From Vicia villosa (Eukaryota > Streptophyta > Magnoliopsida > Fabales > Fabaceae), in the NCBI RefSeq assembly GCF_029867415.1, contig NC_081183.1, positions 68,398,336 through 68,462,335 on the forward strand: a stretch of DNA of 64,000 nucleotides, read 5' to 3'. The position numbers and the translations under genes were made by a program. The notes under the pieces were generated by a model, which worked only from the letters and a program-made list of their open reading frames with translations, was not told the DNA's origin and searched no databases. Below, piece by piece: positions 1-64,000 of this stretch (the stretch's first letter is position 1; each line of letters starts with the position of its first letter).

Positions 1-360
1 CTGCAAGAACTCTCTCTTGAACACAACCCAAGTAATTGCAACACCAGCAGCTTGCAGTTCATCCCTACTAGCCATCCACCAATCATCAGCTTCTTCAGAC
101 AGCATGTGAGTACCATATCTCACCTTCAGATTTTCATCGCAATCAATCACCCGGAAGATCCTTTCAATTTCCTTCAGCCACCTCTGAGCGCCTTCGGGGT
201 CGTGAAGGCCTTTGAACAACGGAGGGTTGTTCCTCTAAAAACAGTTCAGCTTCCTGTCAGCACCAATTCCAGCCCCATTGGCATTCCCTCCCAGCACACC
301 AACAATCATACCCAGAGCCTCAGCAATTGCGTCGTCGTTTCTTCCTCCTCTTCCGGCCAT
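1..360 (-). pseudogene. Tekay-type Ty3/gypsy gag, N-terminal fragment
   Basis: The minus strand encodes the first 120 or so residues of a gag protein. It starts at the ATG complementary to 358-360 ([16 protein letters not shown]...) and runs off the left edge. It closely matches the gag start of the complete element at 25509, including the segments around LFKG, DPEGA, RWLKE and EADDWW, which identifies it as the same chromovirus lineage. Gag packages the element RNA into virus-like particles. No stop codon was noticed in the visible part, but the protein is cut by the window edge and its LTR is truncated, so it is probably a dead copy. Leader, PBS and LTR follow in the expected order to the right. 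Confidence 0.85.
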
Positions 361-480
361 TGTTTTGCTTAATATAAAACAATATTTATTAGAACAAGAA
401 GTATCGATAGTGTCAACCTTACACTAATCGCATACGAGGGATTAACTGACACTAAGACTCTGACTCAAACGACCGACTAT

Positions 481-492
481 GCTCTGATACCA
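481..492 (-). other. Primer binding site (initiator tRNA-Met type)
   Basis: The reverse complement reads TGGTATCAGAGC, the usual plant PBS complementary to the 3' end of initiator tRNA-Met. It sits 4 bases from the LTR end at 497 and about 120 bases upstream of gag, the same arrangement as in the complete element at 25378. Confidence 0.9.
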
Positions 493-496
493 CTAT

Positions 497-1735
497 TGTA
501 ACACCCTTCTAATACCCCCTATAAATGTTTAACAATAATCAGAGTAAAACATGAAAAGGGCATTACAACTTCCATAGAATTAAAACAATACTCATGTCAT
601 GCCATAAAAGAGAACGTTAAACCAAAATTATTCAGATTATCATGTTAACACAGCGGAAATATCTTTAACATCTGAATAACGCAACAACCAAAGTCATAGA
701 CTTAAAACACCCAATAAAAGAGTTTAATAAGTAACTCTAAACAACGTCCCTAGTGTTACACGACCAGAGCATGACACGGACCCAACCGACTCTAACGAAT
801 TACTTGACGAGCTAATCCTCACCAAGTACAAAAGCTACTCCTCAATCTGAAAAATAACAACAGTAAGGGTGAGTCTCATTCACATTTACCCAATGTTATA
901 AGATATAGATAATAAAACATCAATCACATATTATTCACCCAATTACAGTTACGATCAGATTCACAACCACCCAATTAATCACAACCAATACACAATCACA
1001 CGTATTATAACATTGGACAATCTTCCATTCATGTTATAATAATATAAGTAACCTAGTGCAATGCAACTATATGCATGTGGTACCAAAATCTGGGATAACC
1101 CATCTCACCGATCCACCATCGTCAAGGATGCGGCAACACCCACTCACTAATTCCACACAATGGGAATTAGCTACCACCGATCCACCATCGTCAAGGATCA
1201 GCCACATAATGATTATGAAATTCATGTATCAACTATAACATGCTCATCATCCACATTAACCAACCAAATGTCATAATCATCAACCAATACAATAATCAAT
1301 AGCCACACACAGTTATGCTATTGCTCAACCATAATAAAATACATATTTTACATCAACAATATATGTATATCAAACACCAATTACAACCACAACATCATAA
1401 CAGGTAAAACATTCATTAATGTACATGTACGCATAAACCACCACAACCGAATAAAATCGAGTGTTTTAAAGTAATTTCGAATCACGAATCCAAAACACTA
1501 TTTTATTATGTAAATCATTTGGTTAGCTTTACTATGCTCAAAACGGCACTAAAATCTGATTTACGGTTTAAAAGTTAGGAGTTTTCGTAGTTAAGAAAAA
1601 TTTAGAAAAAGTTACGTAGAACGCGGTTCCTCCCCACGTGGGAATCGGCTCCTGAAATCCTTCAGAAACTCCTCTCTGGTTTTTACTACTAGGAATCGGG
1701 TTGTACCTACATGGGAACCTGTTCCTGCTGAAAAA
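497..1735 (-). repeat. 5' LTR of the left Tekay-type element, truncated
   Basis: The LTR terminus starts TGTAACACCC in this orientation. Several blocks match the reverse complement of the complete element's LTR (23542-25373): the AGAGTAAAACATGAA block near 541, the CAGTAAGGGTGAGTCTCATTC block near 861, the GGGAATTAGCTACCACCGATCC block near 1160 and the AACGGCAC block near 1543. The far end was not found; copia sequence begins by about 1740, so the LTR is cut there. Near 1620-1735 it carries GGGAATCGG/GGAACC repeats exactly where the complete element carries GCGCCGCG repeats. Confidence 0.8.
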
Positions 1736-1739
1736 AAAT

Positions 1740-4700
1740 CCTTTGCTTCAGGCTCTGAAAGCTTCTTTTGTCAAGAAGGACCAGAAGCATTCTTGGTCAG
1801 AAGCCAAGAATAGACGTGGTGATATATTCCAGAAGTTAAAAGCCTCTACTTCTGATGAGAAGAAACATCATTAGGGAAAAGAGAAGTTTGACAAGAAGGT
1901 CCAATGTTATTGTTGTAAGCAGTTTGGCCATTTTGCTAAAGATTGCTGGTCAAATAAAGGAAGGAAATCAGAAGAAGCAAATATAGCTAGAGGAGATTGA
2001 TGGCTTCTGAGTCTAATGGAATGTGTTTGGCAGATTGATGGTATATGACACTGACTGTTCAAATCACTTGATTGAAAACAAGCAATGGCTATAGATGTGC
2101 TGATGATAAGTACCTTAATTCAGAAGGTATGGGAAATGTCAAAGTTAAAGTGAAGAATAGGAAGACTGTTCTGATCAAGGATGTTTGGTATGTTCCTGTA
2201 ATAAAGAGCAATCTAATGAGTGTGGGTTAGCTCATTGAGAAATGTTTCTTAGTTGTTATGAAGGACAATCTCTTGAAGTTGTATGATCCGAATCAGAAGC
2301 TAATTATGTAGTATAAGTAGGGAGGCAACATAACATTCAAGGTGAATTTGGACACAGTTGAAACAGATTGCCTTAGTGCAGAAGCTGATAGTAAGTTATG
2401 GAACAAGAGGTTGGGGCATCTGAACTACATAATCCTATGGCACATGAGTTCCAAGAAGCTCGTGCTAGGAATTTCGAAGATTGTGAAGCCTGAGAAGTCA
2501 TGTGAGGTATGCGTGAAAGGCAACCAGCCCAGATTACCATTTGTGTCAAAAGTAGCCCCAAGAGTAGTGCATTATGATGTGTGTGGACCATTTCCATAAC
2601 CTTCACTTGGAGGAAATAAGTATTTTGTGTCTTTTGTGGATGAGTTCACAAGAATGACGTGTGTAACACTCATTAAGTTTAAGCATGGGGTGTTTATCGA
2701 ATTCCAAAAGTTCAAGGTGAAGGTTGAGAAACAGAGTGGTTAGAAATTTAAAATTCTCAGAACGAATGGTGAAGGTGAGTATAACTCTACAGAATTCTAG
2801 AAGTTCTTTGAGGAGAATAGAATTAGGCAAGAGGTTACTGCTCCTTATACTCCTCAACACAATGGTCTTATTGAAAGAAGAATCGTACTTTTCTTGATAT
2901 GACGAGAAGCGTGCTGAAAGAGAAGAAACTTCCTCATACCTTGTGGGGAGAAGCTGTTTCCACCACAACATATGTAGTCAACAAGTGTACAATGAAGAAA
3001 CTAAAAGAAATTGTTCCTTTATAAAGAAGTGGACGGGAGACAAGCAAAGTGTTAGCCATTTGAAGGTGTTTGGTTCTATATGTTACAAACACGTTCCAGA
3101 AGCTAGAAGACAGAAGCTGGATGATAGAAGTAAAGTAATGATTCTGATGGGGTACCATAGTACAGGTGCTTTCAAGCTTTATTGTCCAGAAAGTAATAAA
3201 GTTGAAGTCAGCAAAGACGTCATTGTAAAAGATTCATAAGCATGGGATTGGAGCAAGTCTCAATCCATTTCTGAAGATAAGTTAGAACTTGAAAGTTATG
3301 AAGAAGAGTCAGAATCAAAAGATGATTCTGAAGACTCTGAAGATGAGTCAGATGGTGAATCTGATTCTGATCCAGATATTGAATCTGGTGGTGATCATGA
3401 TTCTGGAAGGGAAAACTCAGAAGACGTAAGCTCTTAAGGACCAGCTTCTAAAGATGATCATATTTCTGGTGGTAATCATGAGTCTGAAGGTGGACCCTTT
3501 AAAGGAGGAGCTTCTGAAGGTAGTCTAGCCTTTGACGCTGGTCATGACTCCGAAGTTAGAACTTCTAAAGAAAGAGCTTCTGAAGGCAATCCACTTTTTA
3601 AAGGTGGTCAAGCATATGATATTGTTCATATGCCACAAAGAATCCAAGAAGGTTTGCAGAGTTTGACATGTTACAAGACACTGAAGTAGACTCTAAAGGA
3701 GAAGTTGTTTAGTGTGCCATGTTATAGACTCTGAACGCGTGGGCATTGGAGAAGCTCCCAAGAAGAAAGTATGGCTAAATGCCATGAAAGAATAACTTGA
3801 GGCTATAGAAAGAAACAAGACTTGGAAGTTGACTAAGTTTCCAGACAAGAAGAAAGCCATCAGCGTCAGATGGGTTTTCAAGGTAAAATTTAAGTTAGAT
3901 GGCAAGCACAAAGCAAGGCTAGTGGCTAGAGGTTTTTTTTTAGAAATCTGGGCTAGATTACTTTGAGGTGTTTGCACTTGTAGTCAGACATGAAACAATC
4001 ATATTGGTGATTTCTATAGTTGCGAATAAAAATTGACTTTTGGATGTGAAGTCTGCATTTCTAAACGGTCCATTACAAGAAGAGGTATACGTATTACAAC
4101 CTCCCGTATTTGTGAAAAATAATCAGGAAGGGATGGTGTACAAGTTACATAAAGCCCTGCATGGATTGAAGCAAGTGCCCAGAGCTTGGAATCTGAAGAT
4201 TGATTCATTTTTCAAGAAACAAGGGTTTCATAAATGTGAGATGGAATATGGCGTTTATGTACATCATTTTGGAGGCTATATGATTATGGTGTGTCTCTAT
4301 GTTGATGACATATTGCTAACAGGTAGCTGTTTTGAAGAGGTAGTCAAGTTCAAGAAGATTATGATGAATGAGTTTGAAATGACTGGCCTAGGAAAGTTGG
4401 TATACTTTCTATGGATGGAGGTATTGTACTCTGAGAAGGGTATAATTTTACATCAGTTGAAGTATGAAATTGAGCTTCTGAAGAGATTTAAACTGCAAAA
4501 TTGTAAGACTGCTATCACTCCATCAAAAACCAATCATAAATTGGATTCTGACTCTGAGGGTGAGGATGTGGATGCTACAACCTTCAAACAGTTGGTTGGT
4601 TCTCTAAGGTTTTTGTGTAATACCAAACCTGATATTTGCTATGGAGTTGGAATGGTTAGTAGGTTCATGAGTAAATCTATGTGGTCCCATTACTAACTCC

Positions 4701-5204
4701 TGTCAGAATTCTGAGGTATATCAAAGGAACTCTAAAGTTTGGAGTACTATTCCCTTCTGGAAGAAAGACTAATTCAAAGTTGATGAGTTACATAGACTCT
4801 GATTGGTGTGGAGATAGAGTTGACAGAAGTACTTCTGAATACTTGTTTAAGTTTTTGGGAGGTCCTATTTCTTGGTGTTCCAAGAAGCATCATGTTGTTG
4901 CACTATCAACGTGTGAAGTTGAGTACATTGCAGATGTTGTAGCTGCATATCAAGCTGTCTGCCTTCTAAATCTACTATAGGATCTAAAGACCAAGATAGA
5001 TAACTAGTCTGCAATCAATCTTGCCAAGAACCTAGTGCTGCATGGGAGAAGCAAGCACATTGAGACAAAGTATCATTTTTTGAGAAATTAAGTTCAAAAT
5101 GGAATATTAAAAGTTGTGCACTGTAGCACCTAGAAGCAGCTGGCAGATATTCTGACAAAGGCGATCAAGACGGATCAATTTCTCCACTTAAGGGATGAAA
5201 TTGG
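1740..5204 (+). pseudogene. Decayed Ty1/copia retrotransposon, 5'-truncated
   Basis: Domains appear in copia order on the plus strand, broken by many stops and frameshifts. There is a gag zinc knuckle CYCCKQFGHFAKDC (about 1905-1950), a protease-region remnant to about 2330, and an integrase zinc-binding region with LWNKRLGHLN and CEVCVKGNQ (2390-2530). An integrase core remnant follows to about 3230, then an acidic Ser/Glu/Asp-rich linker (3290-3620). Reverse transcriptase carries DVKSAFLNG and LYVDDILLTGS (4040-4320), and RNase H carries DSDWCGD (about 4795). Integrase preceding RT marks it as copia rather than gypsy. No 5' LTR is present. This is an old, inactive copy; I do not assign a lineage. 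Confidence 0.88.
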
Positions 5205-5416
5205 TGTTATTAGTTTTGATTAGGAAATTAAAGGATGGTGTTAAAGGGTAATTTAGTATTTTTAGTATGTTGCCTAAGTGACCCTAGTTTTCTGTGTATA
5301 AATAGACTAATAGTAACTGCATTTAAACCTATTCATGTTTTTACAACTTTTGTAGCCGTCATTGGAAAGTATTAAATATAATATTTCTCTTGTTTTCATC
5401 ACCTTGTACACTAACA
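5205..5416 (+). repeat. Probable 3' LTR of the copia element
   Basis: After the RNase H end a purine-rich AAGGGATGAAATTGG (5190-5204) could be the polypurine tract. The sequence then begins TGTTATTAG and ends ...CACTAACA at 5416, giving TG...CA ends and about 212 bp. A TATA-like GTATAAATAG lies near 5298. The right end is a guess, because no second LTR copy exists to compare. Confidence 0.5.
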
Positions 5417-5822
5417 AACTCATCAACCTAAAAAATTTACACCACACGGTCATCTCAAACCGATGAGAAACAGACTCGATCAATTCCTACCCATAACACA
5501 ACCAAGTGTTTTGTAGATGTACGAAAAAGAGGTGTATGTTAGACTAATATAATATCCACTTTCAAATTTTGATATAAATTAGTTTTCGTAAAAAAATGAA
5601 AACAATAAAAATACCGCAGGCTTCCTTTGATCGTTGAGGTATATGAAACTTCGGGTCTCCGTTAAGGAATGTGCGGTTTTTTTGTACTATTGTTCGATAA
5701 CAAAGAAAACTTTTGAGTACTCCATTCTTTATTTAATATATTATTATGCATGTTTAGATAAATTGTTAGAGAGAAATCAAAGGGAAATATATGCATATAA
5801 CAAAGTGCCATCGAAAAAGCGT

Positions 5823-5883
5823 CACATGCATGCATCATCCATGCATGTGGCTCACTATAACTTCATACTTTCCACTGCATGCA
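5823..5883 (+). promoter_or_regulatory. RY-motif cluster with perfect inverted repeat
   Basis: CACATGCATG (5823-5832) and its exact reverse complement CATGCATGTG (5840-5849) flank a 7-base spacer, and TGCATGCA follows at 5876-5883. CATGCA is the RY element bound by plant B3 factors of the ABI3/FUS3/LEC2 type. The cluster lies 190-250 bases before the start codon of the small membrane-protein gene, so a role in its promoter is plausible but inferred. Confidence 0.55.
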
Positions 5884-6073
5884 AACCATGCGTCTGACCG
5901 AATAAAAGAAAGTTTAGGCTGACCTTATTAAACCCTTTCCACGTTGTTTTTCCACTCATTTCAACTTTTCAAACTCACTCAGCTAAGGAACCTGGAAATC
6001 TTAAGTCTTAACTATCTATATTACTTCCCTTTATATATTCTTATACTTTGCTTATTATTTGTGTATCTTTGCA

Positions 6074-6448
6074 ATGGCAACAGCAGCATTTTCATCACTT
6101 CTACAGCCAGAGAAACAACAAGTGAGTTCAGGAGAAGCTATTTCAACTCCAAGCAGCTCTAGTACTTGGCAATCATCAGGATCTATTGGTCCATTTTTTG
6201 CTGTGATCATTATTCTTACGATTCTTGCTGTGCTCTCTTGCTACTTGAGTCGCATGTGTAAGCGGAGGGAACTTACTCCATTGGAGAGTATCAAAGGTAG
6301 AGGCTGTTTTGGATGGATGAAACGTTGGTGTAGAAATTGTATGGGTAGAGATCTTGAAGTTGGAGGCGTTGGGGCTAAGGTTATGGTTTGTGATCAAGAA
6401 GATGAACTTGATTCTAAGGTTAAAGCTGGTGGTGATGTTCAAATGTAG
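6074..6448 (+). CDS. Small single-span membrane protein, function unknown
   Basis: This uninterrupted ORF of 124 codons starts at the first in-frame ATG (MATAAFSSLL) and ends in TAG. A Ser/Thr/Gln-rich N-terminal stretch (residues 1-37) is followed by one hydrophobic segment (about residues 39-59) beginning GPFFAVIIILTILAVL. A basic, Cys-containing part follows (CKRRELTPLE, then CFGWMKRWCRNCMG at about 78-91), with an acidic end. There is no obvious cleavable signal. The positive residues after the hydrophobic span suggest that the C-terminus is cytosolic. From general knowledge it resembles a family of short uncharacterised plant transmembrane proteins with the same GPFFAV...CFGW layout; no function is claimed. 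Single-exon structure and intact reading frame contrast with the decayed repeats around it. This is the only confident host gene here. Confidence 0.8.
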   Translation: MATAAFSSLLQPEKQQVSSGEAISTPSSSSTWQSSGSIGPFFAVIIILTILAVLSCYLSRMCKRRELTPLESIKGRGCFGWMKRWCRNCMGRDLEVGGVGAKVMVCDQEDELDSKVKAGGDVQM

Positions 6449-6824
6449 TTGATCCCATATACATATGTATTGTTATTATAAATATTAAAATTGTTGATGA
6501 AGTCAGACATAATTTTTGATGTGTGAGTTTTTTTTTTTTTACTAAAGAAAATATATAAAAGTAAAAAATTGACTAAATGACATGTATTGCTCATGTATCT
6601 TTATAAGATCATGTCTTGTGATTAGATCTAACTTGGTAAAGATGTTCGCACACGAATTTATTTTTCTTGTAATAATGAAATTTTGGTGTTTCCTTCCTCA
6701 CTAATAGGACGAATGGAAAGTTAGAAAAAACATAAGATTTTTTTGAAACATGCATCCTAACAAAGAGAAACTCATGTTAAGTGAAGGTGAATCTTTGTAT
6801 TCAAATTATATGACAATTTCACGT
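6449..6824. other. 3' flank of the small gene
   Basis: AT-rich non-coding sequence. ATAAATATTAAAA near 6478 could act as a polyadenylation region. I see no other gene or repeat structure here. Confidence 0.4.
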
Positions 6825-7539
6825 TAGGGGTGTTCATGGGTGCGGTCAATTTACGAATTTGCTTATTAAAATCGAACCAACTTATAAACTATCCAAATCT
6901 ATTTATTTACGGGGGTATATTCAACCCAACCCGCAACAACTCTTATAGTTTTGGGTCAGTTATCGGGTTTGAGTTTCTCAACCCGCGAACATGTTGATCC
7001 AATCCATTATTGTGACATTATTGATTTTTTTTATTTTTTATTATTATTTTAAATGAAAATATAAAATTAATTTCTCACTATTAACCATAATGTTGCCAAA
7101 ACAATTTTATTCACCACAAATACTACTACTAGATCAATAATTTTGCGTGATTTTAATTCTAACTGTTATATGGAAATAATGTGTCATGTAGAACTTTCTA
7201 CTAGTATCAAGTGTTATGTCATGTAGGTGAGTTTTACTAGATATCATTTTAGATATCATTTGATGTGTTTCATCCAATTTGAATGTTCAAAATAAGAGTA
7301 ATTGTATTGAATTTTGTTACAATTTGTTTATAATTGACAAAAATTATCAATAAATATTTTTTATTTGAACCACAACCCGTGAACCCAACCTAATCAAACC
7401 CATAAATAAATAGGTCGGGTTGGTTTGGTTTTGACAGTGAAATTACGGGTTATACGTTGAACTCAACTCTTTGAAGTTTGAACGAGTTGGATAATGAATT
7501 AGGCCAAATCCAATCAAATCCAACCTGTGTACACCTCTA
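6825..7539. mobile_element. hAT-like non-autonomous element, no clear TSD
   Basis: The left end TAGGGGTGTTCATGGGT and the reverse complement of the right end, TAGAGGTGTACACAGGT, form imperfect terminal inverted repeats of about 17 bp. Subterminal runs of AACCCAACCC/GGGTTGG type occur on both sides (6917-6960 and 7380-7450). The terminal sequence resembles widespread hAT-type MITEs of plants. No coding capacity is seen. Flanking bases (ttcacgt / gtccata) show no convincing 8-bp target duplication, so the copy is old or its ends are slightly off. Confidence 0.6.
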
Positions 7540-8091
7540 GTCCATATTACATAATAACTAAATTGGGTTGATCATTCGAGGGTTGTATAACAACACCTTA
7601 ACCTGCATGTCCGAGGTCCGCTAATCCATTTTCAAGATCTAGAACCTGACTATCATTGTAACCATGTTGCCAAACACACTTTCTTCGGTTTTGATATGTA
7701 GTCACTAATTGTGTTCCTTTAAAGACAAGTTTAATCATTGTACACCTCATACTTCACATAATTAAATGATCTTTGTTACCTACTTCAAAAATCCTATTTT
7801 GTATAAATTTTAAGAAATTGACATTCTCAACTTCAAAAAAATGTTTTAAGAATATCTAGAAAACAACATTGTGCCAAATAGACACAACTTGTGGCTAAAG
7901 TACTAAACATTGGATAATAGTTTTAACATTTCTAACACACTAGAAACGTGTAAGAGAAATATATTAACACTTCGATGGTACAAGACATACTTAGATTTTG
8001 TCGTAGTTCAAATGATTTAGTTATATAAAAGAATTAGATAAAAAAAACTAAATATAAATAATAACTTATTTAAGTTATTCTTTAGCGCTCA
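7540..8091. other. AT-rich intergenic sequence
   Basis: I see no gene, terminal repeats or other structure between the hAT-like element and the palindrome-rich TIR element. Confidence 0.4.
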
Positions 8092-8161
8092 TTAATATAG
8101 ATTTTTTCTTTACCCACCTCCCTATGGGGTCACCCCCAGCGAAAATCCCATTTTACCCCGC

Positions 8162-8278
8162 TTCGGAAATAAATTTCCGAAATATTTTTTTTTCTAAATT
8201 TTTCTAGACTTCGGAAGTGCATTTCCGAAAAAATCCCAAAAATTGGGATTTTGATTAATTCGGAGATACATCTCCGAA
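8162..8278. repeat. Left palindrome cluster of the TIR element
   Basis: Three 20-bp near-perfect palindromes lie at 8162-8181, 8210-8229 and 8259-8278. All have TTCGGA outer arms and a variable centre (AATAAA, AGTGCA, GATACA). Confidence 0.85.
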
Positions 8279-9121
8279 AAAACAAAAAAAAAAATAAAAA
8301 TCCCAAAAATTAATTTTAGAATATTAATTAATTCACATATCAAAAATTTTATATAATTTATGAGTAATAAATAATAATAATAATTATATATTTTGATATA
8401 ATTTATGAGAATAATAATTATTATATATTTATATTCTGATTCATATTTTAAAATTTAAAATAATTTTAATTAAAAAAATTAAAATAATTTCACTTACAAA
8501 ATGTGTTATAATTTTTTATTTATATATTTATAATAATTATTATATATTTACAAAAAAAATTTAAAAATTGAGTGTTTTAATTTATATATTTATATAATAA
8601 TTATAATAATTATTATATATTTATAAAAATTATTATATATTTATATATTTATATAATAATTATTATATATTAATTATAAATATATTTATATATTTATATA
8701 ATAATTATAAAAATTAAAAAAATGAGTGTTTTAATTTATAATAATTATTATATATTTATATATTATATATTTATATATTTCACTTACAAAATTAATAATT
8801 ATTATTATATATTTATATATTTCTATTCTGATTTATAATTAAAAATGAGTTATAATTTTTTATTTAGTTTAAAAAAATTAAAAAAAGATTTTGTCTTAAT
8901 TTTATTTAATGAATAAATTTTATATTTAACTCTATATAATTCAAAAGTTACTTATGAAATTAAAATGTTTTTGATTTATATAAGTTAGTAAAATAATTTT
9001 TAACTTTTAAATTGTTTAGGAAATTTTGATTCACCTTCATTTTATTGATTCACCTTCATTTTATACCTATTCATTGTATTGATTCACCTTGGTTTTAATT
9101 TTTTAATAATTATTGAATTCT

Positions 9122-9367
9122 TTCGGAAGTGTGTATCCGAAACATTCCAAGACCAATTTGGTCTTGGAATATTTCGGATATGCATCTTCGAAGACACCCC
9201 TCTCCCAAAAAGGGGGTGTTTTCGGAAATGCATCTCCGAAAACTAAAAAAAGGGGTGTTTTCGGAAATGCATCTCCGAAAACACCTTTTTTTCGTGTTTT
9301 CGGAAGTGCATTTCCGAAAACACATTTTTTTTCAATAAAAGTACGTTTTCGGAAATGTATTTTCGAA
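9122..9367. repeat. Right palindrome cluster of the TIR element
   Basis: Six palindromes of the same family lie at 9122-9141, 9173-9192, 9221-9240, 9260-9279, 9299-9318 and 9348-9367. The one at 9260 extends outward to 32 bp with GGTGTTTT/AAAACACC. A separate inverted repeat at 9144-9170 has perfect 13-bp arms (ATTCCAAGACCAA) around one base. Short ORFs across this block only reflect the repetition. Confidence 0.88.
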
Positions 9368-9664
9368 ACAAGGGGTATTTTGGGAAATTCGCTAGAGGTG
9401 ACTAAGAAGGTTAGGAGGTGGGTAAAGAAATTTCCTTAATATATTCATCGATGCTTTTGCTATGAGTCTTCGAATGAAACTCATTACACTAAATAACGCA
9501 ATTAACTTTAATTAATATATAAAAAATTAAATAACAAATGAGTTGTTGTGATGATAAAGGTACATGTTAGGGATGCGAAATGTGGGACTCCTTAAACTGC
9601 ATAGATGATAAAGTTACATGTGAGTGATGTAGAATGAAGTATCCATATGGTTGTACTATGCCAA

Positions 9665-10015
9665 AAAAGACCTACGAAAGCGTCTTTTTGAGCTTTAAAA
9701 GTGCTGCCGTAGGTGGCGCTGCTATAAGTTTTAGCAGCGCTTTTTGTTTAGGCAAAAGAACTGTCGTAGGTAGGCCTAAGGCAGCGCTTTTTCTTGAAAA
9801 GCGCTTTCATATATAGGCCTAAGGCAGCGCTTTCCCTTGAAAAGCGCTTTCGTAGGTGGGTCTTTAGCAGCGCTTTTCTAGAAAAAGCGCTTTCTATAGT
9901 ATCCTTTAGCAGCGTTTTTTTCCAACTTTTATGCTTTCTTTTATCATCTTAGGCAGCACTTTTTTTAAAAAGCGCTTTCGTAGGTAGGCCTTTAAGAGCG
10001 TTTTTAAAAGCGCTG
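9665..10015. repeat. CACTA subterminal repeats (AAAGCGCTTT)
   Basis: Many copies of AAGCGCTTT and AGCAGCGCTTTT alternate with CGTAGGT in both orientations over about 350 bp. Such clustered short inverted and direct repeats are where CACTA transposases bind. The single ORF here simply follows the repeats and is not a gene. Confidence 0.8.
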
Positions 10016-10505
10016 TCATTGCTAAATGCAATATATTAAAGTGAAACCTGTAATTTAAGCCTCCCAGTTCGACCAGTAATATTTTTGGAAATAATCCCTA
10101 AACCTGTAATTCAAGCCTTACATTATATAATCCAATATATAGGACATTATATACCATTATATATCAACAAAAATCCGTATGTAGGACATTATATACCATT
10201 ATATACCAATATAATACCATTATAATCCAAAATAAAATATATACACCATTTAGTTCAATTCACATATGTTTGCAACATATACATATAACTAAATCATCTC
10301 TAACATAACTAAATCAGAATAAGCCCGAAATTCTCAAAATTTGACGAGCGGACGGTCCTGGTCCTGCAAAGTATGAACAGAACAACACGATCAATTAAAC
10401 TAACTTTGCTCAAACACAATTAAAGGCTCCAACACAAAGTCATTATCAAAATCCGTCACACAATAATGTATTCATAACAATTTTCACACAATAATGTATT
10501 CATAC

Positions 10506-13260
10506 CTATATGAATCTTTGCTGAATATAAAATTGACACAATTCCTCTTTGATTTCTTCCAACTTAAGTCTCGTGTAAGAAGCATAATAGAATTCCTCAA
10601 AGTACTACATAACAAAAACATAATATGCATGATTTATTTAAATGTAATAAATTATAAGAAATTATCCTAAGTTATAAATCCATACCGTGATTGGAATCTC
10701 TAATTGATTCATTTGAAGGATTTCTTTCAAAAACCTCAAAACAAAGTATCCGCAATCGGTACTATTTCGCCGTTGCGGACACTACATAGAAAAACAAATA
10801 AGATTTTATAGTTGTCTTGTTTTATCAAGTAGCATAACTATTATAAGCAAAATTGTGAAAATTAATGTACCTGCACTTTGATCCAAGTAATGTTGTTTGA
10901 TTTAGTCCGTGATACTTGTGCGTCTCTTTGACTTCGGAATACTTGTATTGATTTAACAAAATAAAAACATATATTTAGATCAATATCACAAATAATTAAA
11001 TATATAAATATACATGAATATTTAGAACGATCTCACTTACCTATCAATCATTGACTTCATATCCGGATAATTGGTCCACTCACCATCTATCGAATTCAGA
11101 TAATAAACCACTTCTTTTATAGGATCGATAGCAAGCAACAACTAGTGTGCTCTATAAATTAAAATAAAAGTTTATATGAAAATTTTGCTACGCAAAAGAA
11201 ACAAATATTAGATTAACCAAGAATGAAAAACTAACCCTATTGGTCGAGTATTATATGCCCAAAGATACAAGCTTTATGTATTGCCGGTGGCCATGAATCT
11301 CTCGACTAAGCGTTGTCTAACTGAATCCGGTTCTCTATCAATTGTCGCTCTGTTGACATGGGAGGAAGACACGAAATGGAATCTGTTTGACAATTCAGTC
11401 CCGCGCATCATTTTGTCATACAACAACCTTAAATAAAAACATAATAAACATTAGACTATTTTCATTGAAATGTGTAAATAAATTGTTCAACTAATTAAAT
11501 AATATATTCATCGGATTACCGGATGTATGAGTGAATATTACTGACGCCTAATTGTTCATGCTTTAAAATCTCTTCCATGTCCTATAGTGCAACTTGTTCT
11601 TTGAATTCAAACCCAAAGATAGCTTCATCCATATTAATTTCACGAATAGCACCTGTCGTCAAATCTGACATATCCACAAGTGTTCCAAGCACCTGTGGGT
11701 ATCGAGGCACAAAAGCACCTCTTTTTGCCACGGCCTTCGGAGGACCCTTTTCCTTTTCCTTGGGTGGTACACTACGAATTTGCTGGCTCACTTGTTGTGA
11801 CCCTTGAGAAGATACCTAAAAATCATATAACTTAGGTAAATTATAAAATCATGCAGTTTTAGATTCAGATCATATAATTAACACTTTCAATGCACCTCTT
11901 TTAGTGATGCAACAGACTCGTCGTGTTGCAAAATCCCTTTACCCTTAATTGTGGGTTTTAAAGGAGTCTAAAATTATCATGTAAAAAATAATTAACGTAA
12001 CGGTTCAGAATTGACATTTGAAAACTAAATGATTCATAATGATTTTCAACATACCTCATCATAAATGAAAATGAGTTCCGAGGGCCATGCAACAAATGAC
12101 CCTATTGCATCTCGCAGCAATGTTGTCTCTAAGACCATGTCAGGTACCGGTAGCAATGTATCATGATCTAATACAACATCAACTGATACTTTCAGGTGTC
12201 CATCCGGGAGCAGTCTATGGTGAAGTAAATCTCCCAAAGTGTTGTGCACTTTTCCCTTGCTAACTAGGTGATAATCCGGTGACGATAAGTATAGTTGGCA
12301 AGATGAAATGCCCTAAACCAATAAAAAATATGTTATTGTTAATTTAATAATAGAAAGAGGTGGAACAAAAGCGAAACTTGAACAATATAGAGTCATTATC
12401 ATTACAGAAATAGAACAATTGTAAGAAAAAAGAATTTATAATTACCTCGGGAATTTTTTTTTTGACAGTTGATACTAGCTTTATCACTAGTTTCTTTCAC
12501 TGATGAAGTATTGCACTTTTCCCTCATATATATCTCTTTATCTCTTTGCAATTCAGAGACTTGCGCTTGTAAATCCTGCAATTTTTGCATCACTTCTTCA
12601 TTGGTAGGATTTCTTCTCCTAGGATGCTTATAGAAAGAGGTTGGAGTCACACCATGACCTTTACCCCTCACTCGACCGGGATACTCAGGAACATCTAGTG
12701 CTCTACTAAGTACGCTCCTATTATCCTGTTTCTCACCGATGGATACCGATTGCGACATGGTCTCCTGTAATTCATTTACATTTCGAAATTTATTAGTGGA
12801 GATAAAAAAATCAATTATATATTAATAAACATTTGATTTAATTAAAGACACAATGTTATACTTACACATTCATCATAAACTTTTTGAACATCGGGATCAA
12901 CAGCTCGATTCTTGCCCACACGAGCTTCCTTCCACAACACATGTACTGGAAGTGAGATTTCCTCACTTTTCGTCTCCTCTAACTATGCATTGACACAAAT
13001 GATAAGATCGTCAATTACAACACATTTAGACAATTAATAAGAACGTAGCATTTCTATTTACTTACAATTTTTTCCTCTAAGCGTGCATATCCCAAACGCC
13101 ATTTTTTGTATGGATACGCGGGTTTTGATGCTCTCGCCTTATTTTTGGCACTCCTTTTCCGAAAATCTTCATCTCTTTGATTTAAAAACTCAACCCAATC
13201 TCCATCTTTAATGAAGATCTCATACTTTTTTACAAACTCCTTTTCCGGAAATCACCTTAT
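10506..13260 (-). pseudogene. CACTA-element gene with Ulp1-like C48 protease domain
   Basis: Exons can be followed on the minus strand. About 13258-13072 holds WVEFLNQRDEDFRKRS...ARLEEKI and 12985-12865 holds LPVHVLWKEARVGK. About 12760-12440 holds LSRALDVPEYPGRVRGKG plus a coiled-coil-like EVMQKLQDLQAQVSELQ. A further exon spans about 12320-12050. About 11815-11560 holds PRYPQVLG. An Ulp1-like region lies at about 11430-10506, with LLLAIDPIKEVVYYLNSIDG and NSTDCGYFVLRFL; the stop codon is at 10508-10506. The DCG and the upstream His match the catalytic Cys/His of SUMO-protease-like C48 domains common in plant CACTA elements. Introns separate the blocks. In-frame stops at 11276-11274 (TAA) and 11144-11142 (TAG, replacing a Trp right after the catalytic His) make it a pseudogene. 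Confidence 0.75.
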
Positions 13261-13284
13261 TGTATAGGTCAAATCATAGCATAC

Positions 13285-13487
13285 CTAGGCTGAAAAGAGA
13301 AAAGAAAGTGTAAAGAAAAAGAAAATATCATTGCTTGGTTCCATCATTGTCACTATTTTGTCTCATTCTCAATCCAAAGATACTCTAGGTTGGAAAGATA
13401 AAAGAAAGTGTAAAGAAAAAGAAAACATCATTGTTTGATTCCATCATTGTCACTATTTTGTCTCAATCTCAATCCAAAGATACTCTA
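13285..13487. repeat. Tandem duplication, 100-bp period
   Basis: Units 13285-13384 and 13385-13487 are nearly identical (CTAGG...AAAGAAAGTGTAAAGAAAAA...CCATCATTGTCAC...). They differ at roughly ten positions, so the duplication is fairly recent. No coding role is visible. Confidence 0.9.
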
Positions 13488-14485
13488 ATTTTACATTCAA
13501 GTTTAATTTGTGAGTTGAAGGTCTTGTAGTGTACTTGTAGCTTACCCTGACATAGTACAAAAATAGTGTCATGATTACAAAGATAATAATTTTTGAAATG
13601 ATAAATTATCATCATATTAAATTCAATTAAATTATTCTTAATATTCAAGAATTAATAGTCAATGAAGATAATATATTTCATCATTATTTAGTCATACATT
13701 GAATTTAAGTATTCCATTATTATTTAGATGAAAAATAAATTAAAAATAGTAGTTTATGAACGAATTTATCACATAATTATAACATTTATTGTGCATTTCT
13801 TAACCGTTCCACAATCCTTTTATTCTTATTCTTAAAAATATTACAACATTTACTTCAAATTTGTGTCTAAAAATATAATAGAGAAACATTCCTACATGCA
13901 TTAATTTTATTTTAAAAATAGAAAAAAATAAATTAATCTCATTTGAATTAATCAGCATAAAAGAATAACAACAGAATCCAAATATTCCAATTGTAAGCCA
14001 AAGCCATTTAAATTCATACATCATTTTAAGTATATTTACTTTTATTTTCTTTAATTTCACCTTATTGTAATAATAACCGTAATACAAAATAATATTAATA
14101 TTATACTATAAGTCTAAAATTTAATATCAATTATTATATTTTATTGATTTTTTTAGTACATGAAATAGAATAAGTTTTAAAGATAGTTGATTTTAAAAAG
14201 TAGAATAATTGTAATTTTTTAAAAATAGATTGGAAAAAAATAATATTACAAAACTTTAAAATATAATAAAACAAATTTATATATTGAAATGAATTAGTAC
14301 TATAGTTGAATTGGATAATATACTAAACAAACCAATTAGTTAATTCATGCATTATAGTAAATTTATATATAGGTGAATTCGTTTACTAACTAAATACTCT
14401 TAATTATCAAATTTTGAATTTTATTATTTCAGTACTCATTACATTTTATTTATTGTCACTTTATTAAAAATAAACATGGTAATAC

Positions 14486-14488
<3 letters not shown>

Positions 14489-14548
<60 letters not shown>
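14489..14548. repeat. (AAT)n microsatellite
   Basis: About 19 AAT units with one interruption near the right end (AATGAT). Confidence 0.95.
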
Positions 14549-15397
14549 TAATAATATAATAGGTAAAAGTTATTGAATAATTTTTTTTTGCAAGAATATA
14601 TAGAAATAGAAAAAAAAAAGGAAGAGGTTTTATTTTCAATATTTGATTCTTTAATTTATTCCATTACAATACTTATTAACGAAAATCTAAAAAACATAAA
14701 GTTGAATTTATTTATTTTTATTAAAAATAAATGTAATTTTTTATTAAAATAAATAAATAAGAGAAGCTAAAAAAACTATGCATGAAGAGAGCAAGAGAAA
14801 TTTATTTACCGTCAAATCTAATTTAATAAAAAAATATAATTAATTTCTTTTGAAATAAAAAATATTTATAGTCAAATCTACAACTCATGATTTATGCTCC
14901 ACTCATCTCTCAAATCAATTTTTTTAATAAATAATATATTTTTACTATTTATTCATCTTTTAAATATAAAGTTACAAAGATGTCAAATCAATAAAAACTC
15001 CTTGGGGCACACGTCCCATTCATTTACTAATTTTTTTATACCTCTATTCTCTAGTTATTGAAACCGCATAATATTAAAGTATTTAATTTAATTTAATTAC
15101 ATTCATTATTTTCAAACTTTTCATGTTTGATATGATACTACTATTAGTTTCAATATTATTATTGTTATATCAAAAAAATTATTTCACACAACATTCATTT
15201 CTATCATAAAATGGTCAACCCTTTTTTTCTCTTTCTTCTCTCTTAAGAGATCAACACATAAACATATCCAATCAATTTCTACTGCATCATCTATTATATT
15301 GAAGATGATGAGGTCATCACAAAATCAAATTAAGAATTATTCTTCCATGAGAGCTTTCTCTTCCACCACTTTATTCATATCCTAAGCCACTTATTTC

Positions 15398-15401
<4 letters not shown>

Positions 15402-15441
<40 letters not shown>
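15402..15441. repeat. (TA)n microsatellite
   Basis: About 20 TA units without interruption. Confidence 0.95.
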
Positions 15442-15443
<2 letters not shown>

Positions 15444-15600
15444 GTAAATATTCAACTGTGAACAAAATATACAAAAAATTATTAGATTAAATAAATCAAC
15501 AATAATATAACAACCAAAATAGAAACATGAAAATAATGGAGAATAAAAAAGTGAAGAGAAAATTGTATATGAGGCATTGTGTGTTGTTGTTTGTGTTTCT

Positions 15601-16580
15601 GAAAAAAGTTAAAAATTAAAACATGAAAAAATTTGTTCATGAATATGGACATATGGTTTTCATGGTAAGCTTTGCAATATGTGTGAAGTATATTATTGAC
15701 TTGTCAAACCAAATAAAAATTATCAGGAATATTAATAATCATAACCATTCACAAAGTAAAAATACATACAAGAGATTTAAAGGAAACTCAGTAACAACAA
15801 TATAGTTACAACAATGAAACCATATTCTTGAGGAATAGTGACAGATTTAACAAAAACATATGTCTCAATTTCTACTAAATAAGAACAGCAAAAATCCAGA
15901 TCTAAGAGGAACAACAAAAACTCAGGCCCCTCTTCATCATCATTCTCTTCATCACTTCTAAATAACAACAATTAAAACCCAGATCGAGAGAAAAGCTGCA
16001 AATCGAACAAAAACTCAGATTTATAACTCAGTAACAACAACAACAACAACAAAAAAACTCAAATCTGAGAGGAAAACTACAAATCAAACAAAAACTCATA
16101 TTTGGATTTAGAAGAAGTAGAAAAAGAAGCATAATCTCTTCATCACCACGCAGTAGCAACAAAAAAACCCAGATCTGATAAAGAAAAAAATAAAATGACA
16201 AACCTTTCATGTTGTTGAAAATGAAGCTTATGCTCAGATAAGTCAAGCTTTTTCGTTGTTTCGGAACATATCTAAACGAAAACCATAAAAAATGTTAGAG
16301 ATGTTGAATAAATAAAAAATGAAATAGATGAACACTTAAAACAATAAAAGTTTATAACTTTTGCCTTTTACAAATCTAAATGTGATTAGTTGAAACTTTT
16401 AGTTATGTTGATGGCAATAAGACAGAAAAAAAAGATGAGACATGAGTGGTGGTGATGGTGGTGATAGCGGCATCATAAATTTTTGAAGTGGTAATGAAGG
16501 AGAAGGAGAAGAAATAAGAGAAATTAGGGGAAGAGATTTGAGAACAAAGGAGAGAAATCAAAAACAGAGAGAAGTGAAAT

Positions 16581-16627
<47 letters not shown>

Positions 16628-16800
16628 AGAGGAAAAATAATATTTTGTAAAAATAGAGAAGGAGAAAGCTGGAAAAAAATAGAAGTGAAATTGGAAAGAG
16701 AAGTGAAGATGCTGCAAGGTGAGACGGTCCATGTGGACAGTCTAAATGAAGAGAATTTGAAAAAGGGGCAATATTGGTATTTCCAGAACAACTAACTTTC
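15601..16800. other. Non-coding stretch with CAA and GA simple repeats
   Basis: Low-complexity segments include (AAC)n near 16030-16050 and a (GA)n run at 16583-16624. Phrases such as AACTCAGATTT, ACCCAGATC and AACAAAAACTC recur between 15890 and 16180. ORFs crossing the GA run are artefacts. I recognise no gene. Confidence 0.45.
16583..16624. repeat. (GA)n microsatellite
   Basis: About 21 uninterrupted GA units. Confidence 0.95.
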
Positions 16801-16846
16801 TTATATGATAGATTAGAAACGTATTAGTGTGCTTAGTATGATTTGA

Positions 16847-17079
16847 GGAAAATTCTTATATGGACACAACCATAACACATGGATTTACACACAACCAATC
16901 ATATTTTTTTATTAATTAAAAAATTAAAATAAAATTGTCTCTTTCCTCCATTAAACCAACCAACCCCACGATAGCAATTAAAAACGAAATTAAATTTTTA
17001 ACAAATGTCAATTTTCTCACTTTTTATTGGTTGTGCCTAAAAATATGGATTTAGGTTCGTATCCATGCAAGTATTTCTC
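16847..17079. mobile_element. 233-bp MITE with perfect 9-bp TSD (Mutator-like)
   Basis: The left end GGAAAATTCTTATATGGACA and the reverse-complemented right end GAGAAATACTTGCATGGATA form TIRs of about 25 bp. The internal sequence continues to pair loosely (CAACCAAT...ATTGGTTG). The 9-bp direct repeat ATGATTTGA flanks it exactly at 16838-16846 and 17080-17088. A 9-bp duplication points to the Mutator superfamily. It has no coding capacity. Confidence 0.82.
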
Positions 17080-17088
17080 ATGATTTGA

Positions 17089-17376
17089 TTAGTGGGATGT
17101 GTTTCATAAATGTTGAAACCGTAATAACTAGGGTGTTATGTTTCGAGGTAAGCATAACCGTAAGTGCACGTGTATGTTATTACGACATAGAGAAACAATA
17201 ATTACTTGTAAATTGTGGAAGTGGAATAAGTAAATTTAAATTCCATGAAGTATCCTTGATGTATGTGTATTGGCATGAATGGCAATAACCGAATGAAATG
17301 ATGAGCCCTAGATTTTCCTAGGAAGATCTACTTAAGTTAATTCAAGTATGTGCTTATATATGTATGTACATACGTG
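17089..17376. other. Left half of an unassigned repeat-like sequence
   Basis: This non-coding sequence would be continuous with 18884-19350 if the solo LTR between them were removed. No ends were identified. Phrases such as GTTACCTCGAATACC and GGTATCATACCAC in the right half are reminiscent of gypsy LTRs, but I cannot place it. Confidence 0.35.
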
Positions 17377-17381
17377 GATTC

Positions 17382-18878
17382 TGTGAATACAAGATCACAC
17401 TCACAAAGGTGTTTTTGATTCATGGCAAACTCCACAAGCAAACAAGCAACAAGGCACAAGCAGAAGAACTCAAAGAAAAGCAAGCATTGGCCACTCAAGA
17501 CAGAGCAGGTCGACCCACTATAAATATAGGTTGACTCAATACAAGTAAAACAAGAAGAAATCAGAAAAACAGCAGTCAGGTCGACCTACTCCCAACCCAG
17601 GTCGACCTAAAGTGGAGAAATTTACACATCCTTCTGCTAGGTCGACCTACACAACAACTAGGTTGACCTAAACTGAAGAAAAGTCCCCAAAACGTATCAG
17701 AAGAGGATTCTGGTCGACCTACTTCCTTAACAGGTCGACCTAACTGGGAACAAATGTTATTCAAAGCAAATGCAGCTCTGTTAGGTCGACCTAAGCACTA
17801 CAAGAGGTCGACCTATTTGATCAAAAATGCCAAAATTTCTGGTTTTCTCTGCTCCAACTGATTAGCTCTCATATATATTGTCCAAGGTTCATTATTGCAG
17901 TTTTCTCAACACCAACAACTGAAAGATACACAAAGGCTTCTCATCTTCGATCATCGACACAACTCCAACACAACTACACACAATCATTTTTGAGTTGAGG
18001 GTTTGCGTTCAAGATCGATAAGGTCCATGGAACGGAATTGAAGATTCCTAGTGGGTGAAGATTTGTGGGGTTTTTGGTGAATAAAATCTGAGGGTTTTGT
18101 CCTCCAAGATTGGTGAATTTTGGGGGTTTTTACCAAGAGGCTTCATCAAGGATCCAGCTGAGTGTGAAAATTGAAGAACAAGTGTTCAAGCAATTCAAGA
18201 CACTGCAGAAAGGGATCAAAGTGAAGCTCTTGGAAGACCTTGATCTGGCTCAAGATTAAGGGGGAAGAAGATTCAAAGGATCGACAAATTTGGTTTATTG
18301 TTTATCGCTTTGTTATCTTCTTTGTATAAACTGCTTTCAACATTAATGGAAGATTTCCCAATTTCAGTTTGGAATTGGGGGCAGACGTAGTCGTAGCGAG
18401 GACGATCGACGAACTGCCTAAACAAATATCGTCTTCTTGTCGCTTTTATCTTTTCATTTACGTTCTGTTCATATTTGGTTATAATTGCAAATTGATCAAC
18501 GATTCGAGTGTTAAAATTGTGAATTAAGAACTTGTATAAACATCACAATTCATCACACATTGAATCACCATCAATTTGATCATTATCACCAAGTGTTTGT
18601 GTTTTTGCTTCTTTCATTATTACTGCATTGCAAATCAATGTTTATCAAATCAGAAGTTAATCGATTTTCTATAGTGAAACATATTGATTCGATAACATAT
18701 CATTTCATCGTTAATCTCAATTATCTTGTGGTTTTGTCACATATACGACCCTTGCAATAACGGTCCGAAATAGACGCAAGTCGATTCAGAACCGCTTTCG
18801 CCTTAGTTCGAAATAATTCTGAAAAACTCTGTGATATCTATTCACCCCCCCTCTAGATCCTTAGGCCAGCGTCTAACA
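17382..18878 (+). mobile_element. Solo LTR with 5-bp TSD, probably Ty1/copia
   Basis: This 1497-bp sequence begins TGTGAATACAAG and ends CGTCTAACA (TG...CA). It is flanked by GATTC at 17377-17381 and again at 18879-18883, the 5-bp target duplication of an LTR insertion. No PBS, coding region or second LTR adjoins it, so it is a solo LTR left by LTR-LTR recombination. A late segment (GGGGGCAGACGTAGTCGTAG... near 18375, then ATTCACCCCCCCTCTAGATCC near 18840) looks like the end of SIRE/Maximus-type copia LTRs; the orientation and lineage come from that resemblance only. Confidence 0.8.
17507..17817. repeat. Ten AGGTCGACCT-type palindromes in the solo LTR
   Basis: AGGTCGACCT and close variants (AGGTTGACCT, AGGTCGACCC, TGGTCGACCT) occur ten times in about 310 bp, arranged mostly in pairs 16-25 bases apart with longer unrelated spacers between pairs. 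Each is a palindrome centred on the SalI-like GTCGAC. ORFs over this block have no coding features. Confidence 0.9.
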
Positions 18879-18883
18879 GATTC

Positions 18884-19350
18884 TCATTCCAAATTGAAGT
18901 CGTAAGGACTTAGGCTCATAAGATTTGATGTATATGTTTGAAAGAATGGCTAGTGATAGGCCTAGCCCTAAAATGTAGTTTGTAACCGGGGAGATTAGTT
19001 GGAGTCACTAAGCCCGTATACTGGACTTCACGTGGTAAGTGCTAGTGGTAGGTATCATACCACAAAATATTTATCTCTTGTAGACATACATGGGCCGTAT
19101 AGGCGAATGAGATGGGCATTGTCACATAACTGAAGGTTGTTTACCTCGAATACCCAGTAGTTCAATTTTAATCGTGTAAGAGCTAAAACTCGTAATATCG
19201 TAATAGTTATGGCGAATACTTTAGTCGAGTGGACCTATGGTATAGTCAAAACTCCACTTAGATAGTTGTATCTCACCCCATGTTTAATATTTCAGGTAGC
19301 TCAGTGCTAGACAAAGGAAAAGGCAGGTTGGATTAAGGAGCAGAAGATTT
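18884..19350. other. Right half of the sequence split by the solo LTR
   Basis: Non-coding and probably repeat-derived (see 17089-17376). The segment with CATGGGCCGTATAGGCGAATG near 19090 and the GTAGCTCAGTGCTAG near 19297 are not recognised. Nothing is visible from 19351 to the Ogre-type LTR at 19762. Confidence 0.35.
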
Positions 19351-19761
19351 TCCTTATCTCTTGCATTCTACTCCACTGCATATTTTGTTATCCTTTTCTT
19401 AGACATGTTGTATTTAGACATACTTGATATATAAGTATGTGTAATAATGTACTCCTGCACTATGTTATCCTTGTACTATTATATTATGTTTTTGTGCCAT
19501 TATTAGCGATTTAAACATGGTAATTTTGTGAGTACTTTTGGCGCCCATCATGCAATCAGGTAAAAAATGACTTGAGCCACACAAACAATTTTCAACATCA
19601 ATCTCATCCCTTGTAACGATGATGAGGTTTATCATCAGTAGTAGCAATAAAGATTGAGCTATTATAGCAAATATGCTAGCATATATGGAAGAATTGTTTC
19701 TCTAGAATGAAACTGTAATACGGTGAACTGACTTTTTATATTTAAGCAAGCAATTTTGCGG

Positions 19762-22700
19762 TGAGCAAGAGTCGCCACCGACTTTTATTTTATCTAATTT
19801 ATAAAAAGGCTAAAAGAATAGAAAAAGACCTTTTAAAGAGATTTTGAGTTCGGGGGGTAAGTTATACAAAGGGAAGGTTTAAAGCACCCTTTGTATCCAT
19901 GGTTATCCATGGGCTCTTAATTGCTTAGCTCACTTTTATTTTCAAAATGTTTGAAGTGAATAGAAAAAGAATTTGAATAAGGACTTTATCTTGTAAAATA
20001 AGCGTAGCCTTTTTGAAGGTTTTTTGAAAGAGGAAAGTTGAGTTTAAACTAGAGCAAGAAATTAATAGCAACTACCCTAAGTTTTGAAAAAAAATGTTCT
20101 TTTAGCCTTTCAGGGCTATCCATACCATATGAGGGTAGGAAGTCCTTTTATTGGATTTAAAGGGTCATCGGAGTTATCGTTCGCCATAAGACTGACCCTG
20201 CCATAAAGAGGGCAGGTAGTCTAAGGGAAGGATATAATAGTCATTTGATCTTTTTAGGCAGCAGGCGAGGATACCTTAGCAATGGGGACAAATCATCATT
20301 TACCGAGGCAACATCGAGGGACAAATTTGATGATGAATGAACTGAGGGCAACATTTGCTTTAGGTATCCTCAGAATCGAAGGACTTGACTATTTTCACAA
20401 GTGAAGGCAACAGGCAACAGTAATAAGGCAACAGGCAACAAGAGAGGTTACCCTAAAGTGTGTGTGTGTGGCACAATCATGTGGTTAAATTCAGTTATTT
20501 ATCTTGTAATTAGTTATCCTGATTCAATTCAGGGTTGCACTCCCTAGGGTTAATAACCACATCAATTAATATTAAGGCAAAATAAAAGGCAGAAAGAATA
20601 AAATCCTACGCTATTACAATAAACACCCGCGGGGAAGGGGAAATAAAAACAGAAAAGTAATAGAGGCAAAAATAGGTTAATTCATGTGCCTCGAGCCTTC
20701 ATCGCATCCCTGATCAACCCTGAAAATTCAAGAAGGAAGAAGAGAAAGGTTAGTGCATTAAAGATCTACAAACCCTAATTGACTAAAAAATCTACAAACC
20801 CTAGTTGATTATATATAAACCAGGTTTAAAACAATTAGTTTATATACAATAAACAACTTAACAATATTGAGAATTAAGAAAATCGAAAGTTTGATTAAAT
20901 TAAAAATTAAATAATTTATTGGATTAACCCTAATTAATTAATTAATTAAAAGCAGATGTGAAAGACAATTATTGTAAAAAAATGATTATTTTTAATGTTA
21001 TGAGAAAAATTGAGTTTTCGATTAAATAAAATAAATAGTTATATGAAATTATTATGATAAAAAATGTTTAAATGAAATAAATTAAAAAAATAAGAAAAAG
21101 AAATAAATTAAAAGGTGTATGTAATTAAAAATAAAAATAAAAATAAATAAGGAAACTTAGCTCTGTGATCAGGTGTGGATGATCTGTAAGGGAGGATGGT
21201 GGTCCTGCGCCTTATGGGTCCTTGGATTGATCTTGAATAGAAATCTGACGGCTGAGAATGAGGATGCATCGTGACCTCGTATGTATTGCGCGCATGGGAT
21301 CGATGACAAGTGATTGCCTTTTTTTAAAAATTGCAAGGGCCAGGGATCGAACCCTGGACCCTTTGTTCCTTCATGCGTTGTGCCACTGAGCCAACCTACT
21401 GAATTTGTTTAAAGAGCGCATGTGAAAGCATATATTAAAACAATGGAACAGGACCCCAGACGTGCGCCAGAATTCAAACAAGCCAACCACACGAGGACAC
21501 CTCATCATCTTCTTCATGGAAAAACTGAACCATGGCTTTTACAACACTCATTACCAGCACGCTATAAAAACTCAGAGCGATTACACCTGTTATTTGTTAA
21601 CAACTCATACAAGCATCAAAAATAAAAAAGGAGACCATATTCATGTTCGTCTTGGTGTCACGAACACACCTGTACCAGTATCGAGCCTTAATTTGTACTA
21701 AATTAAAAAGCCCCAATATGAAACTCGTGAACCCCGAAATGACCTATATGGCAAGGGGGTAAAATGGTAATAACCCTTAAATTAAAACTCCAGAATCATT
21801 CAATACATCATAACAAACACAATTATGCAATCAAATTATGTAAATGATGCGTGAATCATTGAAATCGAAGTTAGGAAAAAAACGCAAACCGTAAGTCTTT
21901 GTGAACGTGTTCTTGATGCAAGGAGGCCTGGTAACAATCTGGAATCCTTCAATGAAACCTCTGGAATGTGTTTGAATCCTTGAAACTCTTTGAATCCAGA
22001 TGCAAGTACGAAAACAATTTCAGATTTTCTTGCACTTGATGAATTCGGTTAGGACTCTTGGAGGCTCAATTTTTTCGTCCCCATGCATTTGAATAGGTTT
22101 ACTACTTATAGTAGTGTGAATTAGGTTAATAAAACAGAAAAAAATCTTATTGAATCATGGATTTGTAATCTTGGAAATTTGATTGGAAATTTGTCTTAAA
22201 AGCTTCTAAATTTGGCCAATTTGATCCAATATCTTTCCAATTAGCTTTTGCACGAAATTTGATTGGATATTTTGTTTAAATGGTGATTGAATGTGATTGG
22301 AATAAGGTCCTTAACAAAATATTTGATTTTCCATGATTTATATAAATTAATTATCACTTTTAAATGATCAAAAATTCATATAAAATCAAATAAAAATTCA
22401 AAAATTCGTGGTAACTAGATTTGAAGTCTTGGATAACTTGAGGATCAAGATTGGGCCAAAAAGATTGGACTTGTTTGCAACAAACTTCATTTTGGAGCCC
22501 TTTTATTTCACATTTTTTTCTTAAAATGGTCCAACTTTGACAAGGCATATATCCCTCAATTTTTAAGATATGGAGGAGTTCTAGGACTTTTTGGAAACCT
22601 CGAGATGTCCTCTACAAGTCACTTTGGAAGCTTTTTCCCATTTGAGGATTTTATCTTGATGATATGGGCTTTGACAAAAAATTGCTTTTGATTGACTTTC

Positions 22701-23298
22701 AAAAAGGACCTATAATCTTTTGATCCATATCTCTCAAATGAAGCATTTTTAGACTTGGCATGTGGGAGACAATTTTGTAGGGAAATCAATTTTCTTTAAA
22801 TTGAGCTTTGGATGGACAATTTCTTATGTTCCATGTGAAAGTTATGGCTGGTCAAAGTTATGTTGACTTTAGGTCAAAAAACCCTGATTTAGAAACTTTA
22901 GGTTTTGTTGATTTCTGAACTTTCCTTGATGAATCATGATCAATCCTTGATGAAATGATGAATGATGCTTTAAAATAAGGATGTTGACAAAAAAATCAGG
23001 AATTTTGACTGCACTTTGACCACAGTTGACTTTTAGGTCAACCTAGTCGATTATTGACTTTCTGAGCAATTGACTGGGCAATCGTTGGAATTGAAGCCTG
23101 AATTTTGTCATGGAGTATAGTTTGAAACATCATAAGTCATCTGAAATCCATTGGGGACCTTGGTTTATTAATTTTTCTTCAGAGAAATCAAAACCCTAGT
23201 TTAGGAGGTCATTATTTAGGAGAGTATGTCCTTAAGTCTTGAACCTTTGTCTGAGATTGAAAAGTGAAATGAGATGGGCAAATTTTGGGGTATGACAG
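19762..23298 (-). repeat. 3' LTR of an old Ogre-type (TAT lineage) element
   Basis: Read on the minus strand the LTR starts TGTCATACCCC (23298), preceded by a PPT-like AACAGGGGCAGC. It ends near AAGTCGGTGGCGACTCTTGCTCA at about 19762. The GAGTCGCCACCGAC and GGGGTAAGTTATACAAAGGGAAGG...GCACCC segments (19769-19890) match the end region of Ogre-type LTRs, including the two others in this window. It is about 3.5 kb long. The exact left end is uncertain by a few bases. The interior carries a tRNA-like module, GGCAACA repeats near 20400 and a short GT run at 20461. Confidence 0.7.
21326..21400 (-). other. tRNA-like module in the old Ogre-type LTR
   Basis: On the minus strand (LTR sense) there is an A box TGGCTCAGTGG (21393-21383), a B box GGGTTCGATCCC (21354-21343) and a T-run TTTTT (21330-21326). 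CCAGGG/CCCTGG arms extend the T-arm hairpin. A full cloverleaf is not evident. It could be a degenerate tRNA or SINE head, or an internal Pol III promoter; transcription is not shown. Confidence 0.6.
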
Positions 23299-23541
23299 CT
23301 GCCCCTGTTCAATCTTCTTAAACCTGAAGATGTAGAGTGGTTTGTATGCCAATAGGTATCTGAAGGTGGAAGAGGATTGAACACTAGAGTACCCTGAAAT
23401 TTGTACCATCGGGGATGGGCTTAGAGATGTCATCCGGATGTTGGGGATATGAAGTGGGATTTAAGATGCCACCTGTCTTGATAAGTTATGAAAGTCAGAA
23501 CGAGTCGTACGTTAGACTATATCTGAACTTGAAGTGTTGAG
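23299..23541 (-). mobile_element. 3' UTR of the old Ogre-type element, part 1
   Basis: Non-coding sequence next to the PPT of the old LTR. It is cut at 23541 by the Tekay insertion and resumes at 31755, proven by the TTGAG duplication on both sides. Confidence 0.7.
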
Positions 23542-25373
23542 TGTAACACCCCATAAATTTCTTTATTTAATTTAATTAATTTTTTTATTAGAATAATAGA
23601 ATTAATTGAATTATTTGAGAAATATGGATTGATGAGGCTAATGGGCCAGTGTCGCAAGTAGCAATTGGGGGGGTGTCAGTTGCAAAGCCTTTTACTAAAA
23701 CAAGGTTATATTTTTCATAAAATAGAAAAGAGGAGGATTTTGTGAAAAGAGAACCAAAAAGGAGAAGAGAAGATTGAACGTGAAATTGGGAGAAGAGCAA
23801 GTGTGAAGAGCAAGGGCATCCGAGAATTCGACATCGAGGTAAGGGGGGATTCTTCTCATTAACCTCTATTATGGGTTGTATGAATGATTCAATAGAATTT
23901 GTATGTTAGGATTCCGAATTGGATTGTATGTCGGGTTTGGGGTTTTGGGGTTTATAGAACTTGATTCAATTTAGGTTGTGAATGATGATTGGTGTTGAAT
24001 AATGATGTTAAACATGATTAGAAGTATGTGTAAACGTGCAAATTATGTTGTATGTGTGGTTTATTTTTCTGAAATTCGTACTGGTATGATTTGAGAGCAT
24101 TTGGGAGGTATAGAATGCTGTTTTTTGCAGGTTGGGGTTTTTGAAATCGCCGGTTCGCGCCGCGTGCACAGGGTTGGCACTGCGAACAGGTGGGCAGAAT
24201 GCCAGGATGTTGTGATACGCACAGGTCGCGCCGCGTACCTGTGTTGGCGCCGCGAAGGCGTAATTTTTTCTCATTTCGCGCCGCGTACAGGTGTTTGCGC
24301 CGCGAACAGCTTGGTAGAGAGCCAAGGATTTTTGGAACGCTCAGTTCGCGCCGCGAACCAAGCTTGGCGCCGCGTGCTGTTGCTGTTTGGGATTTTTTTT
24401 AAAGTTTAACGTTGTATAACTTTTTAACTGTTAGTGCGTTTGATGTGCCGTTTCGAGCACAGTGAAGCTAATTAAGCGATTTTGCAATAAAATAGTGTTT
24501 GAGTTGTGACTCGAATTTAATTTAAACACTTGATTTAATTGGTTGTGGTGGTTTAAATTATTGCATCGGTTGATGATTATGAATTTTCAGTTGTTTGGTG
24601 TTGATGATTAGCATGCGGTATGTGATGCATGCATTTCATAATCATATTGTGGGCTGTATCCCTTATGGTGGTGGGACAGCGGTAGCTAATTCCCATTGTG
24701 TGGAATTGGTGAGATAAGTAGCCGAATCTTTATGGTGGTGGATCGGTGAGATGGGTTATCCCATGTTTGGTACCACATGCATTTAGTTGCATTGCATTTA
24801 GTTGTTGTGTATAATTGTAACATGAATGGAAGTTGTCCAATGTTATAATTTGTGTGTATTTTGGTATGAATGACGGTAATTGACGAATGCCGCTACATTA
24901 TCTGAATATAATTGATTGGGGTGAATAATGTATGGATGAAGTTGTATTGTTTATATTCCTATAACATTTGTTAATGCGAATGAAACTCACCCTTACTGTT
25001 GTTATTTTTCAGATTGAGGAGTAGCTTGTGTACTTGGTGAGGATTAGCTCGTCAAGTAGTTCGTTAGAGTCAGTTGGGTCTGTGTCATGCTCTGGTCGGG
25101 TAACACCGGGAACGTTATTTTAGAATTGGCTGATAACTTCTGTTTTGTTTATGGTTTATGGTTGAATTATGAGTCTTCGACTCCAGATGTTTGATTATTC
25201 AGTTGTTAAGAATATTCCGCTGTGTTAACATGCTACCTGAATAATTTTTGGTTTATCGTTCCTTTCTGGCATGACATGAATATTTGTTTATTTTGTTGGC
25301 GTTGTAATACCCTTCTTCATGTTTTACTCTGATTTTAATGTTAATTTTCCGCGGGGTTTAGAAGGGTGTTACA
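23542..25373 (+). repeat. 5' LTR of the Tekay-type element
   Basis: TG...CA ends and a nearly identical copy at 29919-31754. It contains a CpG-rich block of GCGCCGCG repeats (24150-24385) in otherwise AT-rich sequence. Confidence 0.95.
24150..24385. repeat. GCGCCGCG dyad block in the Tekay LTR
   Basis: Four pairs of TCGCGCCGCGT-like and GGCGCCGCGAA-like words occur as converging inverted repeats separated by about 15-20 bases, with 30-45-base spacers between pairs. The 3' LTR has the same block at 30530-30765 with a few C/T and G/A differences. It resembles a small CpG island. Confidence 0.85.
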
Positions 25374-25377
25374 ATAG

Positions 25378-25389
25378 TGGTATCAGAGC
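25378..25389 (+). other. Primer binding site (initiator tRNA-Met type)
   Basis: TGGTATCAGAGC lies 4 bases after the 5' LTR end (spacer ATAG), identical in sequence and spacing to the minus-strand copy at 481-492. Confidence 0.95.
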
Positions 25390-25508
25390 ATAGTCGGTCG
25401 TTGAGTCAGAGTCTTAGTGTCGGTTGATCCTTCGTATACGATTAGTGTAAAGTTGACACTGTCGATACTTCTTGTTCTAATGAATATTGTCTGATATTTA
25501 GCAGAACA

Positions 25509-28500
25509 ATGGCCGGAAGGGGAGGAAGAAATGACGACGCGATTGCTGAGGCTCTGGGTATGATTGCTGGTGTATTAGGAGGGAATGCCAATGGAGCTGG
25601 TATTGGTGCTGACAAGCAGCTGCATAGTTTTCAGAGGAACAATCCTCCGTTGTTCAAAGGCACGCACGATCCCGAAGGCGCTCAGAGGTGGATGAAGGAA
25701 ATTGAAAGGATCTTCAGAGTGATCGATTGTGCCGAAAATCTGAAGGTGAGGTATGGGACTCACATGCTGTCTGAAGAAGCTGATGATTGGTGGATGGCTA
25801 GTAGAGATGAACTTGAATCTGCAGGTGTAGCGATCACTTGGGCTGTATTCAGGCGAGAATTCCTGAGGAGGTACTTTCCTGAGGATGTTCGGGGCAGGAA
25901 AGAAGTTGAGTTTTTGGTGCTGACACAAGGTAACATAACGGTGCCGGAGTATGCTTCAAAGTTTGTTGAGCTGGCCAAGTACTATGTCCACTATAACAAT
26001 GATGAAGCGAGCGAATTTTCGAAATGTGTTAAGTTCGAGAATGGTCTCCGCGATGAAATTAAGCAGGGAATCAGGTACCAAAGGATTCGTCGGTTTACAG
26101 ATTTGGTGGATTGTAGTAGGATCTATGAAGAGGATAACCTCAAGCTGAAGTCATCTCACTCTCGCGAGTTAGTTGACAAGAAAGTGAAGAAGCCTATGGA
26201 CCGTGGTAAACCATATGGTAGAGGTAATTATAAAGCTGGGAGTTGGAAGAAGCCTAGTGGGGGAGACTCTAGTGCCCCTGTTAAGTGCTTTAAGTGTGGG
26301 GAACCTGGACATCGTGTTCACGAGTGCAAGAGCGAAGAGAAGAAGTGCTACAGGTGTGGTAGAGCAGGCCACATTGCTGTTGACTGCAAGGGAAGGACTG
26401 TGACTTATTATAACTGTGGTGAAGAAGGTCACATTAGTCCACAGTGTCCTAAGCCAAAGAAGAATCAAGCTAGGGGTAAAGTTTTCGCTTTATCAGGTTC
26501 AGAGACTACTCCAGAGGATCGATTGATTAAGGGTACGTGTTTTATCCATGGCACTCCTTTAATTGCAATAATAGATACTGGAGCAACTCACTCGTTTATT
26601 TCGTTGGATTGTGCTAAACGTCTGAACTTGGAAATATCTGACATTAATGGAAGTATGATCATTGACACTCCTGCGTCGGGTTCAGTGACTACTTCGTTTG
26701 CCTGCTTGAACTGTCCAATTGATATTTTTGGTAGAGAGTTCGGAATGGACTTAGTGTGCCTTCCGTTGGAACAAATTGATGTCATCCTGGGTATGAATTG
26801 GTTGCAATTTAATCGGATTCATATCAACTGTTTCACGAAGACGGTTATTTTTCCGGAAGATGTCGGTGTTGAGAGTGTAGCAGTGACTGCTAGACAAGTG
26901 GATGAAGCAATGAAGGACGGGGCTGCCGTGTTTATGTTGATTGCATCCATGGAAGTGAAGAAAAAAGTGGTGAGTAGTGACTTACCGGTAGTATGTGAAT
27001 TTCCAGAAGTCTTTCCAGAAGATGTAAGAGAGTTACCGCCAGAGAGGCAGGTAGAATTTGCTATTGAGTTAGTTCCTGGAACTAGTCCGGTGTCGATGGC
27101 GCCGTATCGTATGTCGGCATCTGAACTAGCAGAGTTGAAGAGTCAGCTAGAAGAGTTACTGGAAAAAGAATTCATTCGTCCTAGTGTGTCGCCGTGGGGT
27201 GGGCCGGTGTTGTTGGTAAAGAAGAAAGAAGGTTCTATGAGATTGTGTGTGGATTATAGACAGCTGAATAAAGTTACTATCAAGAATCGGTATCCATTAT
27301 CGAGGATTGATGATTTAATGGATCAATTGGTTGGTGCGAGTGTGTTCAGCAAGATTGACTTGAGGTCGGGATATCATCAGATTCGGGTGAAGACGGACGA
27401 TATTCAGAAAACAGCATTTAGAACCAGGTATGGCCATTACGAGTATACAATGATGCCATTTGGAGTAACTAATGCACCGGGAGTTTTCATGGAGTATATG
27501 AATAGGATCTTCCATCCTTACCTGGATCAGTTTGTGGTGGTATTTATCGATGATATTCTAATATATTCTAAGAGTGAAGAAGAACATGCAGAGCATCTAA
27601 GAGTGGTATTAGAACTACTGAAGGAAAAGAAACTTTATGCGAAACTGTCAAAGTGTGAGTTCTGGCTAAGTGAAGTAAGCTTTCTTGGGCATGTAATTTC
27701 TAAAGATGGTATTGCCGTTGACCCAACGAAAGTAGAAGCAGTGTCTCAATGGGAAGCTCCGAAGTCAGTTTCCGAAATCCGTAGTTTCCTTGGTCTTGCG
27801 GGTTACTATAGAAAGTTCATTGAAGGTTTTTCAAAGTTAGCGTTGCCATTAACTAAGTTGACTAGGAAGGGTCAAGCATTCATCTGGGATTCGAAATGTG
27901 AAGAAGGATTCCAAGAGTTGAAGAAGAGGTTGACTAGTGCGCCGATCTTGATTTTGCCGAATCCGGCGGAATCTTTTGTTGTATATTGTGATGCTTCGTT
28001 GTTGGGATTAGGAGGTGTACTAATGCAGAATCAACAGGTAGTCGCTTATGCGTCGAGACAACTCAAAGTGCATGAGAGAAACTATCCGACTCATGACTTA
28101 GAATTGGCAGCAGTGGTATTTGTGTTGAAGTTGTGGAGACATTATCTGTATGGTTCGAGGTTTGAAGTGTTTAGTGATCACAAGAGTCTGAAGTATCTCT
28201 TTGATCAAAAAGAGCTGAATATGAGGCAAAGAAGATGGTTAGAGTTCCTTAAGGATTATGATTTTGGGCTGAATTACCATCCGGGTAAAGCAAACATGGT
28301 TGCCGATGCTTTGAGTAGGAAGTCCTTGCATATGTCTATGCTGATGGTAAGAGAATTGGATTTGATTGAACAATTTAGAGATTTGAGTTTAGTATGCGAA
28401 GACACTCCTGTCAGTGTTAAGTTGGGGATGCTGAAGCTGACTAGTTGTATTTTGGAAGAGATTCGAGAGGGTCAGAAAGCTGATGTAGAATTGGTGGATA

Positions 28501-28601
28501 AGTTGACTCTGATTAACCAAGGAAAGGGAGGTGAATTCAGAATCGACGAAAATGGTATTATAAGGTTTGGTAGTCGTGTTTGTGTTCCTGATGTTTCCTA
28601 A
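25509..28601 (+). pseudogene. Tekay gag-pro-RT-RNase H, ended by a nonsense codon
   Basis: The ATG at 25509 opens a 1030-codon frame. Gag occupies residues 1-310 with three zinc knuckles ([14 protein letters not shown] about 259, [14 protein letters not shown] about 279, and a third reading [14 protein letters not shown]). In the third knuckle the first Cys has become Tyr. Protease follows with [10 protein letters not shown] (about 355). RT spans roughly 525-730 with the active-site FIDDILIYS (about 677), and RNase H has [14 protein letters not shown] (about 828). The frame stops at TAA 28599-28601 within VPDVS*LRKS. The integrase half continues in the same frame immediately after. A one-base GAA-to-TAA change would explain the stop, so this is one polyprotein gene with a single visible lesion. 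It supplies particle protein, protease and reverse transcription functions to the element. Confidence 0.92.
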
Positions 28602-29876
28602 TTGAGGAAGAGTATTCTCGAAGAAGGACATCGTAGTGGATTGAGTATTCATCCTGGTGCTACCAAGATGTATCATGATTTAAAGAAGCTGTTTTGGTGG
28701 CCTGGAATGAAAAAGGAAATAGCTAAATTTGTCTATGCCTGTTTGACTTGTCAAAAGTCGAAGATTGAGCATCAGAAACCATATGGAGCTATGCAACCGT
28801 TATTTATTCCAGAATGGAAGTGGGATAGTATATCTATGGATTTTGTTTCTGGTTTGCTGAAGACGGTGAAGAACTATGAAGCCATTTGGGTTATTGTGGA
28901 TAGGTTGACAAAGTCTGCTCATTTTATACCAATGAGGATGGATTACCCGATGGAGAAGCTTGCTCAATCGTACATTGAGAAGATAGTGAGTTTACATGGT
29001 ATTCCTTCGAGTATCATGTCAGATAGAGATCCAAGGTTCACATCCAAATTTTGGGAAGGTTTGCAGAAGGCTCTGGGTACTAAGCTGAGATTGAGTTCTG
29101 CTTATCATCCGCAGACGGATGGACAGACAGAAAGAACTATTCAATTGCTAGAAGATTTGTTGCGTGCTTGTGTGTTAGAAAAAGGTGGTACTTGGGATAG
29201 TTATCTACCCTTGATCGAATTTACCTACAATAATAGTTTTCACTCGAGTATTAGTATGGCTCCGTTTGAAGCTTTGTATGGTCGGAGGTGTAGGACGCCT
29301 TTATGTTGGTACGAATCAGGCGAAAGTGCGGTGATTGGACCAGAGATTGTTCAAGAAACGACGGAAAAGATTAAGATGATTCAGGAAAAGATGAAGGCCT
29401 CTCAAAGTCGTCAGAAGAGTTATCATGACAAGAGACGGAGAACACTTGAGTTTCAAGAAGGGGATCACGTGTTTATGAGAGTTACTCCTATGACTGGTAT
29501 CGGACGAGCCCTAAAGTCAAGAAAGTTGACCCCGCGTTTTATTGGTCCATTTCAGATTTCAGAAAGAGTAGGAGATGTGGCGTATCGCATTGCGTTGCCA
29601 CCGACGCTTGCAAATCTGCATGATGTATTCCATGTGTCGCAGTTGAGGAAATACATTGCTGATCCGTCGCATGTGATCCAAGTGGATGATGTACAGGTAA
29701 AGGATAATCTGACAGTTGAAGTTTTGCCTATGAGGATTGAAGATCGGAAGGTGAAACAATTGCGTGGCAAGGAGATAGCATTGGTCAGAGTAGCTTGGGG
29801 AGGACCAGCCAGTGGAAATGTTACATGGGAATTGGAGAGCCAGATGAAGGACTCCTACCCGGAACTCTTTGCCTAA
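28602..29876 (+). pseudogene. Tekay integrase with C-terminal chromodomain-like end
   Basis: This frame continues from the previous entry, begins right after the stop codon and has no ATG start of its own, so it is the C-terminal half of the polyprotein. The HHCC zinc-binding region is present (HPGATKMYHDL...CLTCQKSK), then the D,D,E catalytic core (Asp in SMDFVSG, Asp in SDRDPRF, Glu in DGQTERT). The GPF-like LTPRFIGPFQI follows. A C-terminal module ends VTWELESQMKDSYPELFA, the type of chromodomain found in Tekay/Del chromoviruses. Length and residues look intact. The protein inserts element DNA, with the C-terminus thought to guide targeting to chromatin. Translation would require readthrough of the TAA or supply in trans. 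Confidence 0.92.
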
Positions 29877-29905
29877 GGTATGTTTTCGAGGACGAAAACT
29901 TTTCT

Positions 29906-29918
29906 AGTGGGGGAGGGT
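29906..29918 (+). other. Polypurine tract
   Basis: AGTGGGGGAGGGT lies immediately before the 3' LTR (TGTAACACC at 29919) and is the expected plus-strand primer. Confidence 0.9.
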
Positions 29919-31754
29919 TGTAACACCCCATAAATTTCTTTATTTAATTTAATTAATTTTTTTATTAGAATAATAGAATTAATTGAATTATTTGAGAAAT
30001 ATGGATTGATGAGGCTAATGGGCCAGTGTCGCAAGTAGCAATTGGGGGGGTGTCAGTTGCAAAGCCTTTTACTAAAACAAGGTTATATTTTTCATAAAAT
30101 AGAAAAGAGGAGGTTTTTGTGAAAAGAGAACCAAAAAGGAGAAGAGAAGATTGAACGTGAAATTGGGAGAAGAGCAAGTGTGAAGAGCAAGGGCATCCGA
30201 GAATTCGACATCGAGGTAAGGGGGGATTCTTCTCATTAACCTCTATTATGGGTTGTATGAATGATTCAATAGAATTTGTATGTTAGGATTCCGAATTGGA
30301 TTGTATGTCGGGTTTGGGGTTTTGGGGTTTATAGAACTTGAATCAATTTAGGTTGTGAATGATGATTGGTGTTGAATAATGATGTTAAACATGATTAGAA
30401 GTATGTGTAAACGTGCAAATTATGTTGTATGTGTGGTTTATTTTTCTGAAATTCGTACTGGTATGATTTGAGAGCATTTGGGAGGTATAGAATGCTGTTT
30501 TCTGCAGGTTGGGGTTTCTGAAATCGCCGGTTTGCGCCGCGTGCACAAGGTTGGCGCCGCGAACAGGTGGGCAGAATGCCAGGATGCTGTGATACGCACA
30601 GGTCGCGCCGCGTACCTGTGTTGGCGCCGCGAAGGCATAATTTTTTTCTCATTTCGCGCCGCGTACAGGTGTTTGCGCCGCGAACAGCTTGACAGAGAGC
30701 CAAGGATTTTTGGAACGCTCAGTTCGCGCCGCGAACCAAGCTTGGCGCCGCGTGCTGTTGCTGTTTGGGATTTTTTTTAAAGTTTAACGATGTATAACTT
30801 TTTAACTGTTAGTCCGTTTGATGTGCCGTTTCGAGCACAGTGAAGCTAATTAAGCGATTTTGCAATAAAATAGTGTTTGAGTTGTGACTCGAATTTAATT
30901 TAAACACTTGATTTAATTGGTTGTGGTGGTTTATATTGTTATTGCATCGGTTGATGATTATGATTGTTCAGTTGTTTGGTGTTGATGATTAGCATGCGGT
31001 ATGTGATGCATGCATTTCATAATCATATTGTGGGCTGTATCCCTTATGGTGGTGGGACAGCGGTAGCTAATTCCCATTGTGTGGAATTGGTGAGAGATGT
31101 AGCCGAATCTTTATGGTGGTGGATCGGTGAGATGGGTTATCCCATGTTTGGTACCACATGCATTTAGTTGCATTGCATTAGGTTGTTGTGTATAATTGTA
31201 ACATGAATGGAAGTTGTCCAATGTTATAATTTGTGTGTATTTTGGTATGAATGACTGTAATTGACGAATGCCGCTACATTATCTGAATATAATTGATTTG
31301 GGTGAATAATGTATGGATGAAGTTGTATTGTTTATATTCCTATAACATTTGTTAATGCGAATGAAACTCACCCTTACTGTTGTTATTTTTCAGATTGAGG
31401 AGTAGCTTGTGTACTTGGTGAGGATTAGCTCGTCAAGTAGTTCGTTAGAGTCAGTTGGGTCTGTGTCATGCTCTGGTCGTGTAACACCGGGAACGTTATT
31501 TTAGAATTGGCTGATAACTTCTGTTTTGTTTATGGTTTATGGTTGAATTATGAGTCTTCGACTCCAGATGTTTGATTATTCAGTTGTTAAGAATATTCCG
31601 CTGTGTTAACATGCTACCTGAATAATTTTTGGTTTATCGTTCCTTTATAGCATGACATGAATATTTGTTTATTTTGTTGGCGTTGTAATACCCTTCTTCA
31701 TGTTTTACTCTGATTTTAATGTTAATTTTCCGCGGGGTTTAGAAGGGTGTTACA
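29919..31754 (+). repeat. 3' LTR of the Tekay-type element
   Basis: Near-identical to 23542-25373. Differences include a 3-base length change near 30935 and several transitions in the GCGCCGCG block. Confidence 0.95.
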
Positions 31755-32029
31755 TTGAGAAGTAGTTGTTGAATGTTGATCGTGTCATCACCGTTCGTGG
31801 TAAATGAGATCTTGGAAGGTCGATCGTGTCAGCACTGTTCAAAGTAACTGAATTAGATCTTGGAAAGATGATCGTGTCTACACCATTCGTGATGATAGAA
31901 TTAAATCCTTGTAGGTTGATCGTGTCAGCACCGTTCGTAGTAACTGAATTAGATCTTGGAAAGATGATCGTGTCTACACCGTTCGTGACGATAGAATTAG
32001 ATCCTTGAAGGATAATCGTGTCAGCACCG
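31755..32029 (-). repeat. Old Ogre-type 3' UTR, part 2: hairpin-forming repeats
   Basis: Diverged repeats of about 50 bp (GATCGTGTC...CACCGTTCGT...) alternate here, each followed by a short dyad: GATCTT/AAGGTC (31808), ATCTT/AAGAT (31857 and 31953), ATCCT/AGGTT (31904) and ATCCTT/AAGGAT (32001). The segment continues 23299-23541 once the Tekay element is removed and ends where the younger Ogre LTR begins. The ORF crossing it is only a repeat translation. Confidence 0.7.
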
Positions 32030-32974
32030 TGTGGTGTCGTTTTCTTTACCTCCCCGTTTCACTTGGGAGGACGGCACGCTAGACCCTTCACGCCAAATTT
32101 GAAAGGAGGAAGCGCCCGTGGCGGGATGAATTTTGTTTCAGTTCTTCCTACGATATCACACGAACTTTTTAATTATCTTACGAGGAGAAAAGGGGAAAAA
32201 GATCTCAAATAAACCCTAGGAGTTTGCTAAGTGTGGGGATTTACCTAGACTAGAAATTCTGGAGTCCGGGGGGTTGGTTATACATAGGGAAGAGTTTAAG
32301 CACCCTACATATCCGTAGTACTCTACGGGAACCTTCTCTGTGTCAATGTGATTGTGTTTGTTGCTTGTTATTGGGAAAGTTTCTCCTTTGTGTTAGGAGA
32401 GAGAATTGAATTGATTTAAAAGAAAGACAGACTGACTGACTATTTTTGGTATTTTATTAGCTCGTTGAGATTCCTTGTGAACCTCATGCCTACATATCCC
32501 TAATGGAAGTCAGAGCTTTTTGTAGTTCGGAGAACTAATTAGGGAAATTAATGATTTTTTTGGTGCCTTGCTTGAAGCTCAAGGTTGAAGCTTGAATTAA
32601 ATCTCTGTTTACAGTAAAGAGACATGAAGTCATCTTTATAGAGAGGTATTTCTACTATTCCATCACAAACATTTAAAAGAGTGACAAAAAAGCTGAATTC
32701 ATTTCATTAAGATAGGGACCTTACTTGTATGTTTGCAAGTATGCCAGTCGCATGTCTCTTGAATGAAAGAAAGATTCTCATCCAAATTAGGGAAAGTGTA
32801 CAAGTCTGGGTTTGTTTGCCTCAGAGCATGCCTTACAAATTCCTAAATGGGAGAATGTTTAAAATTGAAACTGAAATTGAAATGTTTGTTTGTTTGAATG
32901 TAGTGAGATAGGAGAAATATCTTTCTATAGAGATAAGCTATGTCTTCCTACTATTTGAAAGATTTGATTTTTAG

Positions 32975-33760
32975 CTGGCTTGTATGAGGCCCAAGCTTGA
33001 GGCTTTTTGATTGATTTTATTGACTCTGGGTGATAACTCCACTGGGGATGGATTTAAACTAAAGAGTTTTTGTGTTCTGTACAAAGCCCAGAATTGAGGC
33101 TAACTCTAGCTGGAGAGCATTTATTTGATGGATTTTATTTGGTGTTCTGTACAAAGCCCAGAATTGTGGCTGACTCTTCACTGGGGAAGTTATTATTTCA
33201 TGCCTTGTATGAGGCCCAAGGTTGAGGCTGACTCTTTAGGGAGTTTTACTCTGCTGGAGGATTTATCTATTAAAAGACTGATTTTTTGGAGGCTAACCCT
33301 TTCCAGGGATTTTGACTCAGCTGGTAAAATTATCTTTTTAAAGAATGAATTTTTGGAGGCTAACCCTTTCCAGGGATTTACGAATGATAGCAGAAATATT
33401 ATCTAATTGAGACTTATTGTTTTAAAGCCCAAGACGAAGGCTGACACTGACTGAGGATAGATAACTATGAGTCCTAGACTCTGCTAAAGAAATTAATGAA
33501 GATAAGGGTGACAGAGACTGTTCATGTCTCTCATTCCAAAAGGTATACTCAATATGAGATTGAGACAATCTTAGCTTGTTTAAAGTCTGGTTTAAAGAAT
33601 GTAAGAAACTCACCAGGATAGGCTAAAAGGTGACTAAAGACCTGTTCCTATGTTTATAAGAAACCTGATGGGTCCTTGTATACAAGCTCAAGAGGAAGCT
33701 GGAAATGCTTTTAAGAAGCCTGTGGGTCCTTGTACAAAGCCCAAGAGGAGGCTAATCGAG
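32975..33760. repeat. Short covarying hairpin words in the Ogre LTR
   Basis: Words of the form arm - TRTAnnnnGCC - arm recur: GCTTG/CAAGC (about 32978), TTCTG/CAGAA (about 33076 and 33146), CCTTG/CAAGG (about 33208), plus partial CTTG/CAAG copies (33415, 33676, 33731). GGAGGCTAACCCTTTCCAGG occurs twice (about 33290 and 33354). Confidence 0.75.
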
Positions 33761-34867
33761 GGTCATCGAGGGTCCTTGTTATAACACAAGAGAAAGCTAT
33801 GTACTTTTGAACTTATTTTGGCTCTAAGCAAAAGGGTAAGAGGTTTCACCGGGAATAATTCCTCTTGGGTGGATGTATCCTATTTTGGGTTCTAAGGCTT
33901 TTTCAAGATGTTTCACCGGGAATAATTCATATTGAGGGTTTGAACTAAAGATCTCTAATTAGGAAAGAGCCTTCACCGGGAAGACATTCTCAATCCTAGG
34001 CCATATTCCTATAATATATATATAGTTTAACTGTCCTAAGGTTTCACTCACACGTAGTTCTAATATATAAACAGTTCTATATTTGACAGTAATTTAAATA
34101 AAGACTGTAAAATGAAAGCTATAAAGCCTAACCTGGATGGAGTGGAGGCCTTTGAAGATGTATGTACAAATCCTTACCAGCAATTTTATTGATAACAGTT
34201 GAATATTTATAATAAACAGTTAAGGGTTTTTGAAAACAGAAGAAGTGAAGATGGACAAAGGTCACATAGGTATCTAAAGAGTTTCACCGGGAATAATGCC
34301 CTTCAAATACCAGAAGAATGTTTTGAAAACAGAAAGAAGATTTTGTAAATACAATTTTTGAAAACAAATTAATAAAAGAAAAAGGTGCTGGGATTTACAC
34401 TCTATTAGAGGCCTAGTACTTTATAGTACTGGTTAACTGTAATGAAAACAGTTGAAAGATTTGAAATGACACAAGGTTTTGTTGTCTGAAAACCTTAGTC
34501 GTCTGTTTAATTAAGGTTTGAAAACAGTTTTGAAAATTGACAAAAGTTAACTTAATTAGGGTTTAGACAAAGTCTATACCTAATTAAGACCTACATGATT
34601 AAGGTTTTATCACAAAAATATTTACAAGAGATTAGGTTTTGAAAATCAAGAGAAAACTATATTTAAAGTATTTTAAAATACTTAAAAATGTGTTATTTTA
34701 AACCTAACAAATATATATCAAATAAATAATATTTTTGTGATTTTTTGGGTTATTCATAAAATAGATATATTAAATGATAAGTGTGTGAAAAATGAAGTGA
34801 AAATGATTTAATTTGATAGGTGGGTTAATTGGTTGAATTTGTGAAGAAAATTAAAGAAAATAGTGAT

Positions 34868-34946
34868 AAAAAAGATGTTTTGGTCTCACCATTGTTTGAA
34901 CCCACGCCCTTGCAATCAACTACTCAAAACAACAACACTGGGCCAA
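34868..34946 (-). other. tRNA-like module 1 in the Ogre 3' LTR
   Basis: On the minus strand: A box TTGGCCCAGTG (34946-34936), a B-box-like GGGTTCAAAC (34903-34894) with a degraded end, then a T-run TTTTTT (34873-34868). The homologous module in the right-hand LTR (61495-61577) has the better-preserved GGTTCAAACCT. Confidence 0.5.
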
Positions 34947-35027
34947 CGCGCGCTTGGTGTCAAAGGAGTGACTCAATTGCAATACATATGTTATTCAAGT
35001 GTATAGAACAAAAAAATAAATAAAATC

Positions 35028-35118
35028 AAAAGGTCTGGGTCGAGGGGGATTCGAACCCCAGACCTTGGGTACGCACAACACACAAACACTCTTTACCACT
35101 GGGCTATAACGATTTAGT
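35028..35118 (-). other. tRNA-like module 2 in the Ogre 3' LTR
   Basis: On the minus strand: A box TAGCCCAGTGG (35106-35096), B box GGTTCGAATCC (35057-35047) and TTTT (35031-35028). Perfect 8-bp arms GGTCTGGG/CCCAGACC enclose the B box. A complete acceptor and anticodon arm could not be drawn. It may be a tRNA-derived Pol III promoter or relic. Confidence 0.65.
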
Positions 35119-37608
35119 CGTTTATGAAACAACCACCATTCAAAATAAAATAAACTTTAGCCCTGAATTTGAATTTTGCGCGCCACCACCATTGTCATCT
35201 TCAACCTCAAGCTCTCATATTTTTGAAATTCTGAACTCTCTCAATTCTCAACCATTTGCAAAGATGTAAAGACCAAACTTGCTCTAAATTCACTCATGAT
35301 TCCAGATATATATATAACTAACATAAATTTATATTAACTATATCTACTGAATTAAACAAAATACGTGAAGAACCCTAAAATTCAAAAACAAAATTAAATG
35401 ATGATGTTGATGAATAAATGCATGAGAGTAGAAGGCTTTTGATCCTCTAAGGACATTGAATGAACTGGTATCGAGATTTATAAGAAAGAGTACTTGAATA
35501 AGTGAGTTGGGGTTAGAAAAAATACCTCTGAAAATGGAGGTCGTGAGGATGATTGAGAACACCTGGGCTTGTATGAATGATCCTAAAAGCTTCCTTGGAA
35601 CTCAGTGATGCTAACTGAATACTTATTGCTCCTTGAATGCCTCAGGATTGCTCTGCTCGACACCTTCTATTTGAGCTTCAAGTGAACATGGAGGTTGGTG
35701 ATTCTGTGATTACAAATGTGCTGCAGGCATCTGGATAGCTTCACTATCACCTAAGGAACGTGCCTGGATGCTTTGGCTAGCTTGACACCTTCTGATTTGC
35801 TCTATGGACCTTCAACTGCACAGGCTCCAAAATGAAAGCAACAATGGTGTTCTCCCACCTATAGAAGTGATCCAGATGTTTGGATCAACTCCAATGAACC
35901 TCTTTGAGATGTTAGAATGCTTACTTCTCAAAGAAGAGCTCTGGTTTGAAGAAAATGATTCTTCTTGCCAAAGAACTTTGAAAAACCATAAGCATGAGAG
36001 AGAAGGAGAAAGCAAGGAATTGAGTTGCTTTGGTGTGTTTGATACTGAGGTATGCACTTGTATTTATAGGCAAAATGTTCAGATCAAATGGAGATAGTAA
36101 GCTTGCTTAGTGAAGTGAATTTGGTTTCTTGGCCATGAAGGAATTCAAAGAATATTCCAAGTGCAATGATGAGCTCTTTGATACCACTCCCTAGCCATCG
36201 ATTTTTCTTGATCTTAGGGGACAATTCTGATGCAGAAGTGAGCTCCAATTGGTTGGGAAGAGATTCCTTTGGTGATTCATCAATTTGCCATAAATTCCCA
36301 AATGTAATCATTACATAATCACATACCTTTGTTTTTGAGAATATTCTTCAATCCTTATGCAATGATGAAAATGGATGTATGGTATGCTTGCAGATGTATT
36401 ATGGGTCGTGTAACACCATTTAGTGAAGCCATTTGCACAAAATTGCAAAGTTTCAAATTGTTCATGACCTATAATTTTACTCCATGAGGCCAACTTTGAA
36501 CAAGCATAACTTCTAGCTCAAAATGAATTTGGAGGAGGTTGAGCACCATTTGGAAAGACCTAAACATCTACTTCAATTCATTAGTTTGGGGTTTCTTCAG
36601 AATCATTTGGGAAAATTGTGAAAAATGAGCCCAAAGTTGGAAGAAAACTAGGTCAAAAACACAGAAAAATTTCTAAGTTTTTAAGACCTATAACTTCCAA
36701 ATCCTAAATCTCTCAAATGATTGATCTTTTGAAAAAAGTTTCTATGTAAGATGTTGTTTTATTTTGCAAGATCTATAACTTTCATTTTGGAAGTTTTTTG
36801 AGTTGTGTAGGTGAAATTTTGACTTCCCATAATGCTCTCAAAAACCCTAATTCCTGACTTTTTGATCCTTGATGAATTTTCTTGAATTTCTTTGGTCAAA
36901 TGAATTTAATAATGATATATTGATGATATTGATCCTCAAAAGTCATGGTTTGACTAAAAACCCTAAAAGCCAAAGGTGATCCTGTACAGTTGACTTTTTT
37001 CAGATGAATTGAAATTTTGGACTTTTGTGATGAATCAAGTTCTCCTCCTCAAATGAGTGATGTGAATGGATTATATTAAGGTAATAGAAGTTCTTGAACC
37101 ATGTTTTGAGTTTTAGATCCATGTCTTGATTAAAAAGTCAACTATCTTGGTGAATTAGGTCAAAAACCCTAATTGTCGACCAGATGAAATTGATGAGTGT
37201 AGACCTTGAATTGAAGTGTAATGCCTTAGGGATATTGTCATATGAACTAATTGAAGATGATTGAAACCTTTGAGTGATGCCCTGGGGCTTTCTAGGGTTT
37301 CCCAAATGTAATCCCTGATTTTAGTCCTTGTTGGGCTCAAAACCCTAGACTGGTGAACTAAGCAAACCTGAGTCCAGGTGATGGGTGTCTAATCAATCAT
37401 AGGTGAATAGAATGAAGCTTTTTGAGTCCTATGGTTGTATTAGAGACTAATCCTTTTATTGATTGATCCTTTGCCTGAGCTCTTTTGTTTCTGAACATCC
37501 TTGATTAAGCACCAGATGAACAAGTGACTGTTCTGAGTATCTGTTTTGATTCTGATGAAAAGCCTGAAAGTATGACATCTCAGGGAGGGTCAAAATTAGG
37601 GTATGACA

Positions 37609-37622
37609 GATGCCCCTATTTA
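37609..37622 (-). other. Polypurine tract of the younger Ogre
   Basis: The minus strand reads TAAATAGGGGCATC directly before the LTR start TGTCATACCC. The old Ogre-type LTR has the similar AACAGGGGCAGC at the same place. Confidence 0.8.
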
Positions 37623-40600
37623 AGTTTCTTTCAACTGGAGGGAGAGGGATTGATATCTCGATTTCTCCTGAGTGAAAGAGACTTAAATACCAAAGAATGC
37701 CCGAATTTTGGGCGTCCTTAGGATGTTGCATTGATAATGAAATCCTCGTGCATGACTTGGTCCCGTTGTCGCATTCTGCAGGGAATAGGGAGACAAAATC
37801 CTGTAAAAATGTGCTTATGCAAATTCTGGTGAATGGATGGCAATGTAGAGTGCACAATCCATCTTCTTTGACTAAGTGTTGATACTTAGAAAAAGGTAAA
37901 AAAACTCCCCTTTGTTTTGGATGTCCGATCGCGAAACTGGTCTTAGTTGTGCTTTTGGACGATATCTCCGATAAAGAGAAAAATCTCCAAGCGTTTGTTT
38001 CCTCATCAAACTTCTCACTAGCGTCCGTTGGAGAGATGCCATTTGATGGATGACAAGAAACTTTATCATACTTTTCTTCAATGTGACGTCTTCAAAGGGA
38101 TGCCATATGATCGTGCGTCCTTTTGAGGAGCTAATGACTTTGCTTGAAAGTGGACGAACTGTTTTCGGAACAAAAACTACCATTCATCGACTTATGCTAG
38201 GGAATTAACAAACTGCTTTCTAGTAAGAAAAGTGCCATTTGTCAATTCTGCTGAGGAATCTGAACTATCTTTTTGGAGAAGACTGCCATTCATTGACTCC
38301 GCTGGGAAATTAACAAACTGTTTTCCTAGGAGGAAAACTGCCATTTGTCGACCCTAATGGGGATAAAACATCTCGGAAGCAGACAAACTGTTTCTTGCAA
38401 AGAAACTGTCATTTGTCGATTCCTTGGGTATTAAACAGACAAACTGTCTTTCCTCGGGAAAGACTGCCATTTGTCAATTTCTAGGGGAACAAACTGTCTT
38501 CTGCTGAAAGAGACTGCCATTTGTTGACCCTGCTGTGGAATCCTTAAGCGAAACGAACTGTCTTCATAGAGAAGCCTGCCATTCGTTATCTCTAGGGGAA
38601 CAAACTGTCTTCTGTTGAAAGAGACTGCCATTCGTTGACTCGACTTAGGAAAAAAAGTGAGCAAATTGTCTTCTGATGAAAGAGAATGCCATTTGCTTGA
38701 CTTTGTTGAGGAATCTTTAAGCGAAACGAACTGTCTTCGTAGAGAAGGCTGCCATTCGTTACCTCTTCAAAAAAAAGTGAGTGAACTGTCTTCTGCTGAA
38801 AGAGACTGCCATTCGCTCAACTTTAATAAAGACTCCTGAAACGAACTGTCTTCGTGAAGAAGACTGCCATTCGTTAACTCCGCTTGGGAGAAAGTGAGCA
38901 AACTGTCTTCTTGTTGAAAGAGACTTCCATTTGCTGACTTTACATAAAGAATCCTAAACGAACTGTCTTCATGAAGAAGACTGCCATCCGTTATCTCTAG
39001 GGAAACAAACTGTCTTCTGATGAAAGAGACTGCCATTTGCCAACCCTGTTGAGAGATCCTTAAGCGGAACGAACTGTCTTCTGCGAAAGAGACTTCCATT
39101 CGTTGATCCGGCTTAGGAAAAAGTAAGCAAACTGTCTTCTGCTGAAAGAGACTGCCATTTGCTGACTTGAAATAAGGAATCCTTAAACGAACTGTCTTCA
39201 TGAAGAAGACTGTCATCCACATTATCTCTAGGGGAACAAACTGTCTTCTGCTGAAAGAGACTGCCATTTGCCAACCCTGTTGAGAGGTCCTTAAGCGGAA
39301 CGAACTGTCTTCTGCGAAAGAGACTGCCATTCGTTGATCCGGCTTAGGAAAAAGTAAGCAAACTGTCTTCTGCTGAAAGAGACTTCCATTTGCTGACTTT
39401 AAATAAGGAATCCTTAAACGAACTGTCTTCATGAAGAAGACTGCCATTCGTTATCTCTAGTGGGGAGATTCGAAAGTGGACAAACTATCTTCCGGAGAAG
39501 ATTGCCAACTATCGAGCTGTTGGAGAATCCTAGTTGGGGAATCCCAAAAGTGGACAAACTATCTTCATGAGGAAGACTACCATTTGTCGACCTTGCTTGG
39601 GGATAACAACAGTAGTAAACAAATTATCTCTTTGAGGGAGATTACCGCTTGCTGACTTGCTGGTGAATCCTTGTGTATGAACCGTCATCACGAAAAGGAA
39701 GGTTCTTTCACAACTCGTAGGGGAAACTTGAGCAGATGTCCAAGTGATTCGAGAAATAACAGGATGAAAGCCTAACTGGACCATGCTACTTATGCATTCA
39801 TGATGTGTGCAGTATGCATGAATATTATGATGATTATAAAATGTAAAGTGAATGTGAAATAGAATTATCGCGGATGTGAAATCCTGTGATACGAATGGAA
39901 TTTTTTATTGATCAGATGATGTCTTCTTCTTGGAATTTTTACTTTGCACTCTGTTGGGGATACCGGGTTACCAGTTGTCCGCTGTTAGAAGTGAGTGAAA
40001 TGACTTGAAGTTGAAGATCCGTCATCAGGAGATGTTCATAAAGCGATCTCATGGGGAAATTTTGGTTCCCGGAGTCTCAACCGTTTTCGAAGCAACTGTT
40101 TGCATTCTTCCTATTGTTTGTAAACCTTAGAAAGAAATTTCACCTTTAATTTTGCAAGTAAATCCATTTTATTTTATGAAAACATTTGTTTCAAGAAACA
40201 TGACTGTTAGATTTAAAAAAATGTAATTTTAAGAAACTGAATAAGACTCGATTGCAAAGAAAAGGCACAAAGCTCAAATTATTATTTATGGAACGGTGAC
40301 CAGCCAAAGGCTTGATCCCATAGAGTATTTACAAAAGTTGGAAATTGGTAATTTTCGGGAAAAAGGACTACGATGAAACGTGACGACCGTTATCTTTCCC
40401 TTCCACTCTGAATTGCGCTGTATTCGTGCTTCGTAGAAGATGACCTACTGATGGTGAATACTCCGCTATGGATTTTGAATGATCAAGTTTGTCCTGAACA
40501 CAGTTACTTATATCCCTAACTTTTGCGTAAACTACCCCTTTCGGTTAAGTCTACCGGGATTGATTATATATTTTTTATGTCTCTAACTTTTGCCTGAATC

Positions 40601-40692
40601 GCCCTTTCGGGTTTTCGATTCATCGAGACGCTCTTTTTTGCCTAAGCCGCTCTTTGCGGGTTTTCAACTTAGCGAGCTGTTTTTTTGTTTAT
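37623..40692 (-). other. 3' UTR of the younger Ogre
   Basis: About 3 kb lies between the integrase stop codon (40693) and the PPT. It contains the tandem hairpin array (38152-39660). Between 40510 and 40680 are repeated phrases CCCTAACTTTTGC and GCCCTTTCGGGTTTTC resembling 54420-54510. No supported coding sequence. Confidence 0.7.
38152..39660. repeat. Tandem hairpin array with covarying arms, about 26 units
   Basis: Each unit of about 55-65 bp has an outer arm, CT, an inner arm (typically GTCTTC), a 4-9-base loop, the complementary inner arm (GAAGAC or AGAGAC), TGCCA, and the complementary outer arm. Outer pairs seen are GACAAA/TTTGTC (38382, 38437, 39552), AACAAA/TTTGTT (38489), AACGAA/TTCGTT (38554, 38725, 38841, 39067, 39297, 39416) and AGCAAA/TTTGCT (38660, 38897, 39126, 39356). 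Inner pairs include GTTTTC/GAAAAC, GTTTCTT/AAGAAAC, GTCTTTCC/GGAAAGAC and ATCTTC/GAAGAT. From 38955 to about 39475 the units form a higher-order repeat of 230 bp. Confidence 0.9.
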
Positions 40693-43600
40693 TTAGGCGA
40701 AGTATTTTTTGACTGCGTCGACGTTCACAAGACAGGTGAATTCTTCTCCATCCATAGTCGTGAGTATTAAGGCTCCTCCCGAGAAAGCTCTCTTGACCAC
40801 GTATGGGCCGTCATAATTGGGAGTCCACTTCCTCTCGAATCTGTGAGAAAAGATTGAATCTTTTTTAGTACAAGGTCGCCTTCTTTGATTGTGTGAGGTC
40901 GAACCTTTTTGTTGAAAGCTTTCTTCATTCTTTGTTGATATAGCTGTCCGTGGCATAAAGCTGTCATGCGCTTTTCTTCGATTAAGTTCAATTCATCGAA
41001 TCTGCTTTGACACCACTCGGCTTCTGTTAATTTTGCCTCCATCAAAAATCTCATTGATGGGATCTCAACCTCTCTGGGTAGGACTTCCTCCATGCCATAT
41101 ACAAGGGAGAAAGGAGTTGCTCCAGTCGAAGTACGTACAGACGTATGGTAACAATGAAGAGCAAATGGGAGCATTTCATGCCAATCTTTGTAAGTGATGA
41201 CCATTTTCTGAATGATTTTCTTGATATTTTTGTTAGCTACTTCTACAGCTCCATTCATCTTTGGCCTGTAAGGAGATGAATTATGATGTTCAATCTTGAA
41301 TTCTTCACAAAGTTCCTTCATCATTTTGTTGTTCAAATTTGACCCATTGTCAGTGATTATCTTGCTAGGAATGCCGTAGTGACAGATGATGTGATTCTTG
41401 ATAAACCTGACGATAACTTGTCTTGTGACGTTTGCGTACGAAGCTGCTTCGACCCATTTGGTGAAATAGTCTATGGCTACCAAGATGAAGAAATGTCGGT
41501 TGGACGCTTTTGGCTCGATCATTCCAATCATGTCGATTCCCCACATGGAGAAAGGCCAAGGGGAAGAGAGTATGTTGAGAAGAGATGGTGGCACATGAAT
41601 TCTATCGGCGTAGATCTGGCACTTGTGACACCTCTTTGCATACTGGTAGCAATCTGACTCCATCGTCAGCCAATAATATCCTGCTCTCAGTATTTTCCTT
41701 GTCATGGTGTGTCCATTGGTGTGAGTACCAAAGGAACCTTCATGTATTTCTCTCATGAGTGTTTCTGCTTCTTTTCTATCAACGCATCTGAGCAGAACCA
41801 TGTCGAAATTTCTCTTGTACAAAACATCTTCATTCAGGAAGAATCTGCCAGCTAACTTTCTCAAAGTTTTTCTATCTTTCTTTGACGCCCCAAAAGGGTA
41901 CTCTTGCCTTTGAAGAAAGTTTTGATGTCGTGATACCACGGTTTGTCGTCGATGATTGCTTCTACTGTGAAGACGTGAGCGGGCCTATCCAGGCGCATAA
42001 CATCGATCTGAGGAATGTCATTCCAATGATTTATCCTAATCATGGAAGAGAGTGTGGCTAATGCATCAGCCAAGTTATTTTCTTTACGAGGAATGTGATG
42101 AAAATCTACTCTATCGAAGAATGGTAACAATCTTCTCGCGTAGTCTTTGTAAGGGATTAGCCCTGGTTGGCGTGTTTCCCATTCTCCTTTGATTTGATTG
42201 ATGACCAAAGCAGAATCTCCGTATACATCTAAGTGTTTGATTCTTAGATCCACGGCTTCTTCGAGACCCATGATGCAAGCTTCATATTCGGCCTCATTGT
42301 TTGTACATTTGAAAGTTAATCTGGCGGTAAACGGAATATGGGTACCTCGAGGGGTGACAATGATTGCCCCAATTCCTCGTCCATAATCATTGACAGCTCC
42401 GTCAAAGATCAAGCCCCACTGGGATCCTATCCCAGGTCCTTCATCTGGTAGTGGCTCATCGTAATCTTTCATATCGAGGTACATGACGTCTTCGTCCGGA
42501 AAGTCAAAACTGGTTGATTCATGACCATTGAGTGGATGGTGAGCCAGGTGCTCAACTAGGATGCTTCCTTTCACGGCTTTCTGTGCGTGATACTCAATGT
42601 CATATTCTGATAACAACATCTGCCAACGGGCAATTCTCCCAGTTAAGGCAGGCTTCTCAAAGATGTACTTGATTGGATCCATATGGGAGATCAACCAAGT
42701 AGTATGTCGAATCATGTACTGGCGGAGACGCTTGGCAGCCCAGGCCAAAGCACAACGGGTTTTCTCGAGCATGGAGTAGCGGGATTCACAGTCAGTGAAT
42801 TTATTGCTCAGGTAGTAGATGGCATGCTCTTTTCTTCTCGTCTCGTCTTGCTGTCAAAGGACACAACCCATGGAATCTTCTAAGACGGTTAAGTACATTA
42901 TCAAAGGTCTTCCTTCCACTGGAGGAGACAGGATGGGTGGTTCGAGCAGATATTCCTTAGTGCTGTCGAACGCTTTTTGACAATCGTCTGTCCAGACGCA
43001 ACTTTGATTTTTCCGTAGATGTTTGAAAATTGGAGCACAAGTTGCTGTCATGAGATATATGAATCTCGAGATGTAATTTAGACGTCCAAGAAATCGTCTA
43101 ACTTGTTTCTCGGTTCTGGGCGAAGGCATTTCTTGAATTGCCTTGACTTTGTCTGGATCTACTTCAATTCCTCGTTTGCTGACGATGAAACCAAGGAGTT
43201 TTCCTGAGTAGACACCAAAGGTACACTTGTTGGGGTTCAGGCGAAGCTGAAACTTCTGTAAGCGTTGAAATAACTTTGTCAGATTCTGTATGTGATCTTC
43301 CTCATTTTCTGATTTGGCAATCATGTCATCCACATAAACTTCCACTTCCTTATGCATCATGTCGTGGAAAAGTGTAGTCATGGCTCTTTGATAAGTTGCC
43401 CCTGCGTTCTTTATGCATCTTGATTTGGTTGTATCCCGAAAATCCGTCCATGAATGAGAAAACTTTGGATTTTGCTGTACTGTCAACCAACATGTCAATA
43501 TGTGTTAAAGGAAAATCATCCTTAGGGCTAGCTTTGTTCAAATCTCTGTAGTCGATGCACATGCGGACTTTTCCGTCTTTCTTAGGAACGGGAACAATAT

Positions 43601-44045
43601 TAGCTATCCACTGAGGGTATTCTGAAGTGACGAGGAAACCAGTGTTGATTTGCTTTTGAACTTCCTCTTTGATTTTCATGGCCATCTCCGGATGAGTTCT
43701 TCTCAATTTATGCTTGACCGGAGGGTGTTCTGGATTTAATGGTAAGTGATGCTCCACTATACTGGTATCCAACCCTGGCATATCTTGATAACACCAAGCG
43801 AAGACATCTGAGAATTCTTAGAGCAGTTGTATCAAACTCTCTCTGATCTCTGAACTGAGCGAAGCTTCAATCTTAACCTCTTTTCTGTTTCCATCAGAAC
43901 TAAGGTTAATGATCTCTAGAGGCTCATTGTATAGCTGAATGGCCTCTTCCTCTTGTTGAAGTAACCGTGAAATTTCCTTTGATATTTCTTCGTCTTCTTC
44001 TTCCTCTGCCTCGAATACAGGAAATCCAAAGCTTGGAGAAGTCAT
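40693..44045 (-). pseudogene. Ogre ORF3: RT, dual RNase H and integrase (broken)
   Basis: Reading from 44045: an N-terminal acidic segment, then RT with PVPKKDGKVRMCIDYRDLNKASPKDDFPL and the active-site YVDDM (about 43335). A degenerate gypsy RNase H follows (CVL...HAIYYLS), then an archaeal-type RNase H (LIFDGAV..., NNEAEYEA, ...YGDSALVI, LADALA; about 42400-42040). Integrase comes last, with an HHCC region and a D,D,E core (GIDMIG, TDNGS, MNGAVEVANK). It ends VDAVKKYFA at 40693. Lesions: TAA at 43820-43818, an out-of-frame deletion of about 25 codons in RT near 43405 (between NQIKM and KNAGATYQ), TGA at 42856-42854, and frameshifts near 41900 and 40835. It would have copied and inserted element DNA; this copy cannot. 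Confidence 0.88.
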
Positions 44046-44628
44046 ACGACCGTACGCTTCAACGGGGTGTTTTATGATTAATCTGCATATGTGGGATAAG
44101 TTTTATTTAGACAACGAGGGAAGACTCGGTGTATGCAGTTAATGGAATATTTTGATGTTTTTAGGGTGTTTTTTAGGATTACCAATTTCCAAAAAAAAGG
44201 AAAGGGAAAAACTAACGAAGGAACAAAATGACATTTTTATTTATCGACAGTCACTTCTTGAAACAAAGACCCTATAAAACAAAACTCTATTGCTTTGGGT
44301 GAAGCAAAGAGGGACATTTTCCTAAGAAATAGTAAAATGCAAAGCCCTATGAAACATCTCTTCACCCCTGGGCTATGGTGAGAGGACAAACTAATGGTGA
44401 AAGTTCCTACTTAGGAGTGTGAACAACAGTCGAAACTTCAACAGATGTCCAATAGTGGCGAACCCCATTGTGCACTAGGTAATCTGGAACCTTAGGCTTA
44501 AGTTGGCCTATGGTAGGTCTTGATTTACCAACCACTGTCTTTGCAATACTCAGGCGATCTTCTTCTACTATGGCAGACTGAGCGATGTGAACATACGCAT
44601 TTCCAAGTGGAGTATGTCAGACTTTCTT
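44046..44628 (-). other. Probable intron between Ogre gag-pro and pol
   Basis: A non-coding gap of about 580 bases with stops in all frames separates the gag-pro frame (ending 44629) from the pol frame (starting about 44045). Ogre elements are known for a partly spliced intron in this position. Exact splice sites cannot be fixed by eye; an acceptor near ACCCCGTTGAAG (about 44065) is possible. Confidence 0.5.
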
Positions 44629-47600
44629 TTAAGGAAATTTCCAATCTTCTGAATGGAGAAACTCGTTGTCGGAGACACTTTCGAGTTCATCCTCTTCTAT
44701 ATTTTGGTCTTGCTCTTCTCCCAAGATGGCATTGACTAGGTATGTGAACTCTAAATCCGTAGCCTCTGAGGGTGACTTGGGGATATAATCCTCAATGATG
44801 ACTTCACCAGTTGATGATGATGAATAGCAAGGGTTATATATCTCTTTTGGCTGAGTAAGGTACTCGTAATCAATGTTCCATCCAGTCGGAACAATGTCTT
44901 CAAAAGAGATTTTTGAACTTTCAGGAGCGGAGTATTTCACCATGTAGTCGAATTTTCCGCTTGGTTCTCCTAATGTATCCCTGGTTTCTTCGGGGATAGG
45001 AGGAACTTCTTTTGATGAACCGTGAGTTCTGGTGGTGAAGCTGTTAGTAACTTCGTCACTACTTGGTTGATTCTTACTTTCAGATCCTTTAGTTGGATAA
45101 CATCAAGGTGAATCAGACTCTGATAGGGATATGTATCCTACCTCGAGAAGGTAGTACATACATTCCACTTCAAAATTCTCATAGGTGTTTTCCGTACCGA
45201 TGGTATTGACTGTTTGTTGAACAGGTTGAAGAAAACCTCCACTATGGAAAGTTTCTTGAATTGGAAGAACTACCTCAATTCCTGGAATAGCCTTTGATGA
45301 TGTTGGAAAGAATCCAACTCCTGTTCTATTCTTGTTGTTGGTAGGAATATTAATGTGCCCCCAACCACTGGTAGTGCCATCCCTTACAACTTGGATCGCA
45401 TCTTTGTAGGAAGAAATAGACGCTGCTTTCTCCTTTCCTTTTTCCTTATCCAAGGAAAGTGCATGGAATTTAGTTCCAACGACTTCTTTTGGTTCTATGT
45501 CGGAAAATGATGACAGGTTGCTGACGATCAATGCTCGTTCTCCACATACGGTTACCAATTTGTCATTTCTTATGAACTTCAGTTTCTGATGAAGTGTTGA
45601 AGTAATTGCCCCAGCCTCATGAATCCATGGGCGACCTAGCAAACAGCTGTATTGTGCCGGAATATCCATAACTTGGAAAGTGATTTCGAAGGTGTGAGGT
45701 CCAATAGTTATGGGAAGATCCACTTCTCCAAAAACTGACTTCCTCGATCCATCAAATGCTTTGACGATGACGTGACTGTCCCTTAGCGGGTAATCTTTGA
45801 AGGATAGTCTTGACAATGTTGATTTAGGCATGACGTTGAGAGAGGATCCATTGTCTATTAGGACTCTTGTGAGAACATCACCCATGCAGCCAACTGAGAT
45901 GTGAAGTGGCAGATTATGGTCCACTCCGTCTTCAGGAAGATCTTCGTCACAGAAACTCAAGTTAGTTCCTGCGGAGATGTTGGCAACGATGTTGTTTAAT
46001 TGCCCCACTGTGACACCAGGTTCTACAAAAGCTTGTTCCAAAACTTTCTGCAGAGCTTCCCTATAAGCTTCAGAACTCAATAGCAGGGAGAGAACAGAGA
46101 TCCTAGACAGAGTATGTAGCAGCTGGTCTACACTGTTGTATTCACTCCTCTGGATTAACTTTAAGATCTCATCATTTTCTTTCGCTTGAATAACATTGGT
46201 CGGATGATTGTCTTGCCTATGTGGTGCTTCTTCCGAAGGTTTCTCCACAATTTCTGTTGTTCTGTTGAAGACTCGTCCACTTCTAGTGACTCGACTCACA
46301 TCAGCAATGTTGACAACAGACGGTAATGGTATTTCCTTACTATTTTCAATGAATGTAGAGTTATACTTGTATGGTATAGCCTTGCAGGACTCATACGGTA
46401 CATGACCTGGTAAGTAGATGACTAACGGAGCAATTGTTGTCCTCCTTCTGTCATACTTGACTTGCACTGGTTCATCTTGATTAATTTGAGGAGATACGGT
46501 AAAGACTTCGTCATCTTCTCTGTTGGCCAGAACTGTAATGGTATTATCATCCATCAGTTTCTGAATGTCGTTGTGAATATGCAAACATCCTCGTGAATTT
46601 CTTCGACAGATTTTGCATCTACTGTAAGGATGGAAATCCGTTCCAAAGTAGACAAGTCCATTTAAAGTCTTATGGAACCTGACTACCGATCCTTCGAGAT
46701 CTTCAACTTTGTAGATATTGTATTCTCTCGGACATCCCTGAACCATGTTGACGTTGCATTCAGTTTTGACTCGGATGTGTTGAATCCATCCCAAGTCCAT
46801 TTGTTCTTGTAATGCAGCTTGAACTACGACACATCCTTGATTATTCCATGAACAAATTTCACATGTGAAGTAGTTGTGAGGTGGTACGTGGCCGTATCCA
46901 GCTTGTCTAGCATGCATTTTGACGAGATTTTCCCCTATATGACGAATTTCGTAGATTTGAATGACGCTGGGTTGTTGATCAATCAGATTTACTGAAGCTT
47001 CTTTGTGCTGCGGCAAAGGATTTGCCTGGACGTTAGGATTAGCATCTTTGAAGGATAGCATTCCACTCTTCACTAATGTTTGAACGTCGGCCTTGAAACT
47101 GAAACAGTTCTCAATGCTGTGACCTGGTGCCCCTTTATGATAAGGACAAGATTGGTCAACCTTGAACCAATGTGATGATTCATATGCAGGATTTGGAGGA
47201 TTCTTTGTCTGAATGAGTCCCTTCGCCAGTAATGTTGGAAACAAAACCGCATAAGGCATTGGCACGGGGTCAAAAGGAGGATACCTTGGCACCCGATTGT
47301 TGTAATTTGGAGGTTGAACCTGCTGCTGAGGTTGTTGTAACCTTTGTTGAAATGGTTGTTGAGAAACACGAGGTTGATAAGCTGGCGCTGAATTAACAAC
47401 CGGAGTTATTGTAGCAACTTGAGGTGAAAACTTTTTCTTTGCTTTGTGCAAGACATTGCTGACATCTTGATGCTTTTTCTTCTGGAAAGAACTTCCATAC
47501 TTCATAGGACCAATAGAAGATTCTGGTTCTTTGTTCAAACGTCCTTCTCGAACTTCTTCTTCTAAACGTACGCCCATGTTTACCATTTTAGTAAAGTCAC

Positions 47601-48668
47601 TTGGGGCGCTGGCAACCATTCGTCCGTAGAAAAATGGACTCAAAGTCTTGAGATAGATTTTCGTCATTTCTTTCTCTTCAAGTGGAGGACAAATTTGAGC
47701 AGCAACTTCACGCCATCTCTGAGCGTATTCCTTGAAGCTTTCTCTATCCTTTTGAGTCATGGCCCGAAGTTGATCTCTGTCGGGAGCCATGTCCAGATTG
47801 TACTTATACTGTTTGACGAAGGCCTCTCCGAGGTCTCAAAAAGTACGAATCTCTGAATTGTCCAAGTTCATGTACCATTTGAGTGCAGCACCAGTCAGGA
47901 TGTCTTGAAAATAATGAATGAGCAATTGTTGATTATCAGTCTGAGTTGGCATTCTTCGAGCGTACATCACGAGGTGACTTTGTGGGCATGAATTCCCTTT
48001 GTACTTCTCGAAATCTGGTACTTTGAATTTGTGAGGAATCTTAACATTTGGAACCAAACAGAGGTCTGCAGCATTCTTTCCAAATAGATCTTGTCCTCGG
48101 AGAGCCTTGAGTTCCTTCTGCATTTGCAGAAACTGTTCCTGGAACTCGTCCAATCTTTCATACACGCCAGCATCCTCACTAGGAGCGTGATGTATACTTG
48201 TTCACCCGGTGGAGGAAAAGTATGCATAATCGGCTGTGGAGAAGCCATGACAGCAGATCTTGGAATCTCAGCATTCTGTTGCGCGAAACCCATTGTCGTT
48301 GCTCTTGGAACTTAAATTTACAGAGGTCTGTAACCCTCCGGTGGATGCACCTCCGTTGTAGCTCTTGGAACTTCAGAAACTGGGGGTATGTACCCGTTTG
48401 GAATAAAGTTATATGGCATGCCCCAAGGTCGGTTGGGCGGCATGGTATACTGAGGAATAGGAGTAGAAACAATCTCGAAAACCACAGTCCTTTGTGGTTC
48501 TTCTGGCGTTGGTCGATTCTGTACAACCACCAGGGCTTCTACCATACTATTGAGCCTTTCAACAGCATCTTTGAGAGGAGTAACCTCTTCTATGAGTTCT
48601 CCATTCTCTTGTTCAAGGTCTTCCATTCTTTTCTTGCGACTTGAACGAGTTTTGTATGGATGAGACAA
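44629..48668 (-). pseudogene. Ogre ORF2: gag-protease with stops and a frameshift
   Basis: The ATG at 48668 starts a basic and coiled-coil segment (KRMEDLEQENGELIEEV). The gag core follows (FKVPDFEKYKG, ALKWYMNLD, then TQKDRESFKEYAQRWREVAAQ). A zinc knuckle of unusual C-x2-H-x5-H-x4-C form (CPYHKGAPGHSIENC, about 47150) and two CxxC...C motifs (CEICSWNNQGC, CKICRRNSRGC) come next. The protease has VLIDNGSSLNVMP (about 45860) and CLLGRPWI (about 45640), and an acidic tail ends EDWKFP. Lesions: two TAA codons (48320-48318 and 48314-48312), a frameshift near 48190, TGA at 47838-47836 (apparently from CGA) and TGA at 45105-45103. Between the last two stops, 895 codons remain open. The product would form particles and process them. 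Confidence 0.85.
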
Positions 48669-48973
48669 CTTGAATGTCTTGGTTCACCTCCTTCTCCTCC
48701 TCTCTTTCTGGAGAAAGGAAAGTGACTATTAGATCCGCGACAATTCTCGTGTCAGTGCGTACGACTAAAGCGATACATGATATGCAATTAAGTTAATATT
48801 TTTCATGGAAATACCATAATTACGTTATGAAACATCAAACTTTTATTAATTAAGCGAAGACACCGTTTTTTACACACTTTGAAAAGGGAAATATAGAGAA
48901 GCAGAGAGAAAGGACTCTAAAACTTTGACGAAGAGCCGACTTCACGTTCTAACATTTTCTTCTGTTTCTTGAG

Positions 48974-50311
48974 CTAAGCGTTCTCTGACGTGAGCTGATC
49001 GATGATCCAGGAAGCAGGAGGGATATGATGAGAAAGTGACGATTGTGTCACTTGTCGATCGAGTACTTCAAGTAACTCATCCTTCCTTTTTAGGATGTTT
49101 TGAATCTCAACATTTTCCATGTTGACGACTCGATACTTGTTCCTCCAAGCATTCCTTTCTTGGCATACCTTGTTTAATGCCGCTTGTAGTTTTTCAACAT
49201 TGGTGGAGAAAAGGTATATTGGTTCCCTTAGGGGAATTGGTTCTTGATGCTGATATGGCATCCTGAGCTTGAATGCTCTGATGCGTACCCATTGAAGGTA
49301 AGGATCCAGGGAGATGCAAAGATATTTCCCTAACAATCTTCTCCCTTTGCTGTGAACAAGACGCCAGGCTTGGACAATTTCCTTCTTCAACATGTTACCA
49401 TGATCGTCGATGTTCTTGAAGAACAGACCCTCCAATTGAATACTACTTGGTATATTTTTCATGGGATCACCGTATTGACGACGGGCTAAAGCTGGATTAT
49501 AGCTGATTCCTCCCTTAGTTCCAATAAGGGGTACGTTGGGATAACTTCCGCAACTGAAGATGATCTTGGTTTCGTCGTTGTCAGGACTACACCACTCAAT
49601 GTCCGTATGAGTGAGGGACATGATTTTCTGTGACCAGTAAAGGCCATCCCTCATATTCCAGAAAGTGCTAGACTTTGGCAGGTGCGAGACAAACCATTCG
49701 TATAACAACGGTACGCAGCATGTGATTAATCCTCCTCGCTGCAGGTTTCTTGAATGCACAGAGTTATAAGCATCCGCAAGCAAGGTTGGAACTGGATAAG
49801 CAATGTTAGGGAACAAAAACAATCCGTAGATAAGCAAAGCCAAGATTTCCTCAAAAGCGCTCATATCTTGGATGCTGACGAAGTACCGAGCTTGATCAAA
49901 CAGGAACTTGGAGGGTAATCCTTGAATTCCTCCTTTACTCACCATAGGAGTTCTGATTTCGACTACGTTTAAGGGAGTAGTTGCTGCAATGATAATATCG
50001 TCAAGATTCTTTTCCAAAACGGAGTACGGATCTTGCGCGTACACGGGTATTCCAACCAGACGAGAGTACTCCTCTAACGTAGGCATGAGTTGATAATCTG
50101 GAAAGGTGAAGCAGTGATACGCTGGATCATAAAACTGTACCAATGTGGGAAGGATCCCATCCACAATGTTGGTATTGAGAAGAGGCAGAAGTTTTCCATA
50201 CTTCTCCTTGAAAGCCTGGGGGTTGACCACCAGTTTTCTGAGCTTTTCCAATTCCTCGACCTTAGGAATCTTGAAGGTGTATTTCCTAGCTCTCTTTCTT
50301 CCATAATCCAT
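48974..50311 (-). CDS. Ogre ORF1 protein, plant-mobile-domain-like
   Basis: An intact 445-codon frame runs from ATG (MDYGRKRARKYTF) to a stop at 48974. This extra ORF upstream of gag is diagnostic of Ogre elements. The central part (about residues 60-330: FPDYQLMPTLEEYSRLVGIP, ALLIYGLFLFPN, SVHSRNLQRGG, CCVPLLYEWFVSHLP) resembles plant mobile-domain/aminotransferase-like proteins. The C-terminal 80 residues look coiled-coil (NKVCQERNAWRNKYRVV). Its biochemical role is unknown. Unlike ORF2 and ORF3 of the same copy it has no stop or frameshift. Confidence 0.88.
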   Translation of the reverse strand: MDYGRKRARKYTFKIPKVEELEKLRKLVVNPQAFKEKYGKLLPLLNTNIVDGILPTLVQFYDPAYHCFTFPDYQLMPTLEEYSRLVGIPVYAQDPYSVLEKNLDDIIIAATTPLNVVEIRTPMVSKGGIQGLPSKFLFDQARYFVSIQDMSAFEEILALLIYGLFLFPNIAYPVPTLLADAYNSVHSRNLQRGGLITCCVPLLYEWFVSHLPKSSTFWNMRDGLYWSQKIMSLTHTDIEWCSPDNDETKIIFSCGSYPNVPLIGTKGGISYNPALARRQYGDPMKNIPSSIQLEGLFFKNIDDHGNMLKKEIVQAWRLVHSKGRRLLGKYLCISLDPYLQWVRIRAFKLRMPYQHQEPIPLREPIYLFSTNVEKLQAALNKVCQERNAWRNKYRVVNMENVEIQNILKRKDELLEVLDRQVTQSSLSHHIPPASWIIDQLTSENA

Positions 50312-51080
50312 GGTATAGATCCTTAAGTCCTTTCTCCGTTTCTCTCTTTCTAAAACGTTCGTTATTTAGTTTCCTTGAAAAACGACTCGAAAAAGACTCT
50401 TTTTGTTTTTAGTTATTATGATGAATGCATGAATGCACACACAAGAGTTTTTAAACAAACATGGCGTAGAAGGGTATAGTGGTCATGGAGTCACAACGCA
50501 AACCTCGCCCCAAGGTATACTAAGGATAAGGATTTTTATACCTGTAGAACGGGTTCTAGGGATCTCAGAGTTTTTGCTCAACCTTAAAGATACGTTGATT
50601 GGTATCTATATGAGAGTTTTCTCTGAGTGTAGTATCTGCGTGACAATTACTTTCGTAATCACCGCTCTACGTCCTAAGAAAGGCTTTAAGTGGGGTTAAT
50701 GTGTTTCTAGGTCCTCCTGGTACAAATCAGTCTCGGAATGCATTGGCGCAGTTAATCACAACCAGCCAGGCAAATCCCAAGAGTAGATTTGGGAACAAAT
50801 ATTAGAGGGTCTTCACCAAGAAGACATCCTCCATCCTATCTTATGTTGCACTCAAATCCGGGTATAGGATTTCTCACCATAAGGGGGAATGCCCTTTCCC
50901 GATACAGAATAAACAAAATAAACAAATATATATGCAACAATCACATGAAATGACACAGAGGTTAGGAAGAACCTCTCTTGTTTGATGGGGAATTTGGCAT
51001 CCCTAATTCCTCATTGGGGCTGGACCAGCACAGGTCAACCATTGGTTTGGATGAAAAACCAAGGTTTTTAACACTTATAT
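50312..51080 (-). other. 5' leader of the younger Ogre
   Basis: This untranslated region between PBS and ORF1 has no supported ORF. It contains CTTCACCAAGAAGACATCC (50811), similar to the CACCGGGAAGACATTC phrase of the LTR. Confidence 0.6.
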
Positions 51081-51097
51081 CCCCGATAGAGTCGCCA
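51081..51097 (-). other. Primer binding site of the younger Ogre
   Basis: The minus strand reads TGGCGACTCTATCGGGG, 6 bases after the LTR end. Ogre/TAT elements use this PBS type, reported as complementary to tRNA-Arg. Confidence 0.8.
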
Positions 51098-51103
51098 TTT
51101 TTC

Positions 51104-53387
51104 TGTGGTGTCGTTTTCTTTACCTCCCCGTTTCACTTGGGAGGACGGCACGCAAGACCCTTCACGCGAAATTTGGAAGGAGGAAGCGCCCGTGGCGGGA
51201 TGAATTTTGTTTCAGTTCTTCCTACGATATCACACGAACTTTTTAATTATCCTACGAGTAGGAAAGGGGAAAAAGATCTCAAATAAACCCTAGGAGTTTG
51301 CTAAGTGTGGGGATTCACCTAGACTAGAAATTCTGGAGTCCGGGGGTCGGTTATACATAAGGAAGAGTTTAAGCACCCTACATATCTATAGTACTCTACG
51401 GGAACCTTCTCTGTGTCAATGTGATTGTGTTTGTTGCTTGTTATTGGGAAAGTTTCTCCTTTATGTTAGGAGAGAGAATTGAATTGATTTAAAAGAAAGA
51501 CAGACAGACTGACTATTTTTGGTATTTTATTAGCTCGCTGAGATTCCTTGTGAACCTCATGCCTACATATCCCTAATGGAAGTCAGAGCTTTTTGTAGTT
51601 CGGAGAACTAATTAGGGAAATTAATGATTTTTTTGGTGCCTTGCTTGAAGCTCAAGGTTGAAGCTTGAATTAAATCTCTGTTTACAGTAAAGAGACATGA
51701 AGTCATCTTTATAGAGAGGTATTTCTACTATTCCGCCACAAACATTTAAAAGAGTGACAGAAAAGCTGAATTCATTTCATTAAGATAGGGACCTTACTTG
51801 TATGTTTGCAAGTATGCCAGTCGCGTGTCTCTTGAATGAAAGAAAGGTTCTCATCCAAATTAGGGAAAATGTACAAGTCTGGGTTTGTTTGCCTCAGAGC
51901 ATGCCTTTCAAAGTCCTAAATGGGAGAATGTTTAAAATTGAAATTGAAATTGAAATGTTTGTTTGTTTGAATGTAGTGAGATAGGAGAAATATCTTTCTA
52001 TAGAGATAAGCTATGTCTTCCTACTGCTTGAAAGATTTGATTTTTAGATGGCTTGTATGAGGCCCAAGCTTGAGGCTTTTTGATTGATTTTATTGACTCT
52101 GGGAGATAACTCCACTGGGGATGGATTTAAACTAATGAGTTTTTATGTTATGTACAAAGCCCAGAATTGAGGCTAACTCTAGCTGGAGAGCATTTATTTG
52201 ATGGATTTTATTTGGTGTTCTGTACAAAGCCCAGAATTGTGGCTGACTCTTCACTGGGGAAGTTATTATTTCATGCCTTGTATGAGGCCCAGGGTTGAGG
52301 CTGACTCTTTAGGGAGTTTTACTCCGCTGGAGGATTTATATATTAAAAGACTGATTTTTTGGAGGCTAACCCTTTCAAGGGATTTTGACTCAGCTGGTGA
52401 AATTATCTTTTTAAATAATGAATTTTTGGAGGCTAACCCTTTCCAGGGATTTATGAATGATAGCAGAAATATTATCTAATTGAGACTTCTTGTTTTAAAG
52501 CCCAAGACGAAGGCTGACACTGACTGAGGATAGATAACTATGAGTCCTAGACTCTGCTAAAGAAATTAATGAAGACAAGGGTGACAGAGACTGTCCATGT
52601 CTCTCATTCCAAAAGGTATACTCAATGTGAGATTGAGACAATCTTAGCTTGTTTAAAGTCTGGTTTAAAGAATGTAAGAAACTCACCAGGATAGGCTAAA
52701 AGGTGACTAAAGACCTGTTCCTATGTTTATAAGAAACCTAATGGGTCCTTGTATACAAGCTCAAGAGGAAGCTGGAAATGCTTTTAAGAAGCCTGTGGGT
52801 CCTTGTACAAAGCCCAAGAGGAGGATAATCGAGGGTCATCGAGGGTCCTTGTTATAGCACAAGAGAAAGCTATGTACTTTTGAACTTATTTTGGCTCTAA
52901 GCAACAGGGTAAGAGGTTTCACCGGGAATAATTCATCTTTAGGGTTTGAACTAAAGATCTCTAATTAGGAAAGAGCCTTCACCGGGAAGACATTCTCAAT
53001 CCTAGGCCATATTCCTATAATATATATATATAGTTTAACTGTCCTAAGGTTTCACTCACACGTAGTTCTAATATATAAACAGTTCTATATTTGACTGTAA
53101 TTTAAATAAAGACTGTAAAATGAAAGCTATAAAGCCTAACCTGGATGGAGTGGAGGCCTTTGAAGATGTATGTACAAATCCTTACCAGCAATTTTATTGA
53201 TAACAGTTGAATATTTATAATAAACAGTTAAGGGTTTTTGAAAACAGAAGAAGTGAAGATGGACAAAGGTCACATAGGTATCTAAAGAGTTTCACCGGGA
53301 ATAATGCCCTACAAATACCAGAAGAATGTTTTGAAAACAGAAAGAAGATTTTGTAAATACAATTTTTGAAAACAAACTAATAAAAGA
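51104..53387 (-). repeat. 5' LTR of the younger Ogre, truncated
   Basis: It matches 32030-34380 of the 3' LTR from the terminus inward (about 2% substitutions by eye). A block of about 63 bp between two CACCGGGAATAATTC boxes (33860-33925) is missing here. Similarity stops abruptly at about 53387, so the remaining 3.2 kb of the LTR is gone. Confidence 0.88.
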
Positions 53388-55046
53388 GAAGTATCGGCGA
53401 ACCGGCAGTGTCGAAGATGTAAACCCCGTTGAGGAACTAGGTCTCTGTTGGGACGAGAACATTTGAAGATATCTTCTTAAGAATTACTCTGTGAGGATAT
53501 GATCCTGCGAAACCGGCTTTGTGGGAAGACATGGATGTCTTGAACATTGCCCCCCAGTATTATAGTAACTGCCATTCCTGGACTTGTTGGTTGAGGTGTC
53601 AACAGGCTTTGCGTAGCTTTTCCCATGTTAGTAGGGACTTTGGAGAGATTCTCCTTGTGAGGACCTTTGGATATATATACTATGGGTGATGCCCCTTGTA
53701 CTCTTGACTTATGGTGATGCCCCTGATTGTTCTACGCTCCCGAGAGATTCTTTGAATCTTGACCTGATTGCCCCGGGTTGATTGGACAAAGCATGTCGTG
53801 TCCCTTGTATTTATTGACTCGAGTCAACTGAGTCATGTGTAATTGTTTTTCGTTTGTCGGGATAACCTTTAGTCATTAGTCTTACCCTGTGCAAATTCTT
53901 TCTGATGCCAACATTTGAAATTATGTAGCAGAATATGTTTAATAATGAATTCATGAGATGCAATGCATATGTCTGTCTTGAGTTTGTTGAAAAACATTAA
54001 AACTGGAGATGTAAAAGCGTGATGTTTATAAAAACGTGATGTTTGTAAAAACGAAATATCAACTCAGCATTTATAGTAAACCTTAAAGAGTCAGGATACC
54101 TTTTTGGTGACAATACGCTTTCGAACTAACCATGCTTCAGTTAGGTCTTTCAAGGGTTGTAACGTGGCTTTGTTCACGGTTTAAGAAACAAAGCATAATG
54201 GCTCAAAGTTGATTTGTACCCTTCCCAATCTTCATGGTGTTCTTCGATCCTATGCTCTGTTAACTTTGTATTTGAGTTCTAGCAGAGCTTGAAGCCGTAA
54301 CATTGATATTTGATGATGGTTAAAGCACCGACAATTTATTTGGACAGGCAGTCGTCCTTTTTTGTAATTCTTTTTCTTTTGTCGAGAGTTTGTAGTGACC
54401 TCTTTTTGACTTTGATTTTTGTTATCCCTAACTTTTTCCTGAACTATTTATTTTGTGATTATATTCAGCGGGATGTTTTGGCTTCTGATAAGTCTCCTTC
54501 ACGGGTTTCGACTTAACAGCTTTTTCCTTTTGATGGACATTGACTGCCTGACTTAGTGGTTGCGGGAATCCATCATTATTTGTGTAAACAACGATTAGTA
54601 TAATTGAGTTAACTGAGTAACTACCCTGCCCCAGGTTATGATTAAGGGTTTTAAATTGTACAAGAAAGAAAACTCCTACGCCTTAGGCTTAAAAGGGGTT
54701 TACAAGGGATTAACATCCTTATATCTTCACTGTTTAGGAATTGAAACAATGGCTGTACATCGTCATCATAGTCTATTCAAAAGCATCACTGTATGAGGTT
54801 GCGGTATCATTTTCGTCATCCTCCCTCAAAAGGCTTACAGATTTAGCAAGAGTTGAGTATCACAAAACATAAACAAAGTAAAGACACAAATTGAAAAGAC
54901 TGATAGCGAAATAATTTATTCAAGACAAACATATGCAATGCACTAATGATGTTTATTAAAACAGATAATGTCTATCATAAGTCGAATATTTAAACAAACA
55001 GAATAAAAGTTGCAAATGAAAATAAGTCTAATGGTCCCAGATTCCA
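53388..55046 (-). mobile_element. Non-coding internal region of another Ogre-type element
   Basis: The ATCCCTAACTTTTTCCTGAAC and CACGGGTTTCGACTTAAC block at 54420-54520 resembles the post-integrase 3' UTR of the younger Ogre (40510-40680). The sequence leads directly to a gag fragment, with no pol between. This suggests an internally deleted, non-autonomous element, possibly the remaining part of the old Ogre whose LTR is at 19762-23298. Confidence 0.5.
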
Positions 55047-55667
55047 TTAATTAGTCTTGTCATGACTAGGCGTGGGGGCAGTGATCACCACGGGAGTCTT
55101 GGGAAGGTTGAACTTAAATTCCCCAGCATCGATCATATCTTGGATGTTGTTCTTTAGGGTCCAACAATTATTTGTATCGTGTCCAGGGCAATTGGAATGG
55201 TATGCACACCTCACATTAGGATTATAGCGAGAAGAGGAAGTGCTAGGATTCCTAGGAGGGTCCGTCAAAGTGATCAACCCTGACTTCAACAAGTATTGTA
55301 ATGCCTGAGCCAATGACATATTAATCTGGGCAAATTGACGCTTAGGCGTGTCTGGCTTGCGTTGTTGTTGTGGAACTGCCCCGACAGATAGGTTGTACTC
55401 ATTACGGCTTTTCTGATTGTTCATAGCATCAACCATATGATGCTTCTTATGACAGTTGAAATCAATGATCTTATCGTCAATTAAGTCTTGAATCATATGC
55501 TTTAATGGTCCACAGTCTTCTGTATCATGACCAGGACTATTCGAATGATAAGAACATCTTGCATTACACTTATACCCAGGAGCAGGATTGGCAGGTGCTG
55601 AAAATGGGGGCAATAGAGTTATTAAGTTCTGATTGAGCAGTTGTTGCAGAATTTGTGACAGCGGTAT
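55047..55667 (-). pseudogene. Ogre-type gag fragment with two C-H-H-C knuckles
   Basis: On the minus strand the frame reads from 55667 (IPLSQILQQLLNQN) to the stop at 55047. Two copies of a zinc-knuckle-like motif occur about 95 residues apart: CSYHSNSPGHDTEDC...LKHMIQDLID and CAYHSNCPGHDTNNC...LKNNIQDMID. Both have C-x2-H-x5-H-x4-C spacing, as in the younger Ogre's gag. The first dozen codons of the open frame (55668-55706) come from the LTR inserted at 55668, so the true gag start is cut off. It is a partial capsid/nucleocapsid protein without protease or pol. Confidence 0.78.
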
Positions 55668-58600
55668 TGTCGCACGCTCGCGAAAAATGAACAGAGTCGC
55701 CACCAATATATTTATCCCATAAGGGAAAGGAATATCATAAAACCTAGGAAAGGATAAGAACAGGGTCTTGCGACCAGAGAATCAAGGTACGGGAGTCGGT
55801 TACGCGAGGGGAAGGTATTAGCACCCCTCACGCCCATCGTACTCGATGGTATCCACCTATGTCTGTTTCTATCTAAAGGGTGTATAACTATGTCTATGTC
55901 TAAATGCGAAATGAATGCAGAATGTAGGGAAAAGAAAGAATTGTACTCGCACGGGCCCTACCCCGCTGCCTACGTATCCTTTTCAGGAATCAGAGTTACC
56001 GTAGCTCGGCTAAAGATTTTCTGTTTGTTTTTGTGTTTTTTAGTTGGGCGGAATTAACGCTCGCGCTCTTGCATAAGGGGACAGCCTAGGATGCAATGGA
56101 GCGGAGATAACGGTGCCCTTAGGTGCCAAAGAGGCAAAAGGAAAAGAGATTGGTTTGTGTCTTTTAGGGTAGATGAGTGATGAACAGTTCCCAATACCGG
56201 GCCACTCACCACTTTCTCTACTTTATTTTAATTTGAACCATTGTTAGGTGTTTTAAGTGTTTTTGGTTGTGTATTTTTTAAGGGAAATTACTCTGCGATT
56301 CGAATCACATAAAATGTATAATGATCGAGAAGCAGATTAGGGAATGAATCCCACTCACTTCCATCCCATTATGTAATGTTTGAGAAACAGATTAGGGAAT
56401 GGATCCCACTCATTTCTCTCCCATTAATTAATGTTTGAGAAACAGATTAGGGAATGAATCCCACTCATTTCTCTCCCATTAGGTAGTGACCGAGAAACAG
56501 ATTAGGGAATAAATCCCACTCGTTTCTATGCCACTAAATGATTGAGAAACAGATTAGGGAATGAATCCCACTCATTTCTCTATCACTTTCTTATTGTGAT
56601 TCGCATCTTCCTTTTATTAATGTTTTAAAGAGTTGAAAAAGAAAAAGAATGCAAAGGGGAATTAACCTATTCTCTAATCTAAGTTGTCTATACAAGTCTA
56701 AGTTTTAATGATAACATGGGATAGATTCTAAAAGAAGCATACAAGTGGTATTAACAACATAGGCCAAAAATAAGGCCAAAAACAAGTAATAAAGTCACAC
56801 AACAATTATACAAAAATAACATGGAACTAGCACAAAACAATTCAAGCATTAGTACAAAAACGAAACTAAAAAGCTAACATTTTTTTATGACCTTTTTATG
56901 AAGGAATTTAAATGCCAAAATCAACCTAAAAAATTCTACTATTTTTTATGAGTTTTCTAATGTCAATGATCACCTAAAAATCTAACAAGTTTTAATGGTG
57001 ATTATGATACTAAAATTAAACCTAAAAGTGGCCTAAAAATCTAACAAGTTTTATTGATTTCGTTGTGTCGTCTATCATCTAAAAAATTAGCATACAAAAC
57101 TATATGAAAAAGAACCAAAATCTAACATGAAAATATGTACACAGGGGGGTGTAAGATTAAAGTCAATGGTGCTGGAAGTAGTATGGGCGCAGGGCTGGTA
57201 CAGAGGCCCAACAGGTTTTTGTTGTATGCAGATTTTAGCCAAAAAGTGACGTTATGGGTTTATGGAGGTGTATGAAGCAATTTGGGCGCGGGCCCATGGT
57301 GTGTTTTTTGTATAGTATCCTTTCAGCACCAAAAGATGGGGGTGCGATGGGCCTAAGGGGTGAGAAGAACAGGGATTTTCGTGTATGGCCCAAAAGTTGT
57401 GTAATCCATCACAATTTTTATTCAGAATTATATCCAATCTTATTCAAATGCTACTGTTAAACCAAACACTAATCACAGGTAATTTCAGATGCTAATGTAA
57501 TTAAGAGCAATTAAACCTCTACTAATATCAATCAATTATTCAGATTAAAAAAGATTAAGAACAAAAGGGGATTAGGGTTAAAATTATATGACCATTGAGC
57601 TTACCTCTCCTCTCCTTCTCACGAACGCGACACAGCGACGGCGCCAGAGGGAAGCTCCTCTCCGATTTGCTGTTCCGTTCGTCTCTCTCAAGCAAGCGGC
57701 GGCGATAGCTCACGTTCCCCGACCAACTCAAACACTCGCCGCAACAGCCTGAAAACTCAAATTTCTCCGACGAAGGCTCGGTCTATTTCTTCATACTTCT
57801 AACTGCTGATCTGATGCGCTATGGATTGCGAATTGTAATGTTGGTTGATGCAGCCAAGGAATGTTGTCGAAGACGTGCGTTGAAGATTCGCTGCAATGGC
57901 GCGATGATGTTTGTTGATGTTGGCGTATCTGTTGGAGTTCGTTGAGGATGATGAAATAGGTGAAGAAGATTCAAGATCGAGAAAAGTTCGTCACAAGTTG
58001 AGTCTCTGTTATGTGATTTCTCTGACGAACGATGAAGAATTTGAAGATTGAGGTGCGACTTTCTTGTGGTGATTGAAGGATGAAGAACTCTGGATCGATG
58101 AAGATGAAGATTGGAGCCAAAGTTTGTTACGTTTTGATTATCGGTGAGTTCTCTCTCCAATTTCTGTTATGCCTCTTTTTTTTCTCCTCCCTTCTCTTAT
58201 GATCTGAAGCTTCTGAATTCGTTTTTTTTTGTTCTGTTCTAGAGATTGTGGAGATGATGGAGATTGAGAGAGTGGTTGAAGAGGGCTGGAGATTGAATTG
58301 AAGATGATGAAGGAGCTTGAAGATTGAAGAGAGTGAAGGTTGAGAGGTTGAAGATGGACGAGAGGGAAGAAGTGATGTAGTGGTAGTGAGGATTATGAAG
58401 GTGAGAATGAAGGTGGAGGAGAATGGTGGAGCCGCTTGAATGAAGGTCAAGGGGAAGATTATATAGAGGTTAGCTCACTTTGTTTTTCTGTTATACTCCT
58501 CAATAATTCTGTTAGTAGCTGTTATGAGAGACTTAGAAAAATCGGTTACAATTCTGTTATGCTGGTTGGGAGTTGGTTACAGATCTGTATGGACAGTTAG

Positions 58601-58835
58601 GAATTCTGTTATTTTTGTTTGATAACTGTTAGCTACATTGGGAAATGAAAGTTAGTTAGGTTGTTTTCTGTTTGTTATAGGAGGTAGGAAGTTGCTAGCT
58701 GAATGTTAGTAATTGGTAACTGACTTGGGTCTGAACTGCACTGCACCTATTTTCTTTGTATGAACTTGTATGCCTTGGTTCCGCTGCATTATTTTTCTTT
58801 TGCACTGACTATATGTCGATGATGCCCTTCGAATG
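55668..58835 (-). repeat. Ogre-type LTR inserted in the gag fragment
   Basis: The left end reads TGTCGCACGCTCGCGAAAAA...AGAGTCGCCACC. This is followed by a region (GGGAGTCGGTTACGCGAGGGGAAGGTATTAGCACCC, about 55794) homologous to the end of the other Ogre LTRs. It therefore runs in minus orientation, with its terminal CA at 55668. It carries five hairpin-type repeats (56326-56590) and a GC-rich stretch near 57600-57760. Its other end was not found, and it is interrupted at 58836 by the next LTR. Several ORFs inside show no protein features. Confidence 0.65.
56326..56590. repeat. Five tandem hairpin repeats in an Ogre-type LTR
   Basis: Units of about 50-58 bp read GAGAAACAGATTAGGGAATG then AATCCCACTCATTTCTC. 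Outer arms GAGAAA/TTTCTC (or GAAG/CTTC in the first unit) and inner arms GGGA/TCCC are present in every copy. Confidence 0.88.
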
Positions 58836-61329
58836 TGTCATACCCTAATTTTTGACCCCCCTGAGATGACATATCTTTAGGATTTTCATCAGGTCAAAGC
58901 AAGTACCCCGAGCAGTCACTTCTTCATCTGGCATTTAATTGAGGATGCTCAAAAACAAGAAAACTCAGGCAAAGGATCAATCAATAGAAGGATTAGTCTC
59001 CAATGCAATCATAAGACTCAAGAGCTTCATTATTTCACCTATGATTGATTAGACACCCAGTCATCTGAGTACAAGTTTACTCAGGTCACCAGACTATGGT
59101 TTTTTAGCCTATCAAGGACTAAAATCAGGGATCACCTTTGGGAAACCCTAAAAAGCCCCAGGGGATCATTCAAAGACATCAATCATCTTCAAATAGCTCA
59201 TATGACAAGATCTACTGGACATCACACCTCAATTCAAAGTCTACAGTCATTATTTTCATATGGTCGACAATTAGGGTTTTTGACCTAATTCACCAGGATG
59301 GTTGACTTTTAATCAGGGCATGGATCTAAAACTCAAGACATGATTCAAGAACCTCTACTACCTCAATATAATCCATTTACATCATTCATTTGAGGAGAAG
59401 ATCTTGATTCTACACAAAAGTCCAAATTTTCACTTTATCAGGAAAAAGTCAACTATATGGGTTCACCTTTGACTTTTAAGATTTTTGGTCAAACCATGAC
59501 TTTCAAAGATCAATATCATCAATATATGGATATTAAAGTCATTTGACCAGAGAAATTCAAAGAGATTCACCAAGACGCAAAAAGTCGGGAATTAGGGTTT
59601 TTGAGGGCACTGTGGGAACTCAAAATTTCACCTACACAACTCAAAAAACTTCCAACATGAAAGTTGTAGATCTTGCAAAATAAAACAACATCTTACAAAG
59701 GAACTTTTTTCAAAAGATCAATCATTTAAGAGTTTTTGAAATTTTGGAGTTTTAGGTCATAAACACTTAGAAATTTTTCTAAGTGTTTTAACCTAGTTTT
59801 CTTCCAACTTTGGCCTCATTTTTCACAAATTTGCCAAAGGATTCTGAAGAAACTCCAAACTAATGATTTGAAGTAGATGTTTAGGGCTTTCCAAATTGTG
59901 TTCAACCTTCTCCAAATTCATTTTGAGCTAAGAGTTATGCTTGTTCAAAGTTGGCCTCATGAAGTGAAATTATAGGTCATGCATCATTTTGGAACTTTGA
60001 AATTTTGTGCACATGACCTCAAATAAGGATGCTACACGACCCATAACCCATCTGAAAACATACCATGCATTCATTTTTACCATGCCATGATAATTGAAGA
60101 AGATTCCTAAAACAAGAACATGTGATTATGTAATGATTACATTTGTGAATTTATGGCAAATTGATGAATCACCCAAGGAATCTTCTCACCAACCAATTAG
60201 AGCTCACTTTGCATCTGAAATGTTCCCCAAGATCAGATAGAATCAATGGATAGGGGAAGCTAGCCCGAAAATGCATCATTGCATTTAGGATCTTTTCAAA
60301 ATTTCTTCTTGGCTAAGAAACCAAACTTCTTTCATTAAGCAAGCTCACCACAGCCAATTGATCTGCATTCATTTGCCTATAAATAGGAGGGCATACTTCA
60401 GTAGAAAAACACACCAAAGCAACCATATTCCTTGCTTTCTCTTTCTCTTCTCATGCTTATTGTTTTTCAAAGTTCTTTGGCAAGAAGAATCGTTTTCTTC
60501 AAACCAGAGCTTATCTTTGGAAAGTAAGCATTCTAACATCTCAAGGGAGGTCATTTGAGGTGATCCAAGCACCTGGATCATTTCTGTAAGTGGAGGAACA
60601 CCATTGTTGCTCTCACTTTGAAGTTGTTGCAGTTGAAGGTCCATAGTGCAACTCAGAAGGTTTCCAATCGAGCCAAGCATCCAGGCACGTTCCATAGGAG
60701 GTAGTGAAGCTGTTCAGATGGCTACAGCTCATCTGTAACTCAAGAATCATCACTCTCCATGTTCACTTGAAGCTCAAATCGAGGGAGGTCCATAGAACAA
60801 TTCAGAAAGATTGAGGTTACAACAAGCATTCAGTTAGCATCACTGAGTCCCAAGGAAGCTTTTGGGATCATTCATACAAGCCCAGTTGCTCTCTATCATC
60901 CTCACGACCTCCATTTTCAGAGGTAAGTTTCTGAACTCCACCTCTTTAATTTAAGCACTCTTTATGATATAGCTCGATTCTATCTTGTTCAACATCATCA
61001 GAGGATTGAAAACCCTCTATCATCATTCATTTATTCATCTTGTTTGTCATTTAATTTCAAATTTAGGGTTCATGTGTTCTTAGAATTCTCTGAGAAATTA
61101 GGTAGTTATAGCTAATATAAATAAATGTTAGTTACATATCTGAGTTCGTGAGGAAATTTAGAGCAAAATTGATGTTTACATCATGTCATTTAGTTGAGAA
61201 ACCAGAGAGTTAGAAATTTTAGAATTTGAGAGCTTGAGGAAGAAGACGACCATGGCTGTGGCGCGCAAAATTCAAATCCAAGGGCAGGGTTTATTTTATT
61301 TTGAGTAGTATGCGTTTTACAAACGAATT

Positions 61330-61417
61330 CATCGTTTGCCCTAGTGGCCTCACATACGCCCTTAGTCCCCTCATGCCTCAAGTCTGGGGTTCGAATCCCC
61401 CTCGCCCCAGACTTTTT
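61330..61417 (+). other. tRNA-like module A in the right Ogre LTR
   Basis: A box TGCCCTAGTGG (61337-61347), B box GGTTCGAATCC (61388-61398) and TTTTT (61413-61417). Perfect 8-bp arms GTCTGGGG/CCCCAGAC enclose the B box. It is homologous to 35028-35118. Confidence 0.65.
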
Positions 61418-61494
61418 GATTCTTTTATTTTTCAAAGATTTACCACTTGTTTTGAAACACAACCAAATGGGTGTGTGTCATTGTCACTAAGCGC

Positions 61495-61577
61495 GCGTTG
61501 GCTCAGTGGTGTTGTTTTGGGCTGGTAACATAGAGGGCGTGGGTTCAAACCTGGTTGGTGACAAAACCCTATTTTTT
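61495..61577 (+). other. tRNA-like module B in the right Ogre LTR
   Basis: A box TTGGCTCAGTGG (61498-61509), B box GGTTCAAACCT (61542-61552) and a T-run at 61572-61577. It is homologous to 34868-34946 and in the same orientation as the LTR. Confidence 0.6.
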
Positions 61578-62431
61578 ACCACTTTTTTCCATTTGATTTC
61601 TTCACAACTTCAACCAATTATTTAACCTATCAAATTAATTTATTTTCACTTCATTTTTCACACATTTGTCATTTAATATATCTATTTTATGAATAATCAA
61701 AAAAATCATAAAAATATTATTTATTTCATATATTTTTATTAGGTTTAAAATAGTATGTTTTAAGTGTTTTCTTAAATACTTTAAATGCATATTTTCATTT
61801 TGTTTTAACCTATTTATTTTTGTGAATAAAGTTTATGATAAAACCCTAATTATTTAGGTCTTAATTAGTCATAGATCTTTTTTTACCTTAATTAAGTTGA
61901 CTTTCTGTCAATTTTCAAAACTGTTTTCAATCTCCGAATAAATCAAATAACTAAGGTTTTCAAACAACAAAACCTTATATTATTTCAAATCATTTTCAAA
62001 ACTAATTTTACACCAGTACTATAAAGTACTGGGCCTCTAATAGAGTGTAAGTCCCAAACACCTTCTCTTCTTAGCTTGTTTTCAAAACTGTATTTTCAAA
62101 ATCTTCTTTCTGTTTTCAAAACATTCTTCTGGTATTTGAAGGGCATTATTCCCGGTGAAACTCTTCAGATACCTATGTGACCTTTGTCCATCTTCACTTC
62201 TTCTGTTTTCAAAAACCATTAACTGCTTATCATATATATATTCAACTGTTATCAACAAAACAACAAAAATTACTGTTGAGGCTCTGTACATACTTCTCCA
62301 AAGGCCTCCACTCCATCCAGGTTAGGCTTTACAAGCTTTCAATTTACAGTCTTTATTTAAATTACTGTCAAATATAAACTGTGCATATATTAGTTTAGAA
62401 CTACGTTTGAGTATAAACCCTAGGACAGTTA

Positions 62432-62432
<1 letters not shown>

Positions 62433-62462
<30 letters not shown>
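62433..62462. repeat. (TA)n run in the right Ogre LTR
   Basis: About 15 TA units; the corresponding sites at about 34012 and 53022 have only 5-6 units. Confidence 0.9.
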
Positions 62463-62468
<6 letters not shown>

Positions 62469-63099
62469 GAATATGACCTAGGATTGAGAGTGTCTTCCCG
62501 GTGAAGGCTCTTTCCTAATTAGAGATCTGTAGTTCAAACCCCCAAGATGAATTATTCCCGGTGAAACATCTTGGCAAAAACCTTAGAATCCAAAAATATA
62601 GGGCACATCCACCCAAAGAGGAATTATTCCCGGTGAAACCTCTTACCCATTTGCTTAGAGCCAAAATAAGTTCAAAACTACATAGCTTTCTCTTGTGCTA
62701 TAACAAGGACCCTCGATTAGCCTCCTCTTGGGCTTTGTACAAGGACCCACAGGTTTCTTAAAAGCATTTCCAGCTTCCTCTTGAGCTTGTATACAAGGAC
62801 CCATCAGGTTTCTTATAAACATAGGAACAGGTCTTTAGTCACCTTTTAGCCTACCCTGGTGAGTTTTCTTCCAATTTAAACCAGACTTTAAACAAGCTAA
62901 GTTTGTCTCAATTTTGCATTGAGTACACCTTTTGGAATGAGAGACATGGACAGTCTCTGTCACCCTTATCTTCATCAATCTTCCTTAGCAGAGTCTAGGA
63001 TCTATGTTTATTTTCTCCTCAGCATGAGTCAGCCTTCATCTTGGGCTTTAAACAAGAAGTCTCCACTAGATAATCTTTCTGCCAATCATTTCAATAAAA

Positions 63100-63530
63100 T
63101 TCCCTGGAAAGGGTTAGCCTCCAAATCAATCCATCATTTCAATAAAATTCCCTGGAAAGGGTTAGCTTCCAAATCAATCCATCATTTCAATAAAATCCCC
63201 TGGAAAGGGTTAGCTTCCACACATTCTTTCATGTTAACAAAACCCCTGGAAAGGGTTAGCCTCCAAAATCATTCCTTCATTTTAATAAAATTCCCTGGAA
63301 AGGGTTAGCCTCCAAAGTCAATTAATAAAATTCTGTTTAAAATGTCAAAACCCCTAGAAAGGGTTAGCCTCCAATATCAGTCTTTCAAAACCAAATATTC
63401 ATTCTCTTAGGAGATAATTTCCCCAAAAGAGTCAAAACCCCTGAAAAGGGTCAGCCTCCAAAAACAGGATAAAGTCAGTCTTTTAACAGACAAATTCACC
63501 AGCTGAGTCAAAATCCCTGGAAAGGGATAG
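63100..63530. repeat. Expanded CCCTGGAAAGGG minisatellite
   Basis: Eight copies of CCCTGGAAAGGGTTAGCCTCC and variants are spaced about 46-86 bases apart. The two LTRs of the younger Ogre have only two copies each. CCCT/AGGG arms give each unit a small dyad. Confidence 0.88.
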
Positions 63531-63607
63531 CTTCCAAAGAAAAACAGTCTTTTAATAAATAAAATCTCCTCAGTAGAGTCAAAACCAACAAAAACAGTTA
63601 GCCTCAA

Positions 63608-64000
63608 CCTTGGGCTTCATACAAGGCACCAAACAATAAAACTCCCCTGTCAAGAGTCAGCCTCAACCTTGGGCATTGTACAAGGCAGATAATAGAGTCT
63701 CCCCAGTGAGTTCTTCATCATTCAATAGCCACAACCTTGGGCTTTGTACAAGGCAGATTAAACCATATTTTTATGTGTCAAAGATTCCTAACACCTAGGA
63801 TCTTTTCCCCATAGAGTCATCCATACTCAGTTTATTTAAGAGTCAGCCACAACCTTGGGCTTTGTACAAGGCAGAAAATAATGTTTTTTTCCTAGCTAGA
63901 GTCAGCCTCAATTCTGGGCTTTGTACAGAACACCAAATAAAAATCCATCAAAATAAACACTCTCCAAATAGAGTCAGCCTCAATTCTGGGCTTTGTACAG
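63608..64000. repeat. Hairpin words CCTTG/CAAGG and TTCTG/CAGAA
   Basis: Four copies with CCTTG/CAAGG (63608, 63667, 63735, 63853), one with TTCTG/CAGAA (63912) and one cut by the window end (63984) surround the shared loop GGCTTTGTA or a close variant. Confidence 0.8.

Follow-up and report, generated by a model that had tools for sequence, protein, structure and literature searches.

Covarying hairpins in a tandem array of the 3′ UTR of an Ogre element from Vicia villosa

Introduction

Does the tandem array in the 3′ UTR of an Ogre element of Vicia villosa keep a fold while its sequence changes, and what would keep it? Ogre elements potentially make up a large fraction of a legume genome, and their 3′ UTR repeats are seen as hypervariable raw material for satellites. 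Ogre belongs to the Tat clade of Ty3/gypsy elements; tandem repeats in this position are common within the Tat lineage and are not exclusive to it. Macas (2009) reportedly found that satellites are seeded by the hypervariable tandem repeats of Ogre/Tat 3′ UTRs. Ogre accounts for 45% of the Lathyrus sativus genome (PMC7004042). Its 3′ UTR repeats vary in sequence and length, can expand and are a source of satellites, and those of Ogre/Tat have been attributed to illegitimate recombination or strand transfer; the terms "hairpin," "secondary structure," "inverted repeat," "dyad" and "palindrom" do not occur in the main text of that account (PMC7004042). Among titles and abstract openings, with the subscription literature mostly outside reach, we found no publication on hairpins of the kind described here in Ogre.

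Results

We analyzed a 64,000-nucleotide stretch of V. villosa DNA (the window), in which an earlier note had described hairpins with compensatory arm changes in an Ogre 3′ UTR. This location was confirmed, on the minus strand. A PBS-like sequence, TGGCGACTC, adjoins the LTR of the element; TGGCGACTCTATCGGGGA follows the LTR end and is a putative tRNA primer-binding site. The LTR start, TGTCATACCC, is located past the array. On the minus strand, Pfam matches follow the order DUF7745 ORF1, protease (a weak match, under Pfam's cut-off), RT, RNase H, second RNase H and integrase. The DUF7745 ORF (E 4.6e-113), which we take to be ORF1 of Ogre, is the extra ORF 5′ of gag expected of these elements, and the 3′ UTR carries the tandem repeats found in Ogre/Tat. 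RT_RNaseH is followed by RVT_3 within 41861-42772, with the integrase within 40767-41939; a second RNase H of this kind, placed after the first and ahead of the integrase, is a trait of Ogre and also of Retand (PMC6317226). The ORF list has a gap between 45103 and 43498, where the intron that Ogre carries between protease and RT would be expected. The match of the 5′ LTR to the 3′ LTR stops at the limits given in Table 1, and the remainder of the 5′ LTR was not found beyond them. Another Ogre LTR, at 58836-64000 of the window, was considered as an array carrier and rejected, since its similarity to the studied element ends at the LTR start. Elsewhere in the window there were merely 8 scattered hairpin matches (score 12.0-16.1). 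Rfam gave no match at gathering score across the window; in a separate search the one hit (E 0.41) likewise fell short of its gathering score.

The array comprises 28 hairpin units (Table 1), where about 26 had been counted between 38152 and 39660. U01 and U02 lie upstream of that start; they were found by a scan whose only demands were six outer base pairs and a right flank resembling CCA. As described previously, each unit reads on the plus strand as outer arm, CT, inner arm, loop, inner arm, TGCCA and outer arm. The units are closely related, spaced 47 to 88 bases apart and arranged in 231-bp higher-order repeats.

Table 1. Features of the Ogre element and its hairpin array in the window
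Feature	Position	Strand	Remarks
Whole array, 28 units, Ogre 3′ UTR	38005..39653	- (sense)	
U01	38005..38047	-	Outer arms ATCAAA/TTTGAT (+ strand); read as the type of other copies' 76-bp arrays
U02	38065..38111	-	ATCATA/TATGAT
U03	38153..38188	-	GACGAA/TTCATC (G-U on sense)
U04	38207..38243	-	
U05	38259..38294	-	Outer pairs 4/6
U06	38312..38349	-	
U07	38382..38417	-	
U08	38438..38475	-	
U09	38488..38525	-	
U10	38552..38587	-	
U11	38599..38636	-	"Broken" on +, G-U on sense
U12	38660..38697	-	
U13	38725..38760	-	
U14	38780..38817	-	AGTGAA/TTCGCT: wobble on +, mismatch on sense
U15	38840..38875	-	
U16	38897..38935	-	
U17	38957..38992	-	"Broken" on +, G-U on sense
U18	39004..39041	-	
U19	39068..39104	-	
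U20	39126..39163	-	
U21	39186..39221	-	On sense, three G-U and one true mismatch
U22	39235..39272	-	
U23	39299..39335	-	
U24	39357..39394	-	
U25	39417..39452	-	
U26	39479..39513	-	Inner arms ATCTTC/GAAGAT (compensatory); outer arm on sense: two G-U, one mismatch
U27	39553..39588	-	
U28	39618..39653	-	
3′ LTR of Ogre element	32026..37609	-	Boundaries by eye, approximate
5′ LTR, partial	51104..53387	-	97.4% over 1837 and 98.3% over 477 aligned positions vs 3′ LTR
RT, RNase H, second RNase H (RVT_3), integrase	40767..43498	-	Three ORF pieces
ORF1 (DUF7745)	48974..50311	-	

The outer arms differ between units and remain mostly complementary, as had been claimed. On the plus strand, 148 of 168 outer cells were paired, compared to 130.1 ± 2.4 (maximum, 140) in 20000 partner swaps, and 17 of the 28 outer arms were complete (5.1 in the swaps; maximum, 12). 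None of 500 shuffles reached the observed paired cells or covariation score of these arms. For the inner arms, the claimed covariation held at the level of cells (149/168 paired versus 136.5 ± 2.3; maximum, 147; 20000 swaps); it is weaker in a fixed register, because the 11 complete arms fall within the swap range (7.7; maximum, 13). In that register, GTCTTC faces AGAGAC or AGAGAA in 11/28 units, most of which, in our reading, would pair better given one bulged base. Using a home-made, R-scape-like null based on two trees (400 nulls per setting), we found covariation above the tree-based expectation: 6 compensatory outer-arm events were counted against null means of 0.8 to 1.3, a number reached by 0 or 1 of 400 nulls. 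Only two of the six outer pairs in the window's own array stood out individually in every tree setting. RNAalifold, a check suggested earlier, was run without constraints and folded the sense strand as described, with two-sided changes in 9 of 11 pairs. Folding energies of the units were alike on both strands (means of -11.05 sense and -10.69 antisense; P = 0.53), and the stability of 200-nt windows of the array was unremarkable (sense z -2.5 to +1.3).

The earlier note implied the plus, antisense strand and marked several units as broken. Among the 21 imperfect outer-arm cells on that strand, 16 are A-C, 1 is G-T and 4 are other. Since A-C on the plus strand reads as G-U in minus-strand RNA, 163/168 outer cells and 24/28 arms pair on the sense strand. 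Most of the "broken" units are therefore wobble paired in sense RNA, whereas the wobble reported for U14, present on the plus strand, becomes a mismatch; among the 19 other copies having units, 7 carry its fully paired counterpart, AGTGAA/TTCACT. We infer that the minus strand is the functional one.

We examined this asymmetry in 1217 units of the subfamily, drawn from 40 arrays (the window's own and 39 fetched ones), taking as deep those branches common to 3 or more loci. Deep outer-arm changes from Watson-Crick pairs to sense G-U versus sense A-C numbered 26:4 on a tree built without the outer columns and 27:9 on a tree of all columns; the corresponding private-branch ratios were 98:91 and 58:63 (P = 0.0003 and 0.004, respectively, by Fisher's test). 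These events are not independent: the same arm polymorphism reappears 7 and 5 times on the tree, which weakens the deep-branch bias. Flank columns lacked a strand bias (55.3:46.0 where a branch spanned at least 6 loci; private, 105.2:105.2). The same was true of the inner arms (deep, 8:5 and 11:4; private, 41:22 and 41:23; in the window, fixed register, 15 A-C versus 16 G-T), of pairs outside the outer arm (20:10 and 12:8 versus 25:8 and 22:10) and of a cruder cluster-majority count of outer arms (10 to 14 shared, 18 to 15 private). A-C exceeded G-T cells 20:5 in arm variants found in 6 or more loci and also 88:30 in single-locus variants, so this table cannot split old from new. One tree gave fewer transversion breaks on its deep branches (P = 0.012); the other did not (P = 1).

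We also collected units of the U01 type. Of 216 loop matches, 135 lacked the TGG anchor and a further 2 the TCT inner arm; removing them left 79 units at 16 loci. Inner pair 4 was T-A in 45, C-G in 32, C-A in 1 and T-G in 1; inner pair 6 was T-A in 40, C-G in 37 and T-G in 2. Outer pair 1 was A-T in 37, G-T (G-U on sense) in 26, G-C in 15, A-G in 1 and A-C in 0. This is a second unit type with clean compensatory sets.

The earlier note had left two processes side by side, selection on an RNA and a copying process that corrects one arm from the other. In the latter, an arm would be rewritten from its partner while the element is reverse transcribed or replicated, by template switching or palindrome correction, with no need for RNA selection. 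The window's outer-arm changes look almost purely Watson-Crick on the plus strand, with 1 one-sided kept change against null means of 7 to 11, and units are often tandemly duplicated, both as copying would have it. However, most of the imperfect outer pairs that have lasted are G-U in the transcript, and for this reason selection on sense RNA fits better. Copying predicts no strand bias, yet old outer-arm changes have one and private changes have none, and the U01-type outer pair is seen as A-T, G-T and G-C with no A-C. Long copying tracts should, moreover, erase the asymmetric internal loop, which persists between the changing helices. We thus favor selection and regard copying as unlikely.

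Slightly less probable still is shared ancestry alone, under which the units descend by duplication from a few founder hairpins and have merely inherited their apparent covariation. It accords with the close kinship of the units in their higher-order repeats and with the small number of tree-aware events; as noted above, however, the tree-based nulls almost never reach that number, and it leaves the two inner compensations of the U01 type to be explained. Other Ogre copies, where the earlier note had proposed to look for the same shape, also bear on it. Among 20 fetched integrase neighbors, 19 carry 4 to 17 hairpin units each, none on the opposite strand. The 20th was considered as an Ogre with unrelated hairpins and excluded from the support; as read, it is an Ogre copy interrupted by a copia-like element. 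Across the 191 units of the other copies, 905/1146 cells were Watson-Crick paired, compared to 729 ± 11 after swapping, so pairing is not lost as often as it is kept. Several fully paired arm versions are present in many copies, which argues against ancestry alone.

The pattern was repeated in a diverged Ogre family (ORF1 43% and integrase 75% identical to the window's element), which also speaks against ancestry alone. Its unit, TATGAA UGGUUA GUCUC..GAGAC AG UUCAUG, has the architecture of the window's array, with inner-arm variants GUCC/GGAC (L077) and GUCCC/GGGAC (L079). The family is based on 3 of 6 stretches: L077, L079 and L080 with its continuation, L083. L078, L081 and L082, picked by distance from ORF1, were dropped, having no integrase match and no alignment of >300 bases to other copies; L077 and L079 likewise lack an integrase match. 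Covariation in the window, the other copies, the second unit type and this family supports the proposal that shape is kept over sequence. A pattern search of viral contigs gave 9 single matches, none resembling the array by BLAST, and an integrase search of viral and bacterial/archaeal contigs gave no relatives.

A role at the DNA level seems improbable to us. Cruciforms or cDNA hairpins would drive recombination, array growth and satellite birth, and palindromes would persist by multiplying. Different copies do amplify different units, with tandem duplication common; 102 units occur in a single 8.4-kb stretch (L056), and satellites that grew out of Ogre 3′ UTR repeats have been described (PMC7004042). 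This leaves the point-by-point compensation and the transcript-strand wobble bias unexplained. A protein-coding repeat on the minus strand can practically be set aside: there is a 226-amino-acid ORF over 38767-39447, and a listing as far as E 10 has 38 predicted proteins resembling it, but this single sense ORF reads the unit in three frames and so does not explain the array, the unit spacing is inconstant and the sole Pfam match is under its cut-off.

Discussion

The position, fold, covariation and recurrence of the array are supported. We consider it reasonably likely that it is a cis-acting hairpin array in the Ogre transcript, under selection. The inner arms, which lack a strand signal, and the ordinary folding energy count against this reading. 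On the sense strand each unit would form an outer helix of 6 to 7 bp, an asymmetric UGG..A/AG internal loop, an inner helix of about 5 to 7 bp and a short terminal loop. As units turn over and multiply as tandem repeats, their sequence would drift, while selection on RNA pairing may maintain the fold where lineages still transpose, with G-U as a tolerated intermediate. Since different copies amplify different members of the series, the set of hairpins could persist although no single sequence does. The array resembles published Ogre/Tat 3′ UTR repeats in being tandem, variable and downstream of gag-pol; unlike in the account of those repeats in PMC7004042, its units have one common covarying RNA fold. 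If the fold is held through turnover, this region of Ogre would be functional RNA and not filler, and satellites arising from it would begin as RNA hairpin arrays.

The internal loop, UGG..A opposite AG, is present in both unit types and both families, a conservation that is partly selected by a unit finder keyed on the inner arms and this loop. The repeated loop is a putative docking site, and the array is probably a multivalent platform for a protein. Our first guess at its role is nuclear export of full-length, intron-retaining RNA, by analogy with animal retroelement transport elements; the second is Gag/nucleocapsid binding during packaging. The Ogre intron is removed from just a subset of transcripts (PMC6317226). 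The RTE of IAP and the MTE of musD are RNA transport elements with a tested export role (PMC12786077). Like them, the array would be a cis-acting folded RNA on a full-length retroelement RNA, part of which retains an intron; unlike them, it is a tandem array with no Rfam match, for which export is a candidate role. A fold held through turnover would provide a testable cis-element for a poorly understood step in the life cycle of plant LTR retrotransposons.

A long shot is that up to about 50 hairpins per RNA capture the NCCA 3′ ends of tRNAs through UGGN loops, concentrating primer tRNA in the particle; modules would be replaced by duplicating working hairpins, and satellites would inherit the fold. 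The analogy is with the T-box antiterminator, where UGGN in an internal bulge is complementary to the tRNA NCCA end. The Ogre array differs in having neither specifier nor terminator, in residing in a eukaryotic retroelement and in the variable fourth base of its UGGN stretch. It shares with the T-box a UGGN internal loop, for which tRNA pairing is putative, and the Ogre PBS also starts with TGGC.

Position and orientation of the array

The position, orientation, fold and covariation of the hairpin array, as well as its recurrence across Ogre copies and in a second family, are supported by the observations that follow. The assembly containing the window comprises 2.03 Gb. On the minus strand, the window carries an Ogre element with ORF1 (DUF7745), protease (a weak match), RT, RNase H, a second RNase H and integrase domains. 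A PBS-like TGGCGACTC is present, and the LTR starts with TGTCATACCC, preceded by AGGGGCATC. The array lies with the integrase on one side and the 3′ LTR on the other; therefore, the transcript strand is minus. The earlier note had read the units on the plus strand, where they are real, but the transcript runs along the opposite one. The similarity between the two LTRs ends at 53387; the 5′ LTR thus lacks some 3.2 kb, which is absent or replaced.

Array and repeat elements of the window (window coordinates)
Feature	Coordinates	Strand	Details
Hairpin array	38005-39653		28 units delineated
Ogre 3′ LTR	~37609 down to ~32026	-	
Ogre 5′ LTR, partial only	51104-53387	-	97-98% identity to 3′ LTR
Related Ogre LTR	58836-63125	opposite to the array's Ogre	83% identity to 3′ LTR; without 3′ UTR
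Further gypsy-type element	23542-31754	+	LTRs 98.4% identical; gag-pol as two long ORFs, 25509-29876

Two additional short tandem repeats (9207-9331 and 9754-9919) have palindromic-looking units, GTGTTTTCGGA..TCCGAAAACAC and AGCGCTTTT..AAAAGCGCT.

Pairing and covariation within the window

The array of about 26 hairpins reported earlier at 38152..39660 is present, but its extent had been set too short: the units at 38005 and 38065, which have different arm letters, an unchanged TGCCA and perfect 6-bp outer arms, bring the total to 28. As proposed, the outer arms stay complementary despite letter changes, with 148/168 base-pair cells paired compared to 130.1 ± 2.4 when arm partners were swapped, and 17/28 arms complete compared to 5.1. 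For the inner arms, covariation held for paired cells (149 versus 136.5 ± 2.3), but complete arms numbered 11 versus 7.7. In a sense-strand MAFFT alignment, 92.6% of cells were paired versus 83.3% after shuffling, and 10 of 12 pairs showed two-sided change versus 5.3; none of 500 shuffles was as high on either measure. RNAalifold recovered the described fold unaided.

Covariation was also compared with tree expectation using an R-scape-like null (our own script, not R-scape itself), in which Fitch substitutions were redistributed over the same branches of two trees. Compensatory events exceeded expectation in the outer arms (6.0 on both trees; null means, 0.8 to 1.3) and in the inner arms (8.0 and 6.5; null means, 0.9 to 2.3), and the observed number was reached by 0 or 1 of 400 nulls in each setting. 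Singly, two of the six outer pairs in the window array were significant (P ≤ 0.012 in all settings) and four were not.

Strand distribution of imperfect pairs

The 21 imperfect outer cells on the plus strand consisted of 16 A-C, 1 G-T and 4 others. Since A-C on this strand is G-U on the transcript, the sense RNA pairs 163/168 outer cells, with 24/28 outer arms complete. The inner arms of the window array had no strand bias (15 to 16), folding energies of the units did not differ between sense and antisense, and the stability of 200-nt windows of the array was not unusual. Because composition alone already predicts an A-C:G-T ratio of about 2:1 (0.172 to 0.088, swapped pairs), a wider set was examined: 39 loci, drawn from the best 40 of 1867 candidates, with a unit scorer blind to the outer arms (8 false matches per 153,739 shuffled bases). 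Together with the window, these gave 1217 units, in which 95.0% of outer cells were paired on the sense strand versus 86.9% on the opposite strand.

On private branches (change in one locus), Watson-Crick pairs turned into A-C roughly as often as into G-T (plus strand; 58:63 with the tree from all columns or 98:91 with the tree omitting the outer columns), whereas branches common to at least three loci favored A-C, the sense G-U (27:9 or 26:4; Fisher, 0.004 and 0.0003), although this count includes one polymorphism repeatedly. The flanks, as a control, were near symmetric. Such a contrast is what selection before insertion, with neutral decay afterwards, would give. The bias was not found in the outer arms by a cluster-majority count, nor in the inner or outermost arms of the 39 loci and the window. 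Only one of the two trees showed fewer transversion breaks on deep branches, and an initial count over 20 loci yielded just 11.7:6.0 on deep versus 33.7:34.3 on shallow branches. At one locus (C338:520600-529000), the same array has grown to 102 recognizable units; it is satellite-like and suited to asking whether pairing decays outside the element.

Other Ogre copies and a second unit type

The same shape was sought in 20 stretches downstream of integrase matches, chosen among the 106 listed (the best 106 of 59,372 first-look candidates). Main-type units occurred in 19 of the 20 3′ UTRs (4 to 17 each), and none on the opposite strand of those 19. Pairing was kept rather than destroyed as often as not: in these 191 units, 905/1146 outer cells were Watson-Crick, compared to 729 ± 11 when swapped. 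Fully paired arms absent from the window included AGTGAA/TTCACT (7 loci) and GACGAA/TTCGTC (9 loci). The stretch without main-type units, L068, is apparently interrupted by another element (~767-1967), which we read as copia-like from its PBS-like TGGCATCAGAGC. About 200 bases ahead of this site, the intruder has its own 66-bp tandem hairpins (CTAGAGT..ACTCTAG), with 4617 first-look candidates in the genome.

The amplified hairpin varies by copy. Arrays of 76 bp are of the U01 type, named after the unit at 38005-38047; those of 50, 54, 60, 110 or 117 bp are of the main type; and some copies have 52- to 62-bp arrays of another stretch. For the U01 type, 216 loop-anchored matches were reduced to 81 with a TGG anchor and, after removal of two lacking the TCT inner arm, to 79 units (16 loci; 29 distinct). 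Inner arms were TCTCATC/GATGAGA, TCTTACC/GGTAAGA or TCTTATC/GATAAGA in 74/79. Among distinct units, Watson-Crick cells numbered 198/203 in inner arms (173.9 ± 4.3 swapped) and 162/174 in outer arms (153.8 ± 2.5 swapped). One outer pair was A-T in 37 units, G-T in 26, G-C in 15, A-G in 1 and A-C in 0; thus, the sense G-U intermediate (G-T on the counted strand) is frequent and the A-C alternative absent.

Read along the sense RNA, the internal loop consists of UGGNA facing AG. Among the main-type units (1083 distinct), its five bases occurred at T 97%, G 98%, G 92%, C 88% and A 96%, frequencies that are partly selected, as the scorer includes these columns. The U01 type had UGG[C/U][A/G] in 79 of the 81 matches.

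A diverged Ogre family

P0080, an ORF1 protein of V. villosa, is 43% identical to the window's ORF1. Among 105 P0080 matches listed, six stretches and one continuation (L083, continuing L080; integrase 75% identical) were fetched, and three of the six were useful. L077, L079 and L083 carry a 3′ UTR hairpin, TATGAA UGGUUA GUCUC..GAGAC AG UUCAUG, tandem at 47 to 50 bp in the first two. The loop is UGGUUA or UGGUGA, opposite AG or, in some, AA. Inner-arm variants were GUCC/GGAC (L077) and GUCCC/GGGAC (L079, in a unit with a degenerate outer arm). A strict shape search found 1, 3 and 2 hairpins on the sense strand and 0 on the antisense strand of all three (shuffles, 0.00 to 0.03; maximum, 1).

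A second hairpin series, spaced about 30 bp, lies on the sense strand at L083 2114-2364 and L077 836-927; its loop, [AT]G[AT]GAA[TC]C, is nearly constant, and its stems differ (GTTATG/CATAAC, ATTACG/CGTAAT, GTTCTG/CAGAAC). L082, chosen by distance from an ORF1 match, has a 41-bp tandem repeat at 2678-3076 whose unit ends look palindromic (ATCAGA..TCTGAT).

Possible function and precedents

We infer that selection acts on the array, and on the sense RNA, with the internal loop as the part that would be recognized in a presumed function. By analogy, the array might aid export of intron-retaining Ogre RNA; binding of Gag would be the second choice. According to PMC6317226, Ogre RNA exists spliced and unspliced. 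The 3′ UTR is present in both, so the array alone cannot distinguish them for packaging, whereas an aid to the export of intron-retaining RNA would work; export therefore ranks first. The nearest functional precedents are the IAP and musD transport elements (PMC12786077). That tandem repeats occur in Ogre 3′ UTRs and can grow into satellites is already known (PMC7004042); five structure words were absent from the main text of that source, and literature searches covering titles and abstract starts found no publication describing hairpins of conserved fold in these repeats.

Translated arrays

A 226-aa ORF crosses the array (38767-39447, minus strand). Array-like predicted proteins from other samples numbered 38 at E values up to 10, 35 of these at 0.0014 or lower; known as protein sequences without DNA, they had best identities of 37 to 91% to the loci analyzed here. 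Both the ORF and these 38 proteins are probably spurious translations of hairpin repeats.
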